From Microthyrium microscopicum (lineage: Eukaryota; Ascomycota; Dothideomycetes; Microthyriales; Microthyriaceae): DNA of 64,000 bases. Location: NCBI GenBank assembly GCA_010405405.1, contig MU004245.1, positions 251,256 through 315,255 of the forward strand, given 5' to 3'. The notes beneath the pieces are model-generated. The model saw only the letters and a list, made by a program, of their open reading frames with translations. It had not been told where the DNA came from and did no database searches. Position 1 is the stretch's first letter, and every line of letters starts with the position of its first letter. Below are positions 1 to 64,000 of this stretch, in pieces. Both the position numbers and the translations under genes were made by a program.

Positions 1-2
1 AC

Positions 3-2499
3 TCGCGGTTCGATATCGTATGGCCAGACCAGGGAATGCAAAGTGAATCGAGAGCCGGGGTTGATGCTTTGACCTATGGCCTTGCGACACTTGTCAAAGC
101 ACAAGAAATCTTTGGAGAAGCCGCCTTTCAACATGGTCGGCGAGGCAAAAAGAAGAACAACAACTCGGCCCTTCTTCCTTCCAATCCATATCCTCTTCGG
201 CGTAGGCGACTCGGCAACTATTATGCATCATACACCAAAAAGTTCTCGCTCGGAAATGGACCCGCTGACTGCGTGCGAGAATATCTCATCACTAAAGAGG
301 GCGGTAAGATGCTTGGAACGCTGGTCGCCCTAGCAGTCGCCCGTATGCAGAACTTGGAAGCTTTTGTTTGGGATATGCCCACTGGCGTGTTGCGGGATGT
401 TTGGTTGGCACTCTCATCGTTAGGGGATACTGAAGACGAAGACGAGTGCCGTCTAGAGAAAGTTTGGGTTCGATGGCACAACAATTGGCAAACTGACATA
501 TCTGACGGCCCTCCACCACCGCCTCCGCCGAATGTGCCGCCGCCAAACCTGGGTGCGAATGCGAATCACAACAGCAATAATGCGACGATCGCACCGATCT
601 CTGCGGATCTGGCAGCACTGCCACTGATAGACCGAGTCGAGTACCCCTCTTTCTCCGTTCTTCCGGCTTTGAAAAGCTTGACTGTGTTGGAGATAGACGA
701 GTTGGCATACCTTGATGAGATGAGTATACTCATTGCTAGATCGCAACATCGCCTCAAGGAACTTCGAATCGGAATTGCTCGACATGCTAGAAACATGGAC
801 TGGACCGGTAATTGGCAAGGGGATGCTTATTATCAAGTCGATCATCGAACCACTTGGACCATAGCAAGCAATGTTGGCGACAAAAGACTCGAGGGTGTTT
901 TGGGTGTGCTCGTTGGCCGGATACATAATTTGCGAAACAATGCCGAAAGCTCTAGAACGGAATTCGGTAGAGAGTTCATCGCAAAAGTGCTCGAACAACA
1001 GCATGTGTCGGAGGAAGTGAGAATGTCTCAGGATCAATCCGACGAGGCCACAACTAGTCCTGAAACAACTGCTGGAGCTCCTCACGAAGAAGATGCACAC
1101 CGAATTGGAGAATCATACGTACCGGAATTCAACGCTACCTCACGAGGAAGCGTAATGAGCTCATCTCCACCGGACAACGAGTCACGCGAAAATCTTGCAC
1201 TTTCCAGTCCCGTAGCGACTTCTCCTGGACAATCTTCTCACTCACTTCCGACTCCCACTTTACATACTACAAACAAGGTAATACCCCTTCGACCTGCTCG
1301 GCCGCTCAGATCGGAAGCCAAAAAGACAGATAAAGACGGTCCGTTCCTGAATGGATGTTTGAAGCTGGAAACTCTCGAACTTGAGCGTGTTCCGCTATCT
1401 CTACCTGTCTTTCGCCAAGCGTTCGATTTCACCACCATCACAAATCTGACTCTCATTAATTGTGTTGGTCATGAGAGGTTATGGAAACAACTTCGTAGCC
1501 GATATGGTCCAATTGGCCGCCGAGGCTCCATGTCATATCGCATGTCTGCTCATGGCTATTTGAACTTGAAGAAGATTCATACAGACACGGTTTCGTCTCA
1601 GTTTCTTCACTTTGTGAAGGAGACCTTGAGACCAAATACTCTTGAAACACTGTTTTTACAAGATCGCTGGGGCTCCCCAGTGAGCGTAGGATCAATCTTC
1701 AAATACGCCGTTCGAAGACACCGAGCTTCTCTGAAGCGACTATTGATTGACAGCAGTCACCTTGAAGACCTTTTCACCGAGGGTAATTCTCGATGGCGCA
1801 AATGGCGATTGTCAAGAAAGATGGTTGCATATCTCACCAGTGGCAGAATGAGTAGTCTTCGAGAGTTGGCTGTGAGCATTGAATACGCCGATTGGGTAAG
1901 TATCTTTTGAACAGAACACAGAAGTATTATCTAACCTTCAGTAGCACATTTTTCTGCAACGCCTTCCTCGCGTCCACCAACTTCGTTCTTTGTTTATCCC
2001 ACACATCGCCGATCATCCACAAGTTGGCCTCGACACCCACGATCTCGCCATGCAAATAGTCGACATTGTCACCCTCCGTCCAGAGATAGAACTCTGCTAC
2101 ATGGGCTTAGGTACTAAATGCTTCGAAATTCTTGAGAATCGCCCACTACCATCTCCAAGCCCCACCGGAACTGATTACAGCCTTGCTTCATCGGGCGTGG
2201 CTTCATCCGGTCGCACACATCATGACTCAGATGGATCCGATGATGAAGACCGCGGAACGTTGAGCGATGACGATGCCACCGATGATGATGCAACATTTGA
2301 TGACGCCTCGGAGGCAAGTGATGAACTCGACGAGGACGCCGCACTGGACGATGACGATGGTGCCAGTCTTTCAGACTCTGACGATGAATGGGAATCTACA
2401 CGACGTGGCAAGCGCAAGGCCTCGCCAAAACTACGACTCCAGGAGATTCTGTTTTACGACAAGATTGCCATTTTCAAAGCTCGCTACGGCCGGCTTTGA
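3..2499 (+). CDS. LRR/F-box-like protein with acidic C-terminus, 5' partial
   Basis: The frame is open to the left edge, so the true start may lie outside; the first in-window ATG is at 36. Exons are 3-1895 and 1945-2499, with an intron of 49 nt (GTAAGT, CTAACC branch, acceptor TAG); phase is kept and gives at least 804 residues. Leucine-rich stretches recur (LKSLTVLEIDELAYL, LETLELERVPLSLPVF, FTTITNLTLINCVG, LRELAVSIEYADW, LPRVHQLRSLF), as in fungal F-box/LRR proteins. They are separated by a Pro run near residue 160 and a Ser/Thr-rich insert. The last 100 residues hold a dense Asp/Glu/Ser tract followed by a basic GKRKASPKLRL segment. I see no F-box in the visible part; one could be upstream. 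The function is unknown, and substrate recognition for an SCF ligase is only a family-based guess. Confidence 0.7.
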
Positions 2500-3210
2500 A
2501 ATCCGTTGTGAATAGTTCCAATTTACCCCTTTCTTGTTCCTGGTTATTTGAATCCTATATTTTGTATTGAGCGAACTGTCTGTCATCCTTTCTTGTTGTA
2601 TTCTGCAGGGTGCATAGGCTGCTTGGGCAATAACGACTATAACGGCTGAACGGTATACTCTTTTGATGGGATTGTCATAGCGATGGACGCTTTCGGGCGA
2701 TATAATTACTGCGTAGATGATTGATTTTAGAATGTCAGTCGAATGAATTGAATGAACAAGAACTCGCCAACGCATTTGAAGCGAAATAAAGTACTCTGTA
2801 GGAAATCCTAGTAGATGGTAGACATCGCACTCTTTGGTAGAAGTTGTCCTTTTCTTGAAGCTGTTGCGCCTCAAGTGGTTGACAAAATAAAGGGCGCGCT
2901 CCCAGCGAGTGCGATGGCTCCCATAAAAGACGATCTGGTATCGAGTGCTTTATTTACCATCGAGCGCGTTCAGACTTGGGCATTTTATTGAATGCGATGG
3001 GAAACATAGCACCTTTTAATCAACAGCGTTGGTGGGAGCCATCGACGCTGATGGGAGAACGCCAGCTATTTTGTCCATCGATTGAGCCTCCTCATATGCA
3101 AGATTTCAGACCGATCTAACCACCAAAACTTCTCCCCCCACCTTTTTTTCTTCCACAAAACCACCCAAAATCCATCCACACTTCCAAATCCCACAAATTG
3201 AATCGCCATA
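2500..3210. other. intergenic region, 3' flank of LRR gene and TMA16 promoter
   Basis: There is no credible gene. The middle is occupied by a miniature inverted-repeat element (2881-3074). The last 130 bases are CT/CA-rich up to the TMA16 start and probably form its promoter and leader. Confidence 0.6.
2881..3074. mobile_element. MITE, copy 1 of a local family
   Basis: The ends are imperfect inverted repeats of about 45 bp. The left end reads gacaaaataa, then a block with ctccca and gatggctccca; the right end, reverse-complemented, reads gacaaaatag, ggcg, ctcccatcag, gatggctccca. The element is about 194 bp with no coding capacity. It shares the internal stretch taaagcactcgata (here on the minus strand) with the copies at 11069 and 43214. 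No target-site duplication is clear. The transposase source is not in the window. Confidence 0.7.
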
Positions 3211-3825
3211 ATGCCAAAATCACTATCCAAAGTCCAAAAACACATCACCAAAAAGAAGGGCAAAATCACCCACCTACACGCAAACTCCCGCGATGCCCAA
3301 TCCCTCCTCCGCGCCGGCGCCCGCGACGCCTCCGTCAGCAAATCAGAAATTCTACGCCGTCGCGTAAACAAACCTCTCGTCGAGCGTGTACAATTCTTTC
3401 AGACTGCGCTATTTCCTCCTCCGCCAGAACAAATTACTACCAACGATGCCATGGACACACAAACCGAGAATGACGCAAATGTGCAGGCGAAGGGAAATAG
3501 CGGACCCTTGGATGTGGAAGCTACACAAGCACTGATCGTCAAGTTTTTGGCACGTCATGATGAGGAGCGCGCTGAGTTGGCGGCCACACGGAGAACTGGA
3601 CGACCTGCTGGTGCACGGGAAGATGCGTTGGCGAGCAATGGCAAGGCGGAGAGGGCGGAGTATGATGCGGGGTTTTGGGTGCCGGATTTGGGCGATGAGA
3701 AGAATCTTGTTGCGCTGGAGGAGTGGAATGGACGGTGGATTGGGTTGAATATTGTCAAGTTTGTGCGGGTGTCGAGAGGGGGTGTGGTTAGTGCCAGTAA
3801 ATGGCCACCGAATGCGCAATCGTGA
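3211..3825 (+). CDS. TMA16: translation machinery-associated protein 16, 60S biogenesis
   Basis: This is a single-exon gene of 204 aa. The N-terminus MPKSLSKVQKHITKKKGKIT followed by HLHANSRDAQSLLRAGARD is the hallmark of the Tma16 family, which binds nuclear pre-60S ribosomal particles in yeast. The first 60 residues are strongly basic, fitting rRNA contact. The C-terminal half (FWVPDLGDEKNLVALEEWNGRW) also fits the family. Length is close to the usual 180-210 aa. The start is the first ATG of the conserved block. An in-frame low-complexity linker around residues 70-150 is lineage-specific. It stands alone, tail to tail with the SLM1-like gene. Confidence 0.9.
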   Translation: MPKSLSKVQKHITKKKGKITHLHANSRDAQSLLRAGARDASVSKSEILRRRVNKPLVERVQFFQTALFPPPPEQITTNDAMDTQTENDANVQAKGNSGPLDVEATQALIVKFLARHDEERAELAATRRTGRPAGAREDALASNGKAERAEYDAGFWVPDLGDEKNLVALEEWNGRWIGLNIVKFVRVSRGGVVSASKWPPNAQS

Positions 3826-4035
3826 TGAGCGTTTGGGGTTCCAAAAGACACGAGATATCACGAAACGGACAGGTTATAATTGATGCGGTAATTGATTTCG
3901 TGGGTATATACATAGGTCTCGGGAGGTAAGTGTCTCATATTATCATGATGAAAAGCAAACAACTAATCGTCTAAGCCAGGTCAAGCCAATTTGGCATCAA
4001 TGCGTACCTTTCACGACAATATTTGCAAGCGCTTC

Positions 4036-6664
4036 TTATGGATAGCTTCCACGTGGATATTCTCCTGGAACATGCAGATTGCTGACCGACTGATCTGTGT
4101 TGTTGCGGACCATTCCTCGTGAAGGCAGTTGTTCAACTACAGGTGCTTGGGTGTGCGATACACTGTCCGTTTGGCCAGGAACACCTGTACTCTGGTCATC
4201 GTGGATTGCTGATCCTGCAGAAGGCGCAGCTATTACACTCGCTGGTAGTGCTCTGCTTCGTAGCGGGTCGCTGGCATGGTCATGGGTAGCAGTAACCGCG
4301 GCAAAGTATGCCTTATCAGGAGCTGAAGTAGTGTTTGAATCAAATGCACCACTGGGATGCTCCGTTAGCCCAGGACTTGTTGTCAAGTATTCTGCCTGGT
4401 GAGCCTGTAGTAGAGGATTTTCGACTGGTGGCGGTGTCTCGTGAGATGGCCCTTTGTGCGAAGCATGCCATGAAGCACCAGCAGCAGGGCGCTGAGAAAC
4501 ATAGCTCTGATCCACCGAGCGGAGCTGGGCAACGCCAGCCGCGCTATCCCCATAGCCACTATCGCCATCAATATGACGCAGATCTGAATTTCTCAAGGGG
4601 ACGTCTCTTTCTGTACCCAGGAATTTCATTTCTTCGGGTTCCGATCCGTCACTAGAAGGTGTAAGACGCTGGTGTAAGCGATCTTGGCTCAATTGAACGT
4701 CGCTAGGAAATCGCCCACCTTGTGGACGGTCCGAGTTTGAGATCTGACCAGCTTTGGGAAGTGCATCGCCGTTTGCGCCGCTCATTAGCAAAGTGTTGGC
4801 ACTGAAGGGAATTTGATCTGCTTCATCGTCATCGAAGCTACTGACGCTCTTTGTGCTTTGGTTGCTGAAGCTTCTAGTATGGCGTCGCACAAAGTCATTA
4901 CGCTCTTCGCCCGTTTTTTCAGTGAGGGATTTGATGTCGTCGTACCATGCCAGCATCGTGTCGTATGATTCAGCTCGGAAAACCCAGCTATGTCCTCTAT
5001 GCATTCCGCCGGTCTGCCGACCCTTCAATATGAACTTATGAGAGCTTGAATCTGGTTGACTATGTGCTCCGAGTTTCTGGTCCAACAAGTACAATGACAT
5101 TATTGGTTGCTGTGTATAGACAGAGTCCGCTGATTTGAACTCATGAAGATGTGTCGGAGACAACACAAACCTATTTCTTGTCAGATCTGCTGGTATAAGG
5201 ACAGGAAAAACCTACCAGCCTGGTGTATAACTTTTCAGATATTTGCTCTTTCGCTCTAGCATCCCGGCCCGAACTTCTGCAGATGCTGGATGATATTTCC
5301 CTGGGTATTCCAGATCTTGAGCGCGTCGAAGAGGAGTATCGGGATTGATGAAATGTGGGTCTTTTAAAATGAAGTCTACCCACTCTGCATCCTTAGGTAG
5401 GCTGAGCGGACCGTTTTGCAATCGATCAACTGTTTCATAAGCTTCGTCTGCCTCCTTCTTGAGAATAGTAGCAAATGCTCGATGGGCTTTCTGAATCTCG
5501 CCGACAACGATAGCTTCAAGTTCACGACCTGAGCCTTCAATATTTAGATATGCCTAATCGAGTCAGAAAGTCCATAGGCATGTAAGTAAAGGTTAACTCA
5601 CCCGGTGGAGATAGTTCTCTTCGTCAACCAATCGTTCAACTTGTCTATCCACTGATAATCGAATGATATAGGGATCGTCTTTGCCAGCCATGACCTTGGC
5701 TTCTGTGTCAACGGCGGCCAAGGATTCTTGCAAAGTGCTGACCACTTTTTTGGTGTGCTCCTTCTCTTTCTCAATGGAATTCTTGAAGTCACCAGAAAGA
5801 GACTTGATTTCTTTAATCTTTGATTGTAAATCAGCTCGGAGGCTGTTGAGCTGAGATATAACATCACGATCAATCTCCTTGGCCTTGAGGTTTTCAGCAA
5901 CAGCTTGTTTGTGAAATTGTTGCCATATCTCATGGGCATCGCCTATTCCACCAGCAGGAAGAAATCCAACCGGCATTGCTAGGCTGTTGACCGTGTGCGA
6001 TATTTTGGTAGCAGTTTTGGCTCGTGCTTCGTATGTCGATTGAACCTCGCGGAAGTACATGATGAGATCTTTCAGTACTTTTCTCCACCCTGGACAATTA
6101 TTAGCGAATATGTGGGAGATGAGAGGTATCCCAAGTACCTTGAAATCTGGCAGCCAGGATATCCGTCGGTGAGCCTGTGGTGGGCACCGGCGTAAAGAAG
6201 ACACTCCTATTGTCGTCTCCACTTGTATCGTCATACGTGACTCCTCCGATGCTACCTGCTCGTACACTTCTCTTGCTACTACTCCTCTTCAGGCTTGACT
6301 TCCTGCTCAAGCTCTTCTTTTTCTTCAGCGTATTGTTCCTGCTAACACCACTGACACCAGAAACATTCGACGCAACTGATGCGCGCGATGTCGATCGCAT
6401 AATCGATGGATCTTCGGATTCTTCTTTATGCGACATTCTTGAGATTCTCTCAGCAAGAGTAACTTCGTCTTGTATGGGTCCTCTGGAGTCGCCTCGTTGC
6501 ATGTCAAAACTTTGCGCGAGGGGACTTGTCGGGGCAGGCTTGCTCGATAGATTGGAGTAGTCTGCGTTTAGCGCGTCCTCGTTTAGAGCTAAGCTATTGC
6601 TTCGGCCTATGTTGGAGGAAGCAAGGCGAGTCGAGGGGTCGTAACTGCTGTGAGAATGCATCAT
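4036..6664 (-). CDS. SLM1-like PH-domain protein (TORC2/PIP2 effector family)
   Basis: Four exons on the minus strand: 6664-6139, 6089-5602, 5553-5216 and 5170-4036. All junctions have GT-AG ends and keep phase, giving 828 aa. Residues 1-175 are Ser-rich and disordered with a basic KKKKS tract. Residues 176-450 form a long helical, F-BAR-like region beginning GWRKVLKDLIMYFREVQSTY. A PH domain spans about 440-565 (SYTPGWFVLSPTHLHEFK to HSWVFRAESYDTMLAWYDD). The tail is Ser/Pro/Thr-rich. This order matches yeast Slm1/Slm2 and the related Ask10/Rgc1 proteins. Slm1/2 bind PI(4,5)P2 at eisosomes and pass TORC2 signals to actin and sphingolipid control. The exact paralogue (Slm1 or Rgc1 type) cannot be fixed here. 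Confidence 0.85.
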
Positions 6665-7435
6665 TCCAGCCTTTCCGGCGAGGGTGAATGTATGATGGGG
6701 ATCGTCTCAGGGTAACATGTGAGGATGCTCAGCTCAGATCTGTAAGCTGTTGCAGCAACGGACGTAGTCAGCTAGAGCTTTCGCACTCTTGTAACTTGCT
6801 GGGTTGGTGTGGATTTCGATGTAGAAATTGTATAAATGGTGAAAGGGATAATCACAAGCCTTTCCAGCAGGATTTGTAGATTGTGAGGATTCCCCTCAGT
6901 TTTGACAGTTGACGCTCGTGTAAACGCGTTCACGCCTGGTGACGTAGCCAGCCTTCCCAGTCGCTTCCGAGCCGAGCCAACACCATTGATCAAATCTCCA
7001 GCTGCGGATGGTCGATGCCGAATCATCCACTCCAACAGGGAGCCGTTTTGCCATGTCTTGTACACCTACACTAGCGACTGTCACCGCTGTTACCTGCCAC
7101 TACTACCGCTGGGCAATGTATGATGCTAACCCGCCACTTGTGTTCTCATCATTGCCGTCTGCACCGCCCACTCGCCCGACGATGTTTGGTTGGAAGATAA
7201 ACATTTGAAGTAGGGTAATTTGGCCACCCGCTGCAATTCCCAGTATTTCGGATAGCGTACGGTATACGGTAGCATTCTATAACCACTCATCCTAGAGAAT
7301 ATCTTCTCGGTTGTGCGTCCGAGTTACCGATCTACAGTGAACGACTTTAAGCACTTGAACCCTGCCGTGTTTCCGAAAGCACGCATCATTCAGCAGACCA
7401 TGTTGTCGAATGTCGATATCATATATCAGGAGGTA
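6665..7435. other. intergenic, SLM1-like promoter side
   Basis: These 770 bases lie between the start of the SLM1-like gene and the stop of HAUS1, both on the minus strand. Short frames occur on both strands but none has family features or supported splice sites. I see no RNA gene or repeat. Confidence 0.5.
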
Positions 7436-8311
7436 TTATTTGTTTACTACAAGGTTCTCAAACAACGAATCTAATTTGCGCTGCAACTGCGAGGCTTCCT
7501 GTTCCACGTTCTTGACTTTCTGCACAGCTTGGTCTGTATCTTGTGGCAAGCCTTGATACGCTTGAACCTTCGAAGCTAGCAATGCAATTTGGTCCTCCAA
7601 TTGAACAATTTCCTCCTCCTTGGCGACAAGATCGTGAACATTAGTCGCATCCGACTCTTTCTGGTTCGATTGTGCGCTAGCCAAGCGGTCCGAGTATTCG
7701 CCTAGTTTGGCGCGTAGCTGCTTGGTGTTGCGGCTCCACTCAAGTGTCTGTCGTTGCAACGACAAAGGTGGTTGAAAAGCCGGCGATCGTAGCTCTTGAA
7801 GCTTGGCTCGCAGCGAAGTGAGCTCAGCCTCGAGAGTCTTTTGTAGTTGTGTGAGATGGATCAACTGTTGGCTAAGAATTTGTGATGTTTGGGTGCGATC
7901 GCACAGCGTTTCCGCGATGGAGTAGGTGTCTGTCTTGGGCGCGTCCAACTTCGTTGCGACGTCTGCCAGCACTTCCAACGCTTCTTTTCCATCAATGTCC
8001 AAAGCACTTTCAACTGCACTCATCATGGTTGCGTCTTGTTCTTTGCTGGCTTTGGCTTCGTTGAGGGCTTCTCGCTGGACATTCCATAACAAATCGCGTT
8101 CTTCATCCGCCTTTTCGTTTGCGGAAGAAAGGGCTAAAAGAGCCTTTAGAGTGTCTTCGTTGCGCTCAAATTGAGGTACGCTGCGGCCTTGATATTTGGC
8201 GGAGAGCCAGGAGTCGACCTGGTGCCATTCTTGCGCCTGTGCCCTCACCTGAGCAGCTTTGGAGGGAGAGAACAACGCCGTTGGCAACAGATCTAGAGAA
8301 CCAGATTCCAT
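7436..8311 (-). CDS. HAUS1: HAUS augmin-like complex subunit 1
   Basis: Single exon, 291 aa. Residues 30-75 read QVDSWLSAKYQGRSVPQFER and continue to DTLKALLALSSANEKADEERD. This parallels the N-terminus of animal HAUS1 (a WL..F...P.P.YE pattern, then a helix ending in RDRD). The rest is heptad-rich coiled coil (about 120-285), as expected for a subunit of the augmin octamer, which recruits gamma-tubulin to existing spindle microtubules. Length is near the human 278 aa. Augmin is present in many filamentous ascomycetes and absent from budding yeast. The assignment rests on the N-terminal motif plus coiled-coil layout. An unrelated coiled-coil protein is the alternative. Confidence 0.8.
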   Translation of the reverse strand: MESGSLDLLPTALFSPSKAAQVRAQAQEWHQVDSWLSAKYQGRSVPQFERNEDTLKALLALSSANEKADEERDLLWNVQREALNEAKASKEQDATMMSAVESALDIDGKEALEVLADVATKLDAPKTDTYSIAETLCDRTQTSQILSQQLIHLTQLQKTLEAELTSLRAKLQELRSPAFQPPLSLQRQTLEWSRNTKQLRAKLGEYSDRLASAQSNQKESDATNVHDLVAKEEEIVQLEDQIALLASKVQAYQGLPQDTDQAVQKVKNVEQEASQLQRKLDSLFENLVVNK

Positions 8312-8477
8312 GGTTTAGGTGTTTTCTTCATGCGAACTGCGGTTGTAAAGCAATGGCATGCTAGATGAAAAGACGATGGGATGAGTTGATCAATGTGGGG
8401 GATCTGCAAGTTTTGATGCAGGGGCACATCGATTTTATGTCGCACATGAACACCAACGGGTCTACCTGTCGTGCCTG

Positions 8478-8560
8478 TTAATAATGGCTCACTCCCATCA
8501 GGTGCGATGGCTACCATCTGCTACGTTCTACTACCAGGTACTTTATTTCCCTTTGCTTGC
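8478..8560. mobile_element. MITE, copy 2, one-ended remnant
   Basis: The stretch aataatggctcactcccatc, followed by a block reading gcgatggctaccatctgcta and then ggtactttattt, matches the left half of the intact copy at 11069 (ggcgtactcccatcag, atggctaccaccag, ggtgctttaat). I cannot find the matching right terminal repeat downstream, so this is a half element. It sits between HAUS1 and the ankyrin gene. Confidence 0.5.
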
Positions 8561-8785
8561 GCTGGGAACTGAAGCAAATTTTTCTCATAAAGCTCAACGT
8601 GGAATCGCCTTCAGCAATGGTGTTCTTACCGATGGGTATGGGTAATGAGTGTAAACGTATGTCCTCCTGCTTTCGTTTCCAGTAAGTATTGATTCTCTTT
8701 CTACTTTCCTTGTAAGATGTGGTCGACATGTATCCTCCCATTCTCGTGTCTAATGATTCTTAGTTTCATTAAGAACCCTTCTGAA

Positions 8786-11557
8786 CTACCCGTAGTATCT
8801 CCTCCCAGCCATTAGTTCTCTTATTTTCTCCCTTTTAGCCGTATCAAAGCTGTTGCTAATCGACCTACGTGCTTTCTCCTCTAGCAACGTCCATGGCGCT
8901 ATTATGTCTCCCTCCGGACCCATAAAAATCAACTTCTCCCGCCAGGGAATCTTGCTTTTCTGAGGGACGAAGTAGCAACACGGTGCTCGAAGATTTGGAT
9001 TGGCACCATGCTGCAGTAAAAGAGCGACAGCAACAACGTTCTCAGACAAGACTGCAAGTTGTAGTGGCGTTCCATACCGCGTTGGATGATCAACACCAAA
9101 TTTCATTACCCCTGATCTCTGTTGGTTTGGGTCAGCGGCTCCTTTTTCCAGTAGCAAAACTGCCACATCGCGGTTCCAATTAATGGGAAATATAGTGTTG
9201 AGCAATGAAAAGTCTTTAGAAGCAGTGACTCCATGACTGGTGATGAGAGACTCTAGTCGTTTGAGGCGGGTGGCCGGCAGGAACTCAGTGTATGATATGA
9301 ACACCTCTAATATGCTTGGAACGCGACTCTCATGTTCACGATCAAGGCATCTGTACTTTGCCTCAAAGCTTGCTCCTAATATCCATTAGCATAAGTAAAG
9401 ACTACATGCGTTACGAAGGAGGATGTCAAGCTAAGAGACTTGCTAAAGATAACACAATCTTTGGTTTGTGACGACATTCGCACTTTATGGCAGCCATCAT
9501 GTTTCTTGGTAGTATCTGAAGGTGCTCAGACACGAACAGTTCTTACCTTTAGAGACGAGGAATTGCATTTGCTCTTCCCATTCGTTGTGATTGAGATCAG
9601 AAAATATCGTCTCTAAAAGAGCGGATGTCTTGCCATCAAGAAGCCGGTTTGTGGTCGACGTGATATTGATATTGGCGCCTTTGGCTACTAACCATTTCAA
9701 CCAATTCAAGTCTCCGGAGTTCGCAGCCACGACAATGGCAAAGGTCATTGATGTTTTTGTACTCGGGAGTCCTCTTGTGGCACGTGTGAGGGCAGGTTGT
9801 ATCTTGACGTTAATGTCGCCGCCGTAGAGAGTGTATTGTTTGAGCCAATCCTCTAAATTGCGTCGCTCATAATAGATCTCCGCACGCAGAACTAAAACAG
9901 GAGGTCGCTTAGCAGAATCGAGGTAACACTGGGTCATGTTCGGAGCGCCCATAGGCTTCAAACCATATTCGGCAATCATGGCAAGATCCGACTCCGATAG
10001 TTCAGTGAACAATTTACTCGCGTTACTCCCGGTTACAGGTTCAAGCTTCTGGTCACTGCCCCCCGGATGTATGGGAAGTATCGAGGTTCTAAGCGCAATC
10101 GGTGCTTGCTTATGTACTCGTTCAGCGTTACTTTTCGGTAGTAACACGGCGCTTCTGGTGATGCGCTTGGCTTCCTTACCCAGTGTGACCTTTGTCTCGA
10201 TAGCGTGCACTGAGGGTTTTGACTGCAAGGACAGCGACTCGGCTTGGTTATGCTCGCTAGGTTCCGGTATCAAATCCTGATTCGCTACCTGCCTAGGAAC
10301 ATCACTCTCTTTGATTTTCGGTGGCGGTGTAGGCGCTCTCTGATTATGAATGCTCTCGTCAGAACTACGTCTACGTGCTATCGAATTGGCGTTTTCCAGA
10401 TGTCCTGGCAAATATCGCCTCGATGTTGAAGGGGTTTCTTCATGTGATGAGGAGCTATCCTGTTCAGGCACGTCTCGATCGGAATATGTTTGAGATAACC
10501 TGTCCTCTTCATACTGCAGTACTGTTTCTCGCTCAACAACCGTCTCAGTGTATGTAGTAAGATTCTCGAGGAATCTATTAAGCACGTAATTGCGATTTTC
10601 ATTTTCAGCAGACTGCTCCTTTGTAAGCATGGCCTGCAACTTGAAGACGACTTCCAGGATTTGTTCGGTGTCAAGTTTCACGTTGTCAACGTTCCCGATT
10701 AGCTGTGTAGTTTTGTCCAATATATGGCCAGTGTCCTGTTTGATTTGCTTGGTGACTGCCCAGGACATGACATCGACTGAGAGCTGAAGGGCTCGTTTGT
10801 GGGTTTCCAGCTGATCTCTGGCCTTGTTTATTTCAGGCTTTCCAAATTCTGCCCATTTGATTTGCTTTCCTAGAGAACGTTTCGTCATAGAGTCGTACTT
10901 TTCTAGGGTCTTCTCTATCTGTTGAATGGCTTCTGAGCAGCACTCTAGAATACCAATAACCTGAGACTCATCAGTACAGGTTTTACAATTGTGGGAAATA
11001 AAGCTCTATAGCTAAGTAGTATGAGAGCCATCGAATTCGAGGCCGTCCACAGGTTTCGAAGTGCTTGACAACGGCACGGCAAAATAAATGGCGTACTCCC
11101 ATCAGCTCTAATGGCTACCACCAGCGCTGCTAACCATAAGGTGCTTTAATCCCCATCGTATCTGGTAAATATTCCCAATGCGAACGCCCTTTATGGCAAA
11201 TAAAGCACTCGATAACAGACCGTAGCGTCTGGGCGCCATCAGAGTTGATGGGAGTATGCCATTTATTTTGCCATGCCGTTGCTTAACTGCATGGGATATC
11301 GGGAAGAAGCAAAACATAGGAAATCTCACCTGCTCTCCTACTTGGGCAGGAAGAGAAAGACTGCCATCAGCATCTTCCTTGATATCATCACGAAGAAGCT
11401 CTAGAGTCCGCTTGATTTGTGAAAGTTCAAGCTCAACCGCGTCGAGATCTGCTCGTGAATCCCGAACAGAGCGTATGAACTTGTAGATTGTTTGAGACGT
11501 GGATGCAATAAGCTGTATGGCAGTGATAGAGCCTTTGGTAATCGTTATCGGGTCCAT
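8786..11557 (-). CDS. ankyrin-repeat protein with STAND-type fungal N-terminal domain
   Basis: Three exons: 11557-11330, 11005-9547 and 9375-8786; phase is kept, giving about 758 aa. Residues 1-115 (MDPITITKGSITAIQLIAST to ILECCSEAIQQIEKTLEKYD) match the fungal N-terminal domain of STAND proteins (the PigL_N/helo-like group). That domain heads many NLR-like heterokaryon-incompatibility and immune-type proteins. The central part is Ser/Pro-rich linker. Ankyrin units follow: GDLNWLKWLVAKGANINI, NRDVAVLLLEKGAADPNQ and PLQLAVLSENVVAVALLLQH. No NACHT or NB-ARC P-loop is present. Intron 1 (11006-11329, 324 nt) is six times longer than its neighbours because a MITE lies in it. A role in non-self recognition or stress signalling is inference from domain company only. 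Confidence 0.82.
11069..11282. mobile_element. MITE, copy 3, intact, inside an intron
   Basis: This is the best-preserved copy, about 214 bp. The left end caacggcacggcaaaataaa, then tggcgtactcccatcagctc, is nearly identical to the reverse complement of the right end (caacggcatggcaaaataaa, then tggcatactcccatcaactc). Mismatches are few over about 47 bp. Internal taaagcactcgataacag is shared with copy 5. It fills two thirds of intron 1 of the ankyrin gene without touching either splice site. Flanks cttga and cttaa could be a weak target duplication, but this is not certain. Confidence 0.88.
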
Positions 11558-12157
11558 TTGTCACCTCGTGCTGCCCGCGTTGTGTTGCATGTCGGAGGTT
11601 TGTTTTGCGCATTCGGCTGAGGAAGACGAGGAGCTGGTCTGGTCGAAGTTGAGATGTGGAGGCGCAGCGGAGGCACGAGTTCTGTCCAATAGCATGAAGA
11701 CGTTGTCTTTTCCATATAATTCGCTGTCAATTATCGCGGGTTTATAAGATGCAAGTTTCTACGAAAGAATTATTGAAAAGAAAGCCTTGAGAACGGTGTT
11801 CCTTTGAAATGTAATTTCCTGGGTAACTGAGGATGAGCCTTGAAATATGATCACGTCCTTACTTCAACTCAGCAGCTGTCTGCAAGGCTTAGGAACTCTG
11901 ATGAATGCTTCGACAAGACAGTAATAATATGCCTCAATGGTGGTAACAACAAGGAGCAGAACAAGTGGCGTGCTTGCATAGAAATTCGACAACGATTTCA
12001 ATATATAAGTTGTGATATACATCGAAGGCCAATCTAAGAAGGAAGCAAATATATAATGCAGAGAATTCACAACAGCTTGCCTATCGGTAATATCAACCTG
12101 CCGGTAGTAATTTCTAGCTGTAAGATTAATGCAATAACTTAGGACAAACTCATCATG
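11558..12157. other. intergenic
   Basis: This 600-base stretch holds the promoter side of the ankyrin gene and the 3' flank of the Zn2Cys6 gene. It is AT-rich towards 12000. I see no gene, RNA gene or repeat. Confidence 0.5.
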
Positions 12158-13739
12158 TCATGAGAAATGAAAGATATGAAGCCTAATCAAAAGAAAAGCA
12201 GTCAGCAGTCAGTTCCATGCGGCAGGAAGAGAATACTCACCAGTCTTCAATCGAAACGCCCTCCTCAAGCATTGTTGCTGCCTCTAGTGCTTGCGGTACG
12301 TTATGAATTTCAGTGAGCACCTTAAGGCGATCGATGACGAACCTCTTAGCAGATACTGGACACAGCTCTGAAGTACCCACACTGGCAAGGGGCCAGATCA
12401 GAAGACGAGCGGACGTACTCGACGATTTCTCGAGGAGCTCGAGTGTGTAGGGAACGCTGGCCAAGATCTCATCAATCATCTCCTCGCCTTGAAGCGCTGC
12501 CTTCGTAGGTAAATAGTCCCATTCCTTATGTAAAGGATCGGCAGTCGAAGGCCGGTTAAGTATAACACCTCGTAAGTCCTGCTGATAGGCACAGTATATC
12601 CACTCGTTGAAGAAGAGACGGAGCATGCGAAAGATGTTGTAAGCTCTTGCGGAGTTTTGAGAAACGTACTCATGTAATATGCCTTTGTAGGTACGAGCCT
12701 TGGCAAAAGTATCTTCAGAGATCATGACTTTGTACGGCTGGATCAACTTTTTGCCCTCTAGCAATGTTTTTGACTCTTTATCCAGTTCCGAGGCCTCACG
12801 AACAACTTCTGTTGCTAACATGCCCTTCATGTTTGCGCGTAGTGCCACAAATCTTTCTACAAGCATTTCCAATCTATAGCTCCCAGATCTAGTCTCCAGA
12901 ACGGTTGAGGCATCTTTTTGCAAGTTTAGAATCTGCCGTGGAGGGGGAATACGCTGCAGAGCACAAATGGCCAGTACGTTCATGCTAGCTTGGTGGAAGA
13001 GCCTTTGGCCAAGATCACTCTGAAATTGTCTCTTGCCTCTCATAGTCAATAGACCAGTTGTACCTTGAACATGAACGGCCCAGCTTTTTGGCGACGCCCG
13101 GCCATTGAATACCACTGCTTCAAACGCGGTGAGAAGCAAGATGGTGAGTAGTGTGCTGTCGAGAAGTGCACGCTGGGGAGAACCCAACGCTTCGTGGGTT
13201 CGAGCCAGTGCTTTCGAGTAGTAGCTACGAGCCAATACCATGAGCTCAGGTTGACTAGAACCTATTGCTAAAGATGCAAGGGTGTATCCATTTACAGCGA
13301 GGTTCACATCTCGATCCAGCTCCACGCCGGACCACAAGCCAGGCAAATAGTGGAATGGGCTAGTCGGGGCAAACGATAGCATGAAGTAAGCCAGAGCTAC
13401 ATCTTCCGGGCTTGTTGACAGACTAGTTATATAAGGCTGTCTTCTTTCCCGACCTTGGGATCGTGCCGTTGACTTTAGCCTTGGTGCCCTCTTTTCTTGC
13501 GCTCTTTGAGAGACCAAAGCAGTCTCATTTCGGAAGTAACTGGAAACTGGATCTGGATAGCCTGGGCACGGGACATTCGCTCTTGCGCACTGTGTACAGC
13601 AAGGCCGTTTCCGATCACACTATCAAAATTTAGTAACGTCGTTCTTGAAATGACGTGTCGGCCGGTGCCCTTGACTAACCTTCCTTCTTTTTGTGCGGCA
13701 TGGCTGGCATGCATCTGAAGGTTTGCCGCAATATACCAT
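12158..13739 (-). CDS. Zn2Cys6 transcription factor
   Basis: Exon 1 is 13739-13680 (20 codons) and exon 2 is 13619-12241. Joining them completes a binuclear zinc cluster: CQPCRTKRRK from exon 1, then CDRKRPCCTQCARANVPC. The spacing C-x2-C-x6-C-x6-C-x2-C-x6-C is canonical for Gal4-type DNA binding. The rest is a fungal-specific transcription factor domain with helical segments (residues about 100-400). At the 3' end a strong donor GTGAGT overlaps the TGA that would end exon 2 at 12237. Splicing to 12182 (58-nt intron, CTGAC branch, TTTTGATTAG acceptor) would instead end with WLHIFHFS, 487 aa in all; the unspliced form has 480. A secreted hydrolase gene lies 640 bases upstream on the same strand and may be a target, which is a guess. 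Confidence 0.85.
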
Positions 13740-14379
13740 ATCGGGAGAATATGCTTGTCGGAATTTGCGACTGATTCAGTGCCTCAATCGTAGGTTTCAC
13801 GAGAGATCATCAACACATCTCGCAGGAAGAGAAGCACGGGTGATCGAATTGATTGAAATTGAGACTCAATAGAGGCATGAGTTCGACGAGGCCAAGGTAT
13901 TTTACTGATCGACGCAGATTCCATCGTCAGTTCTGGGTTGCACGGAGTTGCCGTGCTGACGATGGTTGACTTTCGTCAGCGTCGAGCTGCATCCCCCTTT
14001 GGGCTTAGTGTTGCGATCATTGTCATCCGTTCCCCTCGATGTTCAAACTTAGAACTTTCTCATCCAACGCTGTCATGACAAATACATCAGGCGAAATCGC
14101 GTCTTGATTTCAAATGTTACAGCTGAATGCTTTATGGCCTTTCAATGATATTGAATCATCAATCGCAAGATTGCACTGGCAGAGGAATTACGTCAAGCGG
14201 AGATTTCTTGATCCACGCGACGCGTTAGAAACCCGTTCAAAATGACAGGAAACAAAGTAGATCGATTTTATCTCGGCTACAAGGCTTTACAAAAAATGGT
14301 CTAACTAATGAGAAGTGAAGTAAAATATTAAAAGCGACTGCAAATACAGCAAGACAAACCACCCACGACTCAACAACAA
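13740..14379. other. intergenic, Zn2Cys6 gene promoter
   Basis: These 640 bases lie between the hydrolase stop and the regulator start. A short imperfect inverted repeat (cgtcag...ctgacg around 13928-13982) is visible, but I cannot assign it a function. Confidence 0.35.
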
Positions 14380-15824
14380 TCAGTGCCTCGCCGTATTGTT
14401 ACCGGTCTTCCCTTCGAACACATCTGCTAACCAATCCAAAGCTACCATGGCAAGTACGGATTCTGCACCAGCTTGAGTGTGTTCTCCGGCGCCAATGTCT
14501 GTGTCGAAGAGGTAGTAAAAGGCCTTCTTACCCAACATGTTAGCCAACATCTCCGGCTGCCCACCTCCTCCGATCGCATCGTCCTGTCCTGAGCCAACAA
14601 AAACCGGACAGCTGATTTGCTGTGCCATGGTCTCATTCAGATATATCGTACCCATCTTCTGCAACCAGCCGTACGCATCTGGCGTATTGAAAGCCCAGAT
14701 TCCCTCGTCCAAGAGCCAGCGAAAAGAGTTACTAGCACCCGGCTGGTTGTAGACCTCTTTAAGATAGGCATTGAATCCAGTCCGATTACCCTCCTCAAAC
14801 AGTTGAATAGCCTCAGGGATACTCGCATTGTATGCTTCGACAATCAGCTTCTGCGGGTCCACTAGGCCGTCTATGGCCAGCACAGCTGCCAGACGATGCT
14901 CGCGCGTTGCGGCTATCGGAGCCAGCACTCCGCCGTATGAGATGCCTCCGAGGGCGACCTTGTCCATGTCGACGTCGTTTCGTGTGGCCAGGTAGTCCAC
15001 AACTGGAGTGATCACTTCCCACCATTCCGGTATGAATCCAACACCTTGCTTCTGCCGCACAGTGTACTGTCCAGGACCTTCGTAGGTGATGAAGTTCCAC
15101 CCACGCGCGTGTACATCGTGTCCGAGTTCATGGTAGAGATCCTGCTGCGTGCCGTCATAGCCTGTACCGAGAATCACAGTTGGTAGTCGCTCTGGATGCC
15201 CATTTCCGTGTTGCGGGGCGGGATAGAAGTATGCTGGCACGGTGAAATTATAGCTCGTTTTGAGTTCAATGGGCTGGCCAGGCTGTGGAAGCAATTTGAC
15301 TGCATTGTCAAAGTCGGCGAGTTGCAAGTCTAGAAACTGTCCTAGGCGCGGGTCTGAGGCGTTGCCATGCAAGAAGAAGGTAGCCGTGCGATAGTGAGTC
15401 GAGGCATGGAAGTATTGCTCGCGTGCCGATACAGGGAAACGCTTGGAATCAACCGACACTGCCAAAGCGTGAAGCTTATCGCCCAGCAGTTTGAACTCGT
15501 TGTACCAACTTTCAAAGTCCCCGGGCTTGATCACCGCAGCTGCTCGAAGCAGTTCGCCTGTCGCAAGAGCACCGCCACTGGCCTTGGAGAGAAGGATTTC
15601 GAGTTGGAAAGAAAACTCGGAATCGGAGCTAAGTTGATACATAGAAGACGTTGCATTTGTGGCATTTGGAATGGGCACTGTGCCATTTACCCAGTAGCCC
15701 GACTGCCGTCAATACTCGCGTTAGAATCAAATCAGTTTGGGGACTGTGGTTAGAGTAAACTTACACAGCTGGTAATCAAAGCGCCGAGCGTGCCAACGAT
15801 AGGTGATAATCTAGTAATTCGCAT
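14380..15824 (-). CDS. secreted alpha/beta hydrolase (Ayg1/dipeptidyl-type esterase-like)
   Basis: Exon 1 is 15824-15765 (20 codons, MRITRLSPIVGTLGALITSC, a signal peptide core). A 62-nt intron follows, and exon 2 is 15702-14380; total 460 aa. The fold markers are in order: oxyanion region PTVILGTGYDGTQQDLYHEL, nucleophile elbow GGISYGGVLAP (Ser), a late acid within the loop VGSGQDDAIGG and the His in GAGEHTQAG. Several N-glycosylation sequons (NATNATSS, GNRTGF, LNETMA) support secretion. The family includes Ayg1-like polyketide-shortening hydrolases and 2,6-dihydropseudooxynicotine-type C-C hydrolases, so the substrate is open. It lies upstream of a Zn2Cys6 gene on the same strand. Confidence 0.85.
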
Positions 15825-18192
15825 AGTGAATTTTGGAACTTGTGAAGATGATCGTGAGGGTTGTTTGAGTTGAAGTATGTGATATGGTTGACGAAATCTA
15901 CGGGCTTTTATAGCCTTTAGTCTTTAAATTAGCTACATCTCTTTTACCTAAGTTGAGAAGCTTTGTCAAGGCCAGAGAAATGTAAGATCCATATATAACC
16001 GTTGAGAAGCAGTCATAATCGGACAGTCTGTAGTTCGGGTCGAGCTACATGCTCCTTTTGGAAATATACTGCGGTGGTGGCTGCTGACAACTAGGTAGGT
16101 ACCTAAGTACATAACTACATCAACAACGGAATGGTTGATTTCCAGTAGCAGGGGATTGAAAGCCTGTCAACAGGGAGAGAACAAGGAGAATTATGTTTGG
16201 AATTGCTTGAGCTAACAAAATGTGTAAATAATATGTCTGCGGCATAGCTTAAGGAGCAGAATATTGCGAAGATCTTAGAGGATATAAGGTCGCTAACAAT
16301 ATGAGCCGTCAGTACTAGCAAGGACCAGGAAGTAAAGACTTGCTGTCGTCCTTCTCGCAATATAATGCTTAAATTAGACGAGATGTCAGTAAAGCTGTGA
16401 TACGCAGTTCAAGATCATAAGAGTCACTCTTCAATACACGCAGTGGAGTCACGATATCATGCTCAACTAATATTAGTGGTAACCCGGGCTAGTGACATGG
16501 AGTTTTAGAAATCATTGTGTAGTGTCTTCAGTCTTCGTTTGAAAGTTCTCCTATATTGGCAGCCAATGCAGGACAAGGACTGTATCATTGATGAGAAAGT
16601 TGCAGCTCAATCAACAGTAAACAGGAAATATCTCTATCCGGGATCCCTAGCAGTGCCGAATATGTCTGTCCAGTTTGGTGTAGTAATTTGTAGTCTTGCA
16701 ATGAAAAGGCAGAAGTCCGAAAGAGTAGGAGAATGAAGATGTGTTAGGATGGAGCGTTCAAGATGACAAAACTAGCATTAGAGGTGAGGGAAGATTGTGT
16801 AGAAACTTAGAAAGTAGTCGAAGTTCAATGGTGATATGTCGCCAGTCCCATGCTCAATACCTCCGTTATAGAGTAGCTTCTCACTCGGTCTTCTCTGGGT
16901 TTTCTTTTAGTCTCATGAAATTAGAGTTGGCCCTTGCTTCTAAGATTTCATTTGTCGAACAATCATCAAATCATACATGCTACTAAGAGTACATTTCTGC
17001 AAGATACCTCTTACTACCCAGACTGGGAAGGTTGTGCCACCAGCGTTTCTCCTTTCTGCATTAAACTGCAGCTCAGCCTCGTTGACGGTTGGACAACAAG
17101 CAAACCTCGCACTGTCAAGGACTGACGATGGAATTGGAAACAACAAAGCTGGTGGCTAGTACTACCTTGTACACCGGAGCATCATTTAGCTAAACCGCGA
17201 CCACGGAGTAATATCCGACAGTATCGTTTGTGGAATTGTGGTTGACCCCACGTACCAGGTCCGGATCCCTACTTCGTATGGTCGCAATTTTCTTCATCGG
17301 AGAGGCTGGGAGACACCTCAGTCGAAAGATTATCAACCAGCCAGGCACACAATTCGACAAAAAATTGAAAATGAAACCCGAACCAATTGTCATGACTGTC
17401 CCTTTGGTGGCTGTGATGATTCTGGGATCAGCTCTTTAAATCGCTCTGCAATTCGACCCTTGGAGAAGGTGATGAACCATTTTTGGCAAATCATTTCACC
17501 ACCCCTGAGAGGTTGGACCTTGCAATATGTTTCAATCTAGATCGACAGAGCCTCAAAGAAACACGATCATCGATGAACCTTCAGGAGAAACATTGTTTGC
17601 AATCACCCTGAGTTATCTACGATTCTACCGTATGCTGCAAACTTCCAAATTCAAACGATTGACCGGAAGAGCTTTCAGAACGCGACCGAGCCCAGGGTTT
17701 GATCAATGATTCGTGACTGGGGACCGCGAGGGCGTTTATTTTTATCGATTGTCAAAGTCCAGGCCAAGCACGCAGCAGTTCCACTTTGTCGTGTTGATGG
17801 GTAATTGCAGCCTCGTTTGGCTAGATTCAGGTCTGATGGGCCACTGGGCCAGCATGTATCCGAAAGTGTGGGTTCTTTTTGCTGCTCCGCTAATCTTCTT
17901 CTGGCTCAAGCGCCTCGTCATTCTCCAATGAGTTGCATTGACAATGCACCTCTCTGCACAGCGAAGCCACCAAACCATCGAGACTTGTCTTTGTTTTTTT
18001 TCTTGACTGGTCAAACTGTCCGGCTGAGGCGCCTCTAGAGTCGTACTAAGGATTCCATCATGGCTGTTAAGGTTGCTCCGCTCCGCTTCTTCTCCAGGTC
18101 CTCCTGGTACTCTGGTAGTTGGAAAGTACAACTCCAACAACATCGCGACATCCGCTTCCTTTCGTTTAGTACCTCGCCCACTCGAACCTACC
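15825..18192. other. gene-free stretch
   Basis: This 2.4-kb stretch carries only short, unsupported frames on both strands. A frame of 197 codons runs backwards over 17742-18335, but it overlaps the start of the Cys-rich membrane protein gene and has no family features. A short palindrome-rich stretch (ctaggtaggtacctaagtac) lies near 16092. I see no clear transposon ends or RNA genes. Confidence 0.45.
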
Positions 18193-19538
18193 ATGCGATC
18201 CCTTCTGTTGGCTGCAGCTAGCTTGGTAGCTGAGCTCGCCTTTGCTGTTCCGAACGCTGCACCTGCTCCTACCGGTGCGACCAATATTGATCTAGGCGTC
18301 TGGGGTGCTTCACCACGTCCTACTGATGGACCCAATTTTGAATTGATGAGAAAGAGAGGTGTTGAGCGCGCTCTTTCTAGTGGCCAGTTGGTGGGATACT
18401 TCGCTCCTGACGCGACCTGTGGTTATAATAGTGGAAAGCTTGGTGAGTGCATCTACAGTCAACCTACTGCGAATGCTTGCTAATGCTGTGACCGATAGGA
18501 GCCCCCATTACTTGTCAACCTGGCCACACTTGCGCGGCTGTCGCTGCAATCGGAAACGTACCTGGCGCTATTGGTTGTTGTAGCTCTGGTTGCAATTTCG
18601 TAACGCTCTGCTACAATCTTGCAGATGTTCAAGCCTCCAAGTGCGACCATGCTTGTCAGCAAGACGCAGACGTCTTACAATGGTAAGTTCAGCCTTGTTC
18701 CGGCCAGAATTATGCTTACAAAGGGGAAAGTACAGCAAGTGCGGCACCTTACTGCTATGGATATACCTGGCCAGACATCACAGCTACCAACTGGATCTGT
18801 GGGACCGCTACAGGAAGCACTAAAGATGTTATCTCGTTCACCTACCTTGGCGAGTCGGACAACCGAAGCTGGAGTGCCTATTATTACAGTGGAAGTAGCG
18901 CTAGCTCGACAGGTCTTCTCTCCTCAGCAGTATCAGCAGCTCCTGTCGCAGCTTCATCGTCATCCTCGAGCAGCTCCAGCACGCCCACTCCACCTCCAGC
19001 ACCTGTCGCGAAGTCCAATGCTGGAGCTATTGCCGGAGGTGTCGTAGGAGGAGTAGCTGTTCTCGCGGCTCTCGCTTTCGGCGTCTTCTTCCTTCTACAT
19101 CGCAACAAGAAAAACAAGAACGCTGCCCCCATTCAGGCCGACCACGCTGCACCGAATAGCGGATATCCTCAGCAGCAAGGGTACCCACAAGGACAATCAC
19201 CAGGTCAGCATATGGCTGCTGCTCCAGTCGCAGGTGCTGCCGCTGGTTTCTATGGACAAGAACACAAACCAGGCATGTCAGAAATGGCGTCGCCCACCCA
19301 GTCTCCCAACGCAGGCTATGGATACCCAGCAAAGGTTGGAGATAACGCCTATTCACCACAAACAGACAACCGTGTCTCTACATTTTCCGAGACTGGTGCC
19401 CCAGCACCAGCATATCAGCCTCCACAGCACATGGCGGCTCCTATGGAGTTGGATGCTACAAGCGCTGTACCACACTCGAATCCTCAAGGACAACCAATTT
19501 ATGAAGTCCCTGGTCACGTTCCCGGACATCCCCAATAG
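18193..19538 (+). CDS. Cys-rich ectodomain, single-pass membrane protein
   Basis: Three exons: 18193-18442, 18499-18682 and 18740-19538; phase is kept, 410 aa. The start at 18193 gives a clean signal peptide (MRSLLLAAASLVAELAFA), while an upstream in-frame codon would bury it. The ectodomain (about 75-180) holds some fifteen cysteines (ITCQPGHTCAAV, GCCSSGCNFVTLC, KCDHACQQ, YCYGYTWPD), so a disulphide-rich fold is likely. A Ser-rich stalk (195-230) leads to one membrane helix at about 239-264 (AGAIAGGVVGGVAVLAALAF), then basic HRNKKNK. The cytosolic tail is Pro/Gln/Tyr-rich. The layout resembles fungal wall-stress sensors of the Mid2/Wsc kind, but I do not recognise a WSC domain. Treat the sensor idea as inference. 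Confidence 0.8.
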
Positions 19539-20031
19539 GTGCCTCCCGATCTGTAATAGTAGATGGATATAATTGGAATACGCAGCACTTGATCTGTCGG
19601 CCAGGAATTTGGAGAAATAGATATGCCAACTCGTCCTGTGAAGCTGGTCAGCTGTTTGATCAAACTGGGTCGTATGGTACATGCACATCATATTGAATTA
19701 GGCTTTTGTTGAGAAGCACTCACTCACTTGGCTGAATATTGCCGATATTATGAATAGGTATCCTCTTACGAGATTACATCAATGGAATAATGTTTTATAT
19801 CCAAATGCTGCCTGCATCTGAATGAGGACGAGATCCAATTAGAAGTGTTTATAGGCTATGCTTTAAATCCTAGGTACATGTTATGGCAGCCTTAACCATT
19901 GACTTGACAGCAAATTATCCGTTGACACCCACGCTGGACGCGAAAATGCAAAATTGCGTATGAATGGAATGCTGGAGGGTCTCCAAGTGCGCCTCAAGCA
20001 GAGCACAAAACCCAACTACGCAACCTTCCCT
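19539..20031. other. convergent 3' region
   Basis: These 490 bases separate the stops of two convergent genes. I see no gene; the stretch is AT-rich, as usual for 3' regions. Confidence 0.5.
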
Positions 20032-21498
20032 TCAACTGCTAGTACTATTCGTCCGTTGTCTCGAGACCAGCAGCTCAGGATCTGGTTCATCATCGCCCGA
20101 TTCATCATCATCATCCAACTGGCTAAGTATCTTGCTGGCTCGCGGTGTATTCCACACCGTCTGCGGTCCATCCTCCTCCTCCTCGTCTTCCAAATCGCCT
20201 GGCAAGCTTTCCTCATGCTCAATCAAATCTGCACCAGTGTCTATATCCTGCTCTTTCGCAATTCCCCAAGCTTGCTCCAGCATCTCTCGTCCTTGTCGAA
20301 ATGCTTCCAGCTCAGCTCCGATACACGCTACAAGGAGTCGCCAATTCTTAGATGTGGCTAGCTCCATGTCTGCTTCGATTTCACTAATTACGTCACTCAT
20401 TTTGCGTAGAAGCTCTACCATGCTGGATGTCGAGTTGTCGGGGCTAAGAGTGCGCATTTCGCGCGCGAGGTGCCGCTCAAAGGCCTCGATTCGTGAGTAA
20501 CATGCCTTCCAGAGCGCAGATCCACTGTCCAAAGCGCGTTTCTCGCGGCGGGCTTCTTTAGCTTCGGTACTAAGTGACGAGCTTTGCGACATCCAGTAAT
20601 CCTGTGCCATTTCCAGTGTTCGTCGACTAGCCGGTAGAGCAAGAAAGTTGTCTGGTTCACCTGCATGTGGATGTGGGCGGCCTTCAGCTGGGTTTTCGAG
20701 GTACTTTGCAATATCTTGTTCAAGCATGTTTAGTGAGGTCACATATGATGTGAGTTTGGACTGCACTTGGTTGTCAATCTGAGCAATCTCGTCGATGAGT
20801 GCATGATGGCGCCGGCGCATCCTATTAAGCTTTTGCTGCGTTTCTGTAATTTCATCTTGCAGTTTGTCTGCCTCGCCTCGCAATGCGGTTTTTCGAACTT
20901 CAATATCCTCGCGGTTGATTGTAGTGATTTCGTTACGAAGTCCAGTTCGCTTCTTCTCCCATGTGTCTAGTCGTTTCTTGACACCTTGACATTTATGGAG
21001 TTCGTCCTTCATGGCAACTTCTTCATGTTCTTTCACGCTGGCTAGCTTTCGCACGGCTTTGTATATGCCTCGGCGAGCGGCAGCGGGAGTCAGAGGTTTG
21101 TTTCGCGTAATGGCCCGATCTGGGGAGCGGACGGGACTTTGCAGACGGGGCGTGCCAGAGTTGATGGACATTACGTCGTCTTCGGAGGGTGGAGCGTGGG
21201 TGCTAACACCGGCCATGAGGGCATCGCTTTGAGCGTCGAGTAGCTCTTGGAGCATGCCTTCTAGTTGCTTCTCGCGGCGTGATAAGGCGATCATGTCTTC
21301 GGATCGTGGGATGGGAAGCTTTAGTCTGGCTGTTATGGATGACGCGGGCTGAGCTGGAGAAGAGGAATATATGCTCGCTGCTACAGGAGGAGGAGGAAAA
21401 GCACTTGGAGAGAGTGGAGGCGAGTTGTAAACTGGTAGTTCATGCTGAGATGCGGCTAGGCGCACGCGAGCAGGTAGGATGGCATTGAAGAGCGACAT
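20032..21498 (-). CDS. ATG28: coiled-coil autophagy protein, Atg28-like
   Basis: Single exon, 488 aa. The N-terminus MSLFNAILPARVRLAASQHE is followed by a Pro/Ser-rich stretch. Next come MLQELLDAQSDALMAG (about 82-97) and an AARRGIYKAVRKLASVKEHE segment (about 140-160). Long coiled coil covers about 155-270. A FLALPASRRTLEMAQDYW motif (about 289-306) and a final acidic tail follow. This order matches filamentous-fungal proteins annotated as autophagy-related protein 28, first defined in methylotrophic yeast for pexophagy. The C-terminal EDEEEEDG and DDDDESGDDE tracts are unlikely to be structured. Recognition is from memory of family sequences, and a generic coiled-coil protein remains possible. 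Confidence 0.65.
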   Translation of the reverse strand: MSLFNAILPARVRLAASQHELPVYNSPPLSPSAFPPPPVAASIYSSSPAQPASSITARLKLPIPRSEDMIALSRREKQLEGMLQELLDAQSDALMAGVSTHAPPSEDDVMSINSGTPRLQSPVRSPDRAITRNKPLTPAAARRGIYKAVRKLASVKEHEEVAMKDELHKCQGVKKRLDTWEKKRTGLRNEITTINREDIEVRKTALRGEADKLQDEITETQQKLNRMRRRHHALIDEIAQIDNQVQSKLTSYVTSLNMLEQDIAKYLENPAEGRPHPHAGEPDNFLALPASRRTLEMAQDYWMSQSSSLSTEAKEARREKRALDSGSALWKACYSRIEAFERHLAREMRTLSPDNSTSSMVELLRKMSDVISEIEADMELATSKNWRLLVACIGAELEAFRQGREMLEQAWGIAKEQDIDTGADLIEHEESLPGDLEDEEEEDGPQTVWNTPRASKILSQLDDDDESGDDEPDPELLVSRQRTNSTSS

Positions 21499-22136
21499 GG
21501 TGTGGGGTGAACCTTGGAAGAAGCGATGGCTAGTACCAGATATAAAGATTCATGTTACGATAGAGATATATAGGAGGGGGCGTTCATGATAAGAACAAGC
21601 AGATTGAAGAGTGTCTTGGAAAGTCTTAGGCGTGACTGCTTCATGCAACTGATGCATCCATGCGCAAGATGTGGATGTGAATCATGACGATTGTTTTAGG
21701 AAATATCTTGAGGCTGAAGAATTGCACCGCCATATCCATGGATCTTACCTCCCGCGCGTCAAAGCAAGACTTTAGACAACTTCAATGGCTATTGTGACCC
21801 TGAATTTGCAGGAAGAACCCCAGATTTCATGACATTCAACAACTTGGATAGTTTTCAAGGTATTCAATGCGAATCAAAGCTCTCTTCTTTTAGAAAGTGT
21901 CGTGGGAGACATCGCAGTCGATGGGAGGACGGGTCTGTTCGAAGTTTCAAGTGGCAGTCGCTTATTTTAACGCCGAAAAGTCGGACTAACCCAACATTGA
22001 CTAGCGCTCATCGACATTCCGCGACTTGAGCTTCACTCACTTACCATCAATCGCTCCTTCAACATTCATCTTCGACATCACCTCCCATTCTCCCATTCTC
22101 TCTCCTCGCCCTCCAATCATTACTTACCCATCCACA
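21499..22136. other. bidirectional promoter region, ATG28-like / SPT5
   Basis: These 640 bases lie between two divergent starts. The last 120 bases before SPT5 are strongly CT-rich (cctcccattctcccattctc), typical of a housekeeping fungal leader. No other feature is seen. Confidence 0.5.
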
Positions 22137-25100
22137 ATGTCGACTTTTGCAAATACCAATTTCGAGGATTCGGATTCCGAGGGAGAAGACTTCAACCCGG
22201 ATGCTCATGTATCCTCAGATGAAGACGCCAAGCCAGCCCGCGACGCGCGCAAGCCAGCCAAATCGGTCAAATCCGCTGCCATAATCGAGGATAGTGACGA
22301 TGATGACGATATCAAGGCACCTGTTTCCCATGCTGTAGATGACGCCAATGGTGATGATGCCAAAGACGACGAGGAGGTTGATGAAGACGAAGGTGACAAA
22401 GAGCTTGATGACGAAGATGACGAAGAAGAAGATGAGGAAGACGAAGAAGTCAGTTGGTCTGTACTGGTTTATTAGACTGTGCTGACACTCTTATTTCAGG
22501 ACCGACCGAGAAAACGTCGTCGAAAGCCAAACCATATGCAATTCATCGATGAAGAAGCTGAAGTGGACGACGAGGATGAAGACGAAGAGGCGGAGGATGA
22601 CGAAATTGATGAAACTCATCCGGACGATATTGCCGAGCTTCCAGTTGGCGGGGAAAACGACGACTATCGCCATCGCGAACTCGATCGACAGCGCGAACGA
22701 CTTCAGGACCAGGATGCACTCACATATGCTGAACAACTGAAGGAAAAATATGGACGCCAAAAGAATCTTTCGATGCGCGAGACATCTGGTATTCCTCAAC
22801 AACTTCTGCAACCATCCGCTGAAGATCCACAAATCTGGAGTGTAAAGTGCAAAATTGGAAAAGAGTATGAAGTCGTCAACAGCATGATGAAACGATTTGC
22901 AGAGCGACTGGATACGCCCCAAGCTATCGACATCTGCTCCGTCTTTGCGCGCCCAAATGCCATGTCGGGCTACATTTACATTGAAGCCAAGAAACAAGAA
23001 GCGGCAAAGAAGATCTCTGAATATGTGACCTTTTGTTACGCACAAAATATGAATCTCATTCAAAAGAATGAGATGCCGGATCTTCTCAAGGTTCGCAAGC
23101 AAAAAGAGATCAAACTCGGTGCCTTTGTCCGATTAAAGCGACCTGCCAAATATGCTGGTGATCTTGCTCAAGTTGAATTAGTCGAAGAAACTGCGTCTGA
23201 AGTCACTCTTCGAATAGTCCCTCGAGTTGACATGAGCCAAGATGATGGTTCAGCTAAACGCAAACGACCAGGCGCTGCTGTAAGCCGGCCTCCTCAAAAG
23301 CTGTTCAACGAAGGTGAAGCACGAAAATTAGGTGGTCGATATATCCAAGGCCGTGGAAAAAATCAGTTCACTTTCCAAGGCGAGGATTATATTGGAGGCT
23401 ACTGTATCAAGACTGTTAAATTTGCCGCCGTCGAAACCGACAATGTCAATCCCACTCTGGAAGAGGCTAGCAAATTCGCAATCACCACCGAGGGTGAAGA
23501 CGGCCAGCAGAACCAAGAGATTGATCTTAATGCTATCGCTGCTAGCTTGAGAGAGACGGGCACTGGTGGCGACTTTCTACCGGTAAGATTATCCCTTATC
23601 AAATCATATTCCCAGACGATATTCGAAATTTCCCTGAACTTGTGGTCGCTATCATCACGCTTGATGGCTCCCATAGAATGCTTTCCCAACGGTGCGCCAT
23701 GGGTTCCATCCGCTGCGATGGCTTCCATGACGTGTTTCATGATTTCAACCTGAAAGACCACTTCTTATACTAACCAAATTTAGGGCGATGTTGTGGAAAT
23801 ATTTAGCGGAGAGCAACAAGGTGTTAGAGGTACAGCCGCTGCAGTTCACGGTGATGTCGTGACAATTCAGGTTGCAGCAGGTCCTCTCAAAGGCCAGAAG
23901 ATCAAAGCTCCAAGCAAATCCATCCGCAAGAAGTTCGAAATCGGTAACAGCGTCAAGGTTCTGATGAACAGCAAATATCGCAACGAGGTCGGAACAGTTC
24001 TCAAGGTAGCAGAAGACCGAGTCACCCTTCTCACCGATAATGGTCAACAAGAAATTACCGTCCTTAGCCGAGATTTACGAGTCTCGTTAGACTTCAGTAC
24101 TTCCCAACTCAACTCGCAATATCAACTTCGGGATTTGGTCAACCTTGATGCTTCCACGGTTGGATGCGTAGTTCGAGAAAACCCAGAGACAGTTGATGTT
24201 CTGGACCAGAATGGGAATGTGAAGCAAATGCTTCCCTCCAGCATCGCCGGGAAAATCGAGTTGCGCCGGCCCACTGTTGCAGCAGATCGAGTCGGATCTG
24301 AGATTCGAACAGAAGATCTTGTCCAGGAGAGCGCTGGTAACCAGCGAAAGGGTATAGTCATACACATTCATCGCAACTTTCTCTTCTTGGAAGATAAACT
24401 CCAAACCGAAAACAATGGCGTTTTTGTGGTCAAAAGCAGCAGTGTTACAGTAATATCCGCCAAGGGTGGCCGTGGTGAAGGAGCAAACCTGACTGAAATG
24501 AATCCCGCCCTCGCAGGCAAGCAAACAGGATCCTTTGGTACAATGGGCCCACCAGGAAAACCAGGCGCCGGTAAACTCCCCATTCGCAATAGAATTGACG
24601 GAGCAGAGTGCATGATTGCCAAAGGTGCGCAAAAGGGTGTCAAAGGCCGCATCAAGGATTCCACCAACACACATGCTCGTATCGAGTTCATGAATCGACC
24701 TGGTGTACATTCATATCCGTTGGAGATGCTCAAATACAAGACCAGAAATGGAGAATGGCAACGACTAGATGGCACTCCGACAGCTGGTCGTGTCCCTGGA
24801 TCTCGTGTTCCGTACGGCTCGCGTGTTCCAGCAGGCGTCTCAGGAGGCAATCGGTCAGCCTGGGGTGATCACGGTGGATCTGGAAGCAGTTCGAATGGCG
24901 CTGGTGCTCAAACTCCATACTGGAAAGGCAACGCTGATGGTGCTCGGACTCCCGCATATGGTGGGCGTACTTCCGGCTGGGATGGTTCCCGCACTGTCAA
25001 TCCATACAATGACGGTAGTAGGACGGCATACGGCGTAAGCAATGATCCTTGGCTTCTCTATACACATGCTAACTGATGATAGAACTGGGACTCAGGTAAC

Positions 25101-25421
25101 CGCACACCAGCTCCATACGCTTCTGCGCCTACCCCAGGTGCATATGGTGCAAACGCAGCTACTCCTGCTGGACTTGATGCTCCTACTCCTGGCCCTTATC
25201 TTGGTGCTCCTACTCCCGGACCAGTGGATGCTCCCACTCCTCGAGTATACGCCTATCCTACACCTGGAGCCTCTGCACCTACTCCCGGAGCATTTGCAGA
25301 TACGCCAGGCGCCTATGCTGCGGAAACTCCAGGTGCATTCACTGCGGAAACGCCTGGGGCCTTTGCAGCAGAAACCCCCGCTGCCTTTGGTGACGATGAT
25401 GATGAGCCGAGATACGCATAG
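22137..25421 (+). CDS. SPT5: transcription elongation factor SPT5
   Basis: Four exons: 22137-22448, 22500-23582, 23784-25034 and 25083-25421; all phase 0, 994 aa. Residues 1-190 are highly acidic. An NGN domain, the Spt4-binding fold, follows at about 212-300 ([20 protein letters not shown] to [14 protein letters not shown]). Several KOW domains come next, for example [36 protein letters not shown] and [20 protein letters not shown]. The C-terminal repeat region (from about 855) is rich in TPxxY/F and TPGAF units, the target of CTD-type kinases. With Spt4 it forms DSIF, which clamps RNA polymerase II. Length is close to yeast Spt5 (1063). Intron 2 (201 nt) is longer than the rest. Confidence 0.95.
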
Positions 25422-25985
25422 TAGGAGCATTTGGCGGTTGCTAAGACAATGGCATAAGTGTCACAGTGATTTTGTTCATAGATCTATGGCTTGGATTAGT
25501 TGGGCGTTCTATGAGAGCTAGCATTTGCATTATTCAAGCATAGTCAAGCCGAATCCAGATCCATAATCTGCTAAGTTGATATCACAATGTGCAAACAAAA
25601 TAAATGATTCTTCTCCCATCAGCGGTGATCTAGAATATTTTGTCCATTCAGTCTTAATTAAATGCTCTTCCAACATAATTCTCTCCAGAACCAAAAGAGG
25701 ACATTTTGGTTTGTAGACTCGGGGCATAATTTTTGAGGCTCAAGCTCTAAAACTAGTCGACCAAAAATTACTGCCAAGATATTCCTTCAACGTCCTCGTT
25801 CGCGCTGGTTTCCGTACAACCATTTCCAACCCTCCTGCTAAATGTCGTCGAAAGTAAACAATTTCTCTTCCAAGCTCTTGCATGGTTGAACTCCAATGTC
25901 CCTTCGCCAAGCCACCCAGAAGGCAATACGTACCTTCCCCAGAGCTCGCAATAGCTATTCTCCCACCCCCATCATAACAACCATC
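25422..25985. other. intergenic SPT5/PUS4
   Basis: These 560 bases contain the SPT5 3' flank, a very short MITE derivative (25588-25655) and the PUS4 promoter. There is no gene. Confidence 0.5.
25588..25655. mobile_element. MITE, copy 4, short deletion derivative
   Basis: The left end aacaaaataaatgattcttc followed by tcccatcagcggtgat matches the family terminus. Only about 25 bases later the opposite end attttgtccatt appears. The interior shared by the longer copies is missing, leaving about 68 bp. Confidence 0.5.
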
Positions 25986-27213
25986 ATGCAAGACTCCATC
26001 GTTCAAGGCGTACTTGGTAACACCGCTCCTAAAGCCTATTATCGTCACTGTCAACTAATATGCGAATCTAGCCATCCATAAACCTCCGCGCATTACCTCC
26101 ACCGATGTCATCCGCACCCTCCAACACCACTTCAACCCCTCAACCACCTTCGCACCTCTCCTCGCAGCCGCGCAAGACGCCGAGAAGCACAAACCTTACG
26201 AGCAACAACGTCGCGGTCGAAAGTCACGCCAATTGCTAAATAAGGTCAAAATCGGTCATGGTGGTACCCTCGATCCGCTGGCCACTGGCGTGCTGATCAC
26301 TGGCATTGGCACTGGCACCAAGGAGCTCTCATCATTTCTAGGCTGTACCAAGACATATGAGACAGTGGTACTGTTTGGCGTACAAACGGACACGTACGAT
26401 GTGCTCGGCAAGGTCGTCAAAACAGCGGACTGGGCGGAAGTCAACGAGGAGAGCATACGCGACGCGCTAAAAAAGAACTTTACAGGCAAAATTGGTCAAC
26501 GGCCGCCGATATTCAGCGCCAAGTGGGTGAATGGTGAGCGCATGTATGATCTCGCGCGACGTGGGGAAGAAGTGCCGGAGGCGTTATTAGAGGCGAAAGA
26601 GATGAATGTGGACGAGATGGAGCTGTTGGAATTTTGGGAGGAGGGCGCACATGAGTGGGTTATGCGGACGGGTGAGGAGCTGGGAGGCTCGACAGGCCGG
26701 AGGGATGATCGTGGTGGAAGAGGAAAGAAACGAAAGCGCGAGAAAGGAAGGGAGCAGGAGGTGGACGAGTCGCCGAAGAAGCGACCGGAGAGTGCTGGCA
26801 AGATTATGGATGCAAAGGATATCTCAGTGAAGAAGCCGTTCATGTCCGGCGCATTGCCAGCGGAGGACGAGATTGATCAACCAGCTGCTGAGGAGGCAGT
26901 ACTGGACAAGAAGGAAGCTGAAGGCGCTGAGATGGCACCAACGGAAAGTACACCGCCTGTCCGTCTTGGTCCTGCGGCTCGTATAAGGATGACGGTCTCT
27001 TCTGGATTCTATGTGCGGTCACTTTGTCACGATTTAGGAAAGGCACTGGGCTCTGCTGGTACCATGGCAGAGCTTATACGTACGAGACAAGGTGACTTTG
27101 AAGTTGGCAAGAATTGCCTCGACTTTGATGACCTGCAAAAAGGGGAGAGCGTTTGGGGACCAAAAGTAAAAAAGTTTCTGGACCAGTGGCAGGATAACAT
27201 GTCAAAGAAGTAA
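25986..27213 (+). CDS. PUS4: tRNA pseudouridine-55 synthase (TruB family)
   Basis: Exon 1 is 25986-26016 (MQDSIVQGVL plus one base). A 55-nt intron with CTAAT branch follows, and exon 2 is 26072-27213; 390 aa. The join gives AIHKPPRITSTDVI, the standard TruB opening. GHGGTLDPLATGVL carries the catalytic Asp (D78), KTYETVVLFGVQTDTYD matches motif II and RIRMTVSSGFYVRSLCHDLG matches motif III. The enzyme makes pseudouridine at position 55 of the T-loop in most tRNAs, in cytosol and mitochondria in yeast. A basic/acidic insert of about 85 residues (KKRKREKGREQEVDESPKKR and onwards) splits the domain, as is common in fungi. It is not Cbf5, since the PUA-type C-terminus is absent. Confidence 0.92.
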
Positions 27214-30200
27214 AAAGAGTGACTTCTCATCACCAAAGATACCCAGCTACGTACACTATTACAGTCAAGACTTGATTTCTGTCACAATGTCACTAGATTG
27301 ACTTGCTCACCCATATGTTCAAGCACTCAGCGCACAAGCGGATGTCATTGTCGTGGGAGCTTCTAGCAGCCTATATCGTACGACGTTTTGCCTCAGTCGT
27401 ACTCACACCTCTTACTTCAAAGAGCACAGGTACTTGTGGAAGTAAGGTTCGACGCTGTCGACACCTGGAGTCCTAGACTTATGAATGAGTTGATACCTAC
27501 TCGACTTTCATATATCTTTATGAAGTTGCTTCTTTTGGCGTTCTACTGCCAACCAGGCTTCGAGAACCAAGCACATACAGGCTCCAATAGATGGCCCATT
27601 CATTTACCTCAAACTGACGGGCCGCTTCCGATCGAAACCTTACCGTACTTATGGTTATTGAATGTTGTTTTTTCGTATTGTTGACTGCATTTATGAGCCC
27701 ATTACCCGGTTACCACTATAATGACTTCGCGAATATACATCAAGAACGGTCAGTACCCGGACTCACTGCATGAAAAAGATACGTCCGCATAGCCTCACTC
27801 ACTCAATATTCCATCCCTCCTAAAGCCTTCGCCAGCTCGCACATCTCTCTGCACATGCTGGACATTTCTTGTCCTCGGTTCCAACCAGCACCCCCCGGCC
27901 ACCCAGCACAACCATCACAGGGACTGCTTCGCATCAAGTCTGAGCTGTGAATGATCCCCGCAAGGCCCCGCTTACCGCGCCGCGGGATATCCCCATACAG
28001 CTGGGCAGTTGTACCTGTAGCCATGTGTGTCATGGCACAACTACACCGTCTTCCCAGACAATCGCATGGCAGGCCAGGGTTCGATGATTCCACGGAAGCT
28101 CGTTTCGGGAGGGGCAGAGGGAGTTACTCCGCTAATTGTTAGATCCTTCTCGGGCTCGCCGTGTCGAGAATCGAGGAAGTTGAGTCGCAAAGGTCGAAAG
28201 GCAATTAGCTTTAGCTTCGCCGTTTCATAAGGCTTCAAGCGTGACAAGCGTGAAAATTGGAAAAGGCCCTTTGATATGCGCAAATCGCCCATTAGGGACT
28301 GTTAGTTACAGCTCTTTTCTGGTATTCTCCTGGTTTGAGTCGTATAATGAGTGGAAAAAATGAAGGTTGATGCCAGAGCGTACCTAGGATATGAACAGTT
28401 CAACTGACAACATGTCTTGACAAATGCAAGTTACTACACTCGTTGTCGCATAAAGAGAAGCTTTTCAATAAGTTTATTATTCTCTTCGACCTTTATTTGC
28501 GTTGTTGGGAATTATATCACTGCCTGATCAATAGATAAGCCTACCCAACAGCCCATCTGATAGATCCCTAAATACCAGGTATTGACGTGCCACTCCTATA
28601 TCGACATTTCTCATTTATAGAACACAATTGCTTTCTCAAAGTCAACGCAACAAGTGGTGTTCACTTGGGCGGTAGAGAATGTTATAGCCTCCACGGTTTG
28701 ACCAGCCTTACCATGCTGAAACAACAGAGCCTTCCCTTCAACATATCGATAGAGCTAACTGTGATCGTAATGACAGGATTGGCTGATCACAAACTTGAAT
28801 AAGTATAGATTTAGTCTTTAGCCGTTGAAACATAGCCACGGTTTCCGCTATCTCTACCGGTTTGCCGGCTTGAGGCGATCAGATTTACGTCCCATTTGCG
28901 TAGTCACTGAGACTTTGTTCCACAACAAAAATGACCATCAAGTCAAATTCTGTTGCCTGTGTAGCACTTATGGAATGCCAACATTTATCGCATTTTTGTA
29001 AGCTTGACAAGCATGCTGGCCTAGATAGATCGATTGACGAAAGCGGTATATTCGATGCTTGAAATGAGACAATGAGGATTACCATCTGTGGAAGTACTTT
29101 GTATGAGCGACTGGATGGATCTCACACTTGGAAAGATTAGAAGAAGTGAGCGAATACAACAAGAACCCCGGCGGAACAAAGAGGCAATTGAGCGCACCAA
29201 ATTATACAGCTTAGGTAAGGTACCTTGGTAGATATCATATGTAATGATGTAATTTGATGCACTTGATCTCCTACTTCATTCTCATTTCTAGCTGGCACAT
29301 TCGTTTAGCTGGTAATTACGCCCAAGATCAGCATTGGAAAGATACGATGATACGAGTCATAATGCTATCCCGGGTTTAGTGTGAAGACATTCTTAGGAGG
29401 ATGATCCCAACCTCCTCGACATGGATCCGAGAGGAGAAGACTCGTAAGGCAGATCAAACACATAGCAAACTTGTCGCCATAGTGATCTAGAGGCTTTCAT
29501 ATTACCATTTCTGATTAATGCATTGCGCTTCATAAAGTTGTGAACTGTAAGCATTCTTCTGAACCGACTAATTCTTAGGCGCCTTTGGCGACAATCGACC
29601 AAACTGAAGGAAAGCTGCGAAGTCCATAGATGTTTTGCGACTCTCGGCGGGAACGAGGTCAACTTCAAGGGTGGTCCGTCAAGGATTATAACAAGACCTG
29701 GCAAGTGCCCTGATGGACATTGCGTGAGCAGCAACTAGGCGAACTATATGGACAGCGTTTCCTGGCATTGCAGTCCGGCAACCGGCAGAACCGCTGAGCG
29801 AAGGATTACTTGTAACGTGTGAACCAAAAAAGTTTCTGAGAATGTGTTATCGCGAACTATCTGGATCGTGTCTAGGTATGGGTTGGAAACAGCAAGGTTT
29901 ACTTGCGTGTTTGAAGCCATTGCATAGCAATGCCACGCATCCGAGAAATCATGTTTACCTCTTGGAGTAATGAAAGCTGGTCTTGAAGGTATAGAAGTAT
30001 GCGCATATGTCTAAAATTGAGGTTTAGTGTTAGTCAATTCTCAGTATCGCAATAGCTTTTCTTCATCGGAAGGTCAGACAAGTAGATTGGCTACCTTATG
30101 CCCTTCTGGCTATCTTGATGAATGGACAATGATCAAATGGTCACTGGCAGGCTCTAAGAGAATCACCATCTTGATATGGAGATGAGTGAGTGGCCAGATG

Positions 30201-31643
30201 CAATATCGTTTGGTTCTGTTGACGAGATGACAGATTAATATTCCAGACCCAAAGTCGTTTCAAGGTCCACAGCTCATTTAAGCCTATGAGAAACTACTTT
30301 AGTGGCACATCAAGCATACCTAGTACCTGTCAGGCTGTACAGTAGCCTGTATCTGCATATGCCCTGCATGGCTTATGTGCGGCCTTTCCTGGTTGACTCT
30401 TGCGCTTGATATTGTGCCGATGATAACATATGACCTGTACTAGGCGGCGCAAGTAAGTCCATGCTACTCAGCCTGCCGTGAAGCCAAATTAGGCATTTCA
30501 TGGAAAGTTTGGAAAGGTATGTATCTTGAGATAGTCCTTCCATGAATCGATTCAATCTTATTGTGTGGGCCGGTGAAGACTGATACAACAGTTGTCAGTG
30601 GTGGCCCAGCGTCCTTCCCTCCTTATCCTTCCTAAATTCGCCCTCGTCGTCATCTGAACCAAGAGTTTGGGTACCTTCGTGAGAGTCGAGACAAGAAAGG
30701 ACTGGGATAGCGGTGTTTGCGGTGTCATCAAGCTGGCTGTCAAGCTCGTGGCACCCTGTAAGCTGTTCCATCTCCACAACTGCACATGGGTCATTTCCTC
30801 ATTTGGCAAGGCTGCTGCATTCTCTGCCACTTCTGACACTTCGATCCTCACCTCGCCTCTGCACTCTTTGCAATGTGCAGTACCATCCTGGCAATATACA
30901 TGTATTCTTTGAGGGAAGATGCAAGCCTACAGGCAGTCCAAACGCTCTTGCTGCACCCGTTACTGCTGGGTCGCTGGATATTGCCGTGCAGCGCCGCGCG
31001 CGGACTGCCTGCTCGCATCATGCATAACAATTCATCCAGTCTAACCAGCGATTTTATGGTGTGGACCTTCTATTTGGCCGAAGAAGCTCGTCTTTGGATA
31101 CTCTGAGTCGTAAACTGCCAATCATGCGACTATCTCCACTTAGCAAATTATGCTGTGCTGGGGGAAGACATGCCTACTTCAACATGCCATGTCCATTATC
31201 TATCGCATTGTGTTCCACGCTGCATGCTTAAACTTGGAGAAGTTTCGATGCGTTATTTGCAGGACCATCTATAGAATCTATTGGAAGATATTGTTGACAT
31301 TGTTTCTGGAAACCTCGCGGAAACTCTTCGATCAGGCTGTGCCGGACAGCTCTCCCCTCCCAAACTGGTTTTTCAACTTATATCAGTGATATGTTCAGTC
31401 CTTGAAACACTTGCACAAAGGGTCAGCGAATGTTATCTCAGGTCAGTAAATCCTTTCGTTTGCATCTATCTCGATTCAATCTGTATTCATTACGCATATT
31501 TGAAAACTCGAGAAAGAGAAGCCTCTTTTACGTTATATCACTGGACCAAAATATCGAAAGCGATAACTTGGTTCGCAGTCAAATCGGTTGTTATTCTTGA
31601 GAATGAGAACTAACGAGAGAAAGCATTCCGGAATACAATCATC
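27214..31643. other. 4.4-kb gene-free region
   Basis: I find no gene with recognisable features here. Small frames exist: a Cys/Gly-rich frame on the minus strand at 27803-28093 in a locally GC-richer patch, a minus-strand frame at 29393-29734 and overlapping minus-strand frames at 30558-30851. None has splice support, a domain or a family resemblance I can name. No tRNA-like B box, satellite or terminal inverted repeats are evident. It may hold decayed sequence or long upstream regulatory DNA of the SAT4-type gene. Confidence 0.4.
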
Positions 31644-34337
31644 ATGTCAACATTACCCCTTAGTGGGCCGAATCCGAAAATAATTGATAATGGAATACTC
31701 AACATACCTCCGTTATCAGATCCTGCATTCAGTAAAGGACGGAGAGAGTGGCTGCCTTATTATGCTGTTGCATTTGAGGTCGCTACCACAGTATTACTCG
31801 GCGTGAGGGTCCTTTCACGGGTGAATAGAACAGGTGGCCGCCCTGGCCTGGATGATGTGCTTATTTTTGTCGCATGGCTGCTTAGTATCGGCATGATGAC
31901 ATGTGTGATTTACGGTGAGAGTCGCGCAAAATTGTCAAAATGAAGATAACTGATGCGAATATAGGTGCCATCCATCTGGGAATGGACAGACATATGATGG
32001 CTGTCGATTCTACCGTTTGGGCAAAATCAGCTCTCGTAAGCATCGAGATCTGTATAGGCTTTCAATTACTAATTTTCTTAGGTCACTCTTATAGCTGAAG
32101 AGTTTTTCATGTGGTCGCTGCTATGTGTCAAGCTTTCAGTACTAATGTTTTATCGTCGACTAGTAAAAGGCACATATTCTCGAAAGTTCAAGTGGGCGCT
32201 TTGGTTTGGTATGGGTCTCGCATTGATAACGACAATAATACCGACTATCCTGTCTTTGGTGAGCTGCCACCCCGTGGACGCCATCTGGATGCAATGGGAT
32301 CTCACCTACGTTTACACCAACTACAAAAATTTCTGGTGCCAACATGTCGCAATTGTTGTTCTAGTTGCTGAACTAGCCGGATCATTCAGTGTGATAACAG
32401 ACTTTTACACAGTTATGCTTCCGGCTATACTTTTGCTACGAATTCGTATTAGTCGAAGACAGCGATTAGGTCTATTAGTTATCTTCGGCGCAGGCTTCAT
32501 GTAGGAACACATCGCGCCATCTGATGAGACTCATACTAACATGTCCGCCAGGGTTGTGATAGCAGGTGCTGTCCGTACATATTACCTGTCGCGTGCTGAG
32601 AGACCAATCGCCGATAAAAGCTGGGTGCTATTTGAAGTCTGGGCTGCCAGTATCGCAGAGTGTAACATGGCTATAATGTGTGCTTGCGCGCCCTCATTAA
32701 AGTCTGTCACTGGAAAGTACTTTCGCGAAGGATTTGGGAGCAAAAACAGCAGTAAAGACAGTAGCAAAGACAGCACAGTCAAGTTTGGTTCCCTCGGAGG
32801 CGAGTCTTCAGCATCGAAACCTTTGACTCAGATGTCATACATGAGCCATCAATCTAAGGTCACCGCCAAAAGGGTGTCATCGATACATGCTCTAATGCGC
32901 AAATTCTCAATTCGTGGACACCGAAGACATGATCCAGATGATCCCAACGAGGAGAGCGATACCGTGTATCTAAAGGCCTCCGGGCTTAGAATGGGTGCCT
33001 ACGGTAGCACTGCTGAAGGATACGATGATAAACCATTACCCCCAATTGATCCTTCATGGTCCCCAGCGATACTATCTCCAGTCAGCCCAGGACGAATTGG
33101 CTTCACAACGTCGATGTTCGATCGGGGCCCGATGACACCTCCGCCAATATACTCGGAAACTCCAAACAAAAACAATCACACTGGCTCCTCTATTATCGCT
33201 CTACCTATACTACCCCAGGTGGATGATACCGATGATGACTCGTCGGTTCAAACTCCAGCTCCGGAATCGATCCGCTTAGAGCAAAATGTTCGAATCACAA
33301 ACGCGGACCATAGAGAACGCCGCTCAGTAACTCCAAGTGTTGTTTTCATTGATCAAAATGGCAGTGAGGAACAAGTCAACCGAGTCAAGTATCACAGCTT
33401 TGTGGAAACACCTGTTATAAGCAAGGAAGATCTATTACTTCCTCAAAGTACTTCCGCACAGGGCAAATCGCAATCGATAAAAGCTACTGCCGAATCGCTC
33501 CGACAGCAAATGCGCGAGGCAGAGGCCCAGATGAACCAAACCCTTTCTCAGAGATCTTCTCACCAAGCTCCGACAGTACCATCAGCAGTACTATATCCAT
33601 CACGGCCATCAACGGCTGGAGCAGTCTCTTCTCAACCACCACCTTCAGGCTTCGAGCGTGGTTCAGTACGTGATGCACTTCGTCATATGCGCTCACAGCC
33701 TCTCAACTCTGATCGACTTACCCCAAATTTTGCATCTTCGAGAGTCTCTTCTCCATTCTCATCACCCATTCGCCGCGTCGACGGACATCGTAACAGCATA
33801 AGCCATATATCAGATCCCTCCGAGTCTGGTGGTTCTGATGACGCTGAAAGCAATCTCCCTCAGAGTCCTTCGCGGTTCGAGAACCGTCCAAGTATCGCCA
33901 ATTACAGCCATGCAACTGCGAGCGCCACAAATCGTCCTAAACTCGCGCTAATAACTTCTACATTTCCGTCATCGGCTGGCCGATCAGATTCACACGACAC
34001 ACTTCCCAGTACCACGTACGTTAGTGGCAGTACTTCAGTCAAGCAACTTTCAAACATCTCTCAAGACCAGAGTTCTCGTCCTATGGGATTGCAAAGCTCG
34101 GGCAATGGGTCTAAAATTGATCAGCCCAATGCTGTAGCCGCCACGACTGCTCCAGCAGTTACTCCCGTCCGAAACGGCGATGGAGCCATGGCCATCGGGG
34201 TCGCAGTGCCATGTGCGGCAGACTATGGAGACGCTTTGAGCAAATTTGCAGGTGACGGGCCAGGCGGCATTGGCAGACCGAAAGTGCGAAGAGTGTTGAG
34301 TAGGGAGAAGTGGAAATGGCATGAAGAAAACAGCTGA
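31644..34337 (+). CDS. SAT4/rhodopsin-type seven-helix membrane protein, long tail
   Basis: Four exons: 31644-31914, 31965-32035, 32082-32500 and 32552-34337; phase is kept, 848 aa. Residues about 30-300 form the seven-helix integral membrane domain of the fungal rhodopsin/SAT4 family. Markers are ATTVLLGVRVLSRVNRTGG, GLDDVLIFVAWLLSIGM, EFFMWSLLCVKLSVLMFYRR, the Cys in LVSCHPVDAIW, NFWCQHVAIVV, and the last helices with VVIAGAVRTYYLS and AECNMAIMCACAPSLKSV. The remaining 530 residues are a disordered Ser/Pro tail. Most relatives end near 350-450 aa, so the tail is unusual. Related Pth11-type proteins act as surface receptors in some pathogens, but the ligand and role here are unknown. Confidence 0.88.
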
Positions 34338-35252
34338 ATATCACTAGGTCCTTTGTAGTATAATCATGACGAATTATCGAAACACTGGTCGATTTCCCTT
34401 TTTGACCTCAATTGACGGTGGTAATGGGCTTTTGAAAAGCATGTATCATCATTCTAGCAGCATCTTCATATTTCTCTGTAGTTTTTCAATCTGCTTTTGA
34501 TGGCCAAACGCAACTTCATTATGAAAAGTCATTTCTACCTCTTAAAGCCCCCAAGTCTCCTTCATTCGACAAGCAAATCCTGTATCTCGATGCGCGCTAT
34601 CGACTAAGAACAATTTTACATCCACGTATGAGGGTATAATATGGCCGCCGGTCGTCGGCAAATATCTGCCCAGTCACTGCTAATTTCTGACACAAACACA
34701 CCACTAAAACAGAAGAAGACTGTTTAGCTCGCTACTGAAACTGAATTCAAGTAGCCTAGAGCAATTTTTACATCTCTATAAGGAAGAGCTAACTCCAAAT
34801 TGTTTTCTTCGCGCCAACGCGCCACCACGCCGAGTACTTCAGTCAACGTAGATTGTTAGACTAGAATGTGCCGCCCAATATCAGTTGTTAAGCTAGGACA
34901 TAATTTCAAAAATAGACAGTTGAGAGAGGCCGGAAGGTCTGAAAGCCCCAATTACTTTAACAGATAGTCCGTCTTTCCACTGCAACAGCTTTCATTTAGA
35001 TTGCAATATAGAGCGACATATGCGCCCCGCCCCCGTAATCCTACCTGCAGCCGGGTAAATATATATTCTGTCACCGGACTCATGGTAAATCCTGGAAGCT
35101 TGGATGAAATTTCGCCGGGAACAAAATGTCCGAAAATGCAACTTCCTGGAAGTCGACTATAGTCAAGCTGCAATGATGATGGCTACTAATACTAGTAGTT
35201 ACATCACCTATCACTCCCGTGCCATAGCATACCAGGGGAACACACGCTCATT
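34338..35252. other. intergenic
   Basis: These 915 bases hold the 3' flank of the SAT4-type gene and the promoter of the SGNH hydrolase gene. I see no gene, repeat or RNA gene. Confidence 0.5.
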
Positions 35253-37598
35253 ATGGCCCTCCTCAATGCTTGGATTCTGGGGTTGATCCTCTCGACAAGC
35301 GCTGGCGCATATCCAGGCAACGGCGCTTTGGAAAAGCGACAAGGTCACCAGAATAACAACGGGCAGGGTAAAGGCTATGGGAACGGATACCAGTATGGCG
35401 GCAACCAGGGGAAGGGCAATGGAAATGGCAATGGGAAATCTCCAGGAAATTATCAAGCCGGTAACCGTCCGGGTGGGAACAACCAAGGAAAAGGCAATGG
35501 TTATGCGCCAAAATCTTCAGGAAATGACCATGGAGGAAGTATTCAAGGTGGGAACTTTCCAGGCGGGACTTTTCCCTTTCCAGGCGGGTCTTTTCCATTT
35601 CCAGGCGTGAATTTTCCGGGCGGTAACTTTCCTGGAGGAAGTATTCTAGGTCCGAATCAACAGGGAGGAAATAATCAAGGGAAAGGCAATGGCGACGCAA
35701 GTGCTCCTGGGAGTCCTACGAGCATATCATCTGGCGCAACGTCAGAGGCAACATTAGTCACAATAACGACTGTGATTACACACTCACACGTAACGACAAG
35801 CACAATAATAAGGACAACAAGAAGGACAACTTCGAGCGAAATACCAAGTACAACATCAAGCGCAATATCGAGCACGACATCAAGCGCGAAATCAAGCGCG
35901 ACACCATGGGCAACACCATGGGCAATGGGAATCCCAGGCAAACCAGCAGGCACCGAGCATAAACCACCGACTAGCAGTGAGGGTCGGCCGACATCTTCTG
36001 AAGAAGGCCGAGGGAAAGATAATGGTAACGTAAGTCCCCCGTGGAGTCCTATGGGCGAGAAAGACAATGGCAACGTCAGTCCACCGTGGGGTCATACAAC
36101 TGGGAAAGACAATGGCAACGTGAGTCCTCCCTGGAGTCCTACAGGTGGGAAAGACACTGGCAGTGTAACTCCTGCATGGAGTCCCATGAGCGTACCACCA
36201 AGCGTGCCAACAGGCCCAACAAAAGGCAAAGGGCATAAATCGCCGACCAACAATGGAAGCCCACCGCCTCCTAGCAGCGGAGGCACAAGGTCTCCACCGT
36301 CACCAGCAGGCAATGGACATGTAGCACCCAACGGTGGCCATGCAGTAGATGGCAGTGGGACTCATTGGGTAGCAACTTGGACATCAATGCAGCAGCAGGT
36401 GGAGCCCGGCAATATGCCCCCATCACCCTTTGTAAGTTCTGCATCCTAAGCATGAAGAGTGTAGCAGTCTCTAACAACTGCGCTGAACAGTCAGGCTCCT
36501 CCGTATTCAGAGATGCCACCATCCGCCAGACAGTCCACGTCTCCATCGGCGCGTCCCGCATCCGTGTCCAGATATCCAACGTCTTCGGCAGCTCGCCACT
36601 GCCTATTAGCGCCGCGACCGTTGCACTCACAGCCGGCAATCGCGCTGGTGTGAATGGTATCGAGACTAATACACTTCAAGCACTTACCTTTGGCGGCTCA
36701 GCATCCACGACTGTCGCTGCTGGCTCGACCGTATACTCAGATCCCGTAGGCATTTCTGTCAAGCCCGCCAGCATGCTGAGCATCAGTTTGTTCTCACAAG
36801 CGGGACAGAGCGGCAGCCATATCACTGGACATCCAGGTAGCCGGACCACAAGTTGGATGCAGAGCGGGAACCACGTCAACGCCAGTACGGTCAGCGGTGC
36901 GAAGACGGAGCATTGGTACTGGTTAAGTGCGGTCGAGGCATGGGCGCCTGCGTCTGATGGAGCCTTGATGATCTTGGGTGACAGCATAACTGATGGACGT
37001 GGTAGCACTGACAATGCAAACAACCGGTAAGTGTCTTTCACTTGGCTTGAAAATTAGCCGAAGCTGACATCTTTATAGCTGGCCGGACCTGCTGGTCGCG
37101 CGCCTCCAGAAGAACGGTCATGGTAACATCGGCGTGAACAATCAAGCAGCTGGCGGGAACGCCGTACTACGCGGAGGCTTAGGACCACCGCTACTCCAGC
37201 GATACAAGCGGGATGCTCTCCAGCAACAGGGCGTGAAGTGGGTGTTAGTATTCGAAGGAGTTAATGATATTGGTGCGAGCGGCAGTGCTGAACAGCTGAT
37301 ATCCGCTTTTACGACTATTGTGAAAGACTGTAAAGCTGCTGGGCTCAAGGTCTTCGGGGCAACCATACCACCATTCAAGGGAAATAGTTATAGCAGCTCG
37401 GCGCACGAGGCAACGCGGGAGAAGGTAAACCACTGGATATTGACCAGTAAGACTTATGATGCTGTAGTGGACTTTAGCAAGATGATTTCACAAGGAGACG
37501 CCTTGGGAAGCAGATATAATAGTGGCGATGGACTGCATCCAAGTGTTGCTGGATACCAGGCCATGGCTGATGGATTCCCGCTGGACATTTTTAAGTAA
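35253..37598 (+). CDS. secreted SGNH/GDSL hydrolase with repetitive leader
   Basis: Exons 35253-36431, 36491-37026 and 37079-37598; 744 aa. A signal peptide (MALLNAWILGLILSTSAGA) and a Kex2-like site (GALEKRQ) open the protein. Residues 35-365 are low complexity: a Gly/Asn/Lys/Gln-rich part, FPGG repeats, a Ser/Thr run and four 15-residue KDNGNVSPPWSP-type units. The SGNH domain starts near 369 with THWVATWTSM. Block I is LMILGDSITDGRGS (nucleophile Ser558), block III is FEGVNDIGAS, and block V is SGDGLHPSVAGY (Asp722, His725). This is a complete catalytic set of an extracellular esterase of the GDSL type. Relatives usually start just before the WVATWTSM segment after a short signal peptide, so the leader is a lineage addition, perhaps wall-anchoring. 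Confidence 0.9.
36016..36195 (+). repeat. four in-frame 45-bp tandem repeats in the SGNH gene
   Basis: Four 45-bp units start at 36016, 36061, 36106 and 36151. Each encodes a 15-residue variant of KDNGNVSPPWSPMGE; the fourth is the most diverged (KDTGSVTPAWSP). In-frame units of this kind commonly vary in number between strains. Confidence 0.85.
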
Positions 37599-37802
37599 AT
37601 GAGTTTAGTCTGACACTGTAATCAGCTGGTTTTCACTAATACCTTGTTACAATATTCCATGAAAAGGATCCAGGATCCGAGCAGTAGCAGTAGTTGGGTT
37701 GCCATAAATTGGTAACCCCTGAATTGTATGGTAATTTTACACTACTTCATGAATTACCCACGTTTTCGAACTGCTGCTCTATCAGCCCGGCATGATCATA
37801 TT

Positions 37803-40800
37803 CTACTTTCCAAGGTCCTTGAATTCTTCCTCGGTGCTTTTGAGAAGCACACTGTGCTCTGATCGAACAGAGGACCACCAATCCGCCCATGCAGTACTGC
37901 CAACGCCTTCAGGATAGCGCTTCTGAACATCTAGACCGAAGCGAATTACTCCTCGTAGACCCTCTTCAATGCGCTCAATTTCCTGTTTGACGGCCTGCTC
38001 GCGGGGTTTGGTCTTCATGACCACCTTGAAAGGATCGATAAAAGATGGCACAAGAGGGGCCATGGTAGTAGGGAAGTTCTCGATAGCCTTATGGAGGGAC
38101 AAGAGTGAGAGAAGGCGGATCTCATTATCATCCGCAACTCCTCGAATGAGTGGTTCGATCAGTTGATTGAGTTTAGAGGTAGGGAGTACAGGGCTCGAGA
38201 AGAGAGTGTACAGACACTCGTAAGAGGCCTAACAAAAGTTAGCAATCAATTATCCTTAGGTCCATGCGGTAGCAGAAATTTTACCTTTCGAGTTTCGAGA
38301 CCGTCGTCAACCTTATGGGTGAAGGGTCCCATTTTCACCTCTCTAATCAGCTCTGGTCGAATCTTCGCCTCAGCGACAACGGCTGGTACAATCTCATTAA
38401 GCATTGGTACCAAGACGTCATCGATACGAGTATGAGCAGCAGCATTCACAATAGTAAGACTAACGCGGCGGTTTTCCAGCTCAGTTTCCCGGTGGAGGAC
38501 TTGCAAAACGCCGTGGAGCAAAGGAACCAACGCACTAGATACCGCTTTGGTATGGGCAGCTGATGAATCTGATGTGACAGTCACTCGTAAAGCAGACAGG
38601 ACGAGGTTGCGTAGCGATGCAGTAGAGTTCGGTGCAACGAGGAGCTGCTGTAGTTGTGGGAAAAATTCCTGAGGGCTAAGGATGGCAAGACGACCAATGG
38701 ACTCAGATCCGACAGCTTTGCCTTCCTCGGTCTGAGACACTGACATGACCTGGTTCCACAGCTCTTGGACATACGGTGCAAGGTCGCTTTGGCTATCTGC
38801 ATTAACGATTTCGCGGATGGACAGAAGCAGCAACTGCTTGGTTTTGGTGTCCGCATTACCGATGCTGGCAAGAATTACGGGAACGTAAACAGGTATGTTG
38901 CCGGCGCCCGCTCGTCCCAATGCTGTAGCGGCTGCTTGTGCAACAGGTTCTCGAGTAGTTTGGAAGTGTTGAACAAAGAATTGAGGGTCGAGTTGCGATC
39001 GCTCTCCTAGAAGACATGCAGTCTCGCCAAGCACACTAAGAGCCAGACATTGCTTCGTTGCGTCTTGCTGGGTTCTCAACTCGCTGACAAAGCTATCAAT
39101 AGTGACTCCGGTTGAATCACCGCCAGCAACCAGAAGATTGCCGATAGCCTTGCCAACAACTTCGGGGCTGGCTTTGAGGCTTACGTCACGGAGCAGTGCA
39201 GTCATAAGTGGCTTTCCAATGCCTTGCGAGCCGAAGCTACGAACCACAATGATGAGAGCTTTCAGAGTAGTCGAAGGTAATTTGTTGACGAATAGTTGTG
39301 CTATAAGAGGTATGAAGTTGGAAATCCCGGAATTGTGCGGGTCTTTTTCAATGAGTCCCGCAAGGATCATTAAGGCTGGACCCATCAGATGGAAATCAGT
39401 GCTTTTTATCAGTGGTTCCAACTCGGGTAGATATTTCGATATTGACGAGGAGGAGAATTGAGAGCTGCTCCCAGGATTGCTCGTGAGAGTTTTCATAGCT
39501 GAAATACTAGCTCCACGTAGTGACCGACTGGACTTTCGGAACTGTTCTACTAAAGCTTGTGCAACCGTAGGTGCCCAATTATTGGGATAATCCGAGGGGT
39601 TTTTGGCGAGCGAAGCAACAGAATCAATTGCTCGTGCAGCGGCAAGGCGGGTGGTTTCGTTTAACAGCCTATTGAGCAAAAGGGCCATTCCGTGGGTGCG
39701 ATCTTGGGAGGAGAGTAGACCAGGTGAAAGGGATGACTGTCCCAATAGCATGCCAATAGCATGAATTGCGAGACGTCGAACTTCCAAGTCGGCATCGTTA
39801 GAAGAGGCAATATCAGCGAGAGCAGAGTTCAACGTGCTCAGATGTTGCTGACCACTCACGTTTGATGATCGTGGAGGTGTGAGGGCATCTATGAAGTGTT
39901 CTACGCAGACAAGTGCAGCAGCTGATACTTTGGTGATCTTCTCTTTCATAGCAGACATAATGACTGGCAAGGCCTTGGCTATGTACGGCTGGAGCTCCTC
40001 AGAGGCTTGAACTTCTGCAGCCGAACCTAGGAAGATCAAAGCTTCCACTCGATATGCGTTAGTTGCAGCGACCGAGGCTGTCGAGGAGCTAGTTTGCTTG
40101 ATAGCCGACAACACGGTTGGTATGGCATTCTGAAGGTAGTTTGAGAGTTTTCCATGCAGTGCGATCACAAGATCTTTCAGAACAGATGTAGACGACTCTT
40201 TGGTAGCCATTGGACCTGTCTGCATCAGAGCAGATAAGCCTTGAACAATTTGCGGGCTTAGTTTCTCCAAACTGCGAAAGGCACCAGAGGACGGAGGGGA
40301 TATGCTACCATCAGCAAAGCCGGAGGATAGCGAAGTGTTGGTGACACTATCAATCATGCTTGCATCGCTGCCAACTCTACGACGTTTGCGGCTAGGAGGA
40401 GGCGCCATGGATCCCGACGACGCGGACATGCCAGCAATATCTCGTGGGTATGCCACACCACCGGTGATTCGAATGAGTTTTGAGAGTGCTTGGAGTACTT
40501 CCAATCGCACCGTCTCCTCTCGTTCCTTGAAACGACTTATGAGAGCCGGAGCCACAACAGAATAGAGCGTGCCATCCTCAAGCAGATCGCCATCGCTTCG
40601 TGTCGCAACCAGAACATGAGCTACTTTAGCGGCGCATCGACGAACTTTCCAGCTCGTATCATCCTCGTCATCGCCGCCAATGTCTTCTTCAAAGTCGTCA
40701 CCCTCGAGCATATCGTCATCTTCCATCTCGTCTGTATCATCCTCGGCGAAATTTGGATCGTACTTGAGAAATCTCGCAATGATTTCTAAGCATTGTGCTG

Positions 40801-41848
40801 TGACTGGTTTCATTGCATCGGGACAAGCGCCTAGCCAGCTTTCGAGAGCGAGTAAGGCTGCTTCGCGGACTTCATCGGCTTCCGGGTCCCGCTCTTCTGT
40901 CTCTTCCATCAATGCAATATCGTTGTCAATCTCGTCTTGACTCAAGGCACTAAGCGCAAATGGTGCCACTCGGCTTAAGAAGGGAGCAAACTTTTCTGGG
41001 ATAGCACGACACACCGAGCCAATGAGTGAAAAATAAAGCTTTCGATGACTTTTGGTTAAGGATGGTTTTGACAGCGCAGAGATGACTTGTTGCATGAACA
41101 CGCCAAGAAGATTATCTGAGAGGTAAATCGCAAAATGAGACATGGCAGTGACTGCTTTCTTCTTCAAAACCTGGCTCGTCCGACCGCTCTTGATGACTTT
41201 TAGTGATATTTCAGTCAAAGCCGTGACTTCGGCTTCGCGTAGCATGATACCAAAACAATTGGCGACTTCGATCAAAACATCCATGGCATTGCTATCAGTG
41301 CCTTGTTCCATGTCAATAGTGAGCATTGATGGAGGCGGAGGTGGTAAGGCCTGTTGAGCATTTCCGGGGTGAACAACAATGTAGCCTGTAAGTCGAGGAA
41401 TCATTGCCTTACTAATGGCATTGTACGCTTCGATAACAGGCTTGGATCTAGTAACACCCGGACTAGGGCGTGGTAGAGAGACCACAATTTGGCGAAGAGC
41501 CAAAGCTGGTATTGAGCTATCCACGATAGTATCAGTGGACATTGTTGAGATCTTCTCAATCAGCACACAAGTGACTTGCTCGGGTACTTTGTTGACAAAC
41601 GGTCCAACGCATTGTACAGCCATATTTTGTACTTCGCCATTGGTGTCTTGAAGGCACTGGATGAGAGCATCCACTGTTTTGGCTGCTATGCTGTAATCGC
41701 TGCTGAATATGTTTGGAGATGCGGCATTGAGTAATCCGGACAAATCGCTGAGTCCCATATATCGCAGATCTGGGTCTTCTTCTTCCAATTTGGGAAGTAC
41801 GTGGCCCACGCTATAAGCAGTGGGCGGCGCAGGGGCCGAAGCTGCCAT
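37803..41848 (-). CDS. CAND1: CAND1/TIP120, cullin-associated exchange factor
   Basis: Exon 1 is 41848-38285 and exon 2 is 38228-37803, with a 56-nt intron; 1329 aa. The start is MAASAPAPPTAYSVGHVLPK, because the open frame beyond it is 5' leader. KLEEEDPDLRYMGLSDLSGL and DTNGEVQNMAVQCVGPFVNK are the first HEAT repeats of the TIP120 family. The acidic DDTDEMEDDDMLEGDDFEED loop (about 365-395) is also typical. The C-terminus ASYECLYTLFSSPV to KTKPREQAVKQEIERIEEGL is the TIP120 domain. CAND1 binds unneddylated cullin-RBX1 and swaps substrate-receptor modules. Length agrees with the fungal full-length form, not the split CandA-N/CandA-C arrangement of Aspergillus nidulans. Its neighbour DCN1 promotes the opposite step, neddylation. 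Confidence 0.93.
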
Positions 41849-42317
41849 TGTTCTGGTGTGCGTATACGATGCGCAGTGTCTCAGGCGGTCTAAATTGCGG
41901 TATTCGAGAGGTGTTTTGAAGGGAGACGACGAAGATGTAATATGGCGAACGCAGGGGAGGAAAGGGACGTAGATTGCAAGATGGTGGTGGTGAAGTTGTA
42001 GTGAGTTAAATAAAGGTATCAAATGCAAGTTCACTTGCTCAGTTAGAACTTAGGCCCCCGCTGCTGCCCGCTAGGCAGTGCAGGGATCACCTCTATCGAA
42101 CCAGCAAGCTCTTCACGGCCCGAGATTGGCTAATCGATCGGATCAATTTAGAGCTTTGAAAATACATCATTGATCATTGCACACATGAGGTTGAGGTCCA
42201 TCTCCCCCAGCCACTCTTTCATATAGTCTTTCTCTATCTTCCACGTTCAATTCGTTTGCTCTGGGTGCTCAATTGCGTTGGTCTACGTCTAATTGATTCT
42301 CCCGAAGCTTTAAAATC
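41849..42317. promoter_or_regulatory. bidirectional promoter, CAND1 / mitochondrial protein
   Basis: The two starts are divergent and 469 bases apart. CT-rich leaders precede both genes. No clear TATA box is visible. Confidence 0.55.
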
Positions 42318-43002
42318 ATGTTTTCCGTAAGACTTGGAGCTCGTCGCCTGGCTTCTGCTCGTACCGGTCTCAAATCCGTCGTTCCGAGGCTCTCTCAGCA
42401 AAACCTGCGGAGGACGTATGCTAGCTCTTCGGAAGGTGGCAGTTCTGGAGGAAGCGACATACCATGGTACAACCCTATCTCAATGGACCTTTGTTTGGCA
42501 ATTTTATCCTTACTTACTGTTGCATAGGGCCCTTGGTGCAATTGCAATAACCGTTCCCGGCGTTTGGTGGGGACTAAGTTCGAGCAACGAGGTTGAACAT
42601 CACGGTGACGATCACGGCCACGATTCACACGAAGAGAAAGAAGAAGAAGCTCCTGTTGAAGAAAAGCTGAAAGATGATGAAGCCAAGGATGACGAGAAGC
42701 CAGCTAAAGAGAATTCCAAAGATTCCAAAGATGCCAAAGATGCCAAAGACTCCAAGGACTCGGGGGATGACAAGTCGGCCGAGGCTGACAAGGAGGGGGA
42801 AGACAAACCAGAGGAATCATCAAAGGATGATGATGACAAGTCAGACGATGGCGAGGCGAAGAAACCAAGTCCTTCTGAACAGAACCCTACAGGAGCCAAG
42901 CAAAAAACAAAGCCTCTACAGAAGGATTCTACACCAACCAAGACAGCATCCGACTCGGAAAAGGCCAAGATGGCTCCCGAATCCAAAAAGTCATCAGGCT
43001 GA
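42318..43002 (+). CDS. small mitochondrial membrane protein, conserved fungal type
   Basis: Exons 42318-42466 and 42528-43002 (61-nt intron); 207 aa. The N-terminus MFSVRLGARRLASARTGLKS, then RLSQQNLRRTYASSSE, is Arg/Ser-rich with no acid, a strong mitochondrial targeting signal with a likely cut near RRTYAS. Splicing creates DIPWALGAIAITVPGVWWGL, one membrane helix. The rest (about 75-207) is highly charged Lys/Asp/Glu/Ser with many DSKD units and is probably disordered. The join is certain because neither unspliced frame alone holds both the presequence and the tail. The function is not known to me. An inner-membrane anchor facing the intermembrane space is an inference from the topology. 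Confidence 0.8.
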
Positions 43003-43762
43003 GCTCACCAATCATCTATTGACGCCACTGGAGTGGTCGTAGAGCTGGCGGGGAGAAATAGAGACAAAGAAAAGAGCTGATAATTCAATGTACAATTTCA
43101 AGACGTTCCAACCACCTGCATCTTTTTTCTGAAGGCGTCCTCATTTGAGGTACTATTTTAACCTATAATTGCGTGTACATGGAATTAGAAGCCAACGGGC
43201 TGGCGAAGTAAGCGGCATCTTGATACTCTAGTTCCATCAGCCTTGCGGGCCCCGACCAACACTACTAAAGACAATATACCATATTTCGAATCGTAATCGA
43301 TAGGTAGAACATTGACATTTTACTACCGTCTTGGGGCATTAAAGCACTCGATAACAGTACAGAGTATACAAGAGAGCGACATTGATGGAAGCACCCCAGC
43401 TATTTCATCCATCGGTGGGAAGTTTATGAAGCAACCAGCCATTGCTCTGCTCTTATATATTTTCACAACTTCGGTTGATTGCTCTTTACAGGTAGGTGGC
43501 GTTGCAGTGTTCGAGATTCGCGCTCTTTCCCACTTCACTTCCTACCTCGTGTGGTTCAGCTGTGTTGCCTCATCCTGCGAACCGGGTGTTTAACTGTTCT
43601 ACCACTCTTCCGCTCTAACACTTCAACCACAATACCCAAACATCGCTTTGCTCAATCATTCACTTCCCTCTACCTACTATTATTGCAGGATCTCCGCAAA
43701 GAACAAACTATCGCTACATCCAGCCATTTGAACGCAGCTCTTATATTAGCAATACCATCAAC
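43003..43762. other. intergenic with MITE
   Basis: This 760-base stretch holds the 3' flank of the mitochondrial protein gene, then MITE copy 5 (43214-43409), then CT-rich sequence leading to the DCN1 leader region. No gene is seen. Confidence 0.45.
43214..43409. mobile_element. MITE, copy 5, left end eroded
   Basis: The right end ccagctatttcatccatcg matches the right end of copy 1 (ccagctattttgtccatcg). The internal taaagcactcgataacag is identical to that of copy 3. The left end (gatactctagttccatcag) is only weakly recognisable. The span is about 196 bp. Confidence 0.6.
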
Positions 43763-43864
43763 ATGGCCCAGGACAAGAAGAGAAAGTTAGAGAGCGACAG
43801 CTCCAGGCATCGGTCAAAAGCCCAGAAAATGTCGCATCAGCGCTTCGACTCCAGCGGTAAGTGA
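43763..43864 (+). other. possible upstream ORF or first exon, 33 codons
   Basis: ATG at 43763 opens a short Lys/Arg/Ser-rich frame (MAQDKKRKLESDSSRHRSKA) that ends in GGTAAGTGA, where GTAAGT is a perfect donor. It follows a CT-rich leader-like stretch. It could be an upstream ORF in the DCN1 transcript, the first exon of an unrecognised small gene, or chance. No partner exon could be chosen with confidence. Confidence 0.25.
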
Positions 43865-44268
43865 AGACTCTGGCCTTCTTGCAATGAAGTCGTCACAGTT
43901 CTTGCGCATCCAGGTGTAGGGGCCTTCTTGCAGATGCTCCAAAATGAGTAAGACGAACCCAAGAGATCAACTTTGCGGCCAGTTCACTGCTCCACCTCTA
44001 GGCAGTCCAGTTTCTCGAGCATGGGCGATGCATAATTCCGCAATATAATCGTGCACGGGCCTTCAAGGTGGCAGCTTAGAGGGGCGGCCTCATTTCCTCG
44101 ACCTTGGTCCTGGACTCTTGGGTTCCATCCTCAGTGCTTCACTTTCCTTGATATTCCACTCAACTTCATGTACTGATATACCGCCCGGGCCTATCGCTGG
44201 CTGCTTCGTCTTTTCCTCTCACACTTGCTTGCACTATCTCACAGGCATCCTGCGCACCGCTAATCATC

Positions 44269-45616
44269 ATGCCTCCAGCCTACACGACCTCTCAGAAAAA
44301 CACTATCGCGCAGTTCACTTCTGTAACTGGAGCAGAACGTGCACAAGCTGCAAAAGTAGGTTACCTCTTATGCCGTTCTTCTCCATGGTAGTGAGATATG
44401 GCCCCATAACTAATGCTTCATAGCTTCTCAAAGCCGCCAACTGGAATCTCCAAGTAGCAACCAATAAGTAAGTTCTTGTTCAGGCCTCTATTTTCACATG
44501 GTTGGAAGTACGACCTGGTGAAACTTGACGAATCTTTCACTGCCAACGAATTCACGCCCAGGCAGAGAATATCTACGGCCTTTCACTACTCCAGATCCAT
44601 ATTTCGCTATTCATATTCGATATCTGAATCTGCAGATCTCGCTAATACCCACGGATCACTTTGGAACTACCAACCGTTAGCCTCCACCGAGCAGACTACA
44701 AGCTCGAAACTGGACTGTTATTATGTTGGAATACTTCATACTCCTTGGCACCAGGATGTTTCCGACGTAGATCATGGACCTCACCATTTCTATTCAAAAG
44801 ATGAGTACTAACCATGTGCTATTCAACAGTTACTATGGTGCAGCACAAACCGCCCCGGCCCAGGCAGCTCTGGAAGCTCTCTTCGAAAAGTATCGAGGTA
44901 AGATTATCATCGGCGCATATCTCTGTAATACAACCCGACTAAATAATCTGAAGCATACGGAAGCGACCGCACCAACATGGACGTGACTGCGACACAGCGT
45001 TACTTCACCGACATTGGTGTCAATTTTGAAGATGCATCCTCGTTCGTCGCATCCCAAATAGTTCAAAGCCCTTCTCTAGGTGAAGTAACCAAAGAGGGAT
45101 TTGTCAAAGGCTGGAGCGCCCTTAGGTACGGAAATAGATGGCAGCTTAGTGCCTGGCTGACTGGAATCTAGCTGCGACACCATCACCAAGCAAAAGAACG
45201 CAATAGCAAGCTACAAAGCAAACTTGGGGGCTGATACTAACAAGAAGGTGTTGGAAAACGTGTACAAGCACGCTTTCACGTTGCTAATGCAAAGCCCGCA
45301 GCAACGCTCCGCGGACAAAGAAGCGTGTATCGAAATATGGAAGATTCTTTTGTCTGCGCCATCGCTTGATTGGCGTGCACCCAATGCCCCGTGGCTCAAA
45401 CTCTGGATTGACTTTATCCAAAAGCGACAATCCGTGAAGGTCATAACCCGTGATCAGTGGAATCATGTTCTCAAATTCGCTACAGAATCCATGGCAGATC
45501 CAACATTGGGATTTCATAGCGAAGAGCAGAGTTGGCCTTCTATCATCGACGAGTTTGCAGCGGAGATGAAAGAGTATTTGAGCAAATCTCAAGCCAGCGA
45601 AGAGATGGAATTTTAG
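44269..45616 (+). CDS. DCN1: defective in cullin neddylation protein 1
   Basis: Five exons: 44269-44355, 44424-44467, 44830-44897, 44954-45125 and 45172-45616; phases agree, 271 aa. The N-terminus MPPAYTTSQKNTIAQFTSVT, then LLKAANWNLQVATNNYY, is the UBA domain. The rest is the PONY/DUSF domain: ALEALFEKYRAYGSD, TQRYFTDIGVNFED, KEGFVKGWSAL, YKHAFTLLMQSPQQRSADKE, LDWRAPNAPWLKLWIDFIQ and VITRDQWNHVLKFATES. Dcn1 is the scaffold E3 that docks the Nedd8-loaded Ubc12 onto cullin-Rbx1. Length matches yeast Dcn1 (269). Intron 2 (362 nt) is long for this window but has a good ACTAAC branch and CAG acceptor. Confidence 0.94.
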
Positions 45617-46631
45617 GAATGTTCATATCCTACACCCTGTGATACGAATCATTGACGAAAGATTTATTGCATTTGCCGGAGTTAGGGTCAGATGAGGATG
45701 TTCCGATCGAGCAAATAGTCTGTAGTGTACGGGCTTTGGCTAAATTCATGTCGTATCTTGTTCATTCGTGGTTTCTTGTTGTCACGCTCGAGTCAAGAAT
45801 GAGGATTTTTGGCCTCGAAGAGCGGAGAGATTCCGTCGCTCAGGTCTAGAACACTTTAGAATCCTGGTGAGTATTAACTATCCATTGTATTCAACAACTA
45901 ACAGCAGGCAGTGCAATGAGCAGTCCAATATCTTTCGATGTCTTCTGCGTAATACCCGTCGTAACCTCCGCTTCTTTGTGAAATTCGTGACTCTCATCCC
46001 ACAATATTCCTGAACAGATATCGAGGTCATGATTTTGGGTTCTCTCCTCAACCGCGAAGTTGAGATCTGCGACCACAAAGGTCAATTTATTGCCGTGCGG
46101 GCCGCACTGGGCAACTGGAGACCCAGTCTACTGAACTTCCAAATGAGGAGCGTGGTGTCAATTTTGATAGGTGCGTTACTTGTCAGGGCAATATACTACA
46201 AACTCGAATTCACTATGTTAGCACCAGGGTCCGGATCCTACAGCTTGTACCGGACCGCTAGCTGGATATACTTTTGATACAGCGAGCAAAGTATCGTGGA
46301 GGGGAAAATCCTTCCACGCGAATCTATCTTGGCTCCCATGTTTTGGTCTTGATTACTGCTGCACCAGATGAGCTCGTAGCTCTTTGACACTCGTTTCATG
46401 CCATATACGCTCACTACTTTTTGACACAGACTATTTGATTTCTTGTTCAATACGGTTTCTTACACTAGCTGGTGGCTATTCAGTCCCGCTGACGAACGCC
46501 CTGAATGAGTTGGCCATGGGGTGGCTAGATAGGCCAAAACGGGTCTGGAAACGCGGCCTCTTGAAACCACAGGCTGCTCCAGTAATAGTTCCGTTCGTTG
46601 CTATCTCTCGTTACACAAGAAATCCCGGCTG
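45617..46631. other. intergenic, with possible missing 5' exon of the next gene
   Basis: These 1,015 bases have no clear gene. A plus frame at 46384-46632 ends in APVIVPFVAISRYTRNPG, which resembles the stretch that precedes the protease-like domain in relatives of the next gene. It may hold its true N-terminus, but I found no splice that joins it in phase. Confidence 0.35.
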
Positions 46632-49301
46632 ATGATAACTTTTAGGATATCCCAAGACTGGGATGGGGTAGACGGACCATGGTAGGTATAGGATTGTGGT
46701 GACGCAAGTGCAAAGTATGCTAACGTAACTCGATAGGTCCTCATTTGCCATCCAAGTTGGTGCGAACTCATCGCAAACCGTTCGCCTCCTTCCAGGCACC
46801 TCGCTCGCCGAAACATTCGTCATAGGACCATCAGGATGTCCTGCGGACTGGGGAAACATGACCTTTTCTCGTGGGAAGAAGTGCTCTGATTCACGCGGAA
46901 TGACATTCAAGACAATAGCTCAGCTAGGGACCATCTTCAAGGAACGTCATGGGTTCAGGACGAATGTCAGTGAATTTAGGGTTATGAAAGACTATGGCCT
47001 TGAGCCTATCGAGAGCATCTTGTGGATGGATGATGTTGGATTTGGATACAAGTCTGCGCAGGCATGGAACACACCAGTTGGATTGTTGAATGATGCTATG
47101 TTCACTTGGACTGGACAATTGGCGCTCGATCCTCGACCCACTAATTACACGTTCGTTAATGGCTTCAAAACTATGGAAAACTCAACAGAAAACATATCGG
47201 GAACGTCACAGGAAGCCAGTTTATTGCAGCAGATGAAGCAGACGGGCAGCATTGAAAGTTTGTCTTGGGGATATCATGCAGGATCATACTCCCGTATTTC
47301 TTTCTCCAACACACAGTTTTGGTAAATCGCTAATCGATTATAGACGATCCAGGAGGATCAATAGGATATGGTAGCCTTGTTTTGGGTGGCTACGATGCTA
47401 TGAGATTCAACCCAAGCAATGTAGAGTTTCCATTTCATCCAGATACCGAGCGTAAAATATCGGCAAAAGTACTCGATATCAGGCTATGGACGGGGGCTTC
47501 GATAAGTAAGACAGCATCGATTCTTAACTCTACAGGCAGCGGCCTTAATCAAGGCTCCTATACTACACATATCGACTCCAGTCGACCATATCTCTATTTG
47601 CCACCAGACGTTTGCGATCGGATATCGAGTCTTCTACAGCTAAGATGGGACTCTCAGAATCAGCAATACCTTATTGCGCCAGAGATCGACAAGCTCTTAA
47701 AATCACAGAATTGGACTCTGGCAATTGACCTCGCGCCACTCTCTTCGTCAGTTGAAAGAACGGTCACGGTCTCCCTGCCATATTCCTCTCTCGCCCTCAA
47801 TCTCGGATTTCCATACTTGAACGAATCGAGTATCTATTTCCCCATGAAGCCGGCAAGCAACCTTGATCAATACGTGTTGGGTCGAGCTTTTCTGCAAGAA
47901 GCATATCTCGTTGCAAATTACGAGCGAGACTCATTTTCCATCAATCCAATTTCCTGGGACAAGATGAAAGCTGGTGGACAGATCATCAAGCCAATATCTG
48001 CCAGCGCAAGCGTCTATCCAACGTATCTGATCAGCGACCGCAAGGCTACTCTCAGCACCACACAGGCCGTTGGTATTGGCGTCGGCATTGGCGCAATTCT
48101 CAGCATCTTTATATTGTTCTTCCTCTTCTGGAGACGGATAAAGAAGCGCGACGCTGAAGCTCGCGCAGATCAAGAACGGCAAAAAGACGACTCTGAACTC
48201 ATCGAAACAACAACCGTCGGTACTGAGTTGGGAAGCACCGAAATGAGCAATACTCTCCCCAGCACAACCACCGGAACACTCGACAGTCCAACACCTGTGG
48301 AAGCAGACGGCACACCTATCGAGTTCGCCGAACTTGACGACAAGGCCATCGTGGAGTTGCCTGACACCACCGGCATCCTCGCTGGCTACTACAAACCCAC
48401 CGAACTACCAGCCTCACCAGAATCTCCCGTCTTTGAACTCGACGGCACTCCTGCCAGATACGACACCAAAGCCAGCGTACAAACAACTAACAGTACCCAA
48501 TCCACCATCCTCAGCTTAGGCGCCATGGCTACCTCCAAACTCGCTCCACACTCTCGCGGCCTCGACCTCCCACCAGCCAGCGCAATTCCCAAAACACCGA
48601 TGGAATACTACGGCCGACGGGCCACAGAACCTACTACCTCTTCCGCAGCCAGAGTTCCATCCGCACCAACAGAACAGCGCGCATTTACATTCGCGGCCGC
48701 GGACATTAAGCGCTCACAAACATTCAATCCCGCTGCACTGTCAAGAAATCTTCCACCAGACAGCGCGATACCAAAAACACCCATGGAGTACTACTACGGC
48801 GCAGGTCTGCCCGAGCATATCCCTCCGCCAGCTAGTGCGATACCACAGACTCCAGTCGAATACTATGGCGGCAATCCGCCAGAGCGTCGGCGGCCAGCGA
48901 TGCCTATGACAGCGCAAACGGCACCTGAAGTTCCAACGTTCAACCACCCGAGTCCAGCACACCATCGAGGCACGAGTAGCGATAGTTTACAGGTTCCGGA
49001 AATAGACGAAGGATTTCTAGGCAGCGATATTAGGCCACTGAAGGCATCGCAAGCACCTGCGAGTCCGATACCACAAACACCGCTGGAGTTCTATGGGCGG
49101 GTGACGCGCAGGGGGGGAGCAGCTGAGCAGCGGCCGTGGGTAGGACGAGCGCCAAATGTGCCAGAGATCCAGTTCACCCCCGCGACACCGAAATCACCTG
49201 AGGTGCCGCCGTTACCGCCGAAGAATCCAAGGAGGGCAAGTAGTGAAGGTAGGGCAAGCAGCGAAGGGGGTGATTCGGCGAATAGAGCACATTGGGGATG
49301 A
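46632..49301 (+). CDS. membrane-anchored aspartic-protease-like protein
   Basis: Model: 46632-46681, 46737-47293 and 47344-49301, about 854 aa. The 5' end is unsure, since no signal peptide is reached. The fold is pepsin-like: DGPWSSFAIQVGANSQTVRL, the QTGSIESLSWGYHAGSYS area, GYGSLVLGGYDAMRF and IDSSRPYLYLPPDVCDRI. The usual first catalytic D-T-G is replaced by LLPGTS, while the second site keeps Asp in IDSS. It is therefore probably not an active protease of the normal kind. A membrane helix lies at about 442-463 (GIGVGIGAILSIFILFFLFW), followed by WRRIKKR. The 390-residue cytosolic tail carries four SAIPKTPMEYYG-like repeats. This membrane-bound fungal group has no known function; signalling or wall sensing is only a guess. 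Confidence 0.8.
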
Positions 49302-49500
49302 ATGATAATGATAGGAATGGAAGGGGGTTGTACTATATAATGTTAAGCCAAAGATTTTCACTAGCATGGCGAGAGGGAATTGGGATTGGTCAGATCAAAC
49401 ATCATTGATTTCTATCTGGGTGAATGCAGTTTTTGTGTAGCATCAAGGCTGAGTGAACAGCTTGAGCCCATATCAGATGTAGTTCCCCGAGAGAGATAAT

Positions 49501-50087
49501 CTACTCGTCATCCTCCTCGGCCTCGTCGTTCATGACGTTGTAGAAGCGGAGTTCGTAGACACCCTTGGAGGTAGAGACGACGCGGAGCCAGTCACGGAGT
49601 TGCTGCTTCTTGAGATACTTCTTGGTCCTAAAGAAACGTTAGCACACTGACTCCAGCGATTCTCCGCGAATTCAAACATACAAGTACTTGAGGTAGCGAC
49701 CAGAGAACTCCTGGTGAGCAATGACCTCGATGTTTCCGGAACCTTGCTGGCTGATGGCAATGGTATCGCCAAGGTTGCCAGTGCGGCCCTCTACCTTGAT
49801 GCGCTCGTGAAGGAATTTCTCGAAGGCGGAGAGATCGAAGATCTTGTCGTTGACGGGTTGAGAAGCATTGATGATGAACTGAGACATTATATTAGCATCC
49901 TCAATCTCCCAAAAATTGGTGTAAGAAGCTCTTACCTTCTTGGTGATTTTGGCGCCCTTTGGACCTTTCTTGGATGATTTCTGTTACCATGTACTTTAGC
50001 CTACTGTTCTCAAAGGTCAAGCGCTCAGCGCATGAAGCGCACGCTTGACGGACAGCAAAGCGGTGTACATACTGCGACGGGAGCCAT
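49501..50087 (-). CDS. RPL22: 60S ribosomal protein eL22
   Basis: Four exons: 50087-50073, 49980-49936, 49878-49682 and 49627-49501; 127 aa. The protein opens [40 protein letters not shown] and [20 protein letters not shown] follow, then [20 protein letters not shown] and the acidic end [13 protein letters not shown]. All are diagnostic of eL22, a structural protein near the exit side of the large subunit. The tiny 15-nt first exon holding the start codon is typical of fungal ribosomal protein genes, whose first introns often aid expression. Confidence 0.96.
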
Positions 50088-51189
50088 TTTGATGATTGAT
50101 GCGGACGCAAAGAAGTGGATATCCTGCGTTTCTGGAGATGGGGTGAATTACTGAAATCGATTGGGATGGAGTCAGTTAACAGTTTGGTGGGTTGAATTTT
50201 GGAGTTGCTCGCGAAATCTTGGCACCGGAGAAAAGTAAAGCCGAAGGCCTAGAGAGATGGCGCTTGTTTCGCTTGTCGCGCTTATCTTTCTATTCCATTC
50301 AACTTCATAACATTGCCTCCTTTTCAAGACATTGCCTCCTTTCAAGATCATGAAAGTTTGAAACTATTTGCGACTACGGCCACCACTTGCAAAAGCCTAG
50401 CTCCGACATGCTATGCTCACAGGGCCTCTGCAGAAAGCCACGGCTTGTACACCTCTTGTTCACTAACCAAACCTTCTCCACGCCTGAGGAAGGAACCCGT
50501 ACCTCGGAGGCAGTTGCGACCATGGAACAACTGTGTAACCAGCGTATAGACGCCGTGTTGGGTATTTTGGGCGATCAAAAACGGCGATAATTGATGTTGA
50601 GGTTGTGGAATATGTGAGTGCTTTGATTCAGTAGATTGTCTCTTTGACATCCAATGGACACTATGTGCTGTCTCCCGCTGGGTCGCTTGCAGAGCAAGTT
50701 TCTGTTCTTGAGGACTTGCATCCAAAAGAGCAGCCCAAGGTAACAGCTTGGTGAGGCAAGCTTTGCTCTCGATCACGGAATTGCTCTAGCTGAACACCAG
50801 TACCATATGCTGAGGTGCCAATGTCAGGTGCATATGGCACTACGCTGCCCAAGAAAAGCGATGAGGCGTAGCGAGAAGGACGGGACCATGAACAGGCACA
50901 GTTAGAAAAGCACTGTTTACATTGGTTGTTGTGAGCAGTTCAAGCGGCTTCAGTGTCAACGCCTGACGATCAGACACCGAACACTTTTCTCAGTGGAGGC
51001 CGCTAGGCTCCGGGATGGAGCTGCGACTTCATTCCATCCCGAGCTGGTTGGATAACTGTTGTCAAACAACCATCTGGACCACTCCATGGTCAAGCAGAGG
51101 GAGATCAACCTAGGTCAAAATGACGAACAATAACAATATATACTCTCGCCTGTTTACTCGCAGCGTTCATCAAGGCAATCATTCAGCAG
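50088..51189. other. intergenic, eL22 promoter side
   Basis: No supported gene. A perfect-looking short direct repeat (cattgcctccttttcaaga, then cattgcctcctttcaagat) lies at 50311-50348. The reverse frame at 50417-50776 shows no domain and is probably chance. The array of tandem units begins at the end of this stretch. Confidence 0.45.
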
Positions 51190-52815
51190 CAAGCCAATAG
51201 CTATGGCGCCTGAAGTCATCAAGATCTTCTTCTTCAATGTCTCGGTCAAGCCAAGGTCATCAACGAAAAAATTGTTTGCCTCAGCCAGAAGTAGTGCAAT
51301 ACTAGCCAGAGTGTAGGGCTCAAAAATTGCTGTACTAATACATTATACCCCCGAGGCAGGGAACCAGCGGGTGTATAGGAAAAAGAAGAAAAAGAGGAAG
51401 AGATGGAGAAATCAGGGCAGTTGCTCAGGCTTTATACCCCATCGCTAAGGGAGATAATCTTAGTCATCATGCATGAGAAAAGGCAAGAGCTCCGGAACTA
51501 GTCGTACCATAGTAAGTACCTTGAGATAATGAATGGTCTGACACCAGACAACCTGAGAAGCTGGCGAGAAGATCTTCTTCAATGTCTCGGTCAAGCCAAG
51601 GCCATCAATGAAAAAAGTGTTCGCCTCAGCCAGAGGCAGTGCAATACTGGCCAGACAGCGAGTCTCAAAAATTGGTCTTTATACATTAATACGAACTGGG
51701 CATTGGGCCAGCAGGGTATGGAAGAAAGAAGAAGAAGAGTTAAAGAATCTTGGGGAGATGCTCAGGCTTTATACCCTTGCCGAGGCGACTGTCTGACCTG
51801 TATGGCGAGGTAGTAACTCCCGAGCTTGCAGTACAATGGCAAGTGCATTGAGATAGCGAATGGTCTGACCTCAGACAACTTTGGAAGTTGGCGAGAAGTT
51901 CTCCTTCTTCAATGTCTTGGACAAGCCAAGCCATCAACGAAAAAGTGTTCGCCTTAGCCAGAGGTAGTGCAAGACTGGCGAGACAATGGGTTATAGGCAT
52001 AAAGTAGCAAGCTACCACTATGCGTTTTCCCCGTGTCCTAAAAAATTTGGAAAAGTCTTCCGCAACGCAAAAGGCTGTATGGGTGCTGAAGAAAAGAAGA
52101 AGAGTTGAGAAACTTGGGGGAATGCTCAGGCTTTATACCCTCCACCAAGCAAGCAATCTTAGTCATCTTACATGATGAGAGAGACAGTAGCTCCTAAGCT
52201 TGAAACCCATATGGCAAGTACATTAAGAGGACGATTGGTCTGACAGCATGCGATTTCAGAAAATGTTCTTCTTCTTCAATGTCTTGGTCAAGCCAAAGCC
52301 ATCAATGAAAAAAAGAGCGTTCGCCTTAGCTAGAGGTAGTGCAAGACTGGCCAGACAGTGGGTTCAAGACATGAGATGCGTTTTTCCCGAGTCCCAAAAA
52401 ATCCGTAGGATTAGATCCCACAGTTGTATGAAGAAGAAGAGGAAGAGTTAGAGGAACTGGGGATATGCTTAGGCTTTATACCTCTGCCAAACAGACAATA
52501 TTAGTGAGAGGCAGTTGCTCATGAGCTTGGAGTACTAATGGCAAGTACATTGGAGGATAGGTGGTTCGAGATCAGACAAGTTCATAAGAAGGTCCTTCTT
52601 CTTCAATGTCTCAGTCAAGCCAAGGTCATTAATGAAAAAGAGTATGTTCGCCTGAGCCAGAGGTAGTGCAATACTGGCTAGACACTGGGTCCAAGGCATA
52701 AAATGCGTTTTCCCCGAGTCCCAAAAAATCGGATAGTATTCAGCTGTACGTAGCAGCGCGGCGGTCAGAAGAAGAGGAAGAGTTTAGAAGCTCGGGGTAG
52801 ATCAGACTTTATAGC
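51190..52815 (-). repeat. tandem array of about five 330-365 bp units, each with TATA box and short ORF start
   Basis: On the minus strand each unit has a TATAAAG box followed by cctgagca-type sequence, then a CT-rich leader (ctcttcctcttcttcttc) and, about 110-150 bases on, a conserved coding-like block LASIALPLAEAN with LGLTETLKKK. TATA boxes sit at 51431-51436, 51768-51773, 52132-52137, 52475-52480 and 52808-52813, spacing 337, 364, 343 and 333. The last unit (51190-51436) merges into unique sequence. Third codon positions vary (GCC/GCT, CTG/CTA) while the peptide stays similar, which hints at past coding. Only two units keep an open ATG frame. It could be a family of tiny secreted-peptide genes or the remains of one duplicated gene start. 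I do not recognise it. Confidence 0.75.
52535..52699 (-). CDS. short ORF in array unit 1, 54 aa, possible secreted peptide
   Basis: An ATG 109 bases after the TATA box at 52808-52813 opens a frame starting MPWTQCLASIALPLAQANIL and ending in LQCTCH. The first 17 residues could be a weak signal peptide cut after AQA. It is the only unit with an intact frame of this exact form. The unit at 52000 keeps MPITHCLASLALPLAKAN but then moves to another frame, and the unit at 52371 meets a stop at its third codon. The frame is too short for a firm call. Confidence 0.3.
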   Translation of the reverse strand: MPWTQCLASIALPLAQANILFFINDLGLTETLKKKDLLMNLSDLEPPILQCTCH

Positions 52816-54324
52816 TCATTCAAGGAGAGAAGCTTACTCATCGAGTATGTTAAGAAGCAGTAACTCGCGGTATCTGAGGTGCAGATGGGAGGCGCATTGA
52901 TCGCGACGAACGAACAGACCATATCAGACGATTATACGTAATCAACAGCAAGAAAAAGGCGAGAGGTGGAAAGTGAGCATTCAGACAGCCATCGATCGCC
53001 GATGAACTCACGATATGGCGGAAACGTGAGCAGGAAGAGCATTCGGTAAGGGAGGAGCCTCTTTACATGGAGTTTCATATCGCCGGCCAGCAGACAACAT
53101 ACGATGAACAGAGGCAAATGGAAACTGCGAGTATTGGTGTTTCGGCAATCTTCTACGTGATATCGTAGAAGACCAAGCAAGATGCAACGGATGCTTTGAG
53201 GATGATTGGCTTTTCAAGATTTTTGGGCGGAAGGTGCAAACTCCTCTCTGACCATCAAGCCAGGCTTGCGGCAATTGCGTATTGTCGGGATTCGGGCTCT
53301 CTGCCATGTCGATGGAGAGGAACATTCCGATGTTCAGCATTTGTTCGTTCTGCACCTGCCCTAATGTTTTTGCCAACGTCAGAGTTCCTTATAATAGGAC
53401 ATTGCCAGTCATCGAAGCGGAAGCAGCATCTATGCTTTGATAAGAGTAGTGGCCAGTACATTCAAAAAGTACGACAGCATCAATCCAAGCTCTTGAGAAA
53501 ATAAATCTGAGTTGCAAGTACACTGGAGGTGACAATTCAAAATGTGGTTATAGCAGTCTGGAGCGATGCAGCTTTGTAGAGGCGGGATGCAATAGACAAT
53601 GTCTCTTCCTCAATCCATCGCGCAAGGCAATAGAATCAATGAAAAGAACAGAATGGAGAAAAGGTACTTTTCAAAGAAGTAGACAAAAATTCTCAGATGA
53701 TCACGAAGACCATTTGAAGTGTTGGTAAAACTGTGTAGTTTTCAATTAGCAAAAACAAGGGCTCAGACGAATCTTCACAGCCTATGTACTGCCCTTGCAC
53801 TGAGATGTGGGGAAGAGAGAGAAGGAGGAAGGGAAGCTGGGGAGCAGAGACTAAATACCCCCCAGATGGAAAGAGTGGTACGCTAAGGAGAATGTTGATG
53901 TTGCTTGCAGTGATGAAGATGCCTACTTGAACAGGAATAGCGCCGGTTAGGCTCGACGGTACCATCAGAACTTCAAATGCGGAGTATTGGTGAAATAAAA
54001 AGTAAGGTTGGTGTTCAATACTGGAACCGAAGAGTTACTCTAGAGTACTGAACCAAACTTGACATCTGAAGCCAAGACTGATGATAGAGTCTTAATGTGA
54101 ATTGCTTGTGTGCTCTGCTAATTGTCTCTGAGACGATGTTCGTAATATTCTCAATGTCCTAGATGGTACTCACATCATGGTTGGATATGACAGTTTAGTG
54201 TATGGAGAAACAGTTCCTGGATATGGAAAGGATGGTGTTATCAAGTCGGATTTGGGAGTCACCAAGAATTAGCATTATTGAATCTCAGCTCGAATTCCAC
54301 CTCTGAATCAACAGTGATGACATT
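52816..54324. other. accessory stretch with a diverged sixth array unit
   Basis: No supported gene. On the minus strand near 53851-53862 a TATA-like ggtatttag followed by ctccccagcttcccttcctc resembles the array's promoter block. Near 53525-53640 sequences similar to the end of the unit appear (gattctattgccttgcgcga, ccagtgtacttgc). Minus frames at 53008-53376 and 53693-53965 have no domain I can name. Confidence 0.35.
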
Positions 54325-56427
54325 TCAACTAAAATCGAGAAACAGTTCTTCTCCACCAAAACCTGTTTGAGGGGGTAGGAAATCTTCGAAATATCTCCAG
54401 GAAACATCATCTGTCTCAAATCCGTGAGGCTCTGGGTTAGCGCTCGGAGACATCAATTGCGGCTCGAATGGTCTTGTGTTTCGTGAATCTTCTTGATTTG
54501 CTTCGGATTCTCTGGCTCTCTTTCTTGTGTAGGAGTCTCCGGCGGCCGCCTTTCGATCTAATTCTTTCATGAGAAATGACAACAACTTTATTCCACGCGA
54601 AGCAATCATGCTCATAGGAAACCCAGAGAGATGATCTGAAGCTTCTATCGCAAGAGCTTTGTGATCATTATATTCTGGTTCCACTGTTTGACGATGGAAA
54701 GCGTCAAGACACAAGATTATAGCAGCAGCTACGACAAACGCTTGTTCGATCCACAAGACAGGTCCATGGGTATCTGATGCGGCTTGAGCTTCATTGATAA
54801 TCGTCTTCGAAGCCGCAATGCATGTCCTCCGCGTAAATGAAAACGTTGAATTGGTAAAAGAGGGGCCGAGGAATTTTCTATGAATCATAATGATCTTGTG
54901 GGCAGCACATAGGGCCAACATCCTCCGTGCCCAGGGAACAAAGATAGGCCAGCTCTCCGGTAATGGCGAGTGATTGGATAGAAAAGTAGGAAGCGAAGCC
55001 TTAACAAGTGCTCTCATCTTCTCATCATAGAGCAAAACCTGCTCGTACTTTGTGTACAGTGTATTTGAAGACGCCATTGCCTCTTGCAATTGAGGCATTA
55101 GCGCAGCAATATCATAGAGATAGTTACAATAGCTCGTCATCGTCGGTATTTGTAACGGTAGCTCCTGGGTGCTTGAATCATTACAATTTAAAGGCTTTGC
55201 TGTATCGAAGTGTTTGGGATTCAGAGTAAAACTCTCAGAAAATGGAATCGAAAACCAACTTTGAGTACAGAGTTGACACCAGATTCGGCGTCCAGTCTCT
55301 CTTTTTATTCTTCTTGCAGCTTCAACTTCCCCGTCGGCTGTTGGTTGTATGCTACCTTCAGCAGGACCGACCGAGCTTGCTTGCTCCTCGCCTAGTCTAT
55401 TCAGGCCCAGAGACTCAGCGATCCGATTCGCGGCTGAAAGTAAGACAGATTGCGTATTGGATTTTCCGATAGTGTGTGCAGATATCGTTAAGCTCGAAAG
55501 GGCCTGTACTGAGTATATCGTATGCTGTTCCATGTAATCGGATAGGTTTAAACAGGTGATGGTGGCATTGTACCACTGATTTGACAGCTTCAGTCTTTCT
55601 TCCAGTTGAAAGCCCCAGTGGTTTGCAGAATTGTCTGTTGCACAAGTGATTGCACCTGTGAGGAGAGAGAACAGGAGGGCCACCCACTGAAGATTGACGT
55701 CAAAATGCTTGACATTGCCTTGATATTTGGTATAAAAGTCATCCAACTCATTTTGGAAAACAACTGTATTGTAGGATCCATGATACCATACAAGGCAAAC
55801 ACTATGAAAGTCCACCAATTGGTAGACATGCTTCTTTGAGGGTAATAGGGTTTGAAGCATATCTAATTGCGGATCTTTGATGGACTTTGTGAGGAGCGGG
55901 AGCTGCAAACTTGATGTATTACTGACTATCGGGATATGCCTTCTAGGACCACTCTCATTTTCAGGAGAGTGATGGAACTCTTGATCTTTTTGGCGGCCCC
56001 AGGCGAGAAACTCCAAAATCGTGGCGGCATCGTCACCATGTGCTTGCTCTTGGATTACATGGTGAGCAGAAGCTGGTAGATCGATATCAGGTACTGGCTG
56101 TATTGACCCTGTTCTCCTCGAATGAGTGTTTCTCGAAGATTGGAGGCTTGAAATCAGGGAAGCTTCGGTGGGAGAAGGGGAATATTGCTCAGTCGGTTCG
56201 GTCGATTGGCCTGGATTTCTTGCTGCTGTGGGCGATAGGAATCTGATTGATTGTGCCTGTAGTTGGGCTTCCAATTCGGCATTCCGACTCAAAAGCTTCT
56301 GAACTTCATCAGGGAGCTTTCGGGAGCATGAGGACTGCTCTCCGCGCTTGGTACAGGGTCCGCAGGGCAGGTTGAGATCGCATTTGACTTTCCTCTGATG
56401 GCAACTGGAGCACGAAAGTCGTACCAT
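54325..56427 (-). CDS. Zn2Cys6 transcription factor, likely regulator of the adjacent cluster
   Basis: Single exon, 700 aa. The start at 56427 gives MVRLSCSSCHQRKVKCDLNL followed by PCGPCTKRGEQSSC, a full binuclear zinc cluster within 40 residues of the start; the frame upstream of this ATG is leader. A short coiled coil (VQKLLSRNAELEAQLQAQS, about 48-66) follows, a common dimer element. The middle homology region of fungal regulators runs about 165-560 (HVYQLVDFHSVCLVWYHGSY, SVLLSAANRIAESLGLNRL). The end is acidic/aromatic (ETDDVSWRYFEDFLPPQ), possibly an activation region. It is transcribed away from the 2-oxoglutarate oxygenase gene across a shared 909-base promoter, so it is the natural candidate for control of that gene set. 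Confidence 0.9.
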   Translation of the reverse strand: MVRLSCSSCHQRKVKCDLNLPCGPCTKRGEQSSCSRKLPDEVQKLLSRNAELEAQLQAQSIRFLSPTAARNPGQSTEPTEQYSPSPTEASLISSLQSSRNTHSRRTGSIQPVPDIDLPASAHHVIQEQAHGDDAATILEFLAWGRQKDQEFHHSPENESGPRRHIPIVSNTSSLQLPLLTKSIKDPQLDMLQTLLPSKKHVYQLVDFHSVCLVWYHGSYNTVVFQNELDDFYTKYQGNVKHFDVNLQWVALLFSLLTGAITCATDNSANHWGFQLEERLKLSNQWYNATITCLNLSDYMEQHTIYSVQALSSLTISAHTIGKSNTQSVLLSAANRIAESLGLNRLGEEQASSVGPAEGSIQPTADGEVEAARRIKRETGRRIWCQLCTQSWFSIPFSESFTLNPKHFDTAKPLNCNDSSTQELPLQIPTMTSYCNYLYDIAALMPQLQEAMASSNTLYTKYEQVLLYDEKMRALVKASLPTFLSNHSPLPESWPIFVPWARRMLALCAAHKIIMIHRKFLGPSFTNSTFSFTRRTCIAASKTIINEAQAASDTHGPVLWIEQAFVVAAAIILCLDAFHRQTVEPEYNDHKALAIEASDHLSGFPMSMIASRGIKLLSFLMKELDRKAAAGDSYTRKRARESEANQEDSRNTRPFEPQLMSPSANPEPHGFETDDVSWRYFEDFLPPQTGFGGEELFLDFS

Positions 56428-57336
56428 TGTTAATGAAAACCAGGTCCGATATGAAAGCCGCAAGAGCAAGGTGTCAAACGCGTGAACCGACGCGTTCCTG
56501 TGAATCGTGAGTCTGTGCTGTGCGCCACTTAAATGGAACACCGAGCTTACGGAGTCTGGTCTTTTGCCGAAGATTAATCTTGAAGCTTTTGTTCTGATTT
56601 CTCAAGCCGATTTCAGGCAGGCAATCTTGCGCTTAGAATGTCTTGAGGGTCGATGCCGCGCTGGAGTAGGAGCGCACTGGCCGAAGCAGCTTCGGCCAGG
56701 TCCGCTGGACTGCTGTCAGCTAGCGACGGCGATGAGAGACCCCACCGTCTACCTAGGTACCTAGTACGCAATATTGTTCATCCCTCCTATCTGTACTAAA
56801 TGCAGAGCTTAGAGCAATGCGCAGTGCTGGCTACCTATTGAAAGATCCAGACTGTGGCTTGACGTCTATCCGGTCTCTACGCGACCGCAAGAATCGCTTC
56901 ACCAAGCTGACATATACGGAGTAGGCGTATCAAGGCACAATCCTTTGATTTGGCCAGTCAACTTTCCTCATGGGATCACCGAGTTCGGAAGTTCTAGGCT
57001 GGACTGAGGTTATTATCAGAAGCATCTGCTCGGGTTGGCGAATTGGGAGATCTGGAAGCTTATCGCACCAGTAAACTTGAATTGGACCTGGTTCGGAGTT
57101 CCGAGCGACAACCTCGAGGGTGTACGGAACCCCGACAACTGGTTGTCAGGAATTCGCAGGATGATCTATCACTCTACCCAAATATACTAACTAAACTTAC
57201 CACGGTCACACCTACAGTATGTCTGAGTATAAGAAGGATAGGTAAGCTTGCAGAATGAACATTCCTCGCTCAACAAACTCAATCACATACTCATTACTCT
57301 TCCAGCTTATCACCAAACGAACTCTCAAAGCTTGTA
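56428..57336. promoter_or_regulatory. bidirectional promoter, Zn2Cys6 regulator / 2OG oxygenase
   Basis: The two starts are divergent and 909 bases apart. HGATAR-type GATA sites (either strand) occur at 56787-56792, 57013-57018, 57060-57065, 57166-57171 and 57307-57312. About 2.7 are expected by chance in DNA of even composition. Such sites bind nitrogen regulators of the AreA/NIT2 type, but site counts alone are weak evidence. Confidence 0.45.
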
Positions 57337-58389
57337 ATGGCTCCAACCAAATATTCCACTCGACGGATTCCTACCATCTCTTTGAAAGACTTTGACAACA
57401 GAGTTGACGAGATCACTCAAGAACTTGTGGAAGCCTCAGAAAATGTCGGCTTTTTCTGCATTGTTGACCACGGAATCGCCCGCCAAACAGTGGACCAAAT
57501 GTTCGACAACTCCGCCCGTTTCTTTAACCTAGAAGATTCAACCAAATCACATATTCCCTTCTCACCTCAAAGAAATGCGGGTTGGGAGAAGAATGCGCAG
57601 ATCAGGCCATCCACTGGCGCTGTTGATCGAAAAGAATCCTATCAAATGCAATTTGGAGCCGGAATGGAAGGTCTTTGGCTTAACGAAACCGAGCTTCCAG
57701 ATTTCAAAACAGGATCATTGAGCTTCATGCATCAAGTCCAGGCTGTCAGCGAAAAGCTCATGACTTGCTTTGCTCGCGGACTTAGATTTGAGGATGACTA
57801 CTTTATCAAAGCTCACGACATAAGCCGTCCAGATTCTCAAACTGTCACCAGGCTCTTACACTACTTTGAGACTCCAGATACTCCAAACACTACTGGAGAA
57901 GTCTTTCATAGAGCTGGAGCACATACAGATTGGGATTTCCTCACTCTTCTTTTCCAGAAGGCCGGTCAGTCTGGACTGGAGATCTGTCCCGGCCGAGAAG
58001 TTAGCACATCTTTTGGATATGGAGATGTTTGGACCAAAGTCGAGCCCGACATTGAATCAAATGCAATCGTTTGCAACATCGGAGATCTGCTCATGTCCTG
58101 GTCGGACGACAGATTCAAAAGCACTTTCCATCGAGTCAAAGCCCCTTGTGAACCTGGTGACTACTATGGCGAGAGATATTCAATTGCTTTCTTTAATCAG
58201 CCATGCAAAGACGCTAAGATCCAGGGACCCCTCAAGAAGTACCCATTGGTCACAGGAGCAGAATTCACCAAAAATGCTATGGCTCGCAACTTTGCTGCGT
58301 TACAAGCAAAGATTCACAAGGAGGAAGAGACCAAGGTTTCACATGATAACCCCATCAGAGCCAACACAGCTGTCAAAGCCAGTGCTTGA
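57337..58389 (+). CDS. 2-oxoglutarate/Fe(II)-dependent oxygenase (IPNS/T7H-like)
   Basis: Single exon, 350 aa. An N-terminal DIOX_N part (IPTISLKDFDN, FFCIVDHGIARQTVDQMF) precedes the double-stranded beta-helix core. The iron triad is H196 and D198 in GAHTDWDFLTLLFQ and H265 in KSTFHRVKAP; R280 in GERYSIAFFNQP should bind 2-oxoglutarate. NIGDLLMSWSDDRFKSTFHR resembles fungal thymine-7-hydroxylase, which oxidises a ring methyl stepwise. The superfamily also holds gibberellin, flavonoid and penicillin enzymes, so the substrate is not fixed. The neighbours (amidohydrolase, nucleobase permease, aldehyde dehydrogenase) favour an N-heterocycle. The gene shares a promoter region with a Zn2Cys6 gene. 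Confidence 0.9.
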   Translation: MAPTKYSTRRIPTISLKDFDNRVDEITQELVEASENVGFFCIVDHGIARQTVDQMFDNSARFFNLEDSTKSHIPFSPQRNAGWEKNAQIRPSTGAVDRKESYQMQFGAGMEGLWLNETELPDFKTGSLSFMHQVQAVSEKLMTCFARGLRFEDDYFIKAHDISRPDSQTVTRLLHYFETPDTPNTTGEVFHRAGAHTDWDFLTLLFQKAGQSGLEICPGREVSTSFGYGDVWTKVEPDIESNAIVCNIGDLLMSWSDDRFKSTFHRVKAPCEPGDYYGERYSIAFFNQPCKDAKIQGPLKKYPLVTGAEFTKNAMARNFAALQAKIHKEEETKVSHDNPIRANTAVKASA

Positions 58390-58875
58390 AGGAGTAATAT
58401 GAGATGAGTTTTTGATTGGAATAGTTTGAGACATGAAATCCTGAACTCCATATGCATTTTAAAATATTTCAAAATTCCGATGTTCATTTGCCTTACCAGT
58501 GCGTAGTCGTCGTTAGGGTGCTTCGTGGTTCGTTCTTGACTTCGTCCCCTTATTGAACCTGACCCATTTCTGTCTTGAAGCTGTAGAGTTGGTTGAAGTC
58601 CCAGAAATACATATTTGTTGGCTTCGTCAATCGTGTCCTTCATAGCCAGCCTCGGGAGAATCCGGTGACTGCTCCGAAATAATCAGGTTACTTTTGACAT
58701 ACTCTGCTCAAAGAACGAATAGACCAAACGCCAACTCGAAAGCTTTCAGAAGCGGTAACATCTCCTGCTGACTTTAGGGGTTTAGTAACACTGAGCTTGG
58801 GTTTCTTATTTGACGTAAAGCGTATGTTCCAGGATTTTATGGAAGAATAACGATGTAGATCGGAAATATTTATAT
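58390..58875. other. convergent 3' region
   Basis: These 486 bases lie between the stops of the oxygenase and amidohydrolase genes. Small frames show no features. Confidence 0.5.
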
Positions 58876-60371
58876 TCATATGTAGTTTATGTTCATATGG
58901 TTCCTCGCACCAATACCTGATCTCTTCTTTATGCCTGCGATGGAGTCTCGAGCTTGCTTGATGATGACCTTCTCGTTGGCGTGTAGTAGCTCACCATCAT
59001 CGACCACCATAATTCCATCAATGACGACCTTTTCGACATTTGTTCCTGTGCAGCCATGGACCAGCAAAGTGATTGGATCCATTCCACCGACAGCACCATT
59101 TGGATCCCAAGGTGCGCAATCTGCAGAATCTGGATTGACAACCACAAAGTCGGCCTTTTTACCGATTTCCAGACTCCCAATCTCGGCCGCCAGGCCTAGA
59201 GCTCTAGCACCATTGATAGTGGCCATTTCCAGTACATCATAGGCTGTGATGAGCCCGGCACTTTCTCTCGCTCCAGAGTGAAGGATTGCGGCAAGATGCA
59301 TTTCACGGAACATGTCGTATGTATTGTTGCAGGGAGCTCCATCTGTTCCTAAAGAGACATTCACATTGGCTTTGATCATGTCAGGTATAGGAGATATTCC
59401 GGATCCAAGTTTGCAATTACTTGTTGGATTATGAGACACTGTGGTGCCTGACTCTCGCATGATCTCAAAGTCTGGATTGGGATCAGGGTGTACGACATGG
59501 GCCAGAACAGTCTTTTTGCTTGTCAATTGAGCTTTCTTGCAAAATTCCAGTGGACTGCAATTGTATTCTGAGTGAAAAATTGGACGATCTGCAGGAGCTT
59601 CCGCGCAGTGCATTGTCATTCCTATCCCGTATTCATGAGCTGTTGATCCTATGGCTGCATGAGCTGAAACTGGTGAGCCACGCGGAGTTCCAGCAGCAAA
59701 CCAAATGTGTAGTCGGTCATTGAAATGGCCATGGTAGGTCTTGTAAGCCATCAGAGCTGCTTCGATAGACATAGAAGCTACATCTTTGTCTCGTGCATCG
59801 TTCAGTTTCAGATTCGCGTTGGTTTCGGTTGTTTTGATCAATTTTCCCTGAATGATCATTAGCTCACCAGCTACCTTTTACGACGATGGACGTGACTTAC
59901 AAGGCAGGCTCGTACACCCAATTCTCCAACGGCTCTAACAACATTCTCTATCCCGCTTCCGTGTGTCAACATTGCTTCCAGGAAACAAGTGGTTCCAGAT
60001 TTGAGCATTTCGGCGATCGTCAATCGTGCTGCTACGTAACCATCATTGTCTTGGTAGCTAGCTTCCAAAGGCCAAATGGCATCGCACAGCCAAGAATGCA
60101 GAGGGAGATCCTCAGCCAGTCCCCGTAGTAGTGACTGAGCGAGATGAGCATGAGTATTGATGAGTCCAGGGATTATGATGCGGTTACTGCAGCTGATAAC
60201 AGTTTGAGGCGATCCAAATTCGGAAATGATCTCAGACGTCTTTCCAATGGCTTTGATGACACCGTTCTGAACCAAAATCGCTCCGTCCGAAATAACGTCT
60301 CTAGATTGATTGACAGTTATGAGGGTGGCGTTAAAGTACAACACACCATCTGGACGACCCGTGGATACCAT
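58876..60371 (-). CDS. ATZ/TRZ-type amidohydrolase (nucleobase deaminase-like)
   Basis: Exons 60371-59901 and 59847-58876 (53-nt intron); 480 aa. This is a metal-dependent hydrolase of the ATZ/TRZ (cytosine-deaminase-related) group. The metal set is complete: H74 and H76 in LINTHAHLAQSLLRGLAEDL, H237 in GMTMHCAEAP, H274 in TVLAHVVHPD and D326 in VSLGTDGAPCNN. The C-terminal segment GSLEIGKKADFVVVN closes the beta-sandwich. Family members remove amino or chloro groups from triazines, guanine, 8-oxoguanine, hydroxypyrimidines or S-adenosylhomocysteine. The residues do not tell which. The gene is divergent from the permease gene, and together they suggest uptake and deamination of an N-heterocycle. 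No signal peptide, so cytosolic. Confidence 0.9.
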
Positions 60372-61164
60372 CGTAATGGGCGTCTAACTTTGAAAAATAA
60401 TAAAGAGTAACAAGCGTTCAGGGGGATATATGTAAAGTAGTTGTGAACGATTTCTGTCTTGAAAACAAGTTGGTAGCAGGCGATTTCGTCTGCTTTGTTC
60501 TTTTTTCACTAAGAACCTCTGAAGCTTCTCAATGATTTCGTAAGTCGATTCAATTTAACCCTCTGAGTCCATCGTGCGGCACGACAGTCGGTCACAGACC
60601 TATTTGGTGAGGACCTCCATGTAAGATATGGGTTATGCCCGGAGGCTGCCGAAAATCCAGCTTCGTTGGCGGGAAAGAGACTACCTAGGATCTATCATCC
60701 AGTTACCAAGTACTAGAATGGGTCTAGACTACCCTACCATTCCTCCGAAATACTCGATTGAATCTGTTCTGCTGCATAGAAACGTGGGTTGTGGAACTCG
60801 GAGCTCCGATGCTGCCTGGGTTTGATAAGCCGGACCTACCGAAACATGCCACCCTTGAGCCCCTATCATTCGGATTTCGAGGCTCCAATTACTTGTTTAC
60901 CGCACCAATCTACCCGGTTAGCAGAACGATAAGAGACACTGTTCGCGATGGATTGAAAGCTGTATTCAATCAGTGTATCTTGTCCATCTCGGCTTCTATG
61001 GCGCCATATCACCATGCATCTAACTTCCTTCAGGAGGCCGGTGCTTTCCTATGGGGTGTGTACCGGTGATAGAGAAGCATATATAGAATGAAAAGATAAC
61101 TTGTATCGGTAAATGAAAGATCGTCAACAAGCTTCTCCAAGTTTTTGAATCGTCCAACTTCATC
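60372..61164. promoter_or_regulatory. bidirectional promoter, amidohydrolase / permease
   Basis: The starts are divergent and 793 bases apart. HGATAR sites on either strand lie at 60692-60697, 60823-60828, 60863-60868, 60927-60932, 61067-61072 and 61094-61099. Chance would give about 2.3 in even-composition DNA. This hints at nitrogen control but needs binding data. Confidence 0.45.
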
Positions 61165-63072
61165 ATGTCGATATCAGACTCACCCAATGATATGGAAAAG
61201 AAAGGCATTGAGCCAGTTGCCAATTTCGCACCATCCATTAGCGATGGCGAAGTTCAGGGTAACAGCAGGTGGACTGAACTCAAAAGCGACCTGCGAGCTA
61301 CCTTTTGCACGAAAGAAGGATGGTTTGGGGATTATGTTTGGCTCCTCATCTCGATTTCAAGCACTTCAACCTAACCTTCTTTAGGATTATCTCTACCTTG
61401 TTACACCAAACATTTGGCCATTGAACCGAAAGTACAAGAACTATGTCGCTCCATTTTATGGCCTATCAGACAAACTGCCAGTTGTTCTGACCATCCTACT
61501 CGGTCTTCAACATGCTCTGACAATGATTGGCTCCATTGTATCGCCTCCTCTGGCCATCGCTGCTGGTGCTTTCAACTTCGACCCCCAAATGACAGAATAT
61601 TTGGTCAGCACTTCCTTCATCACAACCGGCATTGCGACAGCTCTTCAAGTCACCCGGTTACAGATTGCTCAATCACCATTCTTCATCGGTACTGGACTTC
61701 TTTCGGTCGTCGGGCCCACTTTCGATATACTACCTATCTGCTTTAACTACGCCGCTATGCGTTACAAGAACGGTACTTGTCCAGTAGCTTCTGACGGTAC
61801 GCAACTACCATGTCCTGATGCTTGGGGCGCGGTATTGGGAACGATGCTTTGCACTGTTTGGGTCCAAATTCTGATGAGTTTCGTCCCACCCAAGACTTTG
61901 AACAAGATTTTCCCTAAGCTCATCACTGGATCTCTCCTTCTTCTAGTTGGTGTTTATCTTGTTGGCAATGGGATGCAAAACTGGGGCGGTTCCATGAATT
62001 GTCACGGTGGGGAAGGATTTTATGCTCTCTGCCCCAACGTGGCTGCTCCTAAACCTTTGTTGTGGTCAGTCATCTTATCATTTCTTGCTCTCCTGTAACT
62101 GACAATGTCTAGGGCCCATCCAAAGCTTATCGGCCTCGGCTTCAGCGTATTTTCGACTATCATCGTCGTAGAATCATTAGGCAGTCCTTTGATGCGCTCT
62201 GCTTCTGTCATCATAGGCCTGGCAGTCGGATGTATCATCTCGGCTTGTACTGGCTATTGGTCGATGACCGAGATCAAGGCTGCTCCAGTCGCAACATTTC
62301 CATGGGTTCACACCTTCAAACTCTCTGTTGATGGAGCGCTAGTTCTTCCGCTCATAATCATGTTCGCATGTCAAGCAGTGAGCTGCATGCCAGATATTCT
62401 AGCCACTGCCGAGATCTCAGGGGTAGAGATTGAGGGTTCCTCTTTCAACAGCAGAGTGCAAGGAGGAATCCTATGTGACGGCCTGGGTTCGTTCCTTTCT
62501 GCTCTTGCAACCGGTCCTCCAATGGTCAGTCAGGCAGGAAACAACGGAACTATCGTTTTGACAAGCTGTGCGGTAAGTGATCAGTTCTGATTATCCGAAG
62601 CAAGTGACTGATATCCTTTCAGAGTCGTCGCGCTGGCTGGGCCGCTTCCGCTATTCTCATTCTCATGGGATTATTTGGAAAATTTGGCGCTGTGTTCGCC
62701 TCTATGCCACCAAGTGTGCTGGGTGGAATGCAGGTCTTCCTATACAGCACCATTGCCGTTGCCGGAGTACGTGTTCTTGGCCTGATTGATTGGACACGAC
62801 GAGACAGATTTATTCTCACCGCTGCTCTGGGAATTGGTTTCATCGACATTGTCCAGCCTACTTGGTTCTCTCAAATCTTGGCATATTCTGGAGACAATGT
62901 TCACCTTGCGGGCCTCGAACAGGGCCTCAATCTCATCGTGGAAACTCCTTTTGTTGTTGCAGCATTTGTCGGTGTATTTCTGAACCTCGTTCTCTCGAAG
63001 GACAAGAGCGCCATGGATTCAAGATACGGAGACGAACACAAACATCCAGTGATAGGATCTGTATCTGAATAG
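61165..63072 (+). CDS. NAT/NCS2-family nucleobase permease (UapA/UapC-like)
   Basis: Exons 61165-61335, 61385-62064, 62113-62572 and 62623-63072; phase is kept, 586 aa (UapA 574). The cytosolic N-tail carries GWFGDYDYLYLVTPNIWPLN across the first junction, as in UapA. The core LLGLQHALTMIGSIVSPPLA is the NAT TM1 region with the QH pair. RRAGWAAAILILMGLFGKFG and VMGG-like PSVLGGMQVFLYS follow the signature. The NAT signature itself is altered: QAGNNGTIVLTSCA stands where UapA has AQNNGVIALTRCA. The Glu of TM8 seems replaced by Ser (CQAVSCMPDILAT). Both UapA residues (E356, Q408) bind xanthine or urate, so specificity should differ. Intron 1 has a weak donor (GTTTGG). It belongs to the putative cluster. 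Confidence 0.9.
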
Positions 63073-63200
63073 ATCTCCTTTTGTAGCCGTCTCATTTTCA
63101 ATACAAGATTTAGAAGAGAATGCTCAATCTCTTCATGTTGATAATGTCATAAAGTAATGTTTCACGTTCCAATGCATTCAGCCCGTAGCTGCCCTTACTT

Positions 63201-64000
63201 CTAGTTATATCGGACCTCACCTGCTCCTTCTCTGAACCAGTCGTCGTTTTGAAGACTTTCTTCAGTTGTCGCAAAGTTAATTATGGTACTTTTCATCCTC
63301 GTATACGTGTGGTAGGCGTCTGAGTTCGGTTAGCTCTTTGGGATTCGCAGTGATCGAATAATTTACCAATCCCGTTTTCACTGCCAACACCAGAACTGCC
63401 CATCCCGCCCCATGGACTCGAAGGATCATTACGGTGGTGGGTATTGACTGTACGCTTAAATAAGAACATTTCGGTGGCTGCATTTATTACTCACCCCATG
63501 TGATACCAGCATCAATCTGAGCTGCTATTCTGTACGCTTGAGATAGATCGGTTGTCCATAACGCGGCACCGAGTCCAAACTCGCTATCATTTGCGAGATT
63601 TACTGCCTCGTCCTCATCATCAAATCCAACGACAACAATCACGGGTCCAAAGGCTTCTTCTTTCCATATCCGTGTGTCCTTAATCTTTGCTTCTGGGCCA
63701 TCAATTAAGACAGTTGGTGGATAGTAATATCCTCTTTCGAAGTCGATGTCGTCAAGCTTTGATGTTCCGCTCAATCTTTGGCCTCCACAAAGCAGACGAG
63801 CCCCCTGATTTAAAGAACTATCAACTATGTCGATCACATTATTCAGTTGTCGTAACGAAACTATTGGGCCCATTAAGCAGCTATTGTTGGCAGGCGATCC
63901 CATACGATTTCGTATCAAATCGCACTTTGCTTCTAGCTTAGCAAGGATATCGGCTTTGATCGAGTTTTGAACCAGAATTCGTGTGGCTGCTATGCACGTC
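63201..64000 (-). CDS. aldehyde dehydrogenase, partial (N-terminus beyond right edge)
   Basis: Three visible exons: from the edge to 63495, 63447-63367 and 63319-63201. The frame starts at the catalytic motif (TCIAATRILVQNSI, Cys about four bases from the edge). It continues with SCLMGPIVSLRQLNNVIDIV, KEEAFGPVIVVVGFDDEDEA, NDSEFGLGAALWTTDLSQAY, IDAGITWGVNTHHRNDPSSP and WGGMGSSGVGSENGIDAYHT, ending MKSTIINFATTEE. This is the C-terminal half of the NAD(P)-dependent ALDH superfamily, betaine/aminobutyraldehyde-like in the WVNTHH area. Splicing at 63366-63320 restores the expected DAYHTYTRMKST, whereas reading through gives an odd tail, so the intron is well supported. It converges on the permease gene with only 128 bases between stops. 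Confidence 0.9.

Follow-up and report, generated by a model that had tools for sequence, protein, structure and literature searches.

The window, a 64,000-nucleotide stretch of Microthyrium microscopicum DNA, carries toward its right-hand end five adjacent genes and a palindrome in each of two divergent promoters (Table 1). All five genes had been named in a first-pass annotation, and their presence is confirmed by gene models hand-built from splice signals and by Pfam scores, including, for the oxygenase, above-cut-off matches to both PF14226 (61.1 bits) and PF03171 (61.7 bits). The aldehyde dehydrogenase (ALDH) extends beyond the window, with three C-terminal exons inside it (63201–64000) and the start outside. 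The regulator has one paralogue, on contig C1 of the same genome, with 33–39% identity.

Table 1. Genes and promoter elements of the locus (positions are those of the window).
Feature	Position	Strand	Details
Zn2Cys6 regulator	56427-54325	-	700 aa, one exon; PF00172 29 bits (cut-off 21)
Palindrome TCGGAGTTCCGA	57093-57104		regulator/oxygenase promoter
2OG/Fe(II) oxygenase, xanthine-riboswitch-associated family	57337-58389	+	350 aa, one exon
Amidohydrolase (deaminase type)	60371-59901 + 59847-58876	-	480 aa, two exons; PF01979 219.5 bits
Palindrome TCGGAGCTCCGA	60798-60809		amidohydrolase/permease promoter
NCS2/NAT permease, non-canonical	61165-61335, 61385-62064, 62113-62572, 62623-63072	+	586 aa, four exons; PF00860 169.8 bits
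Aldehyde dehydrogenase (ALDH)	ten exons, 65217 down to 63201	-	520 aa; PF00171 495 bits

Two shared divergent promoters had been proposed to tie the five genes together. Both exist (909 and 793 bp) and they have a palindrome in common, of the general form TCGGANNTCCGA, but the ALDH is not tied in: its promoter, covered by L009, contains no match to the palindrome at up to two mismatches (0.97 expected). The general form occurs at 14 places in the 36.9 Mb genome, compared with 46 for its reversed control, and TCGGAGYTCCGA is found in both divergent promoters and at a single further place. This third copy, inside a coding frame on contig C3, was rejected as marking another regulon member; the surrounding gene, named by eye, we take to be carbamoyl-phosphate synthase/aspartate carbamoyltransferase-like. 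The palindrome was chosen post hoc, after inspection. Its sharing by the two promoters exceeds chance: among 20,000 pairs of dinucleotide shuffles, 1 had in common any equally symmetric CGGNxCCG of equal spacing (x from 2 to 13). A second CGGN4CCG begins at 57125 in the regulator/oxygenase promoter. When two mismatches are allowed the window holds 10 sites for 8.6 expected, which is no excess, and the count of HGATAR in the two promoters (11, where the average over the window predicts 4.7) is uncorrected for base composition and so was set aside as evidence. The palindrome, as a candidate element in both divergent promoters, supports the predicted shared control of the four genes that flank them. 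We infer that the regulator would bind TCGGAN2TCCGA in both promoters, and so would act on its own gene and on the other three.

The nearest solved structure to the oxygenase is thymine 7-hydroxylase (T7H; 82 bits). However, the oxygenase is only 31% identical to the Neurospora crassa T7H, whereas the genome's own T7H counterpart, on contig C5, reaches 61%. In comparison with T7H, the Fe and 2OG ligands and Arg190 are retained, as are the thymine contacts Asn87 and Phe292, while three further contacts are changed (E122Q, Y217W and N294Q). According to the available text of PMC4787775, tryptophan occurs at position 217 in some T7Hs and N294A is harmless in T7H, so the strongest arguments are E122Q, the low overall identity and the existence of a T7H copy elsewhere in the genome. 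Among the matches listed in plasmid records (60, spread over 309 records), the oxygenase is 42–47% identical to the 12 that belong to one bacterial family and 22–31% identical to the other 48. It clusters with 13 members of this family in a tree, with support (92/91) below the 95 mark of the tool, and the pocket pair Q122 and Q294 (T7H numbering) is present in all 14 members, the window protein included, and in none of 12 proteins outside; residue 217 is tryptophan in the window protein and phenylalanine in the 13 bacterial members. Judged by these sequence features, the oxygenase belongs to this xanthine-riboswitch-associated 2OG family and not to T7H. A search with the oxygenase at E 1e-45, covering 369 genomes of the class to which genome G001 belongs, matched G001 alone.

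The bacterial family was sampled at 13 loci, comprising the genome locus L137 and 12 plasmid records hand-picked for a spread of organisms (11 from among 20 matches listed and one from among 60); because several are near relatives of one another (three Cupriavidus, two Pantoea and three Rhizobiaceae), they do not count as independent. The RF03054 riboswitch is present at 12 of the 13, immediately upstream of the 2OG gene in 10 and, in two, ahead of an operon containing that gene, but at none of six loci of distant paralogues (p = 0.0003, with the caveat that the loci are not independent). These six controls were hand-picked from the weaker of 60 matches listed, and two of them (L144 and L147) are close to one another. 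A deaminase of the amidohydrolase superfamily is present at 9/13 family loci and an NCS2 permease at 2/13; L126, L138 and L139 carry no gene annotation and their content was judged by tblastn. In the four family loci that were scanned, the deaminases match PRK12393 or cytosine deaminase, subfamilies other than that of the window protein. A 2OG gene from outside the family also lies near a urate hydroxylase gene (L145). RF03054 (the NMT1 motif) senses xanthine and urate, and the precise functions of the dioxygenases linked to it were described as not established as of 2020 in the part of PMC7373994 available; among the later open-access papers listed, none, judged by title and the start of the abstract, deals with them. 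The window cluster thus resembles bacterial RF03054 loci with an isopenicillin-N-synthase-like (pcbC) 2OG gene in the family and pocket of its oxygenase and in combining it with an amidohydrolase-type deaminase and an NCS2 permease, but differs from them in its Zn2Cys6 regulator, in the clade of its deaminase and in its NAT, many of the bacterial loci having an ABC importer. It also lacks their riboswitch: no RF03054 aptamer reaches gathering score in the window, the region before the oxygenase gene included. U4 snRNA is the sole RNA family that does so.

The amidohydrolase had been credited with complete metal ligands, and the residues at its metal-ligand and catalytic positions (H74, H76, H237, H274 and D326) are indeed invariant in a six-sequence alignment. 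With E240 of the HxxE motif as catalytic glutamate, the window protein has the residues expected of an amidohydrolase-superfamily deaminase (HxH, H, H, D and catalytic E). It also has a glutamine after β-strand 1 (HAHLAQ), as in guanine deaminases, although HxHxxQ is common and occurs in relatives with other labels. None of the 25 curated models listed is passed: the best, 5′-deoxyadenosine deaminase PRK07228, gives 353 of the 522 bits needed, PRK15493 (5′-deoxyadenosine/MTA/SAH deaminases) 201.5 of 779, and the guanine deaminase model TIGR02967 176.5 of 375.4, the last scoring 360.5 bits on a fragment of another gene, on contig C2. A triazine route was rejected, since the top solved relative is atrazine chlorohydrolase (178 bits) but structures labeled as amidohydrolase and MTA/SAH deaminase score nearly equal.

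Scanning prokaryotes with the amidohydrolase sequence alone returned no relative; with the six-sequence alignment, the best 80 of 567 relatives were retained. In a tree of these, which omits two of the 80 loci (L053 and L110), the window protein falls in a clade with 14 prokaryotic proteins (support 99/100), whose loci place the amidohydrolase near uricase, allantoinase or adenine deaminase genes. Purine-catabolic neighbors accompany 8 of the 14 clade proteins and 16 of the remaining 65, as counted by tblastn with proteins of L044 and L047 on contigs several of which are too short for neighbors to be seen (L043, 3.8 kb), with L053 (Ktedonobacteraceae, 5.5 kb contig, no neighbor match) excluded and L110 placed among the rest. 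At L044, allantoinase, allantoate amidohydrolase, hydroxyisourate hydrolase, uricase and OHCU decarboxylase all score above cut-off. This and two further ktedonobacterial urate–allantoin operons (L045 and L052) encode the standard purine route together with a divergently placed amidohydrolase. At 40–43% identity, this amidohydrolase is one of the closest prokaryotic matches to the window protein (best 80 of 567), but the operons contain no relative of the window oxygenase at E 1e-4. Only one of the 80 loci has a 2OG match, and that of a different 2OG family, while the bacterial 2OG loci pair with other deaminase subfamilies; the resemblance is thus one of kind and does not amount to conservation of the same two genes side by side.

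The permease was correctly assigned to the NAT family (NCS2 model TIGR00801, 317.7 bits, cut-off 291.8), but side chains for nucleobase contact are missing. It is 45% identical to UapA over 510 columns and shares most transport residues with the uric acid–xanthine permeases UapA and UapC, keeping the UapA functional residues Q85, H86, F155, D360, D388, N409, G411, T416, R481, T526 and F528 and differing by E356S, F406Q, Q408G and R417S. The glutamate of TMS8 and the Gln/Glu that opens the TMS10 motif, a signature of nucleobase-type NATs in the available text of PMC5972032, are thus replaced by serine and glycine. Known nucleobase NATs hold their substrate with these two side chains (Glu356 and Gln408), and UapA depends on them for purines. 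It is therefore doubtful that the permease handles ordinary nucleobases; it may transport a different compound or none at all. The accessible portions of PMC5972032 and PMC5307856 describe non-canonical, UapD-like fungal NATs without reported transport function. In plasmids, the 12 matches listed, of 397 records, are 25–29% identical to the permease.

The ALDH had been counted as a member of the pathway; nothing found ties it to the regulon, outside which we would place it. The genome contains 19 further ALDH-like stretches, and the eight matches listed of 3,432 in plasmids are 41–44% identical. Since T7H itself performs all three oxidations, as stated in the part of PMC4787775 available, an ALDH would be unnecessary even in a thymine route. 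Extension by 30 kb to the right of the window, suggested as a source of more enzymes, revealed none recognizable as belonging to the route, on reading by eye of open frames of at least 100–120 aa, an approach that can overlook short exons. Following the ALDH on this side are presumably genes for a β-carbonic anhydrase and an acyltransferase.

Together, the shared palindrome and the purine gene context of relatives of two of the enzymes bear out the earlier suggestion of a nucleobase-type catabolic cluster. On balance, we consider that the four genes probably form a regulon through which the cell takes up and degrades a non-standard purine with an amino group or another substituent, or a very close fused-ring analogue. 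For this substrate, we infer an order of steps and reactions in which the permease would import the purine-like compound, the oxygenase would oxidize it, either hydroxylating a ring C–H or removing an N-alkyl group oxidatively, and the amidohydrolase would exchange an exocyclic amino or alkylamino group for oxygen by means of metal-bound water. A product such as xanthine, urate or similar would then enter the ordinary purine route, the genes of which are located elsewhere in the genome.

An alternative substrate is a pteridine (pterin or isoxanthopterin) or another fused 2-amino-4-oxo ring, from which the amidohydrolase would take the 2-amino group while the oxygenase oxidized a ring position or the side chain. 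Pterins share the amino–oxo ring edge of guanine, the missing nucleobase contacts of the permease would suit another cargo, and at one bacterial family locus (L141) a gene annotated as isoxanthopterin deaminase adjoins the 2OG gene. However, the L141 protein passes PRK12393 and no pterin model, xanthine and urate are the ligands of the riboswitch associated with the bacterial family, and the clade of the amidohydrolase accompanies uricase, allantoinase or adenine deaminase genes, making a pteridine an unlikely substrate. It is rather improbable, too, that the genes serve no single pathway, being chance neighbors or a decayed cluster with a non-transporting permease. Two nucleobase-contact residues have been lost and UapD-like NATs do exist, one UapD being reportedly retained in the ER, but here the reading frames are intact, the other UapA functional residues are kept, a rare palindrome occupies both promoters and relatives of two of the enzymes stand in purine context. 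The first-pass route, in which thymine or 5-methylcytosine would be imported, oxidized stepwise at the methyl group to the aldehyde and, with the ALDH, to the acid, and deaminated by the amidohydrolase, is very unlikely despite the structural kinship to T7H and the retention of Asn87, Phe292 and Arg190 along with an aromatic side chain at 217, as the T7H of this genome is another gene, E122Q and N294Q mark a family whose bacterial members have a xanthine riboswitch, and the ALDH is neither needed nor linked by the palindrome.

Returning to the substituted-purine regulon, the combination of a relative of the orphan dioxygenases, a deaminase of a purine-operon clade, a NAT with a rebuilt site and a dedicated regulator with a near-unique palindrome may represent an undescribed eukaryotic route for a non-standard purine, at close to even odds. 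If so, it would give functional context to a non-canonical fungal NAT, with a candidate role for one that lacks the nucleobase motif, and would open the reaction of the orphan dioxygenases to study in a eukaryote. With oxygenase, deaminase and altered permease in one cluster, the substrate is narrowed to what all three would accept, which makes it testable.

In agreement with the first-pass annotation, which knew of no fungal cluster with exactly this gene set, none appeared among the open-access papers listed. The nicotinate (hxn) cluster of Aspergillus nidulans was rejected as a counterpart because its gene content differs. In the accessible portions of the sources, it likewise pairs a T7H-like protein, HxnY (function open), with breakdown of an N-heterocycle, but its enzymes are different (PMC9304392) and its regulator, HxnR, is a Cys2His2 protein (PMC5746545), whereas that of the window cluster is of the Zn2Cys6 type.

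All five genes proposed in the first-pass annotation (for a Zn2Cys6 regulator, a 2OG/Fe(II) oxygenase, a deaminase-type amidohydrolase, an NCS2/NAT permease and an aldehyde dehydrogenase, ALDH) are genuine with intact frames, and the two divergent promoters it described were recovered between regulator and oxygenase (909 bp) and between amidohydrolase and permease (793 bp). The window (C16:251256–315255) belongs to a genome of 36.9 Mb in 20 contigs, which its introns, U4 snRNA and Zn2Cys6 proteins show to be that of a fungus. CGG half-site palindromes are known as binding sites of Zn2Cys6 proteins, and both promoters carry a candidate site of this kind. The sequence TCGGAGYTCCGA occurs at three places genome-wide, the third within a coding frame, and the general form TCGGANNTCCGA at 14, a density at which 0.0006 sites are expected across both promoters (1.7 kb). 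The palindrome was chosen after inspection, for which a shuffle test over spacers 2–13 corrects partly: an equally symmetric CGGNxCCG site with equal spacing was common to both promoters in 1 of 20,000 shuffled pairs. If two mismatches are permitted, 10 sites occur in the window where 8.6 would be expected, so weak versions of the palindrome carry no meaning. The start region of the ALDH gene contains no match with up to two mismatches; nothing found connects ALDH with the shared control.

Positions of features in and around the cluster
Feature	Position	Strand	Remarks
U4 spliceosomal RNA (U4 snRNA) gene	53669–53806	-	Matches the Rfam model over its full length at 78.2 bits (cut-off 46); directly left of cluster
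Palindrome TCGGAGTTCCGA	57093		Regulator/oxygenase promoter
Palindrome TCGGAGCTCCGA	60798		Amidohydrolase/permease promoter
ALDH gene	start 65217		Start outside window; tail to tail with permease gene
L009 (region right of window)	~2317–5792		By eye: beta-carbonic anhydrase-like gene, facing ALDH with a common upstream region; acyltransferase-like gene

The solved protein nearest to the window oxygenase is the thymine 7-hydroxylase (T7H) of N. crassa (82 bits), which makes the thymine-like methyl-oxidation route originally proposed understandable. The two share 31% identity over 254 columns, and a further copy in this genome, on contig C5, shares 61% with T7H over 269 columns. The window oxygenase groups with 13 bacterial 2OG dioxygenases, from 12 hand-picked plasmid records and one genome locus (support 92/91), separate from the T7H pair. 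Gln122 and Gln294 (T7H numbering) are present in all 14 members of this family, including the window oxygenase, and absent from all 12 compared from outside it. Asn87 and Phe292 are conserved as well, but T7H likewise has both. Among the plasmid matches listed (60 rows spread over 309 records), 12 rows are 42–47% and 48 rows 22–31% identical to the window oxygenase; judged by identity, this is a single family followed by a gap. The family is patchy, since at E 1e-45 one class contained it in 1 of 369 genomes, namely that on which the search was centered.

A xanthine riboswitch aptamer (RF03054) was found in 12 of the 13 bacterial family loci, directly before the 2OG gene in 10 and before an operon holding it in two (L130 and L132). 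It was not found in the Streptomyces locus L128, nor in any of six control loci carrying 2OG paralogues at 27–30% identity. The riboswitch is described as binding xanthine and uric acid and as turning genes off; the genes listed include those for isopenicillin-N-synthase-like dioxygenases, substrate-binding proteins and PRK12393 deaminases, and what exactly the dioxygenases do had, according to the authors, not been established (PMC7373994). The kinds of parts match those in the window, with an amidohydrolase-superfamily deaminase in 9/13 family loci and an NCS2 permease in 2/13 (tblastn and annotation), whereas in the four loci scanned the dioxygenase is paired with deaminase subfamilies other than that of the window. 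A control 2OG gene from outside the family, in the Pseudomonas putida plasmid locus L145, also lies near a urate hydroxylase gene, so the family is not alone in having a purine-related neighbourhood. In that locus two 2OG oxygenases, Rieske oxygenases and hpxO (the urate hydroxylase gene) occur together (946–11769), with no xanthine riboswitch at gathering score.

The window amidohydrolase scores below cut-off with each of the 25 curated models listed. The Gln after its beta-strand 1 (HAHLAQ) is as in guanine deaminases (PMC13054789); many relatives bearing other labels also have it, so it serves only as a hint. Among the best 80 of 567 prokaryotic relatives, the closest are from Ktedonobacteria (40–45%), and the window protein forms a clade with 14 prokaryotic proteins (99/100, a support for the clade and not for placement within it). 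Among 79 of those 80 loci, purine-catabolic neighbours occur at 8/14 clade loci vs 16/65 other loci (p = 0.025, uncorrected). At the Dictyobacter vulcani locus L044, allantoinase, allantoate amidohydrolase, hydroxyisourate hydrolase, uricase and OHCU decarboxylase all score over cut-off, and L045 and L052 carry relatives of these genes. In all three Ktedonobacteria loci an amidohydrolase without a curated name lies divergently beside the uricase–allantoin operon; in these organisms it is a candidate for deaminating purines. The window-type dioxygenase was not found in the amidohydrolase-clade loci; because of this, and of the different deaminase subfamilies in the oxygenase-family loci, the likeness between window and bacterial loci is one of kind.

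The permease scores over the curated NCS2 cut-off and is 45% identical to UapA, in which Glu356 and Gln408 are reported as absolutely necessary for binding and transport (PMC3405029). In the window permease these residues are replaced by Ser and Gly, together with F406Q and R417S. Fungi are described as having UapD-like NATs without the usual motifs (PMC5972032, PMC5307856), a group to which the window permease may belong. The cargo of the window permease may be quite different, or there may be none. Outside the cluster, a UapA-type permease on contig C14 keeps both Glu and Gln, another amidohydrolase, on C2 (fragment at 360.5 bits vs the guanine deaminase cut-off of 375.4), is likely the guanine deaminase of the genome, and a xanthine-dehydrogenase-like gene and a uricase are found, as are, by eye, allantoinase-like and urease-like genes.

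As the ordinary purine machinery seems, from these matches, to be present elsewhere in the genome, the cluster resembles an accessory route whose components are divergent representatives of those classes of function. The permease would import an unusual purine, for which a pteridine is the nearest rival as substrate. The imported purine would be oxidized by the 2OG enzyme, by ring hydroxylation or N-dealkylation (neither ranked first), its amino group would be removed hydrolytically, and a xanthine- or urate-like product would be handed to the standard route. No fungal cluster of such composition was found described in searches of open-access literature; the parts are of known kinds and, joined in a eukaryote, seem to form a new variation.

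In Marinobacter salinexigens (L114, 2693–11586) a 2OG oxygenase belonging to a different family (30%) comes immediately after an amidohydrolase, an independent pairing of these enzyme kinds, and HpxZ/AtzH-like, isochorismatase-like and BMP/ABC transporter genes were recognized there by eye. On two Rhizobiaceae plasmids (L144 and L147), a distant 2OG oxygenase adjoins genes for a nucleoside hydrolase, a pseudouridine-5'-phosphate glycosidase and a kinase, a set perhaps serving the breakdown of another modified nucleoside.
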